From: Formosa agariphila KMM 3901
GTDB lineage: Bacteria > Bacteroidota > Bacteroidia > Flavobacteriales > Flavobacteriaceae
Assembly: GCF_000723205.1 (NCBI RefSeq)
Contig: NZ_HG315671.1
Span: forward strand, 2,391,351 to 2,455,350
Length of the DNA: 64,000 nt
Reading direction: 5' to 3'
The notes beneath the pieces are model-generated. The model ran no database searches and was not told where the DNA came from. It saw only the letters and a list, made by a program, of their open reading frames with translations. A program made the translations under genes and the position numbers. Numbering within the stretch: the stretch's first letter is position 1; each line of letters starts with the position of its first letter. Shown piece after piece: positions 1 to 64,000 of this stretch.

Positions 1-1
1 T

Positions 2-124
2 GCTTATAAATTTGCAAAAGGAGAAACTGTAGAAGTGAATGGTAAAGAGATAACCACTAGTAAATCTTTAAATTGGTATACAGTTTTGGATAAGTTCTGT
101 GCTAATTGTATTATGATTTCGTAG
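2..124 (+). CDS. C-terminal end of an unidentified protein (cut by window edge)
   Basis: An open frame runs from the window edge to a TAG at 122-124 and gives 40 residues ending FCANCIMIS. It contains a CxxC pair (CANC) close to the C-terminus. The gene lies upstream of the TonB receptor in the same direction, separated by about 255 bases. I do not recognise the family from this short tail, so no function is given. The frame has no internal stop and its codon use resembles the next genes, which supports a real coding end. Confidence 0.55.
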   Translation, partial: AYKFAKGETVEVNGKEITTSKSLNWYTVLDKFCANCIMIS

Positions 125-379
125 ATCAGATCTAGCGCTGTCATTAAATCGGTTGGTAAAGGCTTATAATTATGTACAAATTACTAAAAGTAAAAGGGCC
201 GTGATTATGTAATTGTTAATAGTTATGTTATAAAATACCTTAAGAAGAGAAAAACATGCGATTTAATAGATTCGATATTAAGTTTTAGTAACAATTTGAT
301 AAACAACTATGTTAACATAATTTTATAATTTTAATAGTCCATTGAATTCTCTTCTGGATAATTATAAACATGTAGTTGT
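125..379. other. Intergenic region upstream of the TonB receptor
   Basis: About 255 AT-rich bases with no credible open frame. It should hold the promoter of the three-gene unit 380-6658. I could not find a clean TAnnTTTG-type -7 box or a strong hairpin here. Confidence 0.4.
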
Positions 380-2932
380 ATGAATCGGTATAAGTGTGTT
401 ATTGTTCTAATTGTACTTTTAAATTTTTTGAATGTTAATGGACAAAACATTGAACAAAAAAGCAAGACGTTATATCAGAACGACAGTTTGTTTAGATTAC
501 ACCAGCGGTATACGGATTACGAGGAAATTCCCATCGGACTTTACCTAGATAAAAAAGCGGTTCAGAAACAAGGTGGAACGGGTATCGGTGTGCTTAGTCG
601 AATTTCTGGAGTTACATTCGATAAAGGTTCTTTATTGTCTATTCGTGGTTTGAGTCCGAGATATTCTACAGTTACCATCGATGGGCTTACGGCTCCGATT
701 ACCGAACAAACGATTAAGGCATTTGCTATAGGGTTATTACCCGCGACTGCGGTACAAGAATTATCTGTTTTTAAATCTGGAAGCTATAATAATCAGGCAG
801 AATGGGCTGGTGCGCTGGTTGCCATTTCAACAAAAGCAGAGGTCGATAACGATTATAATAACATCGCTTTGAATATTGGGTATCAGCATAACTTCACGTT
901 TAATACCTTTTTAAAAGATGCCGATTATGGTTCTAAATTTGGCGACATATTTGGATATGGCGCAGATCGTAGGAAAATAACAAACGACATTGTATCGCGA
1001 GATGAGTTTGCCAATCTAAGTAGAAACGAAGCCGCAGAGCAAGGTAAACTGTTGCGTAACGCTTGGGAATTAGAAAAAACAAATGCAATTCCTAGTTTTA
1101 AAATGGCTTATAGTATGGGGCGCGTTTTACGTGATAATGCTACATCAAAATTATCTACGATTAATTCTATATTATATTCCAGGCAACAAGGCGGATCTCA
1201 TATTAATAGAGCCTCGTATACGGGTTACGAAACCGATGAAACAGGTACAGTCGTAGCGAGTGCTTTAGAAAATTATATGACTGATGGTGTGTATAAAACA
1301 AGTGCAAATGTGTCTTTAAATTCGGGTTGGTTTTATAAGTATAATGATAAAAATGAATATAATTTCGATTTCACCTATTCGCACCAAGGTACAAATTCTA
1401 CATTATCGCGATATCGCGTAGCACTAAATACAGGAAACGAAGCCTATGCAGCACAATATGGGTTACTTACAAAAAGTGTACTTTTATCGCGATTAACCGG
1501 GGCGCATAATATTTCTGAAAAAACGGATATCGATTGGTCTTTTGGGGTGTCACTCACAGGGCGTGAAGAACCGGATTTAAGACGTTCTGCAGCCCAACGT
1601 GGTTACGATAATCCAGACGAACCGTTTCTACTTATTATTCCAGAAAGTTCTAAAGCAGATCAAGGTGCTAGATTCTATAGCGATTTATTAGATAATGCTT
1701 ATGGCGGTCGAATAGATTTAAATCATGATGTTATAGATGCTGTTTTTCAATTAAAAGCCGGTGCTATTATCGAAAGTACCGAACGCGATTTTGAAGCACG
1801 AATTATAACATCTGCCAAAGACGATTTTACTTCGCCCAATTTACGATTTGTAAATGCCAGCGAATTAGGAACGGTTTATGCTCCTGAAAATTACGGGCCT
1901 AATGGCTATTATCTTGTAGATGGAACTACAGATTACGATGTCTATAATGCATCCAATTTTACCTTTGGTGCTTACACCGGATTAGAAAATACATTTTTAA
2001 ATGGGCGTTTAAAAAGTGCTGTTGGTTTACGCTTCGAGAGTTTTAATCAACAATTAGCATCAGGAGATGTCGATGTAGATACAGACTCCAATAATGTTCT
2101 ACCTTACCTTAATCTTAACTATAGGTTAGGTGCACGAACTATTTTAAAAGCTGCTTATACCAAATCATTAAATCGACCGGCGTTTAGAGAACTGTCTCCA
2201 TTTTCTTTTTACGATTTTGATTACAGATCGGATATTTCAGGAAATCCCGACCTGAGAATTGCAACTATAGATAACATCGATATTAGCTTAGAACATGACT
2301 TCGATCGGGATGGGTATTTTGCTATAAATGCCTTCTATAAAAAAATAACGGATCCTATTGAAATGGTTTATATTATTCGATCAGATTCTCCTTTGTTTAG
2401 TTTCGATAACGCAGCTGGAGCACATGTAACTGGATTCGAATTAGAATTCGCTAAACATTTAAGCAATAACGAGTTTTCAATTTTCAATCAGATTAACTTC
2501 AGAGCCAATGTAACCTATACCTATAGTTTAATAGATCTTGGTTCTGAAACTAACGAAGTCGCGGCAGAACGCCCATTACAAGGGCAAATTCCATTGGTAA
2601 TTTCATCTGGACTTGTCTATACTAATCCTAAAAATACCATTCAATTTAATTTAGATTATTTATATCAAGGGAAGTCATTGTTTTCTGTCGGGAACGGTGT
2701 AGAAACCTTTCCGTGGTACATAAAACCTCAGAATTTTTTAAATGCAGGTTTTAGTGTTGCGCTCAATAAAGCAGTTAAACTAAATCTATATGCTTCAAAT
2801 ATTATAAACACACCTTACGAACAGGTGGAAGATGCTAATTTAGATGGAAAGCTGAATAGTGCTGTCGATAAGCAGGTGTTATACGGACTGTCTTATCAGA
2901 GTTACAGTATTTCAATGAGTTATAATTTTTAA
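380..2932 (+). CDS. TonB-dependent outer-membrane receptor
   Basis: An 850-residue outer-membrane receptor. Residues 1-21 form a Sec signal peptide ending in NVNGQ. A plug domain spans roughly 55-155 and includes the LLSIRGLSPRYSTVTIDGL region typical of TonB plugs. The rest is a beta-barrel with alternating aromatic strands and a terminal Phe (SISMSYNF), as expected for BAM-inserted barrels. It lacks the N-terminal carboxypeptidase-like domain of SusC proteins and is shorter than the SusC at 7881, so it is more like a small-ligand receptor. It sits 28 bases before a lipoprotein gene and then a PiT phosphate permease, so a phosphate-related ligand is a reasonable inference, but the ligand is not visible in the sequence. 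Confidence 0.88.
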   Translation: MNRYKCVIVLIVLLNFLNVNGQNIEQKSKTLYQNDSLFRLHQRYTDYEEIPIGLYLDKKAVQKQGGTGIGVLSRISGVTFDKGSLLSIRGLSPRYSTVTIDGLTAPITEQTIKAFAIGLLPATAVQELSVFKSGSYNNQAEWAGALVAISTKAEVDNDYNNIALNIGYQHNFTFNTFLKDADYGSKFGDIFGYGADRRKITNDIVSRDEFANLSRNEAAEQGKLLRNAWELEKTNAIPSFKMAYSMGRVLRDNATSKLSTINSILYSRQQGGSHINRASYTGYETDETGTVVASALENYMTDGVYKTSANVSLNSGWFYKYNDKNEYNFDFTYSHQGTNSTLSRYRVALNTGNEAYAAQYGLLTKSVLLSRLTGAHNISEKTDIDWSFGVSLTGREEPDLRRSAAQRGYDNPDEPFLLIIPESSKADQGARFYSDLLDNAYGGRIDLNHDVIDAVFQLKAGAIIESTERDFEARIITSAKDDFTSPNLRFVNASELGTVYAPENYGPNGYYLVDGTTDYDVYNASNFTFGAYTGLENTFLNGRLKSAVGLRFESFNQQLASGDVDVDTDSNNVLPYLNLNYRLGARTILKAAYTKSLNRPAFRELSPFSFYDFDYRSDISGNPDLRIATIDNIDISLEHDFDRDGYFAINAFYKKITDPIEMVYIIRSDSPLFSFDNAAGAHVTGFELEFAKHLSNNEFSIFNQINFRANVTYTYSLIDLGSETNEVAAERPLQGQIPLVISSGLVYTNPKNTIQFNLDYLYQGKSLFSVGNGVETFPWYIKPQNFLNAGFSVALNKAVKLNLYASNIINTPYEQVEDANLDGKLNSAVDKQVLYGLSYQSYSISMSYNF

Positions 2933-2960
2933 TTAGCAAAGTAGAATAATTGTATATAAT

Positions 2961-4343
2961 ATGACTTTTAAATCATTAGAACATCTATCCATGCTTTGTA
3001 TGCTTATTTTAGTGTTAGGCCAAAGTTGTGAAGAAATAGAAATATTAGATCCGCCAGATAATACTGGAAATGTAGTACAAACGAGTACAGGCGATTCGGA
3101 TGCTCTCGGAATCTATTTTGGATTGAATGAAACAGCAACACTTTTTGTAGATCCTGCTTCTTCTGAAACCTATTTGGTCGATGACGATGTGTCTAAATAT
3201 TTTTCGAATACATCATTTGCAAGACCTAGTAATGTGTCGGTACCAAACAATTTAGATTTAGATCAGTTTCCGTTACTAATAAACGAAGATTTTTTAGATG
3301 TTGTTAAAACGGATCCCGTTTTTGAAACCACGTCTTATGTTGGTGCTTTTGGTTCTACAATGTCCGAAAAGTGGTATTCAGATTCGAATTGGTTTAATCT
3401 TGATCCGCAAGATGTCGTCTACAATTTTGATAAAAATACGGCCGTTAAAGTGGAAGGATATATCGAGCAGAACACCACATGGACTAAAGATAAACAGTAT
3501 TTAATTTTAGGTCAGGTGTTTGTGAAAGACGGCGTAACATTAACCATCGAGCCTGGAACTGTGGTCTTTGGAAACAAAGGAACTGGTGTCGAAGCTGGGG
3601 TATTAATTTTTAATCGCGGATCTAAAATTAATGCCAACGGTACACCCGAAGAGCCTATAGTTTTTACGGGAACTGCCGATGCAGGTGAGCGGACCCGAGG
3701 ACAATGGGGTGGCGTTGTATTTCTAGGTCGTGCGCCGAATAACAAAGGCGATGATATTTTAATTGAAGGAATTCAGGGTGACGAAGCAGACGATGGACTT
3801 TTTGGAGGAAACGATGAAACGGATAGCTCAGGAACTTTTAGTTTTTGGCGTGTGGAATATGCAGGAATTGCTATTACTCCAGGAAATGAAGTAAATAGTA
3901 TTACCTATGGTAGTGTGGGGTCTGGAACAACAGCTCATCATATACTTATAACAGCTGCAGGAGACGATGCTATGGAATGGTTTGGAGGAAAAATAAATAT
4001 GTCTTATATCGCAACTTATAATACCTTGGATGATGATTTAGATATGGATTCAGGGTTTTCAGGAACCTTACAATATGTGTATATTGTACGTAATCCGTAC
4101 GCTGCAGACGAGTCAGGAGCGAATGCGTTCGAGATCAGTAGTTCAGATGCTGTGAATACAGAACCTATAACGCGAGCTCAAATTGCCAATGCAACTGTTG
4201 TTGGACCATTGTATCAGTTAGACGGTACAGATTTAGTTTACGATCGTTTAATAAATGCGGGCTTGTCGTCTAATAACGATGCTCGAGCTTATATTTATAA
4301 TTCAATTATACTTGGGTTTCCTGTAGGTGCTCAAAATCCATAA
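2961..4343 (+). CDS. Outer-membrane lipoprotein with beta-helix-like C-terminal half
   Basis: A 460-residue protein with a lipoprotein signal (LVLGQSC, Cys at about 23). The N-terminal part (about 30-165) is Asp-rich and of unknown fold. From about residue 170 there are repeats such as DGVTLTIEPGTVVFGNKGTG and NANGTPEEPIVFTGTA that resemble right-handed parallel beta-helix proteins of flavobacteria. Such lipoproteins are often encoded next to a TonB receptor. Here the receptor ends 28 bases upstream and the PiT permease starts 23 bases downstream, so the three are probably one operon. A surface partner of the receptor is the likely role; the ligand is unknown. Confidence 0.75.
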   Translation: MTFKSLEHLSMLCMLILVLGQSCEEIEILDPPDNTGNVVQTSTGDSDALGIYFGLNETATLFVDPASSETYLVDDDVSKYFSNTSFARPSNVSVPNNLDLDQFPLLINEDFLDVVKTDPVFETTSYVGAFGSTMSEKWYSDSNWFNLDPQDVVYNFDKNTAVKVEGYIEQNTTWTKDKQYLILGQVFVKDGVTLTIEPGTVVFGNKGTGVEAGVLIFNRGSKINANGTPEEPIVFTGTADAGERTRGQWGGVVFLGRAPNNKGDDILIEGIQGDEADDGLFGGNDETDSSGTFSFWRVEYAGIAITPGNEVNSITYGSVGSGTTAHHILITAAGDDAMEWFGGKINMSYIATYNTLDDDLDMDSGFSGTLQYVYIVRNPYAADESGANAFEISSSDAVNTEPITRAQIANATVVGPLYQLDGTDLVYDRLINAGLSSNNDARAYIYNSIILGFPVGAQNP

Positions 4344-4366
4344 TCCTTTTAATATCATCATATAAA

Positions 4367-6658
4367 ATGGAAAATCTGTATTTGTTTATTGTAATTATTC
4401 TTTTCATTCTAGCCATCACAGACCTTATAATAGGCGTGAGTAACGATGCGGTTAACTTCTTAACGTCTGCATTAGGTTCTAAAGCAGGTTCTTTTAAACT
4501 GGTCATGATTATTGCAACCATGGGAATTATGTTCGGGTCTATATTCTCGGGAGGAATGATGGAGATTGCAAGAAGTGGCGTGTTTAATCCGGCCTTTTTT
4601 AGCATGGAGGAAATTATGTACCTCTTTGCAGCAGTTATGATTACAGATATTATTCTTCTAGATTTTTTTAATACTGTAGCAATGCCCACATCGACTACGG
4701 TGTCTATCGTTTTTAATTTATTAGGATCGGCCATCGGGATTTCATTCTTCTCGGTATTACATAGTGATGGTTCACTAGCCTCATGGGGAGAACATATCAA
4801 TGCAGCAGGAGCATTAACAATTATTGTAGGTATATTTCTTTCGGTAGCCATAGCCTTTGTTGTGGGGTGGGCTGTGCAATACATTACCAGATTAATCGTG
4901 TCTTTTAATTACGGAAAGACCATGAAAAGTTTCGGAGCTCTATTCGGTTCATTATCCGTAGCTTTAATTGCGAATTTTATAGTGATCAAGGGATTGACAG
5001 GAATTCCTGGTGTGAGCCAAGAAGTTGTTGCTACCATTCAAAACAGTTCAACACTGATTAGTCTGCTGGCATTTGGGGCCTCATTTATCATTTTTCAAAT
5101 TGTATTACGCGCAAATACATCGTTCAATATCTATAAATTCGTAGTGCTTTTAGGAACGTTTGCTTTGGCTATGGCTTTTGCAAGTAACGACTTAGTGAAT
5201 TTTATAGGGGTGCCAATTGCAGGTTACGATGCGTATTTAAATTGGTTAGATTCAGGAATCCCTGCTAGTGAGTATCAAATGACAGCTTTAACCGAGCCCG
5301 TAAAATCGAACCCGTTATTTTTAATGGGTGCGGGAATTATTATGTCGCTAACACTTTGGTTTTCTAAAAAGGCGCGATCTGTGGTGAAAACAGCTGTAGA
5401 TTTAGGCCGACAAGAAGAGGGACAAGAACGATTTGAAGGCAATGAATTAGCACGAGGCATAGTTTCGGGAATTTCAAGAATATCTAATAGTGTAGCCAAA
5501 GTGATTCCCGATACAACTTGGCATAAAATAAATAAACGATTCGTAGACGATACACCAAAAATAGAATACGAGCTTCCTAGCGATCGTCCAGCTTTCGATA
5601 TGGTAAGAGCGGCAATAAACCTAATTGTTGCAGCGGGTTTAATTCTAGTAGCCACATCCTTTAAACTACCGCTTTCTACAACATTTGTATCGTTTATGGT
5701 ATTAATGGGGACGTCGCTTGCAGATAAGGCGTGGTCGCAAGGTAGTTCTGTTTATCGAGTGTCTGGCGTATTAACGGTTGTTGGAGGTTGGTTCTTAACG
5801 GCTATTATGGCATTGGCGGCTTCTATTATATGTGCATCAATTCTAATTAACTTTAAATTATATGCGCTTATTCCATTGCTAATAATAACGGTTGTGTTAT
5901 TATTTAAGAGCTTAATCTTTTATCGAAATAATAGGTTTAAAGCTGAAGTAAATCTTGAAATGGATGATGTTTGGTTTAAGTCAGATTTCTTTAAAATAGA
6001 ACACGAAATACGAAAAAAACTAACTTTTATGATGAAGCGCTTAGACAAGTCTTATCATGAAACTATCGATGCACTGTTAAAGTCGGATTTAGAACAGCTT
6101 AAACGCATGAATATTCTGGTAGATGATATTAAATCTACTAATGAGAATTATAAGTTTAAACTGACGCAACAAATAAAAACTGTTCCTAAAGAATATCGAG
6201 AAGGAGGAAAAGCTATGCTTTATATTCATGATATTCAGCAAGAATTATTAGAGAGTTTTGTAAATATTGTTGCTAGCTCTAAAAAGCATGTTCAGAATTT
6301 ACATCCAAAATTAGAAGACGAACAGATAGAGTTGCTTGAAAACAGTAAAACTAAAATAAGATTGTATCTAAACGAACTTATTAAATGTTTAGAAAAAGAT
6401 CATATTTCCGAAGCAGATTATAAAACGTTTAAGCACATTCGAAATGGAATTGTTAAAGATATCGATCAGGCAATTTCCAATCAGATTTCTTGGGCTACAG
6501 ATAAAAAGTTAAGCGGAAAGAATAGCGAATTAATTCTGACTATATTATTCGAAAACAAGGACATTATGCAAGGGCTTTCTAAAATTGTAAAACTGTTTTA
6601 CAATTTAAAATCGGGAGATTATAAAAATTTGATAGGGAAAGTATTGTCTGAGAATTAG
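4367..6658 (+). CDS. PiT-family inorganic phosphate transporter with PhoU-like C-terminal domain
   Basis: A 763-residue inner-membrane permease of the PHO4/PiT family, which imports phosphate (as metal phosphate) with protons or sodium. The two PiT signatures are visible: GVSNDAVNF near residue 24 in the first repeat and ASNDLVNF in the middle. A large loop separates two blocks of membrane helices, ending with DKAWSQGSSVYRVSG and a last helical block. From about residue 530 the protein continues as a soluble helical region of about 230 residues, resembling the PhoU/DUF47 domain that in many bacteria is a separate protein next to PiT. The long fused tail is common in Bacteroidota. It is the last gene of the unit starting at 380. 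Confidence 0.9.
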   Translation: MENLYLFIVIILFILAITDLIIGVSNDAVNFLTSALGSKAGSFKLVMIIATMGIMFGSIFSGGMMEIARSGVFNPAFFSMEEIMYLFAAVMITDIILLDFFNTVAMPTSTTVSIVFNLLGSAIGISFFSVLHSDGSLASWGEHINAAGALTIIVGIFLSVAIAFVVGWAVQYITRLIVSFNYGKTMKSFGALFGSLSVALIANFIVIKGLTGIPGVSQEVVATIQNSSTLISLLAFGASFIIFQIVLRANTSFNIYKFVVLLGTFALAMAFASNDLVNFIGVPIAGYDAYLNWLDSGIPASEYQMTALTEPVKSNPLFLMGAGIIMSLTLWFSKKARSVVKTAVDLGRQEEGQERFEGNELARGIVSGISRISNSVAKVIPDTTWHKINKRFVDDTPKIEYELPSDRPAFDMVRAAINLIVAAGLILVATSFKLPLSTTFVSFMVLMGTSLADKAWSQGSSVYRVSGVLTVVGGWFLTAIMALAASIICASILINFKLYALIPLLIITVVLLFKSLIFYRNNRFKAEVNLEMDDVWFKSDFFKIEHEIRKKLTFMMKRLDKSYHETIDALLKSDLEQLKRMNILVDDIKSTNENYKFKLTQQIKTVPKEYREGGKAMLYIHDIQQELLESFVNIVASSKKHVQNLHPKLEDEQIELLENSKTKIRLYLNELIKCLEKDHISEADYKTFKHIRNGIVKDIDQAISNQISWATDKKLSGKNSELILTILFENKDIMQGLSKIVKLFYNLKSGDYKNLIGKVLSEN

Positions 6659-6800
6659 GTGTAATTAGTTGCTTGCTTAGCTTGTTGTGTTAATGTGGTG
6701 TAAAACTTGTATTCATATATATTTGAAACAATTGGTTTTCTCAAAATAGAAGGTTGTGTTCTATATATTAGCAATTCAAATTAAATAAACAACTGCTTTT

Positions 6801-7290
6801 ATGAAAAAACACAACTTGCTATCATTTTAATATGTTTTTGCACAAAAAAAGTAAAATAAATTCTGGAAGTCTAAAAAATTGAAAGACATTAAAGAATATA
6901 GTGTCGGCTTTGATTATGTCGACTTAAGTATTCCTAAATTTGATTCAGAGGACGATTTCCTAGAAGAAAAAAAGCAAAACGAGAAGAAAAACATACGATG
7001 TACAATGGTCAGAAGATCGTAAAAAAGATGCTAAAAGAAAACTTCCTGAGATAGGAAATACAGTAGATTTAAAAACTGCCAAATACATCAATGATATTGG
7101 GGAACCTAAATTTATAGGTGTTTTTGAAAACCTAGATTTCGATGCCTCACAAAGTGCGTTTTACTACGCTCGTGTCATTAAAATTCCTACACGACGCTGG
7201 ACACTTTACGATGCGGCAAAATTCAATCTAAAAATGGATAAAGACATGACTATGGTAATTCAGGAACGTGCTGTTTCATCACCAATTTAG
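6801..7290 (+). pseudogene. Decayed gene: lipoprotein-like start and DUF3604 C-terminus
   Basis: No single frame is open. An ATG at 6801 followed by a shifted frame would give a lipoprotein-like signal (QLAIILICFC). A second frame from 6855 reads SVGFDYVDLSIPKFDSEDD, and a third frame, open after a stop at 6961-6963, ends at the TAG 7288-7290. The third part contains GNTVDLKTAKYINDIG, SAFYYARVIKIPTRRWTLYD and IQERAVSSPI, which match my memory of the C-terminal end of DUF3604 proteins. Intact DUF3604 proteins are several hundred residues long, so most of the gene is missing. The first two pieces may belong to the same or another gene. Confidence 0.7.
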
Positions 7291-7499
7291 TAAACTCCAA
7301 AATAATAAGCTTAAAAAATAAGCCTGCTTTATAAAATAGGAAATGTACTTACCCAAACTCTATAGTTAATTAAAATAAAAAATAAGATACTATTTAAAGT
7401 AGTCATTCAAGCAGAAGTTATAGCCTTTATAAAACGTTGTTCTCACTAAAAGTTTTTTCAAGTAACAATAATATAGTAATAGAAGTGCAAATCAATCTG

Positions 7500-7628
7500 T
7501 AAAAACACCATTCTAGTAAATTACAAATTCATTATCAATCAAGCTTATTTAATTAATAAACTTCATTTTTTTACATAAAAATTTAATTATTTAATAACTC
7601 TAGATTATAAAAATTAATGGTGTTTTTA
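7500..7628. repeat. Widely spaced 13-bp inverted repeat
   Basis: TAAAAACACCATT at 7500-7512 is the exact reverse complement of AATGGTGTTTTTA at 7616-7628, with about 100 bases between them. A 13-base match is longer than expected by chance in 130 bases, though AT richness weakens this. It could mark two operator half-sites or an mRNA structure. Confidence 0.5.
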
Positions 7629-7760
7629 TAAATTCTATGGTATCTAGGGGTGTTTCATCTAAACAACTTACTGACAGCACTTATGCAAATAAAATTCACA
7701 AACGTCTAAAAATCAACTAATTAAACACCATCTCAACTAGACATTTTATAATTGTTCAGT

Positions 7761-7794
7761 TAATATCTAGTTGTAATAAGTTAACTAGATGTTA
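7761..7794. promoter_or_regulatory. Inverted repeat with 12-bp arms upstream of susC
   Basis: TAATATCTAGTT (7761-7772) pairs with AACTAGATGTTA (7783-7794) with one mismatch and a 10-base spacer; the inner 8 bases are perfect. It lies 86 bases before the SusC start. The geometry suits a dimeric regulator. A third related element, CAACTAGA, lies just upstream at 7734-7741. Confidence 0.5.
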
Positions 7795-7831
7795 AATCAG
7801 AATTAATAATTGCTAATTTCGATCTTACCAA

Positions 7832-7845
7832 TTGATAATTATCAA
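7832..7845. promoter_or_regulatory. Perfect 14-bp palindrome before susC
   Basis: TTGATAATTATCAA is its own reverse complement and ends 35 bases before the SusC ATG. It may be an operator or part of the leader RNA. Its AT richness makes chance occurrence possible. Confidence 0.35.
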
Positions 7846-7880
7846 GATTTTAACAACAAACACTAACTAAAACAAACTTT

Positions 7881-10800
7881 ATGAAACACACGAAAAATCG
7901 ATTTGAGTGTAAAAAACTTATCTTTAGTTTTCTACTCTTAATCTTTATTCCTTTATCTGGATTTGCACAAAGCATAATTACAGGTAAAGTTTTAGACGAC
8001 ACTGGAATGGGAAACCCTGGTGCAACCATTTTAATAAAAGGAACCTCTCAAGGAACAACTACAGACTTTGATGGGAATTATAGTATAGAAGCCTCTCCGG
8101 AAGATGTTTTAATTTTTTCTTTCATAGGTTTTAAAACACAAGAAATACAAGTAGGTAACCAAACCACTATCGATATACGCATGGCTGTCGATGCTGAAAG
8201 TTTAAACGAAGTTATAGTCGTTGGATACGGGACGGTAAAGAAAAGCGATGTCGTGGGCTCTGTATCTCAGGTCACCGCTAAATCTTTCGAGGACCAACCC
8301 GTAACTAGAACAGAAGATGCATTACAAGGAAGGGCATCTGGTGTTAAGGTAACAAGAAATTCAGGTCAGCCTGGAGGAGAAATTAAAGTCCGTATTAGAG
8401 GTGTAAATTCAATCACTGGTAATAACAGTCCTTTAGTAGTTGTGGATGGAGTAATTGGTGGTGATTTGAGCTCCATCAATCCAAACGACATTGCTTCTAT
8501 GGATGTATTAAAAGATGCCTCAGCAACTGCCATTTACGGTTCAAGAGGGTCTAATGGTGTAATACTTGTTACAACTAAAAAAGGTCATGGAAAAGGTAAA
8601 ATTAGCGTAGACTATTTCGTGTCTTTTGACGATGTACGCGAATATATCCCTACATTAGGTGCAGCAGATTTTGCTAGAATAGAAAATTCAAGTAGAGCGA
8701 GAGTGAATTCTCCTGCTATTTATACAGATGAAGAAATTGCTTTTTTTGAAAGAAACGGAGGTACTAATTACCAGAAAGAATTATTAGGACAACAAGGGCT
8801 AACACAAAACCTTCAATTATCTGCCAGTGGGGGGTCTGAAAATGGGAATATAAATTATTTCATTTCAGGTAACTACGTACAACAAGAAGGAATGGTTATA
8901 GAAACGGGTTATGAAAAATATTCTATTCGTTCAAATATAAATGCTAAAGTTAGTGATAAGCTAAAATTAGGTTTAAATCTATCTGCAAATAGAGCAAAAA
9001 CAAAGAATAATTTAGATCAATTCAACTTATTTGAAGGACGCAAAATTTTTCAAGCTTTAACATGGGATCCTACAACACCTATTTATAACGAAAATGGTGA
9101 TTATAATTTATATTCTTTAAAAAGTGTAGGTAGTGGTACCTATAACCCTATAGCAGATATGTTAGAATCTGACATACAAAATGTAAGAGATAGGGTTGAT
9201 ATTAACTTTAATGCAGATTATAGTTTTACTGATAACCTTACATATTCATTAATTGTAGGAGCAAGTTCAATTAACAGCTCTCAACAAAATTATATTGTTA
9301 GTCAGACATTACCAGACGCAAATTACAGTGGAGCCAGAACTACTGGTTATCAAGTAAGTAATATTTTAACTTGGAATAAAACATATGGTAAGCACAATAT
9401 TTCAGCAACAGGATTATACGAATTTTCTCAAAGTGAATATAGCCAAAATGGATGGGCATCAAATGACTATATCATTTCTGGAAATTTTTATTTAGCAGAA
9501 CTAGCACAGTCGTTTACCGCTTCAAACATTTATAATAAATCAGATATACAGTCTCTTATGGCAAGAGGTTCATATGTATTTAACGAAAGCTTATTTGCAA
9601 CAGCTACTATTAGAATGGATCAATCTTCTAGATTTAGAGACGACAACAATACAGGATACTTTCCCTCATTGGCATTAAAATACAGCTTTAAAAAAATGAA
9701 CTTTTTAGAGAACGGAACCGTATTAACTGATTTTGCTATTCGAGCAGGATGGGGACAAGTAGGGAATCAAAATATAGCACCATACTCTACATATCCAAGC
9801 TCGCAAATTGGAGGTCTAGATGCATCATATCCTTTTTCAGGAGGCACCCCCTCCCCTGGAGCTATACCATTAGGATATGGAAACCCTGATTTAACATGGG
9901 AGACAACTACTCAAACCAACGTAGGATTAGATCTTTCTTTTTGGAATGGAAGAGCTAACTTAACGGTTGATGGGTATCAAAAAAACACAACCGATTTATT
10001 ATTAGATGTTCCTGTTCCAGGTACAAACGGTGGAGGAGTAATTACTCAAAATATTGGTGAAGTTGAAAATTATGGTATAGATGTCTCTTTAGGAGGAAAT
10101 ATTATAAGAAGTGAAAACTTTAATTGGGATTCAAACTTTAACTTCTCTTATGTTAAAAACAAAGTTATCGATCTTGGAGGAGTAAATTCTATACAAGGTT
10201 CTTTTGAAGCAACAGATGGTACGCAGTCTTATTGGAATGTCATAGAGAAAGGGCAACCTTTAGGACAGTTTCTAGGTGCTACTTTTCTAGGAACTTGGAA
10301 AACTGCTGAAGCTACCGAAGCAGCTGTTTTTGGTAGAGCACCTGGAGATCCTAAATACTTGAGAGATGATTCTGGTGATATTGTTTATCAAGCTATTGGT
10401 AATGGAACACCAACTACATTTTGGGGTTTCAATAATACACTAACATACAAAAATTGGGATTTAAACCTATTAATACAAGGAGTAAGTGGTTTTGACGTTT
10501 ACAACACCATGAGAGGAACAATTACAGGTCCACAAAGAAGTTTTATGTCACCTGATCAATTAAACCAATGGACTCCTGAAAACGAAACTGACATACCTGC
10601 TGGAGGACAAAGTATTATTGGGTCAACTAGATTTATTGAAGATGGTAGTTTTGTACGTTTACAAAATTTAGCTTTAGGTTATACGCTTCGTGACATAGGT
10701 TCTATAGAATCTTTAAGATTATATGTAAGTGGTCAAAATTTATTTTTAATTACAGATTATTCAGGGTATGATCCTGAACTTACATCTGTTGCACCTGATG

Positions 10801-10898
10801 TAGAAAAAAGAGGTAATGGAGATGTTGCAGCTGGAATTGATGCAGGAGCGTATCCTAATCCAAGAACTATTACTTTAGGTTTTAAATTAAACTTTTAA
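7881..10898 (+). CDS. susC: SusC-type TonB-dependent oligosaccharide transporter
   Basis: A 1005-residue outer-membrane importer of oligosaccharides. It has a signal peptide to about residue 30 (PLSGFAQ), a carboxypeptidase-regulatory-like domain at about 33-110 (ITGKVLDDTGMGNPGATILI, TTDFDGNYSIEA), then the SusC-typical junction SLNEVIVVGYGTVKKSDVVG, a plug domain (about 125-240, with IRGVNSITGNNSPLVVVDGV and SATAIYGSRGSNGVILVTTK) and a 22-strand barrel ending TLGFKLNF. Length fits the family (about 950-1100). The SusD gene follows after 11 bases, so the pair is co-transcribed and forms the SusCD complex. In this locus its likely cargo is sulfated galactan oligosaccharides. This is the only SusCD pair in the window. 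Confidence 0.96.
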   Translation: MKHTKNRFECKKLIFSFLLLIFIPLSGFAQSIITGKVLDDTGMGNPGATILIKGTSQGTTTDFDGNYSIEASPEDVLIFSFIGFKTQEIQVGNQTTIDIRMAVDAESLNEVIVVGYGTVKKSDVVGSVSQVTAKSFEDQPVTRTEDALQGRASGVKVTRNSGQPGGEIKVRIRGVNSITGNNSPLVVVDGVIGGDLSSINPNDIASMDVLKDASATAIYGSRGSNGVILVTTKKGHGKGKISVDYFVSFDDVREYIPTLGAADFARIENSSRARVNSPAIYTDEEIAFFERNGGTNYQKELLGQQGLTQNLQLSASGGSENGNINYFISGNYVQQEGMVIETGYEKYSIRSNINAKVSDKLKLGLNLSANRAKTKNNLDQFNLFEGRKIFQALTWDPTTPIYNENGDYNLYSLKSVGSGTYNPIADMLESDIQNVRDRVDINFNADYSFTDNLTYSLIVGASSINSSQQNYIVSQTLPDANYSGARTTGYQVSNILTWNKTYGKHNISATGLYEFSQSEYSQNGWASNDYIISGNFYLAELAQSFTASNIYNKSDIQSLMARGSYVFNESLFATATIRMDQSSRFRDDNNTGYFPSLALKYSFKKMNFLENGTVLTDFAIRAGWGQVGNQNIAPYSTYPSSQIGGLDASYPFSGGTPSPGAIPLGYGNPDLTWETTTQTNVGLDLSFWNGRANLTVDGYQKNTTDLLLDVPVPGTNGGGVITQNIGEVENYGIDVSLGGNIIRSENFNWDSNFNFSYVKNKVIDLGGVNSIQGSFEATDGTQSYWNVIEKGQPLGQFLGATFLGTWKTAEATEAAVFGRAPGDPKYLRDDSGDIVYQAIGNGTPTTFWGFNNTLTYKNWDLNLLIQGVSGFDVYNTMRGTITGPQRSFMSPDQLNQWTPENETDIPAGGQSIIGSTRFIEDGSFVRLQNLALGYTLRDIGSIESLRLYVSGQNLFLITDYSGYDPELTSVAPDVEKRGNGDVAAGIDAGAYPNPRTITLGFKLNF

Positions 10899-10909
10899 TT
10901 AAGCAAAAT

Positions 10910-12424
10910 ATGTATACAATAAATAAAAAGATAAAAAATATGGGTACAGCTAAAATTGCGCTTGCATTAATTGTAGCGTTTTTCTTCCAAAGCTGTGCCG
11001 ATTTAGATGAAGATCCAACACAGTCACAACTTGCTCCCGGACAATTTTCCTCTTTAGAAGATTTTAACCTGGGGGTAACTGGAGTCTATGGTAAACTACG
11101 TACTGCTGCACAATGGACAACTTTTAATGTTTTTGGTTGGGCTGGAGATGACATGACTACACATAAAGCTTTAAATAAAGCGCCATTTAGAGAATATGAC
11201 CAAATGAATGTTTCTGGAGATAATCCAAGATCATTAAGTAATTGGAATGATGTTTTTTCCATGATTCGCGCAGTAAATACTGTAATAGAAAGTGCAGAAG
11301 GCATGAACGTAACAGATCAAGATGGTTATAACAGACTTTTAGGTGAATCTTATTTTTTAAGAGGAACACTGTTTTTACATATGTCAAGAATTCATGGTAG
11401 AATTCCCTTACCTTTAACATCTGTACCTGATTTTGATATAGCATTAGCTTCTCAAGAAGAGGTGTATGTACAAATAGAAAAAGACTTATTACTAGCTGAA
11501 AGTTTACTTCCTGAAATTTACCCTGGTGTAGAGCAAGGAGCTCCTCGCCCAAACAAAGGAAGCGCTCAGGCTATTTTATCTCGCCTATATATGAATTGGG
11601 CTGGATTCCCTTTAAAAGATAATGCAAAATACACTGATGCTGCTAGCGTTGCAAAAAAGGTGATAGATAACCACTCTGCACATGGTTTTGAGTTGTTAAG
11701 CGACTTAAATAATTTATGGAAAGTTGAAAATCGTTTTAATAAGGAATCGGTATGGACAATAGCCTATAATAACCCTGCCAATTTAGGAAACAGAAAATAT
11801 GGTATTTTAGGTTACCCTTCTGATGTTGAAGGAGGTTGGTCTGAAACTTTTGCAGAAGTACGCTTTTTTGAAGACTTTCCTGAAGGTCCTCGAAAAGAAG
11901 CTACATATAGAACAGATTTAGATTGGAAAAACTTTAAAGACCAAGTACAGCCTGTATTTACAAAAATTGCAGGACCTCTTGGCGACCTTCCTAGTCAGTG
12001 GTCTACAGATAGGAATGATTTTTACATGCGTTATGCAGAAGTGCTTTTAAACTATGCTGAAGCATCTGGAAGATCTGGAAACAACGGTGCTGATGCATGG
12101 GAAGCTTTAAATAAAATTAGAAGAAGAGCCGCAGGAAAACCACACAACATACCAGACCCTAGCATAGATGTAACCTCTGGGAATTTAGCAGAATTGGCTT
12201 TTACTGAACGAAAATGGGAGTTTGCCGGAGAATATTTACGTTACAATGATTTAGTTAGAATGGAAAGAGTTGAAGAAGCACTTAATGATTCGGCTAGAAC
12301 ACCTTTAGATCCAAATATTCCAATAGCAAACCCTGTGTTAGGCTCCTTATCAACAGATAATTATTATGCACCAATACCACAAATTGAAATTGATTTGAAT
12401 CCAAATTTAGATCCAAACAACTAA
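10910..12424 (+). CDS. susD: SusD/RagB-type glycan-binding lipoprotein
   Basis: A 504-residue surface lipoprotein that acts as the lid of the SusC channel and binds glycans. The lipobox FFFQSC places the lipidated Cys at residue 29. The N-terminal region has the TPR-like SusD fold with motifs such as GESYFLRGTLFLHMSRIHG, NKGSAQAILSRLYMNWAG and, near the C-terminus, LAFTERKWEFAGEYLRYNDL, which is the RagB/SusD signature. It ends with PIPQIEIDLNPNLDPNN, as in many family members. A second ATG at 10940 would also leave a complete lipoprotein signal. A hairpin terminator follows 28 bases after the stop codon. Confidence 0.95.
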   Translation: MYTINKKIKNMGTAKIALALIVAFFFQSCADLDEDPTQSQLAPGQFSSLEDFNLGVTGVYGKLRTAAQWTTFNVFGWAGDDMTTHKALNKAPFREYDQMNVSGDNPRSLSNWNDVFSMIRAVNTVIESAEGMNVTDQDGYNRLLGESYFLRGTLFLHMSRIHGRIPLPLTSVPDFDIALASQEEVYVQIEKDLLLAESLLPEIYPGVEQGAPRPNKGSAQAILSRLYMNWAGFPLKDNAKYTDAASVAKKVIDNHSAHGFELLSDLNNLWKVENRFNKESVWTIAYNNPANLGNRKYGILGYPSDVEGGWSETFAEVRFFEDFPEGPRKEATYRTDLDWKNFKDQVQPVFTKIAGPLGDLPSQWSTDRNDFYMRYAEVLLNYAEASGRSGNNGADAWEALNKIRRRAAGKPHNIPDPSIDVTSGNLAELAFTERKWEFAGEYLRYNDLVRMERVEEALNDSARTPLDPNIPIANPVLGSLSTDNYYAPIPQIEIDLNPNLDPNN

Positions 12425-12452
12425 ACAATTTAGTTTGAATTAGTTTTTCAAT

Positions 12453-12490
12453 AAACGGTAAGCCTTAACTACTAAGTCTTACCGTTTTAC
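12453..12490 (+). terminator. Hairpin terminator after susD
   Basis: AAACGGTAAG (12453-12462) pairs exactly with CTTACCGTTT (12478-12487) around a 15-base loop, followed by T-rich sequence. It lies between SusD and the FG-GAP gene and may end or attenuate transcription there. Confidence 0.6.
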
Positions 12491-12565
12491 GTTTAACTTG
12501 TAAAACTTAATTTGAGTGAATTTAATGTATTTTACAACTTATTACTGAAAATAATAAAGTTTAAT

Positions 12566-15500
12566 ATGAATCGTCATAAAAGAATAATTAATAATTGTTT
12601 ATTACTATCTATTGTAACAATCTTGTTTTCTTGTTCAGATAGCAGTAAGCAGCAAAAACTAAACTCTACAAGCAACGCTAAAGAGTTACTCTTTTCAACT
12701 GTAACGTCTAATGAATCAGGTATTGATTTCAACAATAAAATGATTGAAACCCTTGATGAAAACTATTACCAATATATGTACGCCTATGTTGGAGGAGGTG
12801 TTGCTGCTGCAGATTTTAATAAAGATGGTTTAGTCGACCTATTTTTTATCTCCAATACTTTTGATAATAAACTATACTTGAATAAAGGAAATTTAAAGTT
12901 TGAAGATATCACAACGAAATCAGGAATTGAAAAAAGAACAGGTTTTGATACGGGCGTTTCTGTAGCCGATGTTAATCAAGATGGTTATTTAGATATTTAT
13001 ATTGTTCGTGGAGGTTCTGATGCTGAGGACAATAAATTTGCTAACATGCTATATATTAACAATGGCGATTTAACGTTTACAGAAAAAGCTGAACAATTTG
13101 GTTTAGCCGATGCTAACAGAGGGATTCAGGCAACTTTCTTTGACTATGATAAAGATGGAGACCTTGATGTGTATATCGCCAATACACCTGATATGACTAG
13201 AAAAATAGAAGTTATAGATTTAAAAGCGCTTCAAACAAATTCTGAAACAATTGCAGCGAAAGGCAGCGACAAATTGTATCAAAATGATGGAAATGGTCAT
13301 TTTACAGATGTTTCTATAACAGCAGGAATACTACCCGATTTAGGTTTTGGTTTAAATCCGCAAGTAGGTGATTTAAATAATGACGGTTGGCCAGATATTT
13401 ACGTGTGTAACGATTTTAACATGCCCGATTTCGTATATCTCAATAATAAAAACGGAACATTTAGAGAAGGTAGAAATGAAACGGTAAAACACATGTCCTT
13501 TAATAGTATGGGCGGTGATATGGCCGATATAAATAATGATGGATTAGAAGACATCCTAACTCTAGACATGAATCCTCAGGATTATGTGCGATCTAAAACA
13601 ACAATGGGAATGACGTCCATCCCTATGTTTGAACAAATGGTTGCTAGTAATTATCATTACCAGTACATGCATAATATGCTACAATTAAATAATGGTAACG
13701 GTACATTTAGCGAAATATCTCAACTAGCGGGTATTGGTAATACAGATTGGAGTTGGTCTATACTTTCTGCCGATTTCGATTTAGATGGGTATAACGACAT
13801 ATACGTAACAAATGGTGTCTTTAGAGATGTAATTGATAAAGATAAAAACAATGAAATATTAGCTATTTTAAGAGAAAATAAAAGAAAACCAACAAAAGAA
13901 GATTTCCTAAAGTTTGCAAAAATGCTTCCACAACAAAAATTGGTCAACTATTTTTTTAAAAATAAAGGCGACTTAACGTTTGAAGATACTTCTGCAAAAT
14001 GGGCAGATACTATACCAACATTTTCAAACGGTGCTGTGTATGCCGACTTAGATAATGATGGCGATTTAGATATAGTAGTGAACAATATTAACGACAATGT
14101 TACTCTTTTAAAAAACAATGCTATAGAACAAAACTCTGGAAATTATTTACAAATAGAATTCGAAGGACCTAAAAATAATTTGTTCGGAAATGGTGTTACT
14201 TCTTCAATTCATTTAAAAGATAAATCTATCTTAACAAGACAATTAGTAAACTCTAAAGGATTTCTTTCATCCGTTTCTAATAAAATTCATTTCGGATTAG
14301 CAAAAGATGCCATAATTGAAAAATTAGAAATTGTTTGGCCAGATGGTAAAACACTAATCATTCCTAAAGTTAACCTAAATCAAGTGCTTAAAATTGCATA
14401 TTCTGATGCTAAAATCCAGGAGAATATTCAACAAAACACCTCTACCCTATTAACTGAAGTTTCTTTTAACTACAAACATATTGACCCGTATTATAACGAT
14501 TTTGAAACTCAAATTTTATTACCACATAAATTATCTCAAACAGGACCTGCTGCAGCAAAAACAGACCTTAACGGTGATGGCTTTGATGATATTTATTTAG
14601 GAGGAGGTCATACTCAAACTGGTCAATTATTATTAAGTCAGAATGATGGTAGTTTTAAAGCAAAAACAATTGCTGCGTTTGAAGCCGATAAGCAATTTGA
14701 AGATGTGAGTGCCTTATTTTTTGATGCGGATAATGACGGTGATCAAGATTTATATGTCGTTAGCGGAAGTTACGAATTTTCTAAAACGCCTAAATTATTA
14801 CAAGATCGATTATATCTAAACCAGGGTAACGGAAACTTTACAAGAGCTAATGAAAATTTACCCGAAATGATTTCTGCTGGATCTATTGTAACAGCATGCG
14901 ATTATGATAAAGATGGTGATCTTGATTTATTTGTTGGGGGTCGCGTTATCCCAAATAAATATCCTTATGCCCCTACTAGTTATTTACTAAAGAATAACAA
15001 TGGTAGGTTTAGTATTGTAACAAGTACGACAGCTCCTGATTTAGAAAACATTGGTATGATTACAGATGCTCTTTGGAGTGATATGAATGCAGATGGCATA
15101 TTAGACTTAGTTGTTACAGGGGAATGGATGGGGATTCAAGTATTTTTAAATCAAAATAATAAATTAGTAAAAAGTGAAGCTTATAAATCACTTTCGGAAA
15201 CTACAGGTTGGTGGAATAAACTATATATTACTGATATTGACAATGACGGTGATCAAGACATAATCGCTGGAAATCTTGGATTAAATTATAAGTTTCATGC
15301 AAGTACAGAAAAACCATTTCAAATTTATACTAAAGATTTCGATTTTAACGGTGTAGAAGATATCATGCTAGCCAAATATGTAGATGACAAGGAAGTTCCT
15401 ATTCGAGGTAAAGGCTGTACTGCTCAACAAATGCCACATTTGGCAAATAAAATAAAATCGTATGGAGACTTTGCCAGTAGAGATTTAGTTGGAATTTTAG

Positions 15501-15910
15501 GTGAAGGTGTTAAAAGTGCACTTCACTTTTCTGTAAATGAATTCCGATCTGGAATATTCAGAAATAATGGAGATGGCAATTTTAGTTTCGAACCTTTTTC
15601 TAACCAACTACAGAAATCGCCAATCAACGGAATTATATATAATGATTTTAATAATGACAGTAACAAGGATTTATTATTTGTTGGAAACAATTTCCAGTCT
15701 GAAGTAGAAACTACAAGAGCTGATGCTGGAATTGGATCATTATTATTAAGGAATTCTGATGCTAGCTTTAAAGTCTTATCCGATAAAAATTCTGGATTTT
15801 TTGCTCCAATGGATACTAGAAATATGCTAGAATTAAAAAGTAAATTAGGCAACTTAATATTAGTTATAAATAATAACAGCAACCACCAATTATTTAAAAT
15901 AAATAATTAG
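12566..15910 (+). CDS. FG-GAP/VCBS and ASPIC/UnbV repeat lipoprotein
   Basis: A large secreted lipoprotein of 1114 residues from the ATG at 12566, chosen because it gives a clean lipoprotein signal (ILFSC, Cys about 23); a TTG at 12512 would add 18 residues. It carries about thirteen Dx[DN]xDG calcium-binding loops of FG-GAP/VCBS type, for example DFNKDGLVD, DYDKDGDLD, DLDNDGDLD and DADNDGDQD, arranged in two propeller-like halves. Between them (about 500-600) is an ASPIC/UnbV segment with KLEIVWPDGKT. It follows SusD and occupies the place where SusE/SusF-type surface glycan-binding proteins usually sit. A calcium-dependent surface binding role is inferred; no catalytic residues were identified. 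Confidence 0.85.
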   Translation: MNRHKRIINNCLLLSIVTILFSCSDSSKQQKLNSTSNAKELLFSTVTSNESGIDFNNKMIETLDENYYQYMYAYVGGGVAAADFNKDGLVDLFFISNTFDNKLYLNKGNLKFEDITTKSGIEKRTGFDTGVSVADVNQDGYLDIYIVRGGSDAEDNKFANMLYINNGDLTFTEKAEQFGLADANRGIQATFFDYDKDGDLDVYIANTPDMTRKIEVIDLKALQTNSETIAAKGSDKLYQNDGNGHFTDVSITAGILPDLGFGLNPQVGDLNNDGWPDIYVCNDFNMPDFVYLNNKNGTFREGRNETVKHMSFNSMGGDMADINNDGLEDILTLDMNPQDYVRSKTTMGMTSIPMFEQMVASNYHYQYMHNMLQLNNGNGTFSEISQLAGIGNTDWSWSILSADFDLDGYNDIYVTNGVFRDVIDKDKNNEILAILRENKRKPTKEDFLKFAKMLPQQKLVNYFFKNKGDLTFEDTSAKWADTIPTFSNGAVYADLDNDGDLDIVVNNINDNVTLLKNNAIEQNSGNYLQIEFEGPKNNLFGNGVTSSIHLKDKSILTRQLVNSKGFLSSVSNKIHFGLAKDAIIEKLEIVWPDGKTLIIPKVNLNQVLKIAYSDAKIQENIQQNTSTLLTEVSFNYKHIDPYYNDFETQILLPHKLSQTGPAAAKTDLNGDGFDDIYLGGGHTQTGQLLLSQNDGSFKAKTIAAFEADKQFEDVSALFFDADNDGDQDLYVVSGSYEFSKTPKLLQDRLYLNQGNGNFTRANENLPEMISAGSIVTACDYDKDGDLDLFVGGRVIPNKYPYAPTSYLLKNNNGRFSIVTSTTAPDLENIGMITDALWSDMNADGILDLVVTGEWMGIQVFLNQNNKLVKSEAYKSLSETTGWWNKLYITDIDNDGDQDIIAGNLGLNYKFHASTEKPFQIYTKDFDFNGVEDIMLAKYVDDKEVPIRGKGCTAQQMPHLANKIKSYGDFASRDLVGILGEGVKSALHFSVNEFRSGIFRNNGDGNFSFEPFSNQLQKSPINGIIYNDFNNDSNKDLLFVGNNFQSEVETTRADAGIGSLLLRNSDASFKVLSDKNSGFFAPMDTRNMLELKSKLGNLILVINNNSNHQLFKINN

Positions 15911-15932
15911 TAGGGTGTTATATTCCTATAAT

Positions 15933-15964
15933 ACCATGGCTATTATTTAAGTAATAGTCATGGT
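15933..15964. terminator. Hairpin between convergent genes
   Basis: ACCATGGCTATTA (15933-15945) pairs with TAATAGTCATGGT (15952-15964) with one mismatch and a 6-base loop. It lies between the FG-GAP gene and the minus-strand YyaL-type gene, so it could serve both directions. Confidence 0.55.
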
Positions 15965-16087
15965 TATAAACTCTTTAAACGATAACAGTAATCGGAATGA
16001 GTTTTTTACTAATCCGTTCTAGAATGCTTAATCTAAAATGAGTTTAAACCATATAGCCTGTTCTGCTTATTATTTCTAGTTGAGAAA

Positions 16088-18292
16088 TTAATTATTAAAC
16101 TTACTTAAGGAATATTCTACAACTTGAATAGCTTCTGAAACCTCTGTTTTTGGGGCTTTACAACTTCCTTTGGTACATACATAAATATAAGTTTCGTCTG
16201 TGACAAATTTGTATTCTAACAAAGGTAATTTACTATCTGAGGTGGCTCCCGAAAATATCACATTTGGAATATAAAATTTTCCAAATTCTGAAATCTTCTG
16301 TTTAGCAGCACTTCCAGATACAGCAATCTCATAAAATGGGTTTGTATAATTGCTCATTAAATCTAACCATTTACTATAACTTGACGGATGTTCTAACACA
16401 TCTTTATAAACGTTATTAAGCATTTGTTTTGCTTTTTTTTCGTAATCATCATTATAATAATATAAACTTAATTTAAATAAATTCTGAGCAAGAACCGCAT
16501 TCGAGGAAGGTATAACACCATCTACAGTTTCCATTTTTCTTGAAATTAACGATGCATCTAAATCAGATGTGAAATAAAACATCCCTGTGGTTTCATCATA
16601 AAAATGATTAATAGTATAGGTCATTAAATCCTTTGCTGATGACAACCACTTTTCATTTAAAGTAACTTGATATAAACTAATAAATGCCTCAATGGTTACC
16701 GCATAATCTTCAGCATAACCATTTATAGAACTCGCTTCATTAATATAAACTCTATTCAATCCGCCATCATCACGAAACTGTGTTTCTTTAATAAACGTAG
16801 CATTTTTAAGTGCCATTTCTAAATAATGTGGGTTCTTAAACACACGATACGCGTCTGTGTAAGCTTTTAACATTAAAGCATTCCAACTCGTTAATGCTTT
16901 ATCATCTATACGTGGCGATTTACGTTTATTTCTTAGTTTTAAAAGTTGAGCCTTCCATCTTTTAAGCTTTTCTTGCAGTTCTATTTCGGTTAAATTTGCT
17001 ATTTCAGCGACCTCTTCATCAGACTTAGTGCGATAAAACACATAATTATCATTTTCCCAAAGGCCATTAAAATTAATATTATAATATGTTTTAAAGATTT
17101 CAAAATCATCACCCAATTCAGCCTTTAACTCGGCTTCATTCCAAACATAAAAAGCGCCTTCTTCTAATTCACCTTTTTCATTTTCACTATCGGCATCTAA
17201 TGCAGAATAAAATGCTCCAGATTCATCTAAAAAATCACGCTCTATACATTGTAGCGTTTCAACAACTATTTTTTTATAAAGTTCATTTTTAGTTACTACA
17301 TAAGCATTAGCATACAAACTCACTAATTGAGCATTATCATAAAGCATTTTTTCAAAATGTGGAATATGCCAAGATTCATCTACTGTATATCTAGAGAATC
17401 CGCCACCTATTTGATCGTAGATTCCACCATAGGCCATTTTAGTTAAGGTATGAGTTACATGATTTTGAACCTCTATATCATTATTTTGAATACCATATCG
17501 CCATAAAAAACTTAAATTATTTGGCAACGGAAATTTTTCAGTCCCTATTGCACCACCATAAACTGTATCAAACTGACTCTTCCAAGCATCTATAGAATTA
17601 GAAAGATCCTGTTGGTTAAAGACTTTTGGAGTTTCGTTTAAAGTAATTAAATCAATTTCTTTTACGCCTTTTGTAAGTTGTTCTGCATATGAGATTGCCT
17701 TATCAGGATCTTTATTATATAAATCTGAGACATCTTTTAAAATTTTAATCCACTGGTCTTTCTCAAAATAAGTTCCTCCAAAAATTGGACGACCATCTGG
17801 AAGCGCGATACAATTTAATGGCCAACCTCCACTACCTGTTAATAACTGTACTGCTTGCATGTAGACTTGATCCACATCTGGCCGCTCTTCTCGATCTACT
17901 TTTATATTAATAAAATTAGCATTCATGATTTTGGCTACGGAATCATTTTCAAAACTCTCTTTCTCCATAACATGACACCAATGGCAAGCTGAATAGCCTA
18001 CAGAAATAACTATTAATTTATTTTCTTTTTTTGCTAATTCTAAAGTTTCAGGATTCCATGCTTTCCAATCTACAGGATTATGTGCATGTTGCAATAAATA
18101 TGGGCTTGTTTCTTTAATAAGGTCATTGGTATGCGTATAAACTTCTTTAGAAGAATCACTTTTATTTGAACACGCAAAAAATAATTGAAGTAACAGAAAA
18201 ACACTTAAAAGATATTTCACAAAAATCGATATTGAAGTTCTAATTATAAGTTTAAATATAGGCTTTTTATACTGAAAAATTAATTTGCACAT
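16088..18292 (-). CDS. YyaL/DUF255-type thioredoxin-domain protein (lipoprotein)
   Basis: A 734-residue protein of the DUF255/YyaL (SPATA20-like) family: an N-terminal thioredoxin-like domain followed by an (alpha/alpha)6-barrel like N-acylglucosamine 2-epimerases. The family start is clear in [14 protein letters not shown] and [19 protein letters not shown], then a CHWC motif (Cys 103 and 106), then [13 protein letters not shown] and [21 protein letters not shown] lipoprotein signal (LLLQLFFAC, Cys 41) implies export. A GTG at 18220 would give a shorter and more typical signal peptide, so the ATG at 18292 may be too far upstream. The function of the family is not well defined. It stands alone, facing the SusCD unit convergently. 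Confidence 0.87.
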
Positions 18293-18376
18293 TTTTTAAA
18301 ATATAGAATCTTAATCTTCTTCTAAAAGACATAATTCTAATAGCAAAATTTAATTCTACTGAAGTTAAAGTTTAGT

Positions 18377-19243
18377 TTAAACGTGTAATTTTTCATTTCT
18401 AAATTCAGTAGGCGTTTTACCTGTATTCTTTTTAAATATTTTAATAAAATAAGACAGGTTTTCTAAACCCACTTTTTCTGATATTTCTTTTAAAGAATCT
18501 GAAGTAGTTAATAATAGTAATTGTGCTCTTTGTACACGCCTAGATTGAATATATTTAATGGGGCGAACACCAAAACATTGTTTAAAACTTCTTGAAAAAT
18601 GATCCTTACTTAAGTAACAATATGCGGCCAAGTCTTCTACCGTTAATTTTTCGTGTAAATTTTCAGAAATATAAATCATTGTGTTTCGCATATGTTTATT
18701 CGTTATTAATTTTCCTTCACTATTAGAGTTATTAATAAACTTTGAAAATAAGACTAATAAAATTCCTCTAGTTTCTAGATATTGCTTTGTAGTTAGCGCT
18801 TCATTTTTTTTATTAAATTCCATAAGTACAGGCTTATTGTCATAGACTTTTGGGTCATTATTAATAAGTGTTCTATCTGTATTTATTTCTAATAAACGCT
18901 CAAATCGTTTTAAATCGTTTTGAGATGCTTTAATTTCATAATGAAAACTATTTAAATTATATACCGACAAATTATTAGCTACTGCTTCTAAAAAACTAAT
19001 ATAGAATTGTTCATGATACAAATCACATTTATACCTACTGTATGTGTAACTTGGAATTAGGTACATATAACCAGGCTTAAGGTAAAACACTTGGTTATTG
19101 TGGTAAACTTTCGCATTTCCCTTAGTAATAAAATACATTCTAGAAAAAGGGCTTATTACATTATCAAAATTCCAATTATCGTCCAGTTTATCATAACCAA
19201 TATTTAATAAACGTAGTTTTAAAAGCTGTAAATAATCTTTCAT
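18377..19243 (-). CDS. AraC-family transcriptional regulator (second of tandem pair)
   Basis: A 288-residue regulator with an N-terminal cupin-like sensing domain (about 15-110, with NAKVYHNNQVFYLKPGYMYL) and a C-terminal AraC double helix-turn-helix (about 185-285, with LTVEDLAAYCYLSKDHFSRS and ISEKVGLENLSYFIKIFK ending TGKTPTEFRNEK). It is clearly paralogous to the next gene: both share NV(I/V)SPFSR, YLIPSY, FERLLEIN and QYIET. The two were probably produced by tandem duplication. They are transcribed away from the cytochrome operon at 20304, which makes that operon a likely target. Confidence 0.9.
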   Translation of the reverse strand: MKDYLQLLKLRLLNIGYDKLDDNWNFDNVISPFSRMYFITKGNAKVYHNNQVFYLKPGYMYLIPSYTYSRYKCDLYHEQFYISFLEAVANNLSVYNLNSFHYEIKASQNDLKRFERLLEINTDRTLINNDPKVYDNKPVLMEFNKKNEALTTKQYLETRGILLVLFSKFINNSNSEGKLITNKHMRNTMIYISENLHEKLTVEDLAAYCYLSKDHFSRSFKQCFGVRPIKYIQSRRVQRAQLLLLTTSDSLKEISEKVGLENLSYFIKIFKKNTGKTPTEFRNEKLHV

Positions 19244-19271
19244 GTATTAAAAATATAGGGAGTTAAACAAC

Positions 19272-20141
19272 TTAAATAGTGATATAATTTTTCCTGTATT
19301 TACCAGGCGAATTACCTGTTATTTTTTTAAATGTTTTTGAAAAATGCGCTATGTCTTGAAACCCCACTTTAACTGCTATTTGCTTTAAAGTATCATGTGT
19401 AGTTAATAACAATACCTGAGCTCTTTCAATTCGTTTCTGTTGAATGTATTTACTAGGTCTAGTATGAAACCTTTTATTAAAAATTCTAGAAAAATAGTCC
19501 GTATTTAAAGAACAATAAGTTGCTAATCCTTCTACTGTTATTTCTTTATCTAAGTTTTTAGCTATATAAATAATTATACTGTTTAAGTCCCCCTCTATAG
19601 TTTCTTTTTCACTTAACCCTGATGTATTTTTAATAAACCTAGAAAGAAGAATTGAAATAATCCCATTAGTCTCTATATATTGATTTTTAAAAAAAACATT
19701 GTCATCAGTGTTACTTGTCTTAAAGAATAATTGATTTGTATAAAATTTTGGTTCAGTATCAACAATTGCAATTTTAGGATTTATCTCTAGTAAACGCTCA
19801 AAATACTCTTTATCACTTGCGATTGCTTCAACTTCATAAATAAAATCTTTAAAATTATATATAGACAAACCGTATTTAATTTCTTCAAAAAAATCTATAT
19901 AATAGTGCTCATAATCCTCTTCGCATTTAAAATTATTATAAACATAACTTGGTATTAAATACAAAGACCCAGATTTTAAAACAAATATCTGATTTGTATG
20001 ACAAACCTCAGCACACCCCCTTTTCACATAAATCAATCTACTAAACGGACTCACAACATTCTCATAATACGAATATCGTCTTATTTTTGCATAACCAACA
20101 TGCAATAATCCAATTTTCACACCTTCAATAAGAGAATTCAT
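19272..20141 (-). CDS. AraC-family transcriptional regulator (first of tandem pair)
   Basis: A 289-residue paralogue of the downstream regulator, with a cupin-like sensor domain (CAEVCHTNQIFVLKSGSLYL) and an AraC HTH pair (ITVEGLATYCSLNTDYFSRI; IAVKVGFQDIAHFSKTFK; TGNSPGKYRKNY). It starts about 160 bases from the divergent DUF1549/DUF1553 gene, so both promoters share this region. The sensed molecule is unknown; the cupin fold suggests a small ligand, for example a sugar. The gene pair gives 28 bases between the two coding regions and is probably one transcript. Confidence 0.9.
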   Translation of the reverse strand: MNSLIEGVKIGLLHVGYAKIRRYSYYENVVSPFSRLIYVKRGCAEVCHTNQIFVLKSGSLYLIPSYVYNNFKCEEDYEHYYIDFFEEIKYGLSIYNFKDFIYEVEAIASDKEYFERLLEINPKIAIVDTEPKFYTNQLFFKTSNTDDNVFFKNQYIETNGIISILLSRFIKNTSGLSEKETIEGDLNSIIIYIAKNLDKEITVEGLATYCSLNTDYFSRIFNKRFHTRPSKYIQQKRIERAQVLLLTTHDTLKQIAVKVGFQDIAHFSKTFKKITGNSPGKYRKNYITI

Positions 20142-20273
20142 TAATATGATTTTTTTTAAAACTATAAATTAACTGTCTATTTATTCACCATTAAGATTAT
20201 AAAAATAACCAAAATGTCGGAAATACACATTTTTTTAACTGATTAGAATATGATAATTAAATGTAGCTACTTC

Positions 20274-20281
20274 TATATTTG
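20274..20281 (+). promoter_or_regulatory. Candidate -7 box of the cytochrome operon
   Basis: TATATTTG matches the Bacteroidota -7 consensus TAnnTTTG and lies 22 bases before the ATG at 20304. It supports that start over the ATG at 20250, which would be upstream of the promoter. No clear -33 TTG was found at the right distance. Confidence 0.45.
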
Positions 20282-20303
20282 CTATTATCCAATTAAAATT
20301 TTC

Positions 20304-23300
20304 ATGATTAATAGAATAAAATTATTTTGTCTCTGTTTTGGAATGCTAATTCTCTTTTCTTGTGGAGGACCAAATATACCAGAACCTGTATATGTAGAAT
20401 ATCAAAAACTACCAAAAAAAGTAGATTTCAATCAACACGTTAAACCTATTTTATCCGACAAATGTTATTTATGTCATGGACCAGACGCTGGTAACATTAA
20501 AGGTGGCTTACAGTTAAACACTGCAGAATTAGCTTATAGCGAACTTTCCGAGAATCCAGGAAAATTTGCTATCACACCAAAGAAACTTGAAGAAAGTGAA
20601 TTCTTTCATCGTATTATGAGTGATGACCCTAATATGGTTATGCCTGTACCTAGTTCGCATTTATCACTTAGTGATTACGAAAAAGCGATTCTTATTAAAT
20701 GGATTGAAGATGGTGCGGAATATAAAGACCATTGGGCTTTTATTAAACCTGAACATTATGATGTCCCAAATGTTAAAAACAAAGACCAGGTAGCAAATCC
20801 TATAGATAATTTCGTTTTAGAAGAATTAGAATTACAAGATTTAAAGTTATCTAATAAAGCAGATAAAGAAATATTATTACGACGAGCATCATTAGATTTA
20901 ACAGGCTTACCTCCTACTGTATCTGAATTAGATAGTTTTCTAAAAGATGAATCTCCAAATGCATTTGAAAAACAGTTAGATAGATTATTAGCTTCTCCTG
21001 CATACGGAGAGCAACGTACTTTAGACTGGATGGATTTATCTCGATATGCAGATACACATGGGTATAGCGTAGACTGGTACAGAGATGTTTCGCCTTGGAG
21101 AGATTGGGTAATTAAATCGTTTAATGAAAACATGCCATACGATGAATTCATGCTTTGGCAACTTGCCGGAGATATGTTACCTGACGCTACTAGAGAACAA
21201 CGTTTAGCAACTACTTTTAATAGGTTGCATCCACAAAATCTTGAAGGAGGTATAATTGATGAAGAATATAGATCCGAATACGTATCAGACAGAACGGCTA
21301 CCGTATCTCAAGCATTTTTAGGATTAACTGTAGCTTGTGCTAAATGTCATGATCACAAATACGATCCAATATCTCAGAAAGATCATTTTGAAATGTATAG
21401 CTTTTTTAACAACATAAATGAAACAGGGCTTATTCCTTGGGATTTAGCAACACCTGTTCCAAATATGATGCTCCCTACAAAAGAACAAGAACAAGTACTT
21501 GCTTATCTAGAAACCTTAGTAGATGAAAAAGAAAAAACCGTAAACAATATGGTTAATCTAGAATCTAATAACGTTGATAAATGGATTGCATCAGAAGGTT
21601 ACAAAAATATTAATAGTACACCGTCTGGTCTTGTAGCAGATTTTGATTTCAATCAAAAGAATTTAAAAAACAAAGTTCCTCAAAAATCAAATCAAAACAT
21701 TCAAATGCGTCAACAATTTGGCGATAATCAAAAGCAGGTATTTAAAGAAGGAGCTTCTGGATATGGTCTTTATATGGATGGAGATACGTGGATGGATTTA
21801 GACAAGATTGGTATTTACAAAAGAAACGAACCTTTTAGCATTGGTATAAAAGTTTTTATTCCTAAAGATTTAGAAAATGGGGTAATATTCCACAAAATGC
21901 AAGGTCCCGAATTACATAGTTATCGTGGATATCATTTAAATATAAAAAACAATAAAATTGAAGCGTTACTTGCTCACGTTTACCCAGATAATGCTATTGT
22001 AACTCAGTCTATAATTGATGTTCCAAAAGATAAATGGATTCAATTAACGATGTCTTATGATGGTTCTAGTAAAGCTAAGGGTATTAAAATATATTTAGAC
22101 GGTAAAAAATTAGAAACCAATATTGAGGTTGACAACCTCTATAAAGACATCATTTTTCAAAATCAGTCTATCGGTATTTACAAAGGAAAAACGGAACCTG
22201 GTTTAAGAATTGGTGCCATATGGAGAGGTAAAGGTTTACTTGGAGGAGTAGTAGACGACCTAAAGGTCTTTAATCGTGAATTAAGCGAAATTGAAGTTAT
22301 GCAAATAGCTAATGTAGACCTGCTTAAAAACATACAATCCAAATCTAAAGATAATCTTTCAGAAAAAGAAAAAACGTTACTTACTCAGTATTATTTAACT
22401 AACAAATCTGATTCTTATAAAGAACATCTAGCAGATTTGAAAGCAACAAGAGGAACCTATGTTGATAGTATTGAGCCTGTAAAAGAAATCATGGTAATGA
22501 AAGAAATGGAAACCCCTAGACAAGCTTATCTTCTAGATAGAGGGCAGTACGATTCGCCTACAGATTCGGTTTTTCCAGATGTTCCAGAACGTATTTTTCC
22601 ATTTCCTGACAGTCTACCAAGAAACAGAATTGGTTTTTCTAAGTGGTTAACTCATGAAGACAACCCATTAACATCTCGTGTTACTATAAATAGATATTGG
22701 CAAAATATTTTTGGAAGAGGCATCGTTAACACTTCTGAAGATTTTGGAAATCAGGGTGAGCTACCTAGTCATCCTAAACTATTAGATTGGTTAGCTATAG
22801 AATTTATGGAGTCAGGATGGGATGTTAAAGCACTTCATAAACTAATTATGATGTCTAACACCTATCAACAAAGTAGTATTGCTAGTGAAAAACTGTTGAG
22901 CGAAGATAAAGAAAACAAATTCTTAGCTAGAGGCCCTGCAAAACGCCTTTCTGGTGAAATGCTTAGAGATAATGCACTTTTTGCGTCTGGTTTATTAAAC
23001 GATAAAATAGGAGGAGAAAGCGTAAGCCCGTATCAACCCCCAGGATTATGGTTAGTAAATGGAGATGTATACAAACCTAGTTCTGGTGAAGATTTATATA
23101 GAAGAAGTATGTATACCATATGGAAACGCACTGTGCCACACCCTACTCTAGCAACTTTTGATGCGCCAACTAGAGATTTATGTACAACTAGAAGACAAGA
23201 AACTAATACCCCTCTACAAGCATTGGTGCTACTTAACGACCCAACTTTTGTTGAAGCCTCTAGAGTTTTAGGTATACGAATGTCTGAATATGACAATTTA

Positions 23301-23549
23301 ACTGACGGTATTTCTAATACATTCCGAAAACTTACCGGACGAACAATTAAACCTGAAGAATTAAAAATTCTATTAACAGTACAAAAAACTGAATTAGAAA
23401 AATTTAAAGAATATCCAGGAAAAGCCGAGGGTTGGATAAGCTTGGGTGAAAACATAATGCCTCTTGAACTCGACAAAGCATTAATCGCTGCTAATTCGGT
23501 TGTAGCATCTACCATTATAAATTCAGATGCCTTTATAACAAAACGATAA
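20304..23549 (+). CDS. PSCyt1-DUF1549-LamG-like-DUF1553 cytochrome lipoprotein
   Basis: A 1081-residue exported lipoprotein (LFSC, Cys 20) of the planctomycete-type cytochrome family. The order is: PSCyt1 cytochrome c domain with haem motif CYLCH (54-58) at about 40-140; DUF1549 at about 165-375 with EEYRSEYVSDR and a second CxxCH, CAKCH (345-349), in the family motif CHDHKYDP; a lectin-like LamG segment at about 450-650 (YGLYMDGDTWMDLD; IKIYLDGKK); and DUF1553 at about 770-1050 (NPLTSRVTINRYWQNIFGRG; RRQETNTPLQALVLLNDPTF). The start at 20304 was chosen for the signal peptide and the promoter position. Its biochemical role is not established; haem and sugar-binding domains together suggest redox chemistry on or near glycans. 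First gene of the operon. Confidence 0.92.
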   Translation: MINRIKLFCLCFGMLILFSCGGPNIPEPVYVEYQKLPKKVDFNQHVKPILSDKCYLCHGPDAGNIKGGLQLNTAELAYSELSENPGKFAITPKKLEESEFFHRIMSDDPNMVMPVPSSHLSLSDYEKAILIKWIEDGAEYKDHWAFIKPEHYDVPNVKNKDQVANPIDNFVLEELELQDLKLSNKADKEILLRRASLDLTGLPPTVSELDSFLKDESPNAFEKQLDRLLASPAYGEQRTLDWMDLSRYADTHGYSVDWYRDVSPWRDWVIKSFNENMPYDEFMLWQLAGDMLPDATREQRLATTFNRLHPQNLEGGIIDEEYRSEYVSDRTATVSQAFLGLTVACAKCHDHKYDPISQKDHFEMYSFFNNINETGLIPWDLATPVPNMMLPTKEQEQVLAYLETLVDEKEKTVNNMVNLESNNVDKWIASEGYKNINSTPSGLVADFDFNQKNLKNKVPQKSNQNIQMRQQFGDNQKQVFKEGASGYGLYMDGDTWMDLDKIGIYKRNEPFSIGIKVFIPKDLENGVIFHKMQGPELHSYRGYHLNIKNNKIEALLAHVYPDNAIVTQSIIDVPKDKWIQLTMSYDGSSKAKGIKIYLDGKKLETNIEVDNLYKDIIFQNQSIGIYKGKTEPGLRIGAIWRGKGLLGGVVDDLKVFNRELSEIEVMQIANVDLLKNIQSKSKDNLSEKEKTLLTQYYLTNKSDSYKEHLADLKATRGTYVDSIEPVKEIMVMKEMETPRQAYLLDRGQYDSPTDSVFPDVPERIFPFPDSLPRNRIGFSKWLTHEDNPLTSRVTINRYWQNIFGRGIVNTSEDFGNQGELPSHPKLLDWLAIEFMESGWDVKALHKLIMMSNTYQQSSIASEKLLSEDKENKFLARGPAKRLSGEMLRDNALFASGLLNDKIGGESVSPYQPPGLWLVNGDVYKPSSGEDLYRRSMYTIWKRTVPHPTLATFDAPTRDLCTTRRQETNTPLQALVLLNDPTFVEASRVLGIRMSEYDNLTDGISNTFRKLTGRTIKPEELKILLTVQKTELEKFKEYPGKAEGWISLGENIMPLELDKALIAANSVVASTIINSDAFITKR

Positions 23550-23568
23550 TTATTAAAAAAACTAAGCC

Positions 23569-25080
23569 ATGTGTAACCATCATGATATATTAAAATCAAA
23601 CAACAAAGACTTTCAAGATCTAGAGAAACAGATTGACAGAAGACATTTTTTAAAAACTACAACATTAGGTTTAGGAGCATTAGCTTTAGGAAGTTTGCTT
23701 AATACTGAAAAAGCCTGGAGTTCAATAGCTAACGCTAACAACACTGAGGCTATTTTAGAAAACTATAATAAAAACAGATTAGGGCTTCCTCACCATTTGC
23801 CAAAAGCCAAACGCATTATATACTTGTTTCAAAGTGGTGGACCATCTCAAATGGATTTGTTTGACTATAAACCTAAATTAGTAGACATGTTTGGTAAGGA
23901 CTTACCCAAATCAGTTATTGGAGGGCAACGCCTTACAGGGATGAGCGGAAGCCAATCTACTCTCCCTATAGCTCCTTCAATTTTTAATTTTAAACAATAT
24001 GGAGAGTCTAGAGCTTGGGTAAGTGAACTTATGCCACATACCGCAGAAATTGTTGATGAGTTATGCTTTATAAAATCGATGCAAACAGACCAAATTAATC
24101 ATACACCTGCCATAACATTTTTTCAGACAGGACATCAACTTCCTGGAAGACCCTCGATAGGATCTTGGTTAAGCTATGGTTTAGGGTCCGATAATGAAAA
24201 TTTACCAACATTTATAACACTTGTATCTAAAAACGGTAAAGGACAACCTTTAAAATCAAGTTTATGGGGAAATGGGTTTTTACCAACAGAACACCAAGGA
24301 GTACAATTTAGAGCAGGAAAAGACCCAGTATTATACTTAAACAACCCAGATAATTATGATGGTCATGACCGTGAAAAAATGCTAAGTTATTTAGGAAAAC
24401 TAAACAACATCCAGCATGATGCCTATGGAGACCCTGAAATTCAGGCACGAATGGCACAATACGAAATGGCATTTAAAATGCAAACTTCAGTTCCTGAGGT
24501 TACAGATATTTCAGACGAGCCAGATCATATCTTTGAAATGTATGGAAAAGATAGTAGAGATCCAGGTACATACGCAGCAAACTGTTTAATGGCTAGAAAA
24601 CTTCTTGAAAAAGGCGTTAAGTTCGTTCAACTATATCATCAAGGTTGGGACCAACACATTGCCTGCCCTAGCGGTCTAAAAAATCAATGTAAAAAAACGG
24701 ATCAAGGTACAGCAGCGTTGATTAAAGATTTAAAACAACGCGGTATGCTAGACGACACGCTTGTTGTCTGGGGTGGTGAATTTGGTAGAACTGTTTATTC
24801 TCAAGGGCAATTAACCGAAAAAAATTATGGAAGAGACCATCATCCAAAAGCATTTACCATGTGGATGGCAGGTGCTGGTGTTAAGCCTGGCTTTGAATAT
24901 GGAGAAACAGACGACTTTAGTTATAACGTCGTAAAAGACCCATTACATGTTCACGATTTTCATGCCACGCTACTCCATCTTTTTGGGGTCGACCACGAAC
25001 AACTCACATTTAAGCATCAAGGACGACGATACCGATTAACCGATGTACATGGTCATGTAGCAAAAGACATCTTAACATAA
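23569..25080 (+). CDS. DUF1501 protein with Tat-type signal
   Basis: A 503-residue protein of the DUF1501 family, which belongs to the alkaline-phosphatase/sulfatase-like fold but has no established reaction. A twin-arginine type signal is visible (DRRHFLKTTTLGLGALALG). Family motifs include FQSGGPSQMDLFDYKP, RPSIGSWLSYGLG, QLYHQGWDQH and VWGGEFGRT followed by GRDHHPKAFTMW. DUF1501 genes almost always follow a DUF1549/DUF1553 gene, as here (19 bases downstream), so the two proteins probably work together in the periplasm. Tat export suggests that it folds, perhaps with a metal, before secretion. Confidence 0.93.
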   Translation: MCNHHDILKSNNKDFQDLEKQIDRRHFLKTTTLGLGALALGSLLNTEKAWSSIANANNTEAILENYNKNRLGLPHHLPKAKRIIYLFQSGGPSQMDLFDYKPKLVDMFGKDLPKSVIGGQRLTGMSGSQSTLPIAPSIFNFKQYGESRAWVSELMPHTAEIVDELCFIKSMQTDQINHTPAITFFQTGHQLPGRPSIGSWLSYGLGSDNENLPTFITLVSKNGKGQPLKSSLWGNGFLPTEHQGVQFRAGKDPVLYLNNPDNYDGHDREKMLSYLGKLNNIQHDAYGDPEIQARMAQYEMAFKMQTSVPEVTDISDEPDHIFEMYGKDSRDPGTYAANCLMARKLLEKGVKFVQLYHQGWDQHIACPSGLKNQCKKTDQGTAALIKDLKQRGMLDDTLVVWGGEFGRTVYSQGQLTEKNYGRDHHPKAFTMWMAGAGVKPGFEYGETDDFSYNVVKDPLHVHDFHATLLHLFGVDHEQLTFKHQGRRYRLTDVHGHVAKDILT

Positions 25081-25087
25081 ATACACT

Positions 25088-26194
25088 ATGACCACAAGAA
25101 GAAACTTTATAAAAAAAACCAGCTTTGCAACTGCTGCTATTGCAGCAACACCGTCTTTTGGATTTCATATCTTGAAAAAACCACAACCACAGGAAACAAT
25201 CTTAGGTCATGGCGATTACCAATATAAGTTAATTAACGATTGGGCTCAAGTAAGCTCTGTAAGAAACCCTATTCTAAATTGTCATGAAATGATAATGGAT
25301 AGAAAAGGACGTTTAATTATGATGGGAGATAACCCCAAAAACAATATTTTAATTTTTGATAAATCTGGAAAACTATTAGACTATTGGGGAACGGCTTATC
25401 CTGGAGGCCATGGTCTATCATTATCACAAGAAGGAGAAGAAGATTTTTTATTTCTAACAGATTCTGGTTGGTTTTTAAATAAATACGGAAAATGGACAAA
25501 ACACAATGGCCGTATAACCAAAACAACCACAGATGGTCGTGTAATTTTCGATATTGGTCATCCACAAACTATTGGCATATACAAACCTGGAGACTCCTTC
25601 TGCCCTACAGAAACGGCTGTTGGTCCTAACGGTGATATTTATGTAGCAGATGGGTATGGCATGGATTATATTATTCAATACAACCATAACGGGGAATATA
25701 TTAGACATTGGGGTGGAGCAGATAATCCAGACGAAAACTATAAACTATCTAATGCTCATGGTGTGGCCATAGATTATAGAGATAAAAACAACCCAATGGT
25801 AGTCTGTACATCTAGAAATGAACAATCTTTTAAATGGTTTACTTTAAATGGCAAATATGTAAAAACATTACACTTACCTAATATGCAAGTATGTCGTCCC
25901 GTTTTTAACGACAATAATTTATATGCCGGTGTTTGCTGGTCTCAACCTAAAGTTGGAAAAACGAATTGGAAAGACCATACTGGTTTCGTAACGATAATTG
26001 ATGGAGACAAAGTTGTTTCTAACCCTGGAGGTACAGCACCTGAATATAAAGGAGGAATACTTCAAAAGTCATATCAACTTCAAGACAAACCCATTTTACA
26101 CGGACATGATGTGTGTGTAGATGAAGATAAAAACTTATACATCTGCCAATGGAATGCAAACAAAACTGCGCCATTAAAATTAGAACGCGTATAA
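25088..26194 (+). CDS. Tat-exported beta-propeller (NHL-type) protein
   Basis: A 368-residue protein that starts 7 bases after the DUF1501 gene. It has a Tat-like signal (TTRRNFIKKTSFATAAIAAT) followed by a six-bladed beta-propeller of NHL/peptidylglycine-lyase type: repeats include GRLIMMGDNPKNNILIFDKS, GPNGDIYVADGYGMDYIIQY and DEDKNLYICQWNANK. Several His residues (GHGLSL, LSNAHGVAID, LHGHDV) resemble the metal-binding positions of propeller lyases, but I cannot show catalysis. Within this operon it may bind or process the same extracytoplasmic substrate as the cytochrome proteins. Confidence 0.82.
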   Translation: MTTRRNFIKKTSFATAAIAATPSFGFHILKKPQPQETILGHGDYQYKLINDWAQVSSVRNPILNCHEMIMDRKGRLIMMGDNPKNNILIFDKSGKLLDYWGTAYPGGHGLSLSQEGEEDFLFLTDSGWFLNKYGKWTKHNGRITKTTTDGRVIFDIGHPQTIGIYKPGDSFCPTETAVGPNGDIYVADGYGMDYIIQYNHNGEYIRHWGGADNPDENYKLSNAHGVAIDYRDKNNPMVVCTSRNEQSFKWFTLNGKYVKTLHLPNMQVCRPVFNDNNLYAGVCWSQPKVGKTNWKDHTGFVTIIDGDKVVSNPGGTAPEYKGGILQKSYQLQDKPILHGHDVCVDEDKNLYICQWNANKTAPLKLERV

Positions 26195-26229
26195 TTTTAA
26201 TTGATTAAAAAAGAATAGACACACTTTAC

Positions 26230-27624
26230 ATGGATAATACATCAGACTTAGTACTTTTTTTTGGAAGATTTCACCCTATTATGGTTCACTTACCAATAGG
26301 CTTTTTAGTATTTGCATTTCTTTTAGAAATTTTTAGTCGGTTTAAGAAAGATAACACCTTAACAAACGCCATACCTCTAGCTTTGTTTGCTGGAGCTGCC
26401 AGTGCTTTAATAGCATGTATTTTAGGCTATATGCTTTCACTAAGTGGGGATTATGAAGAAGACATGGTCGACAGTCATTTTTGGTTCGGAATAGCCACAA
26501 CAATTATTACCTTTTTGGCATGGCTAATTCGTATCGAGAAAATAAAAATTCCAAAAACAAATCAGGTTAAAACCAATATTTCAACCCTAACACTTCTTGT
26601 TATTCTAGTTAGTGTTACAGGCCATTATGGAGGAAATCTTACTCATGGAAGTGATTATTTAACGAAATATTTACCTTTTGGAAAAACAGAAAAAGCTGCA
26701 TTAATTCCTGTTACAAATATTGAAGATGCTGTAGTTTATGATTATTTAGTAAACCCTATTCTCGAAAATAAATGTCTTAGTTGCCATAATGCAAGTAAGA
26801 TGAAAGGAGGTTTATCGCTTCAGGATTCATTAGCAATTATGGAAGGTGGGAAAAATGGAAATATCCTAATTGCAGGAAATGCATTAAAATCTGAAATGAT
26901 TAAGCGAGTTCTTTTAAATCCTAGTCATGATGACTTTATGCCTCCAGAAGGAAAAACACCTTTAACAGAAGAAGAAACTGCTATTTTAACGTATTGGATT
27001 GATAATACTAACGCTGGCTTCCAGACAAAAGTAGGCGATATTAAAACACCCGAAAATATAATAAAAATTGCATCTAACTTTTTGAACTTAGGAGATGGAG
27101 GCAATAATACTAAAACAGCCTTACCAACCGTAAATAAAGTTGACCAATCAGATATTAAGCTTTTAATTGCTGAAGGATTCAGACTTACAGAACTGGTTTT
27201 CGATTCTAATATTTACGAAGTGGTTTTACCATCTAAAACGGTTACAGAAAGTAATCCCGAAGCCATTTCAGAAAAACTCGAAAAATTATTAAAAATTAAA
27301 GATAATGTCCTTTGGTTGTACTTAGAAGATAATCAGGTTACAGATGACCAAATAAATACAATCAATCAATTTAAAAATCTACAAAAATTAAAGCTTGATA
27401 AAAATCCTATTTCCGATACAGGAATTTCTAAAATTGTAAGTCATAAAAATATAAGAAGTTTAAATCTATACAGTACGAACATTACTAAAAACAGTTTAGA
27501 AACCTTTTATAATATGCCAAATCTTCAAAATGTATATATATGGGAAACCGAGATAACAAAAGAAGATGTATTACCTTATACTAAAGAAACGGACAAAACT
27601 TTAAATATTGTTTTTGGTTCATAG
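26230..27624 (+). CDS. DUF2231 membrane protein with cytochrome c and leucine-rich repeats
   Basis: A 464-residue fusion. Residues 1-150 hold four membrane helices of a DUF2231-type domain, beginning FGRFHPIMVHLPIGFLVFAF, whose His residues could ligate haem b. Residues about 165-260 form a PSCyt1-type cytochrome c with CLSCH (182-186) and the motif MPPEGKTPL. Residues about 320-450 are leucine-rich repeats (LWLYLEDNQVTDDQI; LQKLKLDKNPISDTGISKI). Such a protein could anchor the operon's electron flow in the membrane. It ends just before, or overlaps, the peroxidase gene. Confidence 0.87.
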   Translation: MDNTSDLVLFFGRFHPIMVHLPIGFLVFAFLLEIFSRFKKDNTLTNAIPLALFAGAASALIACILGYMLSLSGDYEEDMVDSHFWFGIATTIITFLAWLIRIEKIKIPKTNQVKTNISTLTLLVILVSVTGHYGGNLTHGSDYLTKYLPFGKTEKAALIPVTNIEDAVVYDYLVNPILENKCLSCHNASKMKGGLSLQDSLAIMEGGKNGNILIAGNALKSEMIKRVLLNPSHDDFMPPEGKTPLTEEETAILTYWIDNTNAGFQTKVGDIKTPENIIKIASNFLNLGDGGNNTKTALPTVNKVDQSDIKLLIAEGFRLTELVFDSNIYEVVLPSKTVTESNPEAISEKLEKLLKIKDNVLWLYLEDNQVTDDQINTINQFKNLQKLKLDKNPISDTGISKIVSHKNIRSLNLYSTNITKNSLETFYNMPNLQNVYIWETEITKEDVLPYTKETDKTLNIVFGS

Positions 27625-27628
27625 CAAA

Positions 27629-28687
27629 TTGAAACTTTTTAAATTAAATAAAATCTTTTTTATAAATATCGTTACACTATTGTATTTAAGCTGTAACGAT
27701 AGTAAAGAATCGACAATCGGATTATTTGACAATGCAGTATATATACCCTTACCGAAAACTATTTTATCTCCAAAAGATAATCCTACAACACCTGAAAAAG
27801 TGGCTTTGGGAAAGCTACTTTTTTATGACCCCATCTTATCTGGGAATAAAGATGTGGCTTGTGCTACCTGCCATCATCCCGATTTCGGATATGCAGAATT
27901 AAAAGACCTTTCTATTGGAGTAAATGGTAAAGGCTTAAGTATGAATAGGAAATTTAACAGCCCCAATAATATCCCTATAGTAAAACGAAATGCTCATACC
28001 ATACTAAATACCGCTTTTAATGGTATAAATGTTAATGGAGAATATTCTCCTGAAAAGGCCGCAATGTTTTGGGATTCTAGAGAAGAAAGCTTAGAAAAAC
28101 AAGCCTTGGCACCAATAAAAACATTAGAAGAAATGATGGGACACTCCTTTTCTGAAGACATCATTCTAGACACTATCGTAAATCGATTACGAAATATTCC
28201 CGAATATGTATTAAAGTTTCAAGACGTTTTTAAAACCAAACCAGCAATTTCAAGTATAAACTTAGGAAAAGCTATAGCTGCATTTGAACGAACATTAGTA
28301 ACCAACAATTCTAGGTTCGATCAATATATCGCAGGAGATTCATCTGCATTATCTTATTCAGAAAAAAAAGGATTCAACCTTTTTAAAAAGGCTAATTGCC
28401 ATAGTTGCCATAGCGGCCCAATGTTTTCAGATTTTAAAATGCATGTATTAACTGTACCTGAAAACGAAAAGCTAAATTTTCCAGATGACGGATTTGAAAA
28501 AACATATGCTTTTAGAACACCTACGCTAAGAAACTTAAGATATACAGCTCCATATATGCACAACGGTAAATTTGAAAATTTACTCGAGGTCCTAGAGTTT
28601 TATGAAGACATCGCTTCTGGAGTTTCTAAAAATTCAAATATTGAAAATGAAAAAATAGACTCACTAAATAAAAAAAATAGACATTAA
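27629..28687 (+). CDS. Di-haem cytochrome c peroxidase (MauG/CcpA-like), C-terminus frameshifted
   Basis: A di-haem c-type peroxidase family lipoprotein that in the classic members reduces hydrogen peroxide in the periplasm. It has a lipobox (LLYLSC) and two haem motifs, CATCH in ACATCHHPDFGYAE and CHSCH in KKANCHSCHSGPMFSD, plus AFRTPTLRNLRYTAPYMHNG near the end. Starts are TTG: 27629 gives a compact lipoprotein signal, whereas 27608 would overlap the previous gene by 17 bases. The open frame stops at 28687, but the family's C-terminal segment continues in another frame to 28808, so the ORF appears shifted in the A8 run at 28670-28677. Last gene of the cytochrome operon. Confidence 0.9.
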   Translation: MKLFKLNKIFFINIVTLLYLSCNDSKESTIGLFDNAVYIPLPKTILSPKDNPTTPEKVALGKLLFYDPILSGNKDVACATCHHPDFGYAELKDLSIGVNGKGLSMNRKFNSPNNIPIVKRNAHTILNTAFNGINVNGEYSPEKAAMFWDSREESLEKQALAPIKTLEEMMGHSFSEDIILDTIVNRLRNIPEYVLKFQDVFKTKPAISSINLGKAIAAFERTLVTNNSRFDQYIAGDSSALSYSEKKGFNLFKKANCHSCHSGPMFSDFKMHVLTVPENEKLNFPDDGFEKTYAFRTPTLRNLRYTAPYMHNGKFENLLEVLEFYEDIASGVSKNSNIENEKIDSLNKKNRH

Positions 28688-28808
28688 AGTTATAGATATG
28701 CAACCTATAATTTCATTTTTTAATAGTTTAAACGATGACACTTTCGACAAAGTTATCCCTGAGAATGTGCCTAGCAAACTTCCTGTAGGGGGTAATATTT
28801 TTAATTAA
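28688..28808 (+). other. Out-of-frame C-terminal segment of the cytochrome peroxidase
   Basis: In the -1 frame relative to the peroxidase ORF, the bases after the A8 run (28670-28677) read KIDIKVIDMQPIISFFNSL, then NDDTFDKVIPENVPSKLPVG and GNIFN with a stop at 28806-28808. The LNDDTFDK and PSKLPVGGN pieces match the usual end of MauG/CcpA-type peroxidases, so this is the missing C-terminus rather than a separate gene. Confidence 0.8.
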
Positions 28809-29148
28809 AACCACTATAGACTTAAGTCTATTGACAACTAAATTAAACAGCTCCTTTCTATATTTTATATTTATACTTGTGGTGCGAACGTGTATCATAA
28901 AATAAAACACTAATTATAAAACACTTTTAGTTGATGTTATTACATTTTATACAGATTTAAAATTTGAATAACTAAAGTGATACAATAAAAATTAAGTGCT
29001 TTATATCCTGTTTTAAAAATTTTAAACATCTACTATATTCATTAACTCATTTATTATAGCAATCTAAAGTCTGAAAATCAGAATTAATTATACTTATGGT
29101 TATTTTTGATGGAAGCACATATTACTTCTTAATTTAAAAATGATATTT
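28809..29148. other. Intergenic region with a 16-bp palindrome and a -7 box
   Basis: About 340 AT-rich bases without a credible gene. ATAGACTTAAGTCTAT at 28816-28831 is a perfect 16-base palindrome just after the extended peroxidase end. TATTTTTG at 29101-29108 matches TAnnTTTG and may be the -7 box of the next gene, 40 bases before its start. Confidence 0.45.
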
Positions 29149-30015
29149 ATGAAAAAGTTATTTTTTATATTTTTTATTTCACTTTTACATAGCCATACTA
29201 ATATATCTGCTCAAGCTTGGGGATATAACAATAATCGTATGGCTGTGAGTTTTGACGGGAATAGTGCACCAGACAATGCCTATAAATGGCCAACAGGAGA
29301 TCCTGATGATTGGGGAGCAGCGGTAGCATCAGGAGCAATTATTGCCAAGTTAGGTTTGCAAGATAAAGTAGTTCATTTTTCTTATAATAATTTTATCGAT
29401 GCTCCTTCTGGACCCGATGAAGAAAATGAACTCAAAATTAGTTGTGATGGACTTATAGAACGTTGGGATTTTAATCCAAAAATATTTTTTGATGTTACAA
29501 CCAGTTTAGAACCTGCTATAAAAAATTTGGCTCTAGAAATTGGAACTTCCACAAAAGAAAACCCTTTGTATTTTATACATGCTGGACTTTCAGAATTTTT
29601 ATATTTGGTAGTAGAAGAAGTTATTAAGCAAGGAAATATTGAAGCTTTAAGTCATGTCTACTTACTTTCTCATAGCGGTTTTAATGAAAATGAAATAAGA
29701 CGCACATACCATCATACTTGGAACGACGTACAAGAGCTTTGTGGCAATAGAATTAATTATAAAAAAATTAAAGATCAAAACAATAAAACGGTTCCAAATG
29801 ATTTATGGCACTCCGGAAAAGATTTTTCAGTTTGGTATTGGATGAGAGACCATAAAGATCCAAACATACGTTGGATGTACAAAAGAATACAAGCACACAG
29901 TGGTGGCGTTGCAGATATTTCTGATTGTGGAATGTTTTACTTTTTATTAGTTGGAGACGACAATGGTACACCCGAAAAATTTAAACATTTTATTGGATCC
30001 GGAATTCTTAAATAA
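29149..30015 (+). CDS. Secreted protein of unknown function, nucleoside-hydrolase-like N-terminus
   Basis: A secreted protein of 288 residues (from the ATG at 29149; 291 from 29140) with a signal peptide ending NISAQA. I do not have a firm family name. The segment GDPDDWGAAVASGAIIAKLG resembles the Asp-rich metal loop and helix at the start of nucleoside hydrolase-like folds (pattern D-x-D-D then a hydrophobic helix). Other conserved-looking parts are YFIHAGLSEFLY, YLLSHSG, WYWMRDHKDPNIRWMYKR and SDCGMFYFLLVGDDNGTP. I recall similar proteins in marine polysaccharide loci and planctomycetes. It stands alone between two operons, with its own candidate promoter and a strong terminator. Confidence 0.75.
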   Translation: MKKLFFIFFISLLHSHTNISAQAWGYNNNRMAVSFDGNSAPDNAYKWPTGDPDDWGAAVASGAIIAKLGLQDKVVHFSYNNFIDAPSGPDEENELKISCDGLIERWDFNPKIFFDVTTSLEPAIKNLALEIGTSTKENPLYFIHAGLSEFLYLVVEEVIKQGNIEALSHVYLLSHSGFNENEIRRTYHHTWNDVQELCGNRINYKKIKDQNNKTVPNDLWHSGKDFSVWYWMRDHKDPNIRWMYKRIQAHSGGVADISDCGMFYFLLVGDDNGTPEKFKHFIGSGILK

Positions 30016-30122
30016 TACCGTTACTTAACTACAGAAAATATGTTTCAAACCATACGAAAGGTTTGCAACAATTAGTTCAAAATTGGCATCTAATCTACCT
30101 CAGTATCTTGATAAAAAACATA

Positions 30123-30152
30123 AAGCCCCATGATATATGGGGCTTATTATTT
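30123..30152. terminator. Rho-independent terminator
   Basis: AAGCCCCAT (30123-30131) pairs exactly with ATGGGGCTT (30137-30145) around a 5-base loop, followed by TATTATTTT. It ends the gene at 29149. Because A-rich bases precede it, it could also act on minus-strand transcripts from the sulfatase at 30283. Confidence 0.75.
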
Positions 30153-30282
30153 TAATTGAATAAATCATTTCATTTGTTAAAATTTAATAACAACAAAATG
30201 AATTTTTTACGTTAAATCTTTAAGATTTCATAATCAAAACAAAGAGTATTTATTGAAAATGAATAAAAGATTTCAACACGGA

Positions 30283-31977
30283 TTAATCGTTCCAATGTGC
30301 ATCAATTACTTTCTGTATATGGGGAAACTTATCTCCATCTTCTTCATTTAATTCCTTTCGTTTTACAAGGAGCTGCAGTTTTAAATCGGCAATCGTTTCA
30401 GCATATTTAGGATCGTTATAAGCATTATTCATCTCTTTTGGATCTTCTTGTAAATCATAGAATTCCCAAGCCGCCGGTGTATCCATTTCAAATGCATTAC
30501 CCCAACTTTTTTTGTTCCATGTGGCATTTGGATCTTTTGTATCTACCCAATATTTTCCATAAAAGAAAATAAGTTTATAACGTTTAGTTCTTAATCCAAA
30601 ATGAGCTGGATTAGCATGTTTATGTGCCATATGCATCCAATATCGATAATATGTAGATTGTTGCCAACCTTCAGGTTCTTCTCCTGTTTCTAGAATCGTT
30701 TTAAAACTATGACCTTGCATTTGTTCTGGTGCCGTACCTCCTGCTAAATCAATAAGTGTTGGTGCAAAATCTGTATTATTAATAATTGCATCACTACGTG
30801 TTCCTGCTTTTATACTTTCAGGATATCTAACAATAAAAGGCATACGTAAAGATTCTTCATACATCCAACGCTTATCAATATAATCATGCTCTCCCAACAT
30901 AAACCCTTGATCTCCTGTGTATACGATTATAGTGTTTTCGTATAACCCTTCATCTTTCAAGAATTGTATCATTCTAGCAACATTATCATCTACACCTTTA
31001 ACACATCGTAAATAGCGTTTTAAATACTCTTGATACGTTTCGTGTGTATATTCTTTATCTGACAATAAATCATATGATTTATTTGTTGAATTAAACTCTG
31101 GATCAGATTTTGCAATTGATTTTTTATCCCACATTGTCATCCCCATACTTCTAATCGTATTTCGCCTTGAAACAGAAGACCCAATAACATGAATTAAAGA
31201 ATCATTTGCTCCTCGGGTTGCTATAGATCCATTGTTTCCGTTATCATAAAGACTTTCGGGTTCCGGGATGTGCGTGTCTTTTAAATAGTCCTTGTAACGT
31301 GGTGCATATTCAAAATTATCATGTGGAGCCTTAAATTGGTACATCAACATAAACGGTTTATTCTTATCCCTTTTATTTTTTAACCAATCTATTGAAATGT
31401 CTGTAATTACATCTGAACTATGACCTTTATATTGTTTACCTTCAAATTCAGGATCGTGTTCTAAAGCAAAATTCATCCCTGTTTCTGTGAGTACCGGATC
31501 AAAATAAGTGCCTTGTTCACCATGAGCGGTGAGCACATTGTAATAATCAAAATTCGGCTTAGATGATAAATGATACTTCCCTATTAATGCTGTCTGATAT
31601 CCTAATTTCTTTATTTCTGTAGGTAAATATTGATTTTCTGTAGGTAATACACCTTCTAAATCTAACACTCCATTTGCTTGACTATATTGTCCAGTAAGTA
31701 TAGTTGCTCTACTTGGTGTGCAAATAGAGTTTGTAACGAAGCAATTATTAAAAATCATACCTTCATTAGCAATTTTATCTATCGTTGGTGTGGGATTCAA
31801 TTTCGCCAATCGACTGCCATAAACCCCAACTGCCTGAGTAGTATGGTCGTCTGACATGATATATAAAATATTAGGTTTTTGCTTCGGAACTTCCTCTTCA
31901 ACCTTTTTAGCACAACTCGTAAAACAAATTGCAACACTTGCTATGCAAATTATATGTGAATAGATTTTATTAAGCAT
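30283..31977 (-). CDS. Sulfatase (formylglycine type), lipoprotein, possibly S1_11
   Basis: A 564-residue S1-family sulfatase, which hydrolyses sulfate esters with a formylglycine made from Cys 86 in CTPSR (86-90). Metal-binding Asp 43 and 44 lie in YIMSDDH. Other family motifs are GKYHLSSKP, YTGDQGFMLGEHDYIDKRWMY and a C-terminal KRYKLIFFYG. The lipobox FTSC gives Cys 22, so the enzyme is membrane-anchored. The pattern NSICTPSRATILTGQYSQAN recalls subfamily S1_11, which includes 6-O-sulfatases acting on GlcNAc and on the L-galactose-6-sulfate of porphyran; that assignment is from memory. It is the last gene of the minus-strand unit, after the mutarotase. Confidence 0.9.
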   Translation of the reverse strand: MLNKIYSHIICIASVAICFTSCAKKVEEEVPKQKPNILYIMSDDHTTQAVGVYGSRLAKLNPTPTIDKIANEGMIFNNCFVTNSICTPSRATILTGQYSQANGVLDLEGVLPTENQYLPTEIKKLGYQTALIGKYHLSSKPNFDYYNVLTAHGEQGTYFDPVLTETGMNFALEHDPEFEGKQYKGHSSDVITDISIDWLKNKRDKNKPFMLMYQFKAPHDNFEYAPRYKDYLKDTHIPEPESLYDNGNNGSIATRGANDSLIHVIGSSVSRRNTIRSMGMTMWDKKSIAKSDPEFNSTNKSYDLLSDKEYTHETYQEYLKRYLRCVKGVDDNVARMIQFLKDEGLYENTIIVYTGDQGFMLGEHDYIDKRWMYEESLRMPFIVRYPESIKAGTRSDAIINNTDFAPTLIDLAGGTAPEQMQGHSFKTILETGEEPEGWQQSTYYRYWMHMAHKHANPAHFGLRTKRYKLIFFYGKYWVDTKDPNATWNKKSWGNAFEMDTPAAWEFYDLQEDPKEMNNAYNDPKYAETIADLKLQLLVKRKELNEEDGDKFPHIQKVIDAHWND

Positions 31978-32020
31978 AATGATTTAGTTTTTTTGAGTAA
32001 ATTATATTAATGATTTAATT

Positions 32021-32371
32021 TTAGATTAACTGAAATATTTTTTCCATTTCAACCCATTTTTCTCCATTTTTTGCCCAAGGAACTCCTAGTTGATATTTCC
32101 ACATTAACATTTCCCATTCTTGGACCTTAGGATTATTAGCATCCATTTCTGCTTTTTTATTTGGATTAAATGACGAATCACATTCCATAATCATGAACAT
32201 TCTATTTCCTGTTAAATAAATTTGCATATCTACAATTCCTGCCGATTTTATACTTTCTGTTATTTCAGGCCATGCTTTTCCTTTAGCATGAAAGTCCTTG
32301 TATTCTGCAATAAGTTTCTGATTATTTATTAAATCGCAAGTCAAACAATATCTAGTCGTTTCAGTAATCAT
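32021..32371 (-). CDS. L-rhamnose mutarotase family protein (DUF718)
   Basis: A 116-residue cytoplasmic protein of the RhaM/YiiL family, which interconverts anomers of 6-deoxy-L-sugars. The start at 32371 is preferred because it lies 7 bases after the permease stop and fits the family length of about 105-115; the longer open frame to 32425 would overlap the permease. The active-site region is DFHAKGKAWPEI with His 28, and the end holds MLMWKYQLGVPW. In loci with fucose permeases this family probably acts on L-fucose or, as suggested here, L-galactose, feeding the dehydrogenase that oxidises one anomer. Confidence 0.85.
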   Translation of the reverse strand: MITETTRYCLTCDLINNQKLIAEYKDFHAKGKAWPEITESIKSAGIVDMQIYLTGNRMFMIMECDSSFNPNKKAEMDANNPKVQEWEMLMWKYQLGVPWAKNGEKWVEMEKIFQLI

Positions 32372-32378
32372 AATACAA

Positions 32379-33716
32379 TTAAATTTTTGAAGATTTATAT
32401 GTACTGTAGCCATAATACGCCACAACAGTTAAACAAATTAAGGGTAGTATAAAAGAAAAATTTACCTCAGGTATATAACCTAATATCTTTTCGTCTGAAA
32501 ATCCTGGTCCGCCCCAATCTAAAATACTTCCCTGTAAGACTGGCATTAATGCACCACCAACAATGGCCATTACAAGTCCTGCTGAACCTATTTTTGCTTC
32601 ATCGCCCATATCTTTTAAAGCAATTCCATAAATAGTAGGAAACATGATAGACATGAATACTGAAACAGACACCAAAGAGATTAACCCAGCCATTCCTGGC
32701 AAAACAACAGCTCCTGCCGAACATACAACACCTCCAATACCAAAAAGCATTAAAATTTTAGAAGGATTAATACGTTTCATTAATGCTGTTCCAATCCATC
32801 TCCCTACTAAAAAAGAAACCATAGCAGCGACATTAAAATAAGTTGCCGTTAAACTCCACCCTTGAGTTTCATTTAAATTATCTACATATTGAAAAATATA
32901 GGTCCAACACATAATTTGTGCTCCCACATAAAAAGCTTGAGTAACGACACCTTGCACATAATTTTTATTAGCAAATAACTTTTTAAAAGAATCTGAGATA
33001 CTTATTTTTTCTTCTTCTATAGATTTTGGAAATTTCATAAAAATAACGACTACCATTATTAAAACAACTAATAACCCTAAACCTATATATGGTAAACTTA
33101 TTACACTTAAATCATTATCACGAATTACAGCAATCTCTTCTACAGGAAGGGCATTATAAGCCTCTCGCGTATAATCGTCTGAACGTAATGCATTAATCAC
33201 AAAAACTTGCGCGATAATCATTCCGAATAAAGACCCTACAGGATTAAAGGCTTGCGCTAAATTTAGACGCTGTGTCGCTGTTTCTCTGTCTCCTAAGGAT
33301 AGAATTAAAGGATTTGAAGTTGTTTCTAAAAATGCTAAACCACATGTAATCACCCAAAGGGAAATTAAGAAATAAGTAAATTCTGCATTTACTGCAGCAG
33401 GATAAAATAAAAATGCTCCAATAGCATATAAAGCCAAACCTAAAACAATCCCCGATTTATAACTATATTTTCTAATGAATAAAGCAGCAGGTAACGCCAT
33501 AAAAAAGTACCCAAAATAGAAAGCAAACTGAACTAATGAAGCTTGAGTATTCGATAATTCTGGCATCACTTTTTTAAAAGCAGACACCATAGGATTCGTT
33601 AAGTCATTTGCTATTCCCCAAAGAGCAAAGAGAGATGTTATAATAATGAATGGAAAAAGAAGTTCTTTACGAACCACAGGTATTTTTGTTTTCATTTCTT
33701 TAATATTTTTTTTCAC
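32379..33716 (-). CDS. fucP: FucP-type MFS sugar:proton symporter
   Basis: A 445-residue inner-membrane transporter of the fucose permease group in the major facilitator superfamily, with about 12 membrane helices. Typical parts are FALWGIANDLTNPMVSAFKK in helix 1, FAFYFGYFFMALPAAL in helix 2, and LAFLETTSNPLILSLG with NLAQAFNPVGSLFG in helices 4-5. E. coli FucP carries L-fucose and also L-galactose and D-arabinose, so it suits either sugar. The gene follows GH29 after a hairpin terminator and is followed within 7 bases by the mutarotase. Confidence 0.9.
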   Translation of the reverse strand: MKKNIKEMKTKIPVVRKELLFPFIIITSLFALWGIANDLTNPMVSAFKKVMPELSNTQASLVQFAFYFGYFFMALPAALFIRKYSYKSGIVLGLALYAIGAFLFYPAAVNAEFTYFLISLWVITCGLAFLETTSNPLILSLGDRETATQRLNLAQAFNPVGSLFGMIIAQVFVINALRSDDYTREAYNALPVEEIAVIRDNDLSVISLPYIGLGLLVVLIMVVVIFMKFPKSIEEEKISISDSFKKLFANKNYVQGVVTQAFYVGAQIMCWTYIFQYVDNLNETQGWSLTATYFNVAAMVSFLVGRWIGTALMKRINPSKILMLFGIGGVVCSAGAVVLPGMAGLISLVSVSVFMSIMFPTIYGIALKDMGDEAKIGSAGLVMAIVGGALMPVLQGSILDWGGPGFSDEKILGYIPEVNFSFILPLICLTVVAYYGYSTYKSSKI

Positions 33717-33736
33717 AAGTAGATTCTCTAATTAAA

Positions 33737-33770
33737 AAAAGAGTACACTATTAATTTGGTGTACTCTTTT
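33737..33770 (-). terminator. Intrinsic terminator between GH29 and the permease
   Basis: AAAAGAGTACAC (33737-33748) and GTGTACTCTTTT (33759-33770) form a perfect 12-bp stem with a 10-base loop. Read on the minus strand, the stem is followed by a run of seven T, so it should stop or attenuate transcripts coming from GH29. Confidence 0.75.
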
Positions 33771-33798
33771 AAATCAAACTAAATTAACAAACTACAAA

Positions 33799-35349
33799 CT
33801 ATTTATTATTATTCATTTTTAAGTCTAAAACAAAAGCAAAATCGCCTGGTTTTTCTTTAGGTAATTTCACTTCTAAACCTTCAGGTGTTAACGACCATTT
33901 TAAAGTAGCATCGCTACCTAAAAGCTTCACATCCAAAACGTCATCTTCACCATTAGTAATTGATTTAATTATTACACTTCCACTTTCAGGCCATGCCATC
34001 ATTATTGCAAAGACGTGATTATCTTTGGTTGTAAAACGTATATCTTGTCCCGTAAAATCTTTATTTTTACCTTCAGAATGATGACCTTCTTCTACTTCTG
34101 TCGGACCTTCTCCAAATACTCTCCAATAGTTGGTATCATAAATCGCTTCACCATTTATATCTAACCAATGTCCAATTTGTAATAATATATCTTTTTGATC
34201 TTCTGGTATTGTTCCGTCTGCTTTTGGTCCTACATTAAGTAATAAATTTCCATTTTTTGAAACGATATCGACTAAATCATCTACTAATTGATTAGCTGTT
34301 TTAGATTGCCAATTGGTTACATAAGACCACGAATTCTTACCAATAGAGGTATCTGTTTGCCAAGGCAACTTTCTAATTCCTGGCAATTTCCCTCGTTCTA
34401 AATCATAAATTACAGTCCCTTCAGGAAATGCTTCGTGATCAAAATTCTTATCATTTATCACCACTTCTTTCCCCCATTCAAGACCTTTATTGTAATAATA
34501 AGCCGCTATTTTTGGTCTTAAATCTTTAAAATCTGGAATATCTAAATAGAAATCGAACCATAAAATATCTGGCTGATAATTATCAATTAAATCAACGGTT
34601 CTATCCCACCAACGTTGTTTAAAGGCGTCGGAAACTGGTTCTCTTAGGTTTTTCCCTTTGCTAGAATATAAATCAGCATATTCAGGGTCTGTTGTATCAA
34701 ACTTATCTTTTTTATTAAAGAAAGACCAGTTAAACGCAAAGTGAGAAGATGCACCCATAATCATACCTTGAGAACGTCCTTCTTTAAAAAGTTCTCCAAG
34801 AACATCGCGTTTAGGTCCCATATCTACAGAATTCCAACGTGTTGTATTAGATTTGTACATGGCAAATCCATCATGATGATCGGCTACTGGAATAACATAT
34901 TTTGCACCAGATTTTTTAAATAAATCAATCCACTCTTTGGCATCAAAGTTTTCACCTTTAAACATTGGAATAAAGTCTTTATAACCAAATTTTTTCTGAT
35001 CACCCCACTCCTTTTTATGATGTAAGTACACATCTGAAGGTCCCATTTTAGACAATTTTAATTGAGCTGTAAAGTTTGCAGAATCCATGTACATTTGTCT
35101 TGGATACCATTCTGAACTATATGCAGGAACGGCATATGCTCCCCAGTGTATAAAAATTCCGAATTTTTTCTGATTAAACCATTTAGGGTCTTTATAATTG
35201 GCTTTAATTGACTCCCAATTAGGTTCAAATCGAGGTTCATCATTTTTTTCCACTACAGGTGTTACTGCGTCTTTCTTCTTTTCGCAAGATGATGTTACAA
35301 CATTTAGAACCACCATTAAAACTAAAACTATCTTGTTATGTATTTTCAT
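33799..35349 (-). CDS. GH29 alpha-L-fucosidase / alpha-L-galactosidase, lipoprotein
   Basis: A 516-residue exo-glycosidase of family GH29, a retaining enzyme that removes alpha-L-fucose and in some members alpha-L-galactose. The lipobox is SSC at Cys 22. The fold begins FNQKKFGIFIHWGAYAVPAY (about 58-77), followed by VADHHDGFAMY (His 158, 159) and DILWFDFYLD, where Asp 266 is the expected nucleophile. Many GH29 enzymes have WFDG here, so the Phe after the Asp is a local difference. GNLLLNVGPKADG is another family mark. Placement beside an L-galactose route suggests that L-galactose, possibly after desulfation, is the natural leaving sugar. Confidence 0.92.
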   Translation of the reverse strand: MKIHNKIVLVLMVVLNVVTSSCEKKKDAVTPVVEKNDEPRFEPNWESIKANYKDPKWFNQKKFGIFIHWGAYAVPAYSSEWYPRQMYMDSANFTAQLKLSKMGPSDVYLHHKKEWGDQKKFGYKDFIPMFKGENFDAKEWIDLFKKSGAKYVIPVADHHDGFAMYKSNTTRWNSVDMGPKRDVLGELFKEGRSQGMIMGASSHFAFNWSFFNKKDKFDTTDPEYADLYSSKGKNLREPVSDAFKQRWWDRTVDLIDNYQPDILWFDFYLDIPDFKDLRPKIAAYYYNKGLEWGKEVVINDKNFDHEAFPEGTVIYDLERGKLPGIRKLPWQTDTSIGKNSWSYVTNWQSKTANQLVDDLVDIVSKNGNLLLNVGPKADGTIPEDQKDILLQIGHWLDINGEAIYDTNYWRVFGEGPTEVEEGHHSEGKNKDFTGQDIRFTTKDNHVFAIMMAWPESGSVIIKSITNGEDDVLDVKLLGSDATLKWSLTPEGLEVKLPKEKPGDFAFVLDLKMNNNK

Positions 35350-35559
35350 GTATACATTTTGTGTTAATTGAAGCCAAATGCTTCATGTATTAATTAATAT
35401 TTTTAAAAAGTAAATAGTAAAATTTAGTGGTTCTTAAAAACGAACCGTTAACACTAATTTTTATTTTACCTGTTTACAAATATTATTTTTTTATAAAAAA
35501 GGATATGCGACATATGTTTTTTATAGTAAAACAAATGGCCTAACTACAGGAACAATCCC

Positions 35560-38955
<3,396 letters not shown>

Positions 38956-39903
38956 TTAAAACTTATCTAAAATAATGTCTGTAATTTCGTTGAAAATAGA
39001 TGCTTCTAATTTCCCTTCATCCCAAGCATTTAACAAATCTACCATTTGTTCTTTTTTAGTAGGCCCCACAACGACTCTGTCGGCTTCTTTTATTGAGAAA
39101 ACATATCTTAATGCTAATCGTGACAATGGAATGCTATGTTTTAGAGCGATATCATTTATTTTAAGGGCGGTATCCACATCTAAATTGGTAATCCATTCGT
39201 TATTCGGTCTGTCTTCATTGTACTCCTTTAAACGTCTACCTAACAGCCCCATATGTAAAGCTGACGCTGCATAATAGGCAATGTTTTCATTTTTAATTTG
39301 AGGAATATCTCTTTCAAATCCTGATAAATTACAAGCATCCATTTTTAAAAAGCCTGAAAGCACATCAAAATTATCTTTTATCATATGAGGATAAAATGGT
39401 TCTGTTGGATTTCCTCCAATGCCTAACATACCTACAATTCCTTCTTTTTTTAAACCATTCAAACATTCCATGATTTCGTCCATACGTTCTACCGGCACTA
39501 AATGTGGTTCGTGTAAAAACAATAAATCGATTTTATCGACTCCTATCACTTCTAAACTTTCGTACACACTTTTCTTCATACTTTCTGGAGAATAATCTAC
39601 AATACAATCATCTGCTCTATCTGCGCGTAAACGCCCTACTTTAGTACTAATAAATGGTTTTTCTCCAGTCCATAATTTTAATGTTTTTCCTAAATATTCT
39701 TGAGATTTGTTATAGGATGGCGCCGTATCGAAAACACGAACTCCATTCTCTAAAGCATACATTAAAGTTCCAACTGCATCTTTTTCTTCTATAGATCTCC
39801 AAACTCCTCCTAAACCAGAACAACCACAAACTAATCTGCTCTCGTTATTGAAGAATTCACTTTTTTTATAATCTCCCTCTATATATGTTGGTCTTGTAAT
39901 CAT
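38956..39903 (-). CDS. Aldo/keto reductase, probable L-galactose/L-fucose 1-dehydrogenase
   Basis: A 315-residue cytoplasmic NAD(P)-dependent aldo/keto reductase. The catalytic tetrad is visible as Asp 59 (VFDTAPSY), Tyr 64, Lys 88 (FISTKVGR) and His 131 (LLFLHEPH). The overall pattern resembles bacterial D-threo-aldose 1-dehydrogenase (L-fucose dehydrogenase) and plant L-galactose dehydrogenase, both of which oxidise the sugar C1 to a lactone. It is followed upstream in transcription order by a lactonase gene 11 bases away, which fits lactone formation. The expected product in this locus is L-galactono-lactone; L-fucose is the main alternative substrate. Confidence 0.85.
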   Translation of the reverse strand: MITRPTYIEGDYKKSEFFNNESRLVCGCSGLGGVWRSIEEKDAVGTLMYALENGVRVFDTAPSYNKSQEYLGKTLKLWTGEKPFISTKVGRLRADRADDCIVDYSPESMKKSVYESLEVIGVDKIDLLFLHEPHLVPVERMDEIMECLNGLKKEGIVGMLGIGGNPTEPFYPHMIKDNFDVLSGFLKMDACNLSGFERDIPQIKNENIAYYAASALHMGLLGRRLKEYNEDRPNNEWITNLDVDTALKINDIALKHSIPLSRLALRYVFSIKEADRVVVGPTKKEQMVDLLNAWDEGKLEASIFNEITDIILDKF

Positions 39904-39914
39904 CTTTTCTTCAT

Positions 39915-40742
39915 TTATAAATTGTAAAATTCTACAGCATTTAATCCCATGATAGCTCGTTGTTCTTCGAGACTTAATTTTGCTATAAAATCGGTTGTTA
40001 TTTTTTTTACTTTTTCATAGTTCCCTGCTACTAAACACACTGGCCAATCCGAACCAAACAAGATTCTTTCTACCCCAAATACATTTAAAACCAGTCGCAT
40101 ATAAGGTAATAACGCCTCATAAGTCCAAGTTTTATAATCGGCTTCAGTAATCATTCCTGATAATTTACAATACACATTTTGTTGTTTTGCAATTTCTGTC
40201 ATTAACACAGCCCAACCTTCATAAAAACCATCTTTAATATAAGGTTTAGCAATGTGATCAATTACAAATTTGATGTTTGGAAATTGTTTAACAAACTCTA
40301 AAACCGCTCCTAATTGATGTGGAAACACCAAGATATCGTAAGTAAAATTGTTTTTTTCAAGTTTAGAGATACCTTTTAAAAAATCTGGTCTTAATAAAAA
40401 ATTGGGGTCTGCTTCGCCTTGAACAATATGACGGAATCCTTTTACTTTATCAAATTGACTATAATGTTCTAAAACTGTATCGATGTCATTCCCTCTAAAA
40501 TCTACCCAACCAACAATGCCTTTTATAAAATCATTCTTAGCAGCCAAGTCTATTAAAAAATTGGTTTCTTCTAGCGTTTGATCTGATTGTATAGCAACAC
40601 ACCCATCGATATTATTTTGATTATAAATTAGTTTTAAATCTAACGGCATAAAATCTTTACGAATATTTGCCATATCATCATCTATCCAGCTATGTTTTAC
40701 AGGCTCGTATTTCCAAAAATGTTGATGAGAATCTATTGTCAT
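39915..40742 (-). CDS. Amidohydrolase-family sugar lactonase
   Basis: A 275-residue cytoplasmic hydrolase of the amidohydrolase_2 group, related to L-fuconolactonase and L-rhamnono-lactonase. Metal-binding His 6 and 8 lie in IDSHQHFW at the N-terminus; other marks are KFVIDHIAKP in the middle and RILFGSDWPV near the C-terminus. The length matches the group (about 275-290). It lies between the tagaturonate reductase and the aldo/keto reductase genes, with 18- and 11-base gaps, so it is part of the same transcript. In the proposed route it opens L-galactono-lactone to L-galactonate. Confidence 0.88.
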   Translation of the reverse strand: MTIDSHQHFWKYEPVKHSWIDDDMANIRKDFMPLDLKLIYNQNNIDGCVAIQSDQTLEETNFLIDLAAKNDFIKGIVGWVDFRGNDIDTVLEHYSQFDKVKGFRHIVQGEADPNFLLRPDFLKGISKLEKNNFTYDILVFPHQLGAVLEFVKQFPNIKFVIDHIAKPYIKDGFYEGWAVLMTEIAKQQNVYCKLSGMITEADYKTWTYEALLPYMRLVLNVFGVERILFGSDWPVCLVAGNYEKVKKITTDFIAKLSLEEQRAIMGLNAVEFYNL

Positions 40743-40760
40743 TTTATCTTGTTTTGGAAT

Positions 40761-42200
40761 TTAATTCTTTAAAAAATCTTGTAAGGCAGCTTGCATTCCA
40801 TTATTTACAATTTCTTGTAAATAAGTAGTTACCGTTTCTTGTAGACCATTAATCTTAGACAAATCAGCTCCCCAGAATTCTATATGTTCTAACGTTGCTT
40901 TCACCACTTGTTCAACATCTCCAGTCGCCCATTGTGTTTCGAAAAAATCTAAAGCAAACTGATCATCTTTTAAATTTATTTTTTCACCATTACGGTCACC
41001 TTTATAAAAAGCAATTAAAGCGGCTAACGAAAACAACAACCCTTTTGGCAACGCATTCTTTCTTTTGATATATTCTAAAACGGATGGTAAAACTCTTGTT
41101 TTAAATTTAGAGGTTGTATTTAACGAAATGCTCATCAATTCGTGCTCTAAATATGGATTTCTAAAACGGTCTAACACATCGTTAGAGAATTGATTTAATT
41201 CTGATTCTGGTAAATCTAAGGTTGGACAAATTTCGTTAAAAATTGTATTCTTTAAGTACGTGCCAACAATGTCATCTTCTAAAGATTCACGCACTTTATC
41301 AATGCCATATAAATAACCCACGGGAACTAAAGTAGTGTGTGCTCCATTTAAAATTCTAACTTTTCGTGTTCTATAAGGCTCCATATTGTCTGTAAACACA
41401 ATATTTAAACCACAAGCTTCTGCAGGAATTTCATCTTTTACAGAAGCTGGGCCTTCAATAACCCATAAATGGAATTGCTCGCCTTCTACAACTAAATTAT
41501 CTTTATAGCCTAATTCTTCAGTAATTGATTCCATCTTATCTTTAGGATATCCAGGAACAATACGGTCTACCAAAGTATTACAGAAAATATTATCGTAATT
41601 AATCCACTCCATAAAACCGGAGCCTAAGTTCCAATTTTCAGCATATTGTAAAATAATACGTTTTAGATTATCACCATTTTTATCGATTAATTCGCAAGGA
41701 ATCACAATTAATCCTTTATCTGAAGCCCCTTTAAAAACTTGAAACCTTTTATATAATAGGGCTGTTAATTTCCCTGGAAAACTAGACTGCGGAGCATCTT
41801 CTAACTTATCTTGAACATCATAAGAAATACCAGCTTCTGTAGTATTAGAAATCACAAAACGAAGATTAGGATTTTCTGCAACTGCTAAATAGTCTGCATA
41901 ATTTTCATAAGGATTAATACCACGTTGAATACAATCTATTATCTCGTGTTCACTAATAGATTTTCCTTTTTTTATACCATTTAAATATAATGTATATAAA
42001 CCATCTTGATCATTTAGCATTTTTACTAGCCCTTGGTCTATAGGTTGTATAGCAACAACACCTGCATCAAAATTTACTTTTTTATTCATTTCATGAATCA
42101 TCCAATCAGCGAAAGCTCTTAAAAAGTTACCTTCTCCAAATTGAATAATTCGTTCTGTATACGATTTTACGTATACTGTTGTTCTATTTAAATTTTTCAT
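40761..42200 (-). CDS. uxaB: Tagaturonate reductase (altronate oxidoreductase)
   Basis: A 479-residue member of the mannitol dehydrogenase family, matching UxaB, which reduces D-tagaturonate to D-altronate with NADH. The start at 42200 gives MKNLNRTTVY with an AAGG-like ribosome site a few bases upstream; the open frame to 42242 would overlap uxaA. Motifs are IIQFGEGNFLRAFADWMIHE (nucleotide-binding start), NTLVDRIVPGYP and VRILNGAHTTLVP, where Lys and Asn/His of the family catalytic region lie. It sits 17 bases after the altronate dehydratase gene, so substrate and product enzymes are adjacent. Confidence 0.9.
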   Translation of the reverse strand: MKNLNRTTVYVKSYTERIIQFGEGNFLRAFADWMIHEMNKKVNFDAGVVAIQPIDQGLVKMLNDQDGLYTLYLNGIKKGKSISEHEIIDCIQRGINPYENYADYLAVAENPNLRFVISNTTEAGISYDVQDKLEDAPQSSFPGKLTALLYKRFQVFKGASDKGLIVIPCELIDKNGDNLKRIILQYAENWNLGSGFMEWINYDNIFCNTLVDRIVPGYPKDKMESITEELGYKDNLVVEGEQFHLWVIEGPASVKDEIPAEACGLNIVFTDNMEPYRTRKVRILNGAHTTLVPVGYLYGIDKVRESLEDDIVGTYLKNTIFNEICPTLDLPESELNQFSNDVLDRFRNPYLEHELMSISLNTTSKFKTRVLPSVLEYIKRKNALPKGLLFSLAALIAFYKGDRNGEKINLKDDQFALDFFETQWATGDVEQVVKATLEHIEFWGADLSKINGLQETVTTYLQEIVNNGMQAALQDFLKN

Positions 42201-42217
42201 TGTATCGCCTTCTATAT

Positions 42218-43870
42218 TTATAAAGAAACTCCTCGCTTCCAAGGAATAAAATCGTTATTACCATGAAGTACGGCTTTAGAAGCAGTTTCACCACTAGCCA
42301 CACGAATTACATGGTCTAGAATTTTCTCTCCCATTGTTTCTATAGTGTCTTCACCACTAATTACTGTACCTGCATTGATGTCAATTATATCCTTCATACG
42401 CTCAAACAGAGCGGTATTACTAGACATTTTTAAAACTGGTGCTACAGGGTTACCTGTTGGTGTCCCTAAACCTGTGGTAAATACCACCACGTTACAGCCT
42501 GACCCCACCAAACCAGTAGTTGATTCCACATCATTACCTGGTGTACATAATAAATTTAAACCTGGCTTAGTTACTTGTTCTGTATAGTCTAGAACTTCCA
42601 CTACCGGAGACGTACCCCCTTTTTTGGCTGCACCTGCAGATTTCATAGCATCGGTAATTAAGCCATCTTTTATATTTCCGGGCGACGGATTATTCTCAAA
42701 ACCAGAACCTACAGCAACTGCTGCTGCAGAATAGGCTCTCATAATATCATAAAACTTTTTAGCATCTTGTGTTGTATTACATCTATTAATAATATCTTGC
42801 TCCACGCCGTTTAATTCTGGAAATTCTGATAAAACAGGACTACCTCCTAAAGCCACTAATAAATCTGAAGCATAACCCAATGCTGGATTTGCAGATATTC
42901 CTGAAAAGCCATCGGAACCACCACATTCTAAACCAAGAACTAATTTACTTAGAGGTGCCGGCTGTCGTATTATTTTATTAGCTTCAGTTAAACCTATAAA
43001 CGTATGTTTTACTGCTTTTTCAATAAGACTTCGTTCACTTTTACTTTGTTGTTGTTCTAAATAATAAACGGGTTTATTACAAGAGGGTGCTATAGTTTTA
43101 ATTGCATTCTGCAGCAATTCTATTTGTGCATTTTGGCAACCTAAACTTAATATTGTAGCCCCTGCAACATTTGGGTTCGAAATATAACCTGCTAATAACC
43201 TACACAATGTTTCCGAATCCTGGCGAATTCCGCCACAACCACCATCGTGTTTTAAAAACTTAATACCATCTACATTGGGGAAAACTCTATTTTTAGCCAT
43301 TTCCTCTTTAGATGTGATTATTGGAGTATTAAAAATTTCATCTGCCGATGCTCCAGCTTTATATTTTTGAATTAAAGCATCGGTATCTACTGCAAAATCT
43401 TTTTTAGTTTGATATCCTAATTTTTCTGAAAGTGCCGCTTCAATAACATCAATATTCCTGTTTTCACAAAACACTAAAGGGATTACCAACCAATGATTTG
43501 CCGTTCCTACTTTTCCGTCATTTCTATGATATCCACTAAATGTTCTTCCTTTAAAATTTGAAATATCTGGAGCTCTCCACGTGTATTTTTCTTTGCTATC
43601 TTTATAATCTGAAGAAGCGTGTTTTACATTTTCAATGGTAATTGCGCAACCTGATTGAATGTGTTTTGTTGCTTTACCAATTAAAACACCATACATAAAA
43701 ATTTCATCGTTAACTGCTAAATCAAATAAAGCAAACTTATGCTTTTGTTTAATATCTTCTTTAAGAACTAAACTTTCTCCCCCAACTTCAATTTCTGTCC
43801 CTTTTGCCAATCCTTGAATGGCAACTATTATATTATCTTTAGGGTCAATTTGTGCGTAACTACTAACCAT
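42218..43870 (-). CDS. uxaA: Altronate dehydratase
   Basis: A 550-residue cytoplasmic dehydratase of the UxaA family, which turns D-altronate into 2-keto-3-deoxy-D-gluconate. The N-terminal SAF domain (about 10-90, NIIVAIQGLAKGTEIEVG) is followed by the large C-terminal domain with GYHRNDGKVGTANHWLVIPL, KHDGGCGGIRQDSETL, LGLECGGSDGFSGISANPAL and NLLCTPGNDVESTTGLVGSG. Several conserved Cys in these motifs probably hold an iron cofactor. Only 6 bases separate it from the upstream dehydrogenase gene. Its presence shows that an aldonate becomes KDG here rather than a 6-deoxy intermediate. Confidence 0.94.
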   Translation of the reverse strand: MVSSYAQIDPKDNIIVAIQGLAKGTEIEVGGESLVLKEDIKQKHKFALFDLAVNDEIFMYGVLIGKATKHIQSGCAITIENVKHASSDYKDSKEKYTWRAPDISNFKGRTFSGYHRNDGKVGTANHWLVIPLVFCENRNIDVIEAALSEKLGYQTKKDFAVDTDALIQKYKAGASADEIFNTPIITSKEEMAKNRVFPNVDGIKFLKHDGGCGGIRQDSETLCRLLAGYISNPNVAGATILSLGCQNAQIELLQNAIKTIAPSCNKPVYYLEQQQSKSERSLIEKAVKHTFIGLTEANKIIRQPAPLSKLVLGLECGGSDGFSGISANPALGYASDLLVALGGSPVLSEFPELNGVEQDIINRCNTTQDAKKFYDIMRAYSAAAVAVGSGFENNPSPGNIKDGLITDAMKSAGAAKKGGTSPVVEVLDYTEQVTKPGLNLLCTPGNDVESTTGLVGSGCNVVVFTTGLGTPTGNPVAPVLKMSSNTALFERMKDIIDINAGTVISGEDTIETMGEKILDHVIRVASGETASKAVLHGNNDFIPWKRGVSL

Positions 43871-43876
43871 TTTCGT

Positions 43877-44887
43877 TTAATTAAATTTAACCATTGCCTT
43901 AATGACTCCCGTTTCAGGTTTAGTCCAACTCTCAAAATGTGTTATCATATCTGTAAAATCAACATTATGTGTAATAAACGATTCTGTTGGAAATTGATTT
44001 AGAACACTTATAACATGTTCAAAATCTTCTGTTGTTGCATTTCTACTACACATAATTGTAGTTTCCTTAGCATGAATCTTTGGATGATTAAAAACTAAAT
44101 CACCTTTAGATAGTCCTACCAAAACATAACGACCTCCATGCGACATATAATCTGGCCCAACCTCTAAAGCACCTTTATAACCTGTTGCATCGAAAACTGC
44201 AGTTGCCATATCTCCATTTGTAATTTCAGCTATTTTTTCAACAGGATTATCATTGACGTTAATTATATAATCTGCTCCAATTTCATCTTTAGTATATTGT
44301 AAACGTGCATCGTTTACATCTAGAACAATTACTTTTGCGCCTGCTATTTGTGCTAATTTCACCATTCCAATTCCAATTGGTCCACAACCAACAACAACTA
44401 CAATTTCTCCTTTTTGAACATTTGCTCTACGAATAGCATGAGCTCCAATAGCTAAAGGTTCTACGATTGCCATTTCATTATCAGATAAATTATTAGCTGG
44501 TAATAATAAATCTTGACGCACCGTAATAAATTCTTGCATACCTCCATCAGAATGAACTCCTAGAACACTAATATTAGTACAACAGTTTGTTTTACCTTTT
44601 CTGCATGCAATGCATTTACCGCAACTTACATATGGCATAACTACAACTTTATCCCCTGCTTTTAATCCGCGATTATTTTCACCAATCTCTACAATTTCTG
44701 AAGCCAACTCATGTCCTAAAATTCTGGGGTATGTAAAAAAGGCTTGGTTTCCAGAAAACGCATGTAAATCTGTTCCACAAATCCCAACTTTTTTCACCCT
44801 TAACAAAGCTTCATTTTCTTTACGAACAGGTGCTTCTTTTTCTTTTAACAAGAACCTTCCAGGCTCTTCACAAACTATATATTTCAT
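43877..44887 (-). CDS. Zinc-dependent dehydrogenase, probable L-galactonate 5-dehydrogenase (LgoD-like)
   Basis: A 336-residue medium-chain alcohol dehydrogenase. Catalytic zinc ligands are Cys 37 (GICGTDLH), His 59 and Glu 60 (LGHE); structural zinc ligands are Cys 89, 92, 95 and 103 (SCGKCIACRKGKTNCC). The Rossmann motif is VVVVGCGPIGIGMVK. E. coli LgoD (YjjN) is the same type and oxidises L-galactonate to D-tagaturonate, the substrate of UxaB. As first gene of a unit with uxaA and uxaB, this enzyme most simply has that role. A sorbitol- or fuconate-type dehydrogenase is the alternative. The start codon is 14 bases from an inverted repeat. Confidence 0.88.
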   Translation of the reverse strand: MKYIVCEEPGRFLLKEKEAPVRKENEALLRVKKVGICGTDLHAFSGNQAFFTYPRILGHELASEIVEIGENNRGLKAGDKVVVMPYVSCGKCIACRKGKTNCCTNISVLGVHSDGGMQEFITVRQDLLLPANNLSDNEMAIVEPLAIGAHAIRRANVQKGEIVVVVGCGPIGIGMVKLAQIAGAKVIVLDVNDARLQYTKDEIGADYIINVNDNPVEKIAEITNGDMATAVFDATGYKGALEVGPDYMSHGGRYVLVGLSKGDLVFNHPKIHAKETTIMCSRNATTEDFEHVISVLNQFPTESFITHNVDFTDMITHFESWTKPETGVIKAMVKFN

Positions 44888-45144
44888 CTTATATTTTTTT
44901 TAACAGAATTTGCTGTTATAGGAATGCTAGTTATTAATGTGTAAAATTCGATTATATGTTTTCTTTCTATTGTAGTAAATGTTTTAAAAACTAGAACATA
45001 TGATTTTTAATTCAATAACAAAGAATCCCACAATCTGCAAAACCCGCTGAATACAAAGTGTTTAATATTAAAAAAGAGTAATATCATTTTACAAACGGTA
45101 TTTTAAACCATCAATTTTATATGTTTAATTTGATATATTTGTTT
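44888..45144. promoter_or_regulatory. Divergent control region between the dehydrogenase and the hybrid sensor
   Basis: About 255 AT-rich bases between two divergent transcripts. TAACAG (44901-44906) pairs with CTGTTA (44913-44918) around six bases, just upstream of the dehydrogenase. ATATGTT (44954-44960) and AACATAT (44995-45001) form a second, wider inverted repeat. Either could be an operator; both are short. Confidence 0.4.
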
Positions 45145-48100
45145 ATGATGAAAAACAGAATTAAAACCAATAAAAAAGAGAAATCCACCTATATTTTAAT
45201 TAGGTTACTCTTTGTATTTTTTATTTTAACATCTAAAATATACGCTCAAAACATTCTAAAATTTGAACATCTTACTACAGAAGATGGTTTATCTCAAAGT
45301 GATATTAACACGATTTTTCAAGATCAAAAAGGCTTTATGTGGTTTGGCACACATGATGGATTAAACAGGTACGATGGTTATAATTTTACAATTTTTAAAC
45401 CCGACAATAAAAACCCTAAAAGCATTAGTAGTAATTTAATTTGGAAAATAATCGACGATTCTAAAGGAAACTTATGGATTGGTACAACTGGTGGTGGTTT
45501 AAATTATTTTAATCAAAATACTGAAGAGTTTAAAATTTTTAAACATCTTAAAACAGATGACTCTAGTTTACAAAGTGATTATATAACGTCTCTATATAAG
45601 GATAGCAGCAACAGGTTATGGGTAGGAAATTCTAAAGGAATAGACATGGCCGATTTAAACGTTCCTTTAGATTCAATTACTTTTAAGCATTACAATCTTT
45701 ACCAAAACAGTGCTTTACCTATAAAAAGCACTAATAATGTAAATGTCTTTTATGAAGACAGTAAGCATCAAGTATGGATTGGAGGCGTGAATGGTTTATC
45801 TAAACTCTCAAGAGACACTCAAGGCGATATTTATTTCCAACCCGTAAATCAACTTATAAATTTACCAAACATTAATGTTAAAACTATAACCGAAGATAGT
45901 TTTGGAAATTTAATATTAGGTACCGCCAACGGTATATATCGTTATTTACCAAATAATGAAACCAACCCTATTCAGTTTATTTATGAAGGTGTTTATAATA
46001 CAGTTGCGATATCAGACAACCATATTTGGGCAGGAACAGACAATGGTTTAATTGAATTTACAAACCTATCTGAAACCGAAACTCCAAAATTAGTAAGCAT
46101 ATACAAATACGATCAAAAAAACCCAAACTATAGTTTAAGTAGAAATACAGTAAAATCTGTATTTATAGATCATACGGGGATTGTTTGGGTAGGTTCAAAT
46201 GGTGGTGGTATTAACAAGTTTGACCCACATAGAAAGCAATTTTTACACATTAAGAAAAATTTAGACCCTAACAGTTTAAGTAATGATAAAATTAGATCAA
46301 TTTTTGAAGACAGCTCTCAAAATCTGTGGATTGGTACAGAAGGTAGTGGGCTTAATCTAGTATACAAAGAAGACGTAAATAATGGTTTCAACAAATTTGA
46401 ACACTTTTCTAAAATTAATAAAGTTTTTGCCATAGAGGAAATTCAGTTAAAAGATTCTAGAAAATTATTTGTTGGAGGTGAAAATACCCCTGGATTATTT
46501 GAAATTGATTTATCAGAGAAAACGATTTACACTGAAGACGATTTAAAACCAATAACTGGCGTATCTAACAGTGTTTTTTCAATTCTTCAAGATCAAGATA
46601 AAAACATTTGGATTGGAACCTATAATGGTGGTATAAACCGTTGGTTAATTAATAATGATGAATCTACATTTACAAAAGATGAAATAAAAGCTAACCCAAA
46701 TGATGAACGTAGTTTACCTAATAATATAATTCGTTACATTTTTCAAGATTCTAAAAAGAATATATGGTTCGCTACAGGTGGTGGTCTAGCTCGTTTAACA
46801 CCTGACCAACTTCAATCTAAATCCCCTGTATTTGATACATATTTAAATAATCCTGAAGATGACTCCTCAATAAGTCATAATTACATTTTAACCATTTTTG
46901 AGAGTCAATCTGGAGATATCTGGATAGGGACTTTTGGAGGTGGACTAAATAAAGTGATCCCCCAAGACGATGGAAAAAAATTACATTTTAAAACTTTCAC
47001 TACTAATGAAGGGCTTCCTAATAATGTAATAAAAGGCATATTAGAAGACGACCATAACAATTTATATTTATCGACTAACAAAGGGTTATCTAAATTTAAT
47101 ATTGAACACGAAACATTCCAAAACTATGACGTAAATGACGGATTACAAAGTAATGAGTTCAGTGAACTAACTGCCTTTAAAACACAAGATAATAGAATGC
47201 TTTTTGGTGGTGTAAATGGTTTTAATGCCTTTTATCCAGACAAAATTATTAGTAACGAAATAAATGCTGAAACCGTTTTTACAAACTTTTCAATCTTTAA
47301 TAAACCTGTTCATATAGGGGAACAAATAAATGGTCGAGTAATCTTAAACCAATCCATTAATTCTACCGATGAAATTAAGCTAAAATATAGTGAAAATAGT
47401 TTTTCATTCGAGTTTGCAGCTTTACACTACGCTGCTTCTAGAAAAAACAAATATGCTTATAAGTTAGAAGGATTTAATGACGATTGGATTTACACTACAT
47501 CAGACAATAGATATGCGACTTATACTAATTTAGAACCTGGCACCTACACCTTAAAAGTTAAAGCATCTAATAACGATCAAGTATGGGACGAAACTCCGTT
47601 AGAATTAAAAATAAAGGTGTCTCCACCATGGTGGAGAACTAGTCTTGCTAAAGTACTATACCTACTCTTAGCTGTTGCATTACTTTTAGCATTTAGACGA
47701 TTTACCATTATACGTTCAACTGAAAAGCACAAATTAGAACTTCAACATTTAGAGAAAGAAAAACACGAAGAAATTCATCGTTTAAAATTAGAGTTTTTCA
47801 CCAATATATCACATGAATTCAGGACACCTTTAACTTTAATTAAAGGCCCCTTAGATTATTTACTAAAAAAAGGTGCAGAAGTTAGTACTAAAGAAGCCAA
47901 AGATCAATATTTATTAATGCGAAAGAATACAGATTATTTGTTACGCTTAGTAAATCAGTTATTGGATTTTAGGAAAATGGATACTGGAAAAATGAACCTA
48001 AATATAAGTAAAAATGACATCGTAGCATTTTTAATAGAAGTTGGAGAACCCTTCCAATTTTTAAGCCAGAAAAAACATATTCACTTCAATATAAAAGCAT

Positions 48101-49431
48101 CACAAGATAAAATACTAACATGGTTTGATCCTGATGCCGTAGAGAAAATTACCAATAATTTATTATCTAACGCCTTTAAATTCACTCCAGAAAACGGTAC
48201 CATTACACTTGATATTTTTGATGGAAACGATTTTGAAACACCTACAGATATCGAAACTAATTTGGAGCAATCCAAATATATTGTAATTAGAGTTCAGGAT
48301 TCAGGACCTGGAATTCCAGCACATAGAATTCAACATATATTTGAGCGTTTTTATACTGAAATAAATCTAACAACTGCTGCTAAAACAAAAGGCACAGGAA
48401 TAGGCTTATCTTACACCAAAAACTTAGTAGAATTACATCAAGGTATAATAAAAGTTAAAAGTGATTCAGAAAATGGTTCTACGTTCTTAGTTTGGCTACC
48501 TAAAGACAAAGAAACCTTTGAAGCTAATTCTGAACTTAATTTTCATGAAGTATTTGAAGACAACACCTTTATAAGCCAAGTCGATGCAGAGTCGCATGCT
48601 ATAAGTTTTATGGATGATATAATAGATCAAAACATGACAAGGTCGCGATCTAAATTGCCACTCCTTTTAATTATAGACGACAATCCAGACATCAGATCTT
48701 TTATAAAAAAAGGATTAGGAGAAAACTATTATGTGTATGAAGCTGAAAATGGAGAAGTCGGCTTAGAATTAGCTAAAAAATTTATGCCTAATATTGTTAT
48801 TACAGATCTTGTTATGCCTGTAATGGATGGTATTGAATTTTGTAATAAATTAAAAGGATCGCAAGAGACAAGTCATATCCCTGTAGTCATGCTAACTGCA
48901 AAAACATCGCAAGAAAAAGAGATAGAAGGTTTAAAAACAGGTGCAGATGCATATATAAGAAAACCTTTTGATTTAGAACTTTTAGAATTAAAGCTTTCAA
49001 ACATTTTAAAAGATAGAGAAGAACTTCGCAAAAAATTTAATAGAGAAATTACGCTTCAACCAAATGAAGTTACAGTAACATCTCCTGATGAAGTCTTTCT
49101 TCAAAGCGCCATTCAAATCGTTGAAAAACACATGATGAATTCTGAATTTAGTGTAGAAATGCTAGTGAAAGAAATGAATATGAGTAGAAGTAATATGTAC
49201 CTAAAGATTAAAGAACTTACAGGTCTTACTTCTAGTGAATTTATAAGAAACATTCGATTAAAACGCGCAGTACAGTTATTTGAAAAGAGTGATCTTTCTG
49301 TAAAAGAAATCATGTACATGACAGGTTTTAACACAGCTTCATACTTTTCTAAATGTTTTAAAAAACAATTTGGAGTTATACCGAGTAAGTATTTAAGACT
49401 TAGTCAAAATGATGATACTCCGGCAGATTAA
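45145..49431 (+). CDS. Hybrid two-component system sensor-regulator (HTCS)
   Basis: A one-protein sensor and regulator of polysaccharide loci, 1428 residues from the ATG at 45145 (45121 adds eight hydrophobic residues). After a signal/anchor (LLFVFFILTSKIYAQ) come about 14 Reg_prop repeats forming two periplasmic propellers (GLSQSDINTIFQDQKGFMWF; NIWIGTYNGGINRW), a Y_Y_Y domain (LEPGTYTLKVKASN), a membrane helix (VLYLLLAVALLLAF), HisKA with His 890 (ISHEFRTPLTL), HATPase (GTGIGLSYTKNLVELH), a receiver with Asp 1221 (ITDLVMPVMDG) and a C-terminal AraC HTH (MTGFNTASYFSKCFKKQFG). Such proteins sense an oligosaccharide in the periplasm and activate the surrounding genes. Divergent placement suggests control of both flanks. 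Confidence 0.96.
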   Translation: MMKNRIKTNKKEKSTYILIRLLFVFFILTSKIYAQNILKFEHLTTEDGLSQSDINTIFQDQKGFMWFGTHDGLNRYDGYNFTIFKPDNKNPKSISSNLIWKIIDDSKGNLWIGTTGGGLNYFNQNTEEFKIFKHLKTDDSSLQSDYITSLYKDSSNRLWVGNSKGIDMADLNVPLDSITFKHYNLYQNSALPIKSTNNVNVFYEDSKHQVWIGGVNGLSKLSRDTQGDIYFQPVNQLINLPNINVKTITEDSFGNLILGTANGIYRYLPNNETNPIQFIYEGVYNTVAISDNHIWAGTDNGLIEFTNLSETETPKLVSIYKYDQKNPNYSLSRNTVKSVFIDHTGIVWVGSNGGGINKFDPHRKQFLHIKKNLDPNSLSNDKIRSIFEDSSQNLWIGTEGSGLNLVYKEDVNNGFNKFEHFSKINKVFAIEEIQLKDSRKLFVGGENTPGLFEIDLSEKTIYTEDDLKPITGVSNSVFSILQDQDKNIWIGTYNGGINRWLINNDESTFTKDEIKANPNDERSLPNNIIRYIFQDSKKNIWFATGGGLARLTPDQLQSKSPVFDTYLNNPEDDSSISHNYILTIFESQSGDIWIGTFGGGLNKVIPQDDGKKLHFKTFTTNEGLPNNVIKGILEDDHNNLYLSTNKGLSKFNIEHETFQNYDVNDGLQSNEFSELTAFKTQDNRMLFGGVNGFNAFYPDKIISNEINAETVFTNFSIFNKPVHIGEQINGRVILNQSINSTDEIKLKYSENSFSFEFAALHYAASRKNKYAYKLEGFNDDWIYTTSDNRYATYTNLEPGTYTLKVKASNNDQVWDETPLELKIKVSPPWWRTSLAKVLYLLLAVALLLAFRRFTIIRSTEKHKLELQHLEKEKHEEIHRLKLEFFTNISHEFRTPLTLIKGPLDYLLKKGAEVSTKEAKDQYLLMRKNTDYLLRLVNQLLDFRKMDTGKMNLNISKNDIVAFLIEVGEPFQFLSQKKHIHFNIKASQDKILTWFDPDAVEKITNNLLSNAFKFTPENGTITLDIFDGNDFETPTDIETNLEQSKYIVIRVQDSGPGIPAHRIQHIFERFYTEINLTTAAKTKGTGIGLSYTKNLVELHQGIIKVKSDSENGSTFLVWLPKDKETFEANSELNFHEVFEDNTFISQVDAESHAISFMDDIIDQNMTRSRSKLPLLLIIDDNPDIRSFIKKGLGENYYVYEAENGEVGLELAKKFMPNIVITDLVMPVMDGIEFCNKLKGSQETSHIPVVMLTAKTSQEKEIEGLKTGADAYIRKPFDLELLELKLSNILKDREELRKKFNREITLQPNEVTVTSPDEVFLQSAIQIVEKHMMNSEFSVEMLVKEMNMSRSNMYLKIKELTGLTSSEFIRNIRLKRAVQLFEKSDLSVKEIMYMTGFNTASYFSKCFKKQFGVIPSKYLRLSQNDDTPAD

Positions 49432-49541
49432 GAACACGCTTAAACATTTGTTTTACTTAAAAAACCATCTGTGATTCGTATTCAAGGATAGAAATCTCAA
49501 ATTTGCTTAGTAAACTAATAGGTCTTCTAAGCAAATTAACT

Positions 49542-51074
49542 ATGACAATTCCTTATTATATGCAATATCAATTTTGTGTTTTAATCTTAGCAATCATACT
49601 CTCGTCTTGCAATAATAAATCTGAAAAAATAGCTAAGAAAACCAAACCAAACATTGTATTTATTTTCACCGACGATCAAGCTAATACATCCATCCACGCA
49701 TTAGGAAACAAAGAAATTATTACTCCAAACATAGATAAATTAGTCGAGGCCGGTACGACATTTACGCATGCCTATAATATGGGCTCATGGAGTGGCGCCG
49801 TATGTACAGCTTCAAGAACAATGCTTAACTCAGGGAGATCGGTTTGGCGAGCAAATAATTTCAGAAAACATTGGACGGAAAACGATTCACTAAATAAAAC
49901 ATGGAGTAAAATTCTAGAAAATCAGGGTTACGAAACTTATATGACTGGAAAATGGCATGTTGATGCAAAGGCCGATAAAATATTTAATCACACAAAACAC
50001 ATCAGGCCAGGAATGCCTAAAGATGCATGGAATCACTATAAAATGATTGCTAAGTTTGATTCTTTAGCACAAGTAAAAAACAGAAATTCTGCAAGTATAA
50101 TGCCTAATGGCTACAATAGACCACTGAGTGTTAGCGATACATCTTGGTCTCCAACAGATAGCTCTAAAGGTGGATTTTGGGATGGAGGAAAACATTGGAG
50201 TGAAGTACTTGCAGACGATGCCATCTCTTTTATTGATACGGCTAAAAATACTGACAAACCATTTTTCATGTATCTTGCCTTTAATGCACCTCACGATCCT
50301 AGACAAGCTCCTCAAGAATACCAAGACTTATATAATCTTGACGAATTAACACTCCCAAATAATTATATGCCCGAATATACCTTTAGAAATGATATTGGTA
50401 ATGGCGATAATTTAAGAGATGAAGCATTAGCTCCGTTCCCGAGAACAGAACTTGCTATAAAAACACACACAAAAGAATACTATGCGAGTATAACTCATGT
50501 AGATGCTCAAATAGGTGGCATACTTGAGGCCCTTAAATCTTCAGGAAAAATGGACAATACTTATATCTTTTTTAGCGCAGATCATGGACTAGCAATGGGA
50601 CAACATGGCTTACTAGGTAAACAAAGTTTGTTTGACCATAGCATAAGACCTCCGCTTATTATTTTAGGGCCAGATATTCCTAAAAATAAAAAAAACAATG
50701 CCGATGTGTATTTACAAGACATTATGGCAACGACTCTTGATTTGGCGGGAATAGATAAACCAAAATATATTGAATTTAGCACTTTTCTAGATCTTGCTAA
50801 AGCACAGTCAAACCAAAGCAAATACGATGCTATATATGGCGCATATTTAGATGTACAACGCATGATTAGAAAAGATAATTACAAACTGTTAGTTTTTCCT
50901 AAAATAAAGAAAGTCTTACTTTTCGATTTAAATACAGACCCTGAAGAAATTCATGACATTGCAAATCTATCAGGAGAAAGAAACAGAGTTATCTCTCTTT
51001 TTAAGGACTTACAACAACTTCAAAAACAGATGGAAGACCCTTTAGATATTTCAGATTGTTTTCCATCTCATTAA
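49542..51074 (+). CDS. Sulfatase (formylglycine type) with CTASR motif, lipoprotein
   Basis: A 510-residue S1-family sulfatase from the ATG at 49542, which gives a lipoprotein signal (IILSSC, Cys 23). A TTG at 49503 would lengthen it. The formylglycine site is CTASR (88-92) in GSWSGAVCTASRTMLNSGRS, a C-x-A-S-R variant with Ala in place of Pro, which is allowed in sulfatases. Metal Asp 44 and 45 lie in FTDDQ, and other marks are YMTGKWHVD and FSADHGLAMGQHGLLGKQSL. Subfamily not assigned. It starts 110 bases after the HTCS gene and leads a plus-strand group of sulfatases and GH2 enzymes. Confidence 0.88.
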   Translation: MTIPYYMQYQFCVLILAIILSSCNNKSEKIAKKTKPNIVFIFTDDQANTSIHALGNKEIITPNIDKLVEAGTTFTHAYNMGSWSGAVCTASRTMLNSGRSVWRANNFRKHWTENDSLNKTWSKILENQGYETYMTGKWHVDAKADKIFNHTKHIRPGMPKDAWNHYKMIAKFDSLAQVKNRNSASIMPNGYNRPLSVSDTSWSPTDSSKGGFWDGGKHWSEVLADDAISFIDTAKNTDKPFFMYLAFNAPHDPRQAPQEYQDLYNLDELTLPNNYMPEYTFRNDIGNGDNLRDEALAPFPRTELAIKTHTKEYYASITHVDAQIGGILEALKSSGKMDNTYIFFSADHGLAMGQHGLLGKQSLFDHSIRPPLIILGPDIPKNKKNNADVYLQDIMATTLDLAGIDKPKYIEFSTFLDLAKAQSNQSKYDAIYGAYLDVQRMIRKDNYKLLVFPKIKKVLLFDLNTDPEEIHDIANLSGERNRVISLFKDLQQLQKQMEDPLDISDCFPSH

Positions 51075-51103
51075 ACTTACAAACACTTTATAATTCAATA
51101 AGT

Positions 51104-53602
51104 ATGCAAAATTATAAATACATCTCTTTAATTACACTAATCGGAATCTTAACACTCTTTTCTTGCAACAAAAATGAAATTGAAGTCGTTCCTGATCAAG
51201 ATTTTAACGAAAACTGGTTGTTTTTAAAAGACACTATTCCAAACGGTGAAACAATTGCTTTAGATGACAGCTCTTGGAGAACTCTAAACCTACCACACGA
51301 TTGGGCCATAGAAGGCCCGTTTGACAAGAAGAACAACGCCCGTAACGGCGGATTACCAATAGATGGTATTGCATGGTATAGAAAACATTTTACGATTGAC
51401 TCAAAATATCAAAACAAACACGTCTCTATTGAATTTGATGGTGTAATGGACAATTCTACAGTCTTTATTAATGGTCATAATGTAGGAGAACGCCATTATG
51501 GTTATAGTGGATTTGAATACGATTTAACCCCCTTTATTAAATTTGGAGAAAACAATGTAATTGCTGTACAACTGGCTCCAGAAATTTTATCAGAACGGTG
51601 GTATCCAGGAGCGGGAATTTATCGAAATGTTAGACTCAAAATTAACGAGAACGTTCACATTCCACAATGGGGAACGTTTATTACTACTCCAAAAGTCACT
51701 TCAGATATGGCAGAAGTAAACATCGAAACTAAAATTAAAAATACCACAAATAAAACACAAGAGGTTGTTTTAGAAACGACTATTCTAGATACAAAAAACA
51801 CAAGTGTCGCGGTTTCATCTAAAAAAATAACACTTTCAAATAACGCCCAAGATAAACAAACTCAAGTCATAAATGTCCCTAATCCGCTTCTTTGGGATAT
51901 TGGAAAACCTAATCTATACAAAGCCATTAGCAGAATTAAAATAGATAATGTGCTGGTTGATGAGTTTGAAACTGAGTTTGGAATAAGAACCATTGCTTTT
52001 AAAAAAGAAGGGTTTTACCTTAACGGAAAAGCGGTTGAACTTAATGGCGTATGTATGCACCACGATTTAGGACCTTTGGGTGCTGCTGTAAATTATAGAG
52101 CTACAGAGCGTCAAATGCAAATCATGCAACAAATGGGTGCAAATGCATTAAGAACTAGTCATAATCCGCCATCTACAGAACTCCTACAAGTATGCGACAG
52201 ATTAGGAATAGTAGTAATAGATGAAGCTTTCGACGAATGGAAAGAAGCTAAAGTACCAAACGGATATCACAAATATTTTGACCAATGGGCAGAAACCGAC
52301 TTAAGAGATATGATTAAAAGAGATCGTAATCACCCATCTGTTATCATGTGGAGTATTGGTAATGAAATCTTAGAGCAGGGTAAAAAAGATGGTTGGAAAA
52401 TAGCAAAAATGTTAAACGACATTTGCCATAACGAAGACAACTCCAGACCAACTACTGCTGGTTTTAACTACTATCCTGCGTCATTTGTAAATAAATTAGC
52501 ACATCAAATTGATGTAGTAGGAGTAAATTACAAACCTGCATACTACGGAGAAATTAGAGAGCAAAATCCTGAAATGATTTTTTATGGTTCTGAAACATCT
52601 TCACAAACAAGCACAAGAGGATATTACGATTTACCTCTAGATTCCGACGTAAAAAGAGAAACTCGTCAAGTTTCAAGCTATGATGTAACCGTGGGGCCAC
52701 CATGGGCATATTCTCCAGATGTAGAATTTGCAGCTCAAGAAGCTAATCCTCATTCTTTAGGTGAATTTATTTGGACCGGTTTCGATTATTTAGGAGAACC
52801 AACACCTTATGGTGGACGAGATAATTCCACAAATGGTTATTGGAATGACGATTGGCCTTCTCACGCCTCTTACTTTGCTCCTGTTGATTTATGTGGATTC
52901 CCAAAAGACAGATTTTACCTATACCAAAGTCAATGGACAACAGAACCAATGGTTCACGTTTTACCACATTGGAATTGGGAAGGCAAAGAAGGACAAACAA
53001 TACCTGTATATGCCTACACGAATTGTGATGAAGTTGAATTATTTGTTAACGGAAAATCTTTTGGTAAAAAAATAAAAGGTAAAGATTTAACCGACGTTTT
53101 CACAGAATATAGAGGGTTTAAAGATTCAGGTTATGAATTTAAAAAAGGAATATATAAATCTAAATACAGATTATCTTGGAACGTACCATATCAGCCCGGA
53201 AGCATTAAAGTTATTGCCTACAAAAATGGAAAGGAAATCGTTTCCAAGGAAATAAAAACAGCTGGTAAACCTGCAAAAATAAAACTCATAGCAGATAGAT
53301 CATCTATTGATGCAGATGGTAAAGATTTATCATTTATTACTGTTCGTATAGAAGATAAAGATGGTAATCTATGCCCTAATGCAGATAACCTTGTAAATTT
53401 TCATGTAAAAGGAGCTGGAGTTTTAGAAGCTGTTGGGAATGGAAATTCGGCCTCATTAGAATCATTTCAAGAAAACTTTATTAAAGCATTTTATGGACAA
53501 TGTTTATTAATCGTAAAATCGACTAAAGACATGGGAGAAATTCATATTGAGGCCACGTCAAAAACTTTAGATTCAGATAGCTTAACCATAGAAACCAAAT
53601 AA
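51104..53602 (+). CDS. GH2 beta-galactosidase, lipoprotein
   Basis: An 832-residue GH2 enzyme from the ATG at 51104; an upstream frame to 51056 would overlap the sulfatase and is rejected. The lipobox LTLFSC gives Cys 21. Jelly-roll, Ig-like and TIM-barrel domains follow, with DSSWRTLNLPHDWAIEGPF near the start, acid/base Glu 421 in MWSIGNEILEQG and nucleophile Glu 497 in FYGSETSSQTSTRG. The C-terminal part (about 630-830) adds DUF4982-like and Big-type domains (SSIDADGKDLSFITVRIED). It probably releases beta-D-galactose from desulfated agaran oligosaccharides. The next sulfatase begins 3 bases after its stop codon. Confidence 0.93.
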   Translation: MQNYKYISLITLIGILTLFSCNKNEIEVVPDQDFNENWLFLKDTIPNGETIALDDSSWRTLNLPHDWAIEGPFDKKNNARNGGLPIDGIAWYRKHFTIDSKYQNKHVSIEFDGVMDNSTVFINGHNVGERHYGYSGFEYDLTPFIKFGENNVIAVQLAPEILSERWYPGAGIYRNVRLKINENVHIPQWGTFITTPKVTSDMAEVNIETKIKNTTNKTQEVVLETTILDTKNTSVAVSSKKITLSNNAQDKQTQVINVPNPLLWDIGKPNLYKAISRIKIDNVLVDEFETEFGIRTIAFKKEGFYLNGKAVELNGVCMHHDLGPLGAAVNYRATERQMQIMQQMGANALRTSHNPPSTELLQVCDRLGIVVIDEAFDEWKEAKVPNGYHKYFDQWAETDLRDMIKRDRNHPSVIMWSIGNEILEQGKKDGWKIAKMLNDICHNEDNSRPTTAGFNYYPASFVNKLAHQIDVVGVNYKPAYYGEIREQNPEMIFYGSETSSQTSTRGYYDLPLDSDVKRETRQVSSYDVTVGPPWAYSPDVEFAAQEANPHSLGEFIWTGFDYLGEPTPYGGRDNSTNGYWNDDWPSHASYFAPVDLCGFPKDRFYLYQSQWTTEPMVHVLPHWNWEGKEGQTIPVYAYTNCDEVELFVNGKSFGKKIKGKDLTDVFTEYRGFKDSGYEFKKGIYKSKYRLSWNVPYQPGSIKVIAYKNGKEIVSKEIKTAGKPAKIKLIADRSSIDADGKDLSFITVRIEDKDGNLCPNADNLVNFHVKGAGVLEAVGNGNSASLESFQENFIKAFYGQCLLIVKSTKDMGEIHIEATSKTLDSDSLTIETK

Positions 53603-53605
53603 ATT

Positions 53606-55000
53606 ATGAATACATATATATATTTAAGAAATAGCTTAATTATTTTACTTTTTATTTTGGCATCTAATAAGGGGTTTTCTCAAGACAAACCTAATATTAT
53701 TGTCATTTTAACAGACGATCAAGGTTGGGCTGATGTTGGTTTTAATGGATCCACAGATATCCCTACTCCAAACTTAGATGCCTTAGCCGCAGAAGGTGTA
53801 ATCTTTTCTAACGGTTATGTATCTCATCCTTATTGTAGTCCTTCTAGAGCAGGGCTATTAACAGGACGGTATCAAGCACGTTTCGGGCATGACTGCAATA
53901 TGCCTTATGATGGAGAAAATGATGCAACCATTGGCACGCCTCTAAAAGAAAAAATGATCCCTGAAGCCTTAAAAGAACAAGGATACAGAACAAGTGCTAT
54001 CGGTAAATGGCACTTAGGTGATCATCCAGATTTATATCCACCTGCACAAGGATTCGACCATTGGTTCGGGTTTCCAGGAGGAGGTATGAATTATTGGGGT
54101 GAGTCAAAAAATGAAATTCAGACGGTATACAGAGATCGTAAGGTAGTACCCGAAGATGAACTTACTTATTTAACCGACGATTTTACAAACGAAGCCATAG
54201 ATTTTATAACAAAAAAAGACGATAAACCTTTTTTTATTTATTTAGCGTATAATGCACCTCACGCACCAGACCAAGCAACAAAAGCCTATCTCGATAAAAC
54301 AAAGCATATAGAATATGCTGGAAGAAGTGTATATGCAGCCATGGTTAATGCGGTAGATACAAACGTAGGTAAGATTGATTCAACTCTTGTTGCAAACGGA
54401 ATGAAAGAAAACACCATTCTTGTGTTTTTAAGTGATAACGGAGGGCGAGTTGAACATGCAGATAACAGGCCTTTTAGAGGGCATAAAGGCATGTTGTTTG
54501 AAGGCGGTATAAAAGTTCCCTTTTTTATTACGTGGCCTAAAAAAATTAAGGCTAAACAAACCTATTCTGAAATTATTTCGTCTCTAGATTTATTTCCAAC
54601 CTTTTTAAATGCCGCTCATGGAAAAGCATCCAAAGAAGTTCAGCTTGATGGGGTAGATCTCTTACCATATATTAACGATGTTAAAACTAAAAAACCACAT
54701 GATGCTCTCTTTTGGAGGTCTTCTGGTAATTTTGAATATGCTGTAAGAAAAGGGAAATACAAACTTTATAAAAGTGCTTATAAAAACAAAACATTACTTT
54801 TCGATTTAGAAAATGATAATTTAGAACGTTACGACATTTCTGAAACACATCCTCAAATAATTGCAAATTTAGAAGAAGCATACAGACAATGGGATTCAAA
54901 AAACATTGCTCCAGGTTGGTTCGATCCGCATGCTGAAAATGTTAAAAAAGAAGAACAAAGATGGGAAGCAACACGAAACAAATCATTAAAACATAAATAA
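53606..55000 (+). CDS. Sulfatase (formylglycine type) with CSPSR motif
   Basis: A 464-residue secreted S1 sulfatase with a signal peptide ending ASNKGFSQ. The formylglycine site is CSPSR (77-81) in HPYCSPSRAGLLTGRYQARF; metal Asp 37 and 38 lie in ILTDDQGWADVG. The motifs GKWHLGDHPDLYPPAQGFDH and FLSDNGGRVEHADNRPFRGH complete the family pattern. The pattern recalls subfamily S1_19, which includes galactan sulfatases; this is from memory and not checked. It is tightly coupled to the upstream GH2 (3 bases) and the next sulfatase (10 bases). Confidence 0.92.
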   Translation: MNTYIYLRNSLIILLFILASNKGFSQDKPNIIVILTDDQGWADVGFNGSTDIPTPNLDALAAEGVIFSNGYVSHPYCSPSRAGLLTGRYQARFGHDCNMPYDGENDATIGTPLKEKMIPEALKEQGYRTSAIGKWHLGDHPDLYPPAQGFDHWFGFPGGGMNYWGESKNEIQTVYRDRKVVPEDELTYLTDDFTNEAIDFITKKDDKPFFIYLAYNAPHAPDQATKAYLDKTKHIEYAGRSVYAAMVNAVDTNVGKIDSTLVANGMKENTILVFLSDNGGRVEHADNRPFRGHKGMLFEGGIKVPFFITWPKKIKAKQTYSEIISSLDLFPTFLNAAHGKASKEVQLDGVDLLPYINDVKTKKPHDALFWRSSGNFEYAVRKGKYKLYKSAYKNKTLLFDLENDNLERYDISETHPQIIANLEEAYRQWDSKNIAPGWFDPHAENVKKEEQRWEATRNKSLKHK

Positions 55001-55010
55001 TTATCACAAT

Positions 55011-56597
55011 ATGATTCAAAATATAAAAATCAAAAAAATCTACCTTTGCTTTGTATTGACAACAATACTCTTAACGGTTTTTAGTTGCAAACAGGAAAAA
55101 AAAACAAACCTAACAGAAGTAAGTCCTAAAGAAAACACATCCAACCCCAACATCGTTATTATATATTTAGACGATTTAGGATATGGAGACCTTAGTGCTT
55201 ATGGTGCTACCGAATTAAGTACACCTAACATAGATAAACTAGCAAATGGTGGTGTAAAATTCACTAACGCTTATGCAACTTCTGCAACCTGTACTCCTAG
55301 CCGATATGGACTTTTAACAGGAGTTTACCCGTGGAGAAATAAGGATGCTCAAATCCTTCCAGGAACGGCGCCTTTAATTATTAACCCTGAACAAACAACA
55401 ATTCCAAAAATGTTAAAACAACAAGGTTATACAACCGGAATTGTTGGTAAATGGCACTTAGGTTTAGGTACAGGACATGTTAATTGGAACGACCACGTCT
55501 CTCCTGGCCCTAACGAAGTTGGATTTGATTATTCGTACATTATGGCGGCTACTCAAGACCGCGTTCCCACTGTATATATTAAAAATGGACGCGTTGATAA
55601 TTTAGACCCTAATGATCCTATTGAAGTTAATTATGCTAAGAATTTTGAAGGAGAGCCTACAGGAAAAGACAACCCAGAGTTAACTAAAATGAAATGGCAC
55701 CACGGCCATAATAACAGTATTGTTAATGGTATTCCTAGAATTGGATTTATGACAGGTGGTGAATCAGCGAAGTGGAGTGATGTAGATATGGCAGATCACT
55801 TTTTAGTAGAAGCACAAAATTATGTTAAGCAACATAAAGAAAATCCGTTCTTTTTATATTATGCACTACAACAACCTCATGTACCACGTACACCACACCC
55901 AAGATTCGTAGGCAAATCTGGAATGGGCCCTAGAGGAGATGTTATTCTTGAGGCCGATTGGATAGTTGGAGAATTTATAAAGACTTTAGAAAAAGAACAA
56001 TTGTTAGAAAACACTTTAATAATCTTTACAAGTGATAATGGACCTGTTTTAAATGACGGTTATTATGATGATGCAGTAGAAAAATTGGGTAATCACAAAC
56101 CTGCAGGCGCTTTAAGAGGTGGAAAATATAGTTTATTTGATGCCGGTACCCACGTACCATTTTTTACATATTGGAAAGGCAAAATTACCCCTTCGGTTTC
56201 TGATGCTTTAATTTGCCAAGTAGATTTATTAAGTTCTTTGGCTAAATTAACAGCAAGTAACATAAAAACAGAAGATAGTGATCAACTTATAGATGTTCTT
56301 TTAGGAAACTCTAAAACAGGAAAAACAAATCTAATAATTGAAGCTGGTCAAAAAACGGCTTTACGTAGTGGAAACTGGGTAATGATACCGCCTTACAAAG
56401 GTAACCCTATAAATACCCAGGTTAATATTGAGTTAGGAATTTCTAGCGAATTTCAACTCTATAATTTAAAAGAAGACCATGCTCAGAAAAATAATTTAGC
56501 TCAAAGTAACCCAGAAAAATTGGATGAATTGACTGCTATTTACAAAAAAATAAGAGGAAAAACAGAAGTAGAAATAAAAGAACTAGAGTTAAAATAG
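55011..56597 (+). CDS. Sulfatase (formylglycine type) with CTPSR motif, lipoprotein
   Basis: A 528-residue lipoprotein (LTVFSC, Cys 26) of the S1 sulfatase family. The formylglycine site is CTPSR (94-98) in ATSATCTPSRYGLLTGVYPW; metal Asp 54 and 55 lie in YLDDLGYGDLSAYG. Additional marks are GIVGKWHLGLG, YALQQPHVPRTPHPRF and FTSDNGPVLNDGYYDD. PGTAPLIINPEQTTIPKML recalls S1_15-type enzymes, as an unverified impression. It is the last gene before a strong terminator at 56621. Several sulfatases of different type in one locus imply more than one sulfate position in the glycan. Confidence 0.92.
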   Translation: MIQNIKIKKIYLCFVLTTILLTVFSCKQEKKTNLTEVSPKENTSNPNIVIIYLDDLGYGDLSAYGATELSTPNIDKLANGGVKFTNAYATSATCTPSRYGLLTGVYPWRNKDAQILPGTAPLIINPEQTTIPKMLKQQGYTTGIVGKWHLGLGTGHVNWNDHVSPGPNEVGFDYSYIMAATQDRVPTVYIKNGRVDNLDPNDPIEVNYAKNFEGEPTGKDNPELTKMKWHHGHNNSIVNGIPRIGFMTGGESAKWSDVDMADHFLVEAQNYVKQHKENPFFLYYALQQPHVPRTPHPRFVGKSGMGPRGDVILEADWIVGEFIKTLEKEQLLENTLIIFTSDNGPVLNDGYYDDAVEKLGNHKPAGALRGGKYSLFDAGTHVPFFTYWKGKITPSVSDALICQVDLLSSLAKLTASNIKTEDSDQLIDVLLGNSKTGKTNLIIEAGQKTALRSGNWVMIPPYKGNPINTQVNIELGISSEFQLYNLKEDHAQKNNLAQSNPEKLDELTAIYKKIRGKTEVEIKELELK

Positions 56598-56620
56598 ATT
56601 GTAAAAAACTTTAAAACAGA

Positions 56621-56652
56621 AGGGCTTTGAATGAAAATTCAAAGCCCTTTCT
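56621..56652 (+). terminator. Strong Rho-independent terminator
   Basis: AGGGCTTTGAAT (56621-56632) pairs exactly with ATTCAAAGCCCT (56637-56648) around a GAAA loop, followed by TT and T-rich sequence. It closes the transcript that carries the HTCS-proximal sulfatases and GH2. Confidence 0.85.
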
Positions 56653-56714
56653 AATATTAACCATATGTTATAACAATCTAACCATATATAATTAAAGCAA
56701 AAGCAAAGAATAAA

Positions 56715-56722
56715 TATTTTTG
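56715..56722 (+). promoter_or_regulatory. Candidate -7 box of the GH2-GH86 unit
   Basis: TATTTTTG matches the TAnnTTTG -7 consensus and lies 27 bases before the ATG at 56750, directly after the terminator. A matching -33 box was not found. Confidence 0.4.
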
Positions 56723-56749
56723 GTGTAAATCAAATTTATACATCAAAAA

Positions 56750-59626
56750 ATGAAAATCAAATTCTTAATTATTGGACTTCTATTCTGTCAAATAAATTTT
56801 GCTCAGAGTAATTTGTTACCCACAGGTTTTGAAGTAGGAAATAGAACAAAAACAAATCTTAATTTAGGTTGGAAATTTCATTTAGGAGACCTTGAACCCC
56901 ATCCTTCCAGTATAAATTTTGATGACAGTAATTGGGAAAATGTTTCAGTGCCTCACACCCCACAATTAGTTTCTTATGAACTCGATAGTATTAAGGAAAC
57001 GTGGGTACAAGAAAAATACCTCCGTGATGTCAGTTGGTATAGAAAAAAACTAAAAATTGAAGCTGATAATTCTCAAAAAATATTTCTTGAATTTGAAGCT
57101 GTACATAATGCAACAGAGTTATGGGTTAACGGAAAAAAAGTGGGCAATTATGCCGTAAATGGCTATACCCCTTTTCATTTCGATATTAGCAATTTTGTGC
57201 AATTTGGACAAGAAAACACCATTGCTATCAAAGCAGATAACACTTATAACCAAACTATTGCACCCGACCCACATAGAACCGATTATGTGAAATTTGGTGG
57301 ACTTTACAGAGATGTGTATTTGGTAACTACTAATAAGTTACATGTCAATTTTAATTGGGAAGATTTTGATGCTGGCGTACATATTACAACACCTACTGTA
57401 AATAAAAATAATGGTACGGTTACGATTAAAACAACTGTAAAAAATGAAAATAATACGGCTAAAAAAAGTAAGATAATTACCAATATTATTAATAATGATG
57501 GGTTTGTAATTAAAAAATTAATTTCAGAAACAAGCATTGCTGCAAATTCTTCACATACGTTTAGACAATCTACAACCGTTGAAGACGATTATCATTTATG
57601 GTCTCCAGATTCACCTTATTTGTACCGTGTAAATTCAGTAATTTATGATAACGAAACACCTGTTGATTTTGTAGAAAACAAATTCGGATTTAGAAAATTT
57701 TCTTTAGAAAAAGGCAAAGGGTTTGTTTTAAATGGAGAACCTCTTTTTTTAGTGGGTGCAAATCGCCATCAAAATTATCCTAATATTGGAGACGCCGTTC
57801 CTAATTCATTTCATTATAACGAAGCATTGCAATACAAAAAAGCAGGTATGAACATTATAAGATTGTCCCATTATACACAAGATGATGCCTTTATTAAGGC
57901 CTGCGATGAATTAGGAATTTTTGTTTATGAAGAACCTTCAACATGGATTGAATGGGGAGATGACATGTGGTTTGAAAACTTAGAACAAGCAACGCGAACT
58001 ATGATTCGTAATCATAGAAATCACCCATCAATTATTGTATGGGGAGCAGGAATTAATCATAGGGGTCCTGTTCCTAGAATGCAAACAGTTGCTAAAGAAG
58101 AAGATCCTTTCAGATTAACAGCTTCTGCTTCTGCACCATGGGATGGACCAAAAAATGAAGGTGTTACAGACGTGCATGCTACAATGGATTACAGAAGAAC
58201 AGAATTTCCTGAAAGTGCTTTTACCATGGTCATGGAACATGGAAGTTCTCCTAATGCCGAAGTCAATCAATTTCACATTTCAAGATATAAAGGCAATAAA
58301 AATAATTTTGCAGCCATTACGTGGTTAGGTGCAGATTATAACCATTTACAACCAGATATTGTAGACGATCAATGGTCACGAGATTTTATGACAACCTATG
58401 GTGTATTGTCACCTTATAGAGTACCTAAGCCCGTTTATTATTGGTATCAATCAGAACTTGTAAAAAAACCAATAGTGCATATTGCAGATGAAACAGCGTC
58501 GAAAGACGGAAAAGTTAGAGTGTTTAGTAACTGTCAAGAAGTAGAGTTATATCAAGACGGAAAACTTATTGCTAAACAATTTCCCGATAATGATATTACC
58601 AAAACCAATTTAAATCATCCGTCATTTACATTTAAATATAATTGGAAAAATGGCACATTAAAGGCTGTTGGTTATTCGAACGGAGAAAAAGCAACAGAAT
58701 TTGTAAGACATAAAGAAGGAAAACCACATCATATAAGAATTGATTTTAATATAAACAATCAGCCATTTTATGCCGGTGGATCTGATATTAGATTAGTTTA
58801 TGCTACTATTTTAGATGAAAATGGCGAAGTTGTAACTCAAACTAAAAATGAAATTCATTTTTCTGTATCTGGTGCTGGTGAGCTAATTGATAATGGTAAA
58901 ATTTATGCAAATCCAGCGCTTGTTTATAATGGTGTAGCTGCCATTTATGTAAAAGGAACAGATAAACCTGGAACTCTTACAATTACAGCAAAGGCAAATG
59001 GACTAAAAACAGGAAAAGCATCTATTAATACCGTTGATTTTAATACCAACGAAATTGCAAACCATGCTAAAGCGATTTACGATTTCCCTATAGAACGTGT
59101 GGATATTGGTGGAGATAAACAATTGGTACAATTTGAATGGCAAGAATGGACAGGAAGCTCAAATAATGAATTAAAACACAAACTAAAAGACACCAATATT
59201 CAAGTAGAAATAAGTGCAGATCAAACTATAAATTGGTTAGGAAATGGTACGAGTATGATTGGTGATTTGAGTTTTGTAGGTACTGATGGTGTGTATATAG
59301 AAAGTGGAGAATTATCTTTAAAATTAACAAACTTAAAAGCGGGGGAATATGCAATAGAAACGTTCCATCATGCAAGAAAATCCGACATCAAATTAACGAA
59401 TGAAATAGAAGTTAGTGTTGAAGATGTCGATGGCAGTTTTAGCAGAATATCCGATGATCATATTGTAAATTACTACGACAATGATAGTAGTGGCGAACGT
59501 AATCCGCTTTCAATTAAATCTACATTTAAATCTGATGGTACCAATCCGGTTGTATTGAAGTTTAAAAGTATCAATCAAAAAGGTACGCTTTGGCTAAATG
59601 GTTTCATACTTAAACAAATAAAATAA
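56750..59626 (+). CDS. GH2-family glycosidase with replaced acid/base residue
   Basis: A 958-residue secreted GH2-family protein with a signal peptide ending CQINFAQS. It has a jelly-roll sugar-binding domain (about 35-195), Ig-like domain and TIM barrel, where FLVGANRHQNYPNIGDAV and IRLSHYTQDDAF are typical. At the position of the acid/base Glu (WxxGNE in the other two GH2 enzymes here) it reads WGAGINHRG, so Asn 436 replaces Glu. The expected nucleophile Glu 496 (MVMEHGSS) is kept. C-terminal domains (about 590-958) resemble DUF4982/Big and a carbohydrate-binding module. The activity is therefore uncertain: altered mechanism, special substrate or loss of function. The next gene's ATG overlaps its stop (TAATG). 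Confidence 0.87.
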   Translation: MKIKFLIIGLLFCQINFAQSNLLPTGFEVGNRTKTNLNLGWKFHLGDLEPHPSSINFDDSNWENVSVPHTPQLVSYELDSIKETWVQEKYLRDVSWYRKKLKIEADNSQKIFLEFEAVHNATELWVNGKKVGNYAVNGYTPFHFDISNFVQFGQENTIAIKADNTYNQTIAPDPHRTDYVKFGGLYRDVYLVTTNKLHVNFNWEDFDAGVHITTPTVNKNNGTVTIKTTVKNENNTAKKSKIITNIINNDGFVIKKLISETSIAANSSHTFRQSTTVEDDYHLWSPDSPYLYRVNSVIYDNETPVDFVENKFGFRKFSLEKGKGFVLNGEPLFLVGANRHQNYPNIGDAVPNSFHYNEALQYKKAGMNIIRLSHYTQDDAFIKACDELGIFVYEEPSTWIEWGDDMWFENLEQATRTMIRNHRNHPSIIVWGAGINHRGPVPRMQTVAKEEDPFRLTASASAPWDGPKNEGVTDVHATMDYRRTEFPESAFTMVMEHGSSPNAEVNQFHISRYKGNKNNFAAITWLGADYNHLQPDIVDDQWSRDFMTTYGVLSPYRVPKPVYYWYQSELVKKPIVHIADETASKDGKVRVFSNCQEVELYQDGKLIAKQFPDNDITKTNLNHPSFTFKYNWKNGTLKAVGYSNGEKATEFVRHKEGKPHHIRIDFNINNQPFYAGGSDIRLVYATILDENGEVVTQTKNEIHFSVSGAGELIDNGKIYANPALVYNGVAAIYVKGTDKPGTLTITAKANGLKTGKASINTVDFNTNEIANHAKAIYDFPIERVDIGGDKQLVQFEWQEWTGSSNNELKHKLKDTNIQVEISADQTINWLGNGTSMIGDLSFVGTDGVYIESGELSLKLTNLKAGEYAIETFHHARKSDIKLTNEIEVSVEDVDGSFSRISDDHIVNYYDNDSSGERNPLSIKSTFKSDGTNPVVLKFKSINQKGTLWLNGFILKQIK

Positions 59627-60066
59627 TGAAGAATAAGAACATTATTTTTAAAAGTCAGTATGGTGCAAATAACACTATTATTCGTATAACAGAAGGAAAA
59701 ACTAAATATAAAAAACACCTATTATTTTCCGTTATCTACCTAGTAACACTTGTGTGTTTTTCTCAAAAAAACATCGTAAATATAGATTTTACAACTCAAA
59801 AATTTATAGGTTCTGAAAGCGAATTAAACAGAGAAAAATACTTTGCAATCCACGGGTCGTATACTGATAATGGATTAGCAGATAATCCCGAATATTTATT
59901 CGACGATTTAGGTATTAAGTTTGGAAGAACCTTTGGTGGACCCCGCCCCTATTCAAAATTAAATAAGAATAACTTATCCATTGAAAACGCACTGAATTTA
60001 GGTATAAACAACTCAGAAAGGCACGAAAAGCTCTGCTATATAATAAGTATAAAACCACAGATTTAA
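59626..60066 (+). CDS. GH86 agarase/porphyranase, N-terminal part (frameshifted gene)
   Basis: The first 146 codons of a GH86 endo-hydrolase gene that really spans 59626-61520. The start overlaps the GH2 stop codon (TAATG), a sign of translational coupling. A hydrophobic signal (LLFSVIYLVTLVCFSQ) follows an unusually long, basic N-terminal stretch of about 30 residues. The catalytic domain begins at about 60 with KYFAIHGSYTDNG and FDDLGIKFGRTFGGPRPYSK, typical of GH86. At the AAAA of 60026-60029 the protein leaves the family frame, reads HEKLCYIISIKPQI and stops at 60066. One extra A there would restore HEKALLYNKYKTTDLI and join the downstream part. Confidence 0.82.
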   Translation: MKNKNIIFKSQYGANNTIIRITEGKTKYKKHLLFSVIYLVTLVCFSQKNIVNIDFTTQKFIGSESELNREKYFAIHGSYTDNGLADNPEYLFDDLGIKFGRTFGGPRPYSKLNKNNLSIENALNLGINNSERHEKLCYIISIKPQI

Positions 60067-60164
60067 TCATTACAGACCATCCAAGAGAAGCTTTTCAATA
60101 TAAAGGAGATTACCAAAAAGCAGCAGCATTTAATGCAGAATACATTAAAAATGCATATCCGGTA

Positions 60165-61520
60165 ATGCCTAAATATTATGAAGTAATGAATGAACCTTTT
60201 GTTCACGCAAAAGACTTTGTTAAAACGTACAAAGAAACAGAAGACGTTATTATTGAAATGTCTAAGTTTCATAAAATAGTAGCCGAAAAAGTTAAAGCAG
60301 AAATACCCAATATACTTGTTGGAGGTTATAGTGCAGCATGGCCAGAATACGATAAAAATAATTTTGCCATATGGAATACAAGAATGAAAGTTTTTATGGA
60401 TTTGGCGGGTGAAAATATGGATTTTTTTGCAACACATATTTATGATGGGAGAAACGTAGAAGGTGATTTTAATTTTCGATCTGGCAGTAATTCCGAAGCT
60501 ATTTTAGATTTAATCGAATCTTATAGTTTTCAAAAATGGGGTAAAGTAAAACCACATTTAATTTCTGAATATGGGTATACCGCAAAAGGCTTACAAGGCA
60601 CCCCCTATTCCCCAGAACTTAATGGCATATGCCTAATGTCTTACAACAAAATTCTTATGTCTCTTCTAGACAAACCAGATCGGTTATTAAAAGCTGTACC
60701 TTTTATTACGGGTAAGGCGGAATGGTTTTATAAATCTGAAGAAAATAAAGAAGGTCAACCCTACCCTTGGGTTTTATTACGAAAAACTAAAGACGGTACT
60801 TATGAGTACACCCATCTATTAAAATTTTGGGAGTTGTGGAAAGATGTTAGTGGAAATAGAATGTATTCAACATCAAATAATCCCGATATTCAAGTCCATG
60901 CTTTTAGTACCAAAGAAAAGGCATATGTTGCGCTTAATAATTTATCAGATACGAAAGAAACTATACATCTAGATTATTTAAATAAAAGTAAGTCATCTAT
61001 TACTGACTTAACAATTAGACGCTCTTTTATTTCAGAAAACGGAACGCCACAACTCGAGTTTTTAAAAAACAAAATGCCTTTAGATAAAGTCGCTTTAGAA
61101 ACCGGCGAAACTATAATTCTAGAATATTGTATTAATGCTGTTAATTTTACCAACATAATCACCGAAACTAATCATTATTCAAAAACCTGTTTACATCCTA
61201 TTGTAGCAAATCAACCCATAACTTTTACTATTGAAAATGTAAAAACAAGTACACAAGGTAACGCTATAATAAAAATGGGGCTTGGTAGAGCGCATCATTT
61301 AAGTAAAAAACCCACTGTTAAAATTAATGGAGAAATTATAGAGGTTCCATCCAATTGGGCAGGATACGACCAAGCAGGACGCGAACAGTTTTTTGGAGTA
61401 ATTCCAATTCCTACAAATATTAGAAATATTAATACCCAAATTAATAAAATAGAATTAACATTCCCAGATTCTGGCGGATTTGTGAGTTCTGTGATATTAA
61501 ATATTGAAAACATGAATTAA
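60165..61520 (+). CDS. GH86 agarase/porphyranase, catalytic and C-terminal part (frameshifted gene)
   Basis: The rest of the GH86 gene. The ATG at 60165 is internal; the frame is open back to 59985 and encodes family sequence from about 60030 (ALLYNKYKTTDLIITDHPRE). GH86 enzymes cut beta-1,4 links in agarose or porphyran. The clan GH-A catalytic pair is visible: acid/base Glu in YYEVMNEPFVHA and nucleophile Glu in LISEYGYTAKG; DFFATHIYDGR is another barrel motif. The end forms beta-sandwich domains. With the shift repaired the product would have about 631 residues, normal for the family. It is the only endo-acting galactanase seen in this window. Confidence 0.85.
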   Translation: MPKYYEVMNEPFVHAKDFVKTYKETEDVIIEMSKFHKIVAEKVKAEIPNILVGGYSAAWPEYDKNNFAIWNTRMKVFMDLAGENMDFFATHIYDGRNVEGDFNFRSGSNSEAILDLIESYSFQKWGKVKPHLISEYGYTAKGLQGTPYSPELNGICLMSYNKILMSLLDKPDRLLKAVPFITGKAEWFYKSEENKEGQPYPWVLLRKTKDGTYEYTHLLKFWELWKDVSGNRMYSTSNNPDIQVHAFSTKEKAYVALNNLSDTKETIHLDYLNKSKSSITDLTIRRSFISENGTPQLEFLKNKMPLDKVALETGETIILEYCINAVNFTNIITETNHYSKTCLHPIVANQPITFTIENVKTSTQGNAIIKMGLGRAHHLSKKPTVKINGEIIEVPSNWAGYDQAGREQFFGVIPIPTNIRNINTQINKIELTFPDSGGFVSSVILNIENMN

Positions 61521-61531
61521 CAACCAATAAA

Positions 61532-63352
61532 ATGAAAATTATAAAAATTTTAGTTTGCTTTTTAATCATCACGAGTTGTAGTTCAGAAAAAAAACAAAAC
61601 TTGCCAATTGCTAACACATCAAAACCTAACGTAATTCTAATTATTACTGATGATCAAGGCTATGGTGATGTTGGGGCACATGGGAACAAAATTATAAAAA
61701 CACCTAATATTGATAATTTTCATAAAGAAAGTTATCATTTAACTAACTTTCATGTTGGTCCAACCTGTGCTCCTACAAGATCTGGATTAATGACTGGCAG
61801 ATACGCCAATAGCACAGGTGTTTGGCATACCGTTGGCGGATGGTCTTTGTTGAGAGAAAACGAAAAAACCATAGCAAATATGTTTACTGAAGCTGGCTAT
61901 AAAACAGGTGGATTTGGAAAATGGCACTTAGGAGACAACTACCCTTTTAGACCAGAACACAGAGGTTTTCAAGAAACGGTAATGCATGGTGGTGGCGGTG
62001 TTCAGCAAACTCCTGATTATTGGAACAACACCTATTTTAACGATACTTATTTTCATAATGGAAAACCTCAAAAGTATCAAGGCTATTGTACCGATGTGTT
62101 TTTTAACGAAGCTTTAAATTTTATCGAAACAAATAAAAACCAACCCTTTTTCTGCTATATAGCTCCCAACGCGCCACACGGCCCATATAATGTACCTCTG
62201 GAATATTACAATTTATATAAAGATTTAGGTGAAGATGTATTAGCAGATACACAAAAACGTTTTTATGGAATGATTACTAATATTGATGACAATTTTGGTA
62301 AACTAAGAAAAAAGCTAAAAGAATTAAATGTTGCAGATAATACCATTTTAATTTTCATGACAGATAATGGCACTTCTGCTGGGTATTATAATAAAAACGG
62401 AAAAACAACAGGTTTTAATGCTAATATGAGAGGTACAAAAGGAAGTGAATATGATGGTGGACATAGAGTGCCATTTTTTATACACTGGAAAAATGGAAAT
62501 ATTTCAACTTCTAAAGATTTTTCAACCTTAACTGCACAATTAGATATTATGCCCACTTTAGCAGAAATGTGTGGCATCGATTTACCTAAAAATCATCTAC
62601 CTATAGACGGACAAAGTTTAGTACCACTTTTAAGAGAAAAAGATTCCTTAAAAAACAGAATGCTGGTAACAGACTCCCAACGCGTGCAACATCCTGAAAA
62701 ATGGAAAAATTCTGCTGTGATGCAAGACCATTGGAGATTGATTAACGGGAAAGAATTATATAATGTTTCTACAGATCAAGGACAGCAAAACAATATCTCA
62801 GCAGAGTTTCCTAAAAAAGTAAACGAAATGAAAGCCTTTTATGAAAATTGGTGGACCCAAGTTTCAAAAGATTTTGATAAGGAGATTTACTTTAAAATAG
62901 GCTCTGAACATGAAAATCCAATTACACTCACAGCGCACGATATACATGCTGAATCAGGAGCTTATCCGTGGAACCAGATATACGTTAGAGAAGGTATTAC
63001 TGCTCATGGTTATTGGAGTGTCGATATTTTAAAGAGTGGAAATTACGAGGTCTCTTTAAGGCGCTATCCAAAGGAATCAAATTTAGCGATTAATGCAACC
63101 ACGCCTGTTATAACAAAAGAAGACCTACCTGGTTTGGAAAACGATATTCCAAAAGGAAAAAATTTGAATTTTGTAAAAGCTTCCATTGAGTTTGAAAATC
63201 AAATAAAATCTGAAATTTCAATTCAAGAAAATGATTTTGAAGCCAAGTTCAATGTTAATTTAAAAGCTGGAAAAACAAAATTTGAGGCCAAGTTCAGCAC
63301 CTCTGATGATAACTCTAATGTGGCCTATTATGCATATATCAAAAAAATATAA
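61532..63352 (+). CDS. Sulfatase (formylglycine type) with CAPTR motif, lipoprotein
   Basis: A 606-residue S1 sulfatase that starts 11 bases after the GH86 gene. The lipobox IITSC gives Cys 16. The formylglycine site is CAPTR (79-83) in GPTCAPTRSGLMTGRYANST, with Thr where Ser is more usual but still within C-x-P-x-R. Metal Asp 40 and 41 lie in IITDDQGYGDVGAHG; GGFGKWHLGDNYPF and FMTDNGTSAG are further marks. The last about 150 residues (from TLTAHDIHAESGAYPWNQIY) form an extra beta-rich domain with REGITAHGYWSVDIL, found in some sulfatases of marine Bacteroidota. Subfamily not assigned. It ends the polysaccharide part of the window. Confidence 0.9.
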   Translation: MKIIKILVCFLIITSCSSEKKQNLPIANTSKPNVILIITDDQGYGDVGAHGNKIIKTPNIDNFHKESYHLTNFHVGPTCAPTRSGLMTGRYANSTGVWHTVGGWSLLRENEKTIANMFTEAGYKTGGFGKWHLGDNYPFRPEHRGFQETVMHGGGGVQQTPDYWNNTYFNDTYFHNGKPQKYQGYCTDVFFNEALNFIETNKNQPFFCYIAPNAPHGPYNVPLEYYNLYKDLGEDVLADTQKRFYGMITNIDDNFGKLRKKLKELNVADNTILIFMTDNGTSAGYYNKNGKTTGFNANMRGTKGSEYDGGHRVPFFIHWKNGNISTSKDFSTLTAQLDIMPTLAEMCGIDLPKNHLPIDGQSLVPLLREKDSLKNRMLVTDSQRVQHPEKWKNSAVMQDHWRLINGKELYNVSTDQGQQNNISAEFPKKVNEMKAFYENWWTQVSKDFDKEIYFKIGSEHENPITLTAHDIHAESGAYPWNQIYVREGITAHGYWSVDILKSGNYEVSLRRYPKESNLAINATTPVITKEDLPGLENDIPKGKNLNFVKASIEFENQIKSEISIQENDFEAKFNVNLKAGKTKFEAKFSTSDDNSNVAYYAYIKKI

Positions 63353-63396
63353 AATGAATACATGGTGTATATAAAAATTTTAGAACAAAGCGCTTA

Positions 63397-63969
63397 ATGA
63401 CAAACAATTTATTAATAGAAAATATAACTAAAAATGTAGCATTTTCTAACACGGAATTAGAAGAATTCACCCAACTATTTCACTCAAAATCCATTAAAAA
63501 AAAGGAATTCTTGTTAACTCAAGGTCAAATATGCAAATTTGAAGGTTTTGTTTTAGAAGGTTGTTTCAGAATATTTATTATCGATAAAAAAGGTAATGAA
63601 AACACCTTATATTTTGCAGCTAAAGATTGGTGGCTAATGGATATTGATAGTTTTATGAATCAAATTCCTTCTAATTTAAATATGCAAGCTTTAGAAGATA
63701 GTAAGGTGCTTTTAATTAATAAGCAAGATAAAATGGCGCTATACGATAGGTTTCCAAAGGTTGAAAAACTTTTTAGAATAATGTCTCAAAAAGCTTTAGT
63801 TTCATGGCAAAGGCGGTTAATAAATAATCATTCATTCACCGCAAAAGAACGATATTCTCATTTTATTAAAAAATATCCAGACATTGCATCAAAGCTAACA
63901 GATAAACAAATAGCTGGTTACCTTGGCATCCGACACGAATTTTTGAGCAAGATAAAAAAGCAGTCTTAA
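63397..63969 (+). CDS. Crp/Fnr-type cyclic-nucleotide-binding-domain regulator
   Basis: A 190-residue protein with a Crp-like effector domain (about 10-120; FLLTQGQICKFEGFVLEGCF and MQALEDSKVLLINKQDK) and a short C-terminal helix-turn-helix (KLTDKQIAGYLGIRHEFLSKI). Such small Crp/Fnr relatives are common in Bacteroidota and usually do not bind cAMP in the E. coli manner. It follows the last sulfatase by 44 bases in the same direction, so it may be co-transcribed, but its link to the glycan genes is not shown. No iron-sulfur Cys cluster of Fnr type is present. Confidence 0.85.
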   Translation: MTNNLLIENITKNVAFSNTELEEFTQLFHSKSIKKKEFLLTQGQICKFEGFVLEGCFRIFIIDKKGNENTLYFAAKDWWLMDIDSFMNQIPSNLNMQALEDSKVLLINKQDKMALYDRFPKVEKLFRIMSQKALVSWQRRLINNHSFTAKERYSHFIKKYPDIASKLTDKQIAGYLGIRHEFLSKIKKQS

Positions 63970-64000
63970 TCTTATATTTATTTTATAGGTGTTGAACTTG

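Follow-up and report, generated by a model that had tools for sequence, protein, structure and literature searches.

A probable L-galactose catabolic operon in a predicted porphyran utilisation locus of Formosa agariphila KMM 3901T

L-Galactose makes up half of porphyran's sulfated repeat. The porphyran literature explains how the polymer is cut; the passages of PMC12316285 considered here deal with depolymerisation and not with the fate of L-galactose, and the words 'galactonate' and 'tagaturonate' are absent from the main text of that paper. The question of which sugar is broken down, and by which steps, is raised by a run of genes at positions 38956-44887 of a 64,000-nucleotide window (the whole stretch of DNA analysed here), taken from the complete 4,228,350-base chromosome of Formosa agariphila KMM 3901T. 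We propose, with a probability of roughly 0.9, that this run is an L-galactose catabolic operon within a porphyran utilisation locus of F. agariphila. The pathway itself is not new, since it is already known from Phocaeicola vulgatus and Luteolibacter; the operon would therefore be a further member of a known pathway type.

The five-gene run and the lower steps

Read from the Zn-dehydrogenase end, the minus-strand run encodes an LgoD-type Zn-dehydrogenase, UxaA, UxaB, a lactonase of the fuconolactonase family and an aldo/keto reductase, with intergenic gaps of 6, 17-20 (set by the choice of start codon for UxaB), 18 and 11 bp. The preliminary description had recognised five adjacent open reading frames here; all of them are present at these coordinates, and domain models confirmed their families. 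As the same set recurs in other genomes, it is not a chance assembly.

The aldo/keto reductase (38956..39903, minus strand; PF00248, 144 bits) is predicted to convert L-galactose to L-galactono-1,5-lactone. The tetrad D59-Y64-K88-H131, previously noticed in its sequence, is real and does not vary across an alignment of 81 reductases, i.e., the window's own and those of 80 fetched loci. Its top PDB match is named L-galactose dehydrogenase, at 80.6 bits, followed by IolS at 75.8 bits, and its likeness to solved L-galactose dehydrogenases is therefore only distant; its top NCBIfam match, methylglyoxal reductase, scored 62 bits, far under the cut-off of 550. Fold by itself would hardly tell aldo/keto reductases of different substrates apart. 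No match to the reductase was found in the viral contigs searched, and in a phylum-wide search at a strict E of 1e-30 the window genome alone matched among 247. The adjacent amidohydrolase (39915..40742, minus strand; PF04909, 147.5 bits) belongs to the L-fuconolactonase family and would open L-galactono-1,5-lactone to L-galactonate. It scored 249 bits against the NCBIfam L-fucono-1,5-lactonase model NF052480, under the cut-off of 400, and the sole PDB sequence that it matched at E 1e-10 was 4DLF (169.5 bits).

The last three steps of the operon would correspond to E. coli lgoD-uxaB-uxaA (LgoD 41.5%, UxaB 46% and UxaA 32% identity), with the difference that in E. coli the pathway begins at L-galactonate and the three genes are scattered. 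The Zn-dependent dehydrogenase (43877..44887, minus strand; ADH_N 99 bits, ADH_zinc_N 93 bits), which would convert L-galactonate to D-tagaturonate, scored 280 bits against LgoD, compared with 174 bits (35% identity) against RspB and 132 bits against Tdh. The preliminary description had called this enzyme LgoD-like, and the phylogeny bears this out: it groups with LgoD (support 99/95), away from five other E. coli dehydrogenases, in a tree whose references are six E. coli proteins only and in which long branches were flagged. UxaB (40761..42200, minus strand; NF002969, 695 bits, cut-off 359) is the tagaturonate reductase that would form D-altronate; the open reading frame list starts it at a TTG at 42242, although translation more probably begins 14 codons further on, at the ATG at 42200. 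The genome's one other UxaB match is 29% identical, and its best-scoring models are arabinitol dehydrogenase and fructuronate reductase. UxaA (42218..43870, minus strand; GD_AH domains of 322 and 133 bits), the predicted altronate dehydratase yielding KDG, is present as a single copy in the genome. It scored 271 bits against E. coli UxaA and 236 bits (33% identity) against GarD, and is thus about equally close to the two. Its sole NCBIfam match was galactarate dehydratase, with 287 bits where the cut-off is 731; its substrate is therefore not fixed by family alone, and the gene context favours altronate.

The last two steps had been expected to lie elsewhere, and this is consistent with our results: no KDG kinase or KDPG aldolase gene was seen in the window, and candidates are located about 1.27 Mb away on the same chromosome. 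The KDPG aldolase is the single PF01081 match genome-wide (NF005499, 380 bits, over the cut-off of 275). The KDG kinase candidate belongs to the PfkB family and is separated from the aldolase gene, which it precedes, by a single gene; its top NCBIfam names are KDG-kinase types, at scores below their cut-offs (478 of 700 and 208 of 440 bits).

The surrounding locus and the proposed pathway

FucP, DUF718 and GH29 genes had also been described beside the operon, which our models confirmed (TIGR00885, PF05336 and GH29), with a GH2 gene sitting in between. The S1 sulfatase (30283..31977, minus strand) is a probable exo-L-galactose-6-sulfatase, as its top PDB match, 7LHA, bears that name (611 bits, against 367 bits for the next kind, an N-acetylglucosamine-6-sulfatase). 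We take 7LHA to be BpS1_11 of Bacteroides plebeius. The GH29 protein (33799..35349, minus strand) is a probable exo-alpha-L-galactosidase releasing L-galactose; its top PDB matches are 7SNK (437 bits) and 7LJJ (433 bits), both BpGH29, an exo-alpha-L-galactosidase, and the best other fucosidase reached 279 bits. PMC12316285 identifies 7SNK as BpGH29 of B. plebeius; set against the B. plebeius porphyran locus described there (BpS1_11, BpGH29, BpGH2C), the window GH29 and sulfatase are closest, among solved structures, to BpGH29 and to the 7LHA exo-L-galactose-6-sulfatase, respectively. Both genes share the operon's strand. SusC/SusD genes, which may or may not belong to the locus, are found some way off, at a distance of about 18 kb from the sulfatase gene.

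The remaining genes on this side are those of a DUF718/rhaM-family protein (32021..32425, minus strand; PF05336, 103.4 bits, cut-off 23.4), a probable L-galactose mutarotase with one further copy in the genome, a FucP-type MFS symporter (32379..33716, minus strand; TIGR00885, 499.5 bits, cut-off 280.4), probably importing L-galactose, and a LacZ-type GH2 beta-galactosidase (35560..38862, minus strand; NF052611, 1044.7 bits, cut-off 999), probably removing D-galactose. On the other side of the operon, the GH86 endo-porphyranase/agarase gene (59626..61520, plus strand) consists of two open reading frames in different frames, 59626-60066 and 60165-61520. The second carries PF18206 and PF18040, and its GH86 matches in the PDB start at chain residue 137 or later; the reading frames, the PDB alignments and the DNA read all indicate that the gene is frame-broken. 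The window GH16 is closest to porphyranase B, and a P450 set with reductase, ADH, GH2 and esterase genes is also part of the predicted locus. Porphyranase-type, L-galactose-6-sulfatase-like and alpha-L-galactosidase-like genes stand together in this one locus, which we accordingly describe as a predicted porphyran utilisation locus.

Gene identity, order, conservation, family placement and linkage are observed; each substrate, transport, mutarotation and regulation are inferred. In the proposed pathway, GH16 and GH86 enzymes would cut porphyran, the sulfatase at 30283 would strip the 6-sulfate from terminal L-galactose, and GH29 and GH2 would free L-galactose and D-galactose, respectively. FucP would then bring in L-galactose, whose anomers the DUF718 protein may interconvert. 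Inside the cell, oxidation of L-galactose by the aldo/keto reductase would give the 1,5-lactone, which the lactonase would open to L-galactonate, and the LgoD-type dehydrogenase would oxidise C5 to give D-tagaturonate, which UxaB would reduce to D-altronate and UxaA, by dehydration of the latter, would turn into KDG. Finally, the distant KDG kinase and KDPG aldolase would yield pyruvate and glyceraldehyde 3-phosphate. For a type strain available in culture, this provides a near-complete and testable list of candidate genes that leads from the polymer down to pyruvate. The reading would also provide fitting names for genes that models label fuconolactonase, fucose permease and alpha-L-fucosidase.

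Occurrence in other genomes and relation to known systems

The reductase was used to fetch 80 loci. In 16 of them UxaB and the lactonase lie nearby, which we defined as the A-type layout. The dehydrogenase, FucP and DUF718 are found in all 16 and UxaA in 15; in the 16 loci the gene immediately after the reductase is FucP, and KdgK-like and KdgA genes lie within the run in six and adjacent to it in one. The operon genes could serve as a marker set for spotting L-galactose users in genomes. In the A-type flanks examined, GH29 was present in just 5/16, GH86 in 1/16 and an S1 sulfatase in 1/16. At the genome level, GH86 occurs in 11 of 12 other Flavobacteriaceae genomes with a reductase of at least 50% identity (0.6 expected; hypergeometric 2e-15), the identity line having been drawn post hoc with the hits already seen, and counted by genus in 10 of 11 genera (2e-12). 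With all reductase hits, i.e., including the weaker ones and the window genome, the count is 12/16; one genome (G473) has the operon and no GH86, in an assembly that is 82% complete. Since the GH86 domain occurs in both agarases and porphyranases, this co-occurrence points to agaran users and not to porphyran alone.

The GH86 association is common to the A-type (5/6 genomes) and to a second, B-type layout (6/6 genomes), which accounts for 23 of the 80 loci and combines an enolase-family protein, an SDR, the reductase and a Zn-dehydrogenase of the LgoD clade, with GH29 in 15. We tentatively suggest, as a possibility somewhat short of even odds, that red-algal Bacteroidota have two L-galactose wirings behind one kind of entry reductase. 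The A-type would invert C5 and then dehydrate (L-galactonate to tagaturonate, altronate and KDG), and the B-type would act in the reverse order, with dehydration to 2-keto-3-deoxy-L-galactonate followed by C5 inversion. If true, the latter would be a bacterial L-galactonate-dehydratase route, of which no description was found in the literature searched. The B-type layout of these relatives resembles the 3,6-anhydro-L-galactose pathway of agar degraders. That pathway (PMC5943477, PMC10163077) also shares with the proposed Formosa pathway its ending in KDG, KDG kinase and KDPG aldolase and an inversion of C5 by oxidation and reduction; unlike it, entry is by an anhydrogalactose dehydrogenase and a cycloisomerase, and C5 is inverted after the keto-deoxy acid forms.

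The L-galactose pathway of P. vulgatus is said, in work by Hobbs et al. of 2014, to include a lactonase. As cited in PMC12632266, this pathway (of Bacteroides, as the species was placed) includes BVU_0219 and BVU_0222; likened by description, the Formosa set differs in belonging to a marine flavobacterium and in having genes of the L-galactose-6-sulfatase-like, alpha-L-galactosidase-like, FucP and porphyranase types in the same locus. For Luteolibacter sp. LG18, the lguABCDEF chain was established through enzyme assays and the disruption of genes (PMC12632266). By description, its sugar dehydrogenase, NAD-dependent 5-dehydrogenase, tagaturonate reductase, altronate dehydratase and KDG kinase outside the main cluster have predicted or candidate counterparts in F. 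agariphila; unlike the Formosa operon, the LG18 cluster lacks a lactonase and contains the KDPG aldolase, and LG18 has an L-glucose C4 epimerase and a PPi-preferring KDG kinase, both outside the cluster (PMC12632266).

A divergent hybrid two-component regulator (HTCS; 45121..49431, plus strand; Reg_prop, Y_Y_Y, HisKA, HATPase, Response_reg and HTH_18) is a candidate sensor of the locus. Relatives of 55-73% identity occur near 5 of the 16 A-type operons, three of them divergent at the 5' side and two past the 3' end.

The sugar that enters the pathway

The names FucP and fuconolactonase, and the classical role of GH29 as a fucosidase, would suit a route in which FucP and GH29 are true fucose proteins and the reductase and lactonase yield L-fuconate from fucoidan-type L-fucose. 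Domain and NCBIfam models found no L-fuconate dehydratase in the operon, and that name was not obtained for the C-terminal parts of the four MR_MLE proteins (talarate/galactarate-like, ManD, DgcA and MenC) that exceed the cut-off among the genome's five hits to this one dehydratase family. Moreover, UxaB, UxaA, KDG kinase and KDPG aldolase would need 6-deoxy substrates, with no O6 for the phosphate. KDG kinase phosphorylates O6 and so requires a 6-hydroxyl, which a 6-deoxy acid does not have; L-fucose is therefore unlikely as the entering sugar. An L-fucose isomerase gene sits elsewhere in the genome, and the GH29 and sulfatase match L-galactose enzymes, so that we regard this route as very unlikely. 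UxaB and UxaA might instead serve pectin D-galacturonate via UxaC encoded elsewhere, the other three genes being incidental, a reading to which we give extremely little weight. UxaC is indeed in the genome, and the operon holds its sole UxaA and sole close UxaB, which makes a side role possible; however, the genes near UxaC, by reading, resemble those of KduD/KduI, mannonate dehydratase and a TRAP transporter, as in a set of glucuronate type, and the genome has a distinct fructuronate-reductase-like gene. The five genes travel together across loci, and the reductase, the lactonase, the LgoD-type enzyme, GH29 and the L-galactose-6-sulfatase would be left unexplained.

It is hardly probable at all that the operon is a dual L-glucose/L-galactose route as in LG18, or has another L-sugar as its main substrate. 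Although LguA and LguD of LG18 accept both sugars (PMC12632266), the required C4 epimerase, LguG, is not among the operon genes, which were the only genes considered here. No organism with lgu orthologs minus lguG was found according to PMC12632266, where L-glucose is also presumed absent from nature, and the locus is of porphyran type.

L-Galactose is the best-supported candidate for the entering sugar. The preliminary description's proposal of a dedicated L-galactose route is supported by the sulfatase and GH29 matches, the LgoD clade, the KDG genes within related runs, the GH86 co-occurrence and the separate L-fucose isomerase. Its statement that the steps join only if L-galactose enters was too strong, because the genome's sole UxaA and sole close UxaB could accept tagaturonate made by UxaC. 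The 3,6-anhydro-L-galactose route of agar use was also considered for the window and rejected, since the operon genes include neither an enolase-family cycloisomerase nor an aldehyde dehydrogenase.

Separately, the genome's one talarate/galactarate-like enolase gene is located at C1:2559450, about 104 kb past the window end. It belongs to another set of genes, among which an SDR, an aldehyde dehydrogenase and a Zn-dehydrogenase separate from those of the operon are recognisable by reading.

Gene content of the window operon

The window genome is a single contig of 4,228,350 bases (100% complete), and the window corresponds to G000:C1:2391351-2455350. The ORF listing returned the five minus-strand genes at 38956-44887 as the preliminary description had them, in the order, promoter side first, Zn-dehydrogenase, UxaA, UxaB, lactonase and aldo/keto reductase, separated by 6 to 20 bp. 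GH2, GH29, FucP, DUF718 and S1 sulfatase genes follow the reductase on the same strand, so that FucP, DUF718 and GH29 do lie beside the operon, as had been claimed; the successive gaps from the reductase onward are 165, 210, 106, -2 and 43 bp, if GH2, FucP and DUF718 are taken to start further in than the ORF list has them. A hybrid two-component regulator, recognised by its family domains, is divergent from the operon at 45121. The window also carries SusC/SusD genes (7881-12424), one GH86 and, besides those named above, two GH2 and four S1 sulfatases. Outside the window we found genes for a P450, a ferredoxin-reductase-like protein, a Zn-alcohol dehydrogenase, a GH2, an esterase and a GH16 whose nearest match is porphyranase B (181 bits). 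The 28-base primer part for the FoADH gene of Formosa agariphila KMM 3901T, as given in a passage of PMC10033563, matches exactly at L009:8700, in a further stretch of this genome, 8.3 kb past the window, which makes the source this strain or a near-identical one.

The SusC/D genes are separated from the L-galactose genes by a planctomycete-type cytochrome gene block (20250-28687; PSCyt1/PSCyt2/DUF1553, DUF1501, DUF2231 and MauG-like peroxidase). Another stretch of the genome, L168 (G000:C1:2549000-2568900), contains by our reading two sulfatase genes, SusC/D and GH3, together with enolase-family, aldehyde dehydrogenase, SDR and Zn-dehydrogenase genes, and is apparently another sugar-acid pathway locus.

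The phylogeny against LgoD proposed in the preliminary description bore out the naming of the dehydrogenase. The tree comprised 55 proteins, one from the window, 48 from loci and six from E. coli. In it, LgoD forms one clade (support 99/95) with the proteins of the window, of A-type loci, defined by UxaB plus lactonase, and of B-type loci, for which the criterion was an enolase-family gene sharing >60% identity with the one in locus L063; the clade leaves out RspB, Tdh, IdnD, GatD and YdjJ, and the program flagged the long E. coli branches. The window Zn-dehydrogenase is 41.5% identical to LgoD (280 bits) versus 35% to RspB (174 bits), and the window UxaB is 46% identical to its E. coli counterpart. 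Since the window UxaA is 32% identical to E. coli UxaA and 33% to GarD, its assignment leans on context.

At the polymer end, the S1 sulfatase at 30283 has as its top solved-structure match the exo-L-galactose-6-sulfatase 7LHA (611 bits), which we take to be the B. plebeius enzyme BpS1_11, and the next kind is N-acetylglucosamine-6-sulfatase (367 bits). Judged by these matches, no other single gene points as strongly to L-galactose-6-sulfate as a putative target as this one, which is absent from the preliminary description. For the window GH29, the top solved-structure matches are to the B. plebeius exo-alpha-L-galactosidase (437 to 431 bits), and the best fucosidase-named chain apart from 7SNK reaches 279 bits; 7SNK, deposited as alpha-L-fucosidase, is BpGH29, the alpha-L-galactosidase, according to a passage of PMC12316285.

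The L-galactose route itself is already known: passages of PMC12632266 give it for P. vulgatus (citing Hobbs 2014) and for Luteolibacter LG18. Titles and abstract starts, in a literature search with most subscription journals outside its scope, yielded no description of such an operon in a marine flavobacterium, and the pathway was not seen in main-text passages of PMC5613140, PMC8360166, PMC5698469, PMC5385347 and PMC12316285. We therefore class the window operon as a probable further case of the known route, in a marine flavobacterium.

A-type loci and the steps beyond KDG

A genome collection (84,980 species by its description) was scanned with an alignment of 12 reductases, giving 138 stretches, 91 relatives and 80 kept loci, which tblastn within the flanks divided into 16 A-type, 23 B-type, 10 C-type and 31 other loci; because two peptide patterns were used, these counts are no prevalences. 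The A-type reductases, 73-89% identical to the window's, come, among others, from Joostella, Wenyingzhuangia, Tamlana, Lutibacter, Mariniflexile, Flavicella, Algibacter, Salegentibacter, Polaribacter, Flavobacterium and Labilibaculum. Zn-dehydrogenase, FucP and DUF718 are each present in 16/16 A-type loci and UxaA in 15/16. Their flanks hold GH29 in 5/16, GH86 in 1/16 and an S1 sulfatase in 1/16, which counts against the porphyran/L-galactose reading; beyond these flanks, the search covered GH86 alone, within the Flavobacteriaceae set. Among the 31 other loci, four (L114, L118, L119, L121) carry the reductase and lactonase, with UxaB absent from the flanks.

KdgK-like and KdgA genes accompany seven of the 16 A-type operons, amid the catabolic genes in six (L071 and L072, Wenyingzhuangia; L075 and L078, Labilibaculum; L081, Salegentibacter; L082) and just upstream in L079. 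Compared with the kinase of the window genome, those of L071, L072 and L081 are just 47-48% identical. The gene order in L082, which shares its contig with locus L060 of genome G473, is Zn-dehydrogenase, KdgK, PfkA-type, KdgA, UxaA, UxaB, lactonase, reductase, FucP, DUF718. The one PF01081 aldolase of the window genome lies in stretch L006, after a PfkB gene and a PfkA-family gene; the PfkB gene scores best with KDG-kinase models, below their cut-offs (NCBIfam).

L-fucose is unlikely as the entering sugar of the A-type operon. The KDG kinase family phosphorylates C6, and acids derived from L-fucose have no 6-hydroxyl; with KDG kinase and KDPG aldolase inside the run, the sugar must therefore carry one. 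C6 is also the position given for LguH in a passage of PMC12632266. In addition, the window genome has a separate L-fucose isomerase gene 1.2 Mb away, and a partial search of it recognised no fuconate dehydratase.

Several variations were observed around these genes. The PfkA-family gene of L006 (9562-10779; PPi-dependent type, NCBIfam best match 344 bits, cut-off 550) lies between the putative KDG kinase and KDPG aldolase genes, as in L082 (~4.1 kb). Adjoining the kinase cluster, L006 12766-16245 encodes a 1159-residue protein for which Pfam and NCBIfam gave no match at the thresholds applied; it may resemble PPi-type PEP carboxykinase. It is conceivable, as speculation, that a PfkA-type protein phosphorylates KDG with PPi; LguH of Luteolibacter prefers PPi, according to a passage of PMC12632266. 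In L056 (~13325-13530; Mariniflexile maritimum, same contig as L077), UxaA, placed between UxaB and the Zn-dehydrogenase, is down to two short matching pieces (41 and 30 residues), the rest of the operon being intact. The Bacteroidales operons L075, L076, L078 and L085 share 73-79% identity with the window in the reductase, which branches just outside the flavobacterial group, and only 50-58% in the lactonase, UxaA, UxaB and Zn-dehydrogenase, as if the entry reductase had moved between operons or evolved slowly. UxaB of L070, L071, L072, L081 and L084 forms a separate subgroup (45-47% to the window's, versus 76-82% in the remaining flavobacterial A-type operons), likely a gene replacement.

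B-type loci

Beside the enolase-family gene, 23/23 B-type loci hold an SDR, the reductase (50-57% identical to the window's) and the LgoD-clade dehydrogenase, and tblastn within the flanks found lactonase, UxaA and UxaB in none of the 23. GH29 flanks 15/23, FucP 17/23 and an SSS transporter 6/23. The L063 enolase protein has mandelate racemase as its top-scoring model (170 bits), closely followed by 3,6-anhydro-L-galactonate cycloisomerase (166 bits). Among the 25 models listed for the SDR, only the glucose 1-dehydrogenase subfamily is over its cut-off (223 vs 215 bits); the KduD models score 217 and 209 bits, below theirs.

By likeness to the agar pathway, as described in passages of PMC5943477 and PMC10163077, the B-type would be a dehydration-first L-galactonate route, in which L-galactonate would yield 2-keto-3-deoxy-L-galactonate and then, by oxidation and re-reduction at C5, KDG. 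The bacterial source of 2-keto-3-deoxy-L-galactonate named in a passage of the review PMC11219438 is 3,6-anhydro-L-galactose. Alternatively, B-type loci may serve L-fucose, since a dehydratase and an SDR also suit the non-phosphorylating fucose pathway and none of the 23 loci has KdgK or KdgA nearby.

Co-occurrence of the reductase with GH86

Of the 397 Flavobacteriaceae genomes searched, 16 have the reductase (E 1e-20 or better), 13 of them at >=50% identity, and 21 have the GH86 domain PF18206 above cut-off. GH86 is present in 12 of these 13 genomes, the window genome included. Leaving the latter out gives 11/12 against 0.6 expected (hypergeometric, 2e-15), and the genus-level count, a partial control for relatedness, gives 10/11 with 17 GH86 genera among 237 (2e-12). 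The sole exception is G473, whose assembly is 82% complete. GH86 is missing from all three genomes whose reductase is <50% identical, so that all matches together give 12/16. As GH86 accompanies both A-type (5/6) and B-type (6/6) genomes, window genome excluded, the link goes with the reductase and not with the A-type alone. The same searches found neither gene in two other genomes of the window's genus. In genome G305 (locus L057), the operon is flanked by relatives of the window GH2 (88%), sulfatases (76 and 80%) and GH29 (78%), together with a 60% identical GH86.

A third porphyran-type layout was seen in L113, L116 and L117 (Saprospiraceae, Lewinella), where GH86 lies opposite a run of DUF718, L-galactose-6-sulfatase-like, GH29 and reductase genes, the other pathway genes not being in the flanks. 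The window GH86 gene (59626-61520) is split into two ORFs of different frame, and solved GH86 matches to the second start at chain residue 137 or later. The break is either damage or a sequencing error; some relatives in other genomes have a long open frame across the same domain.
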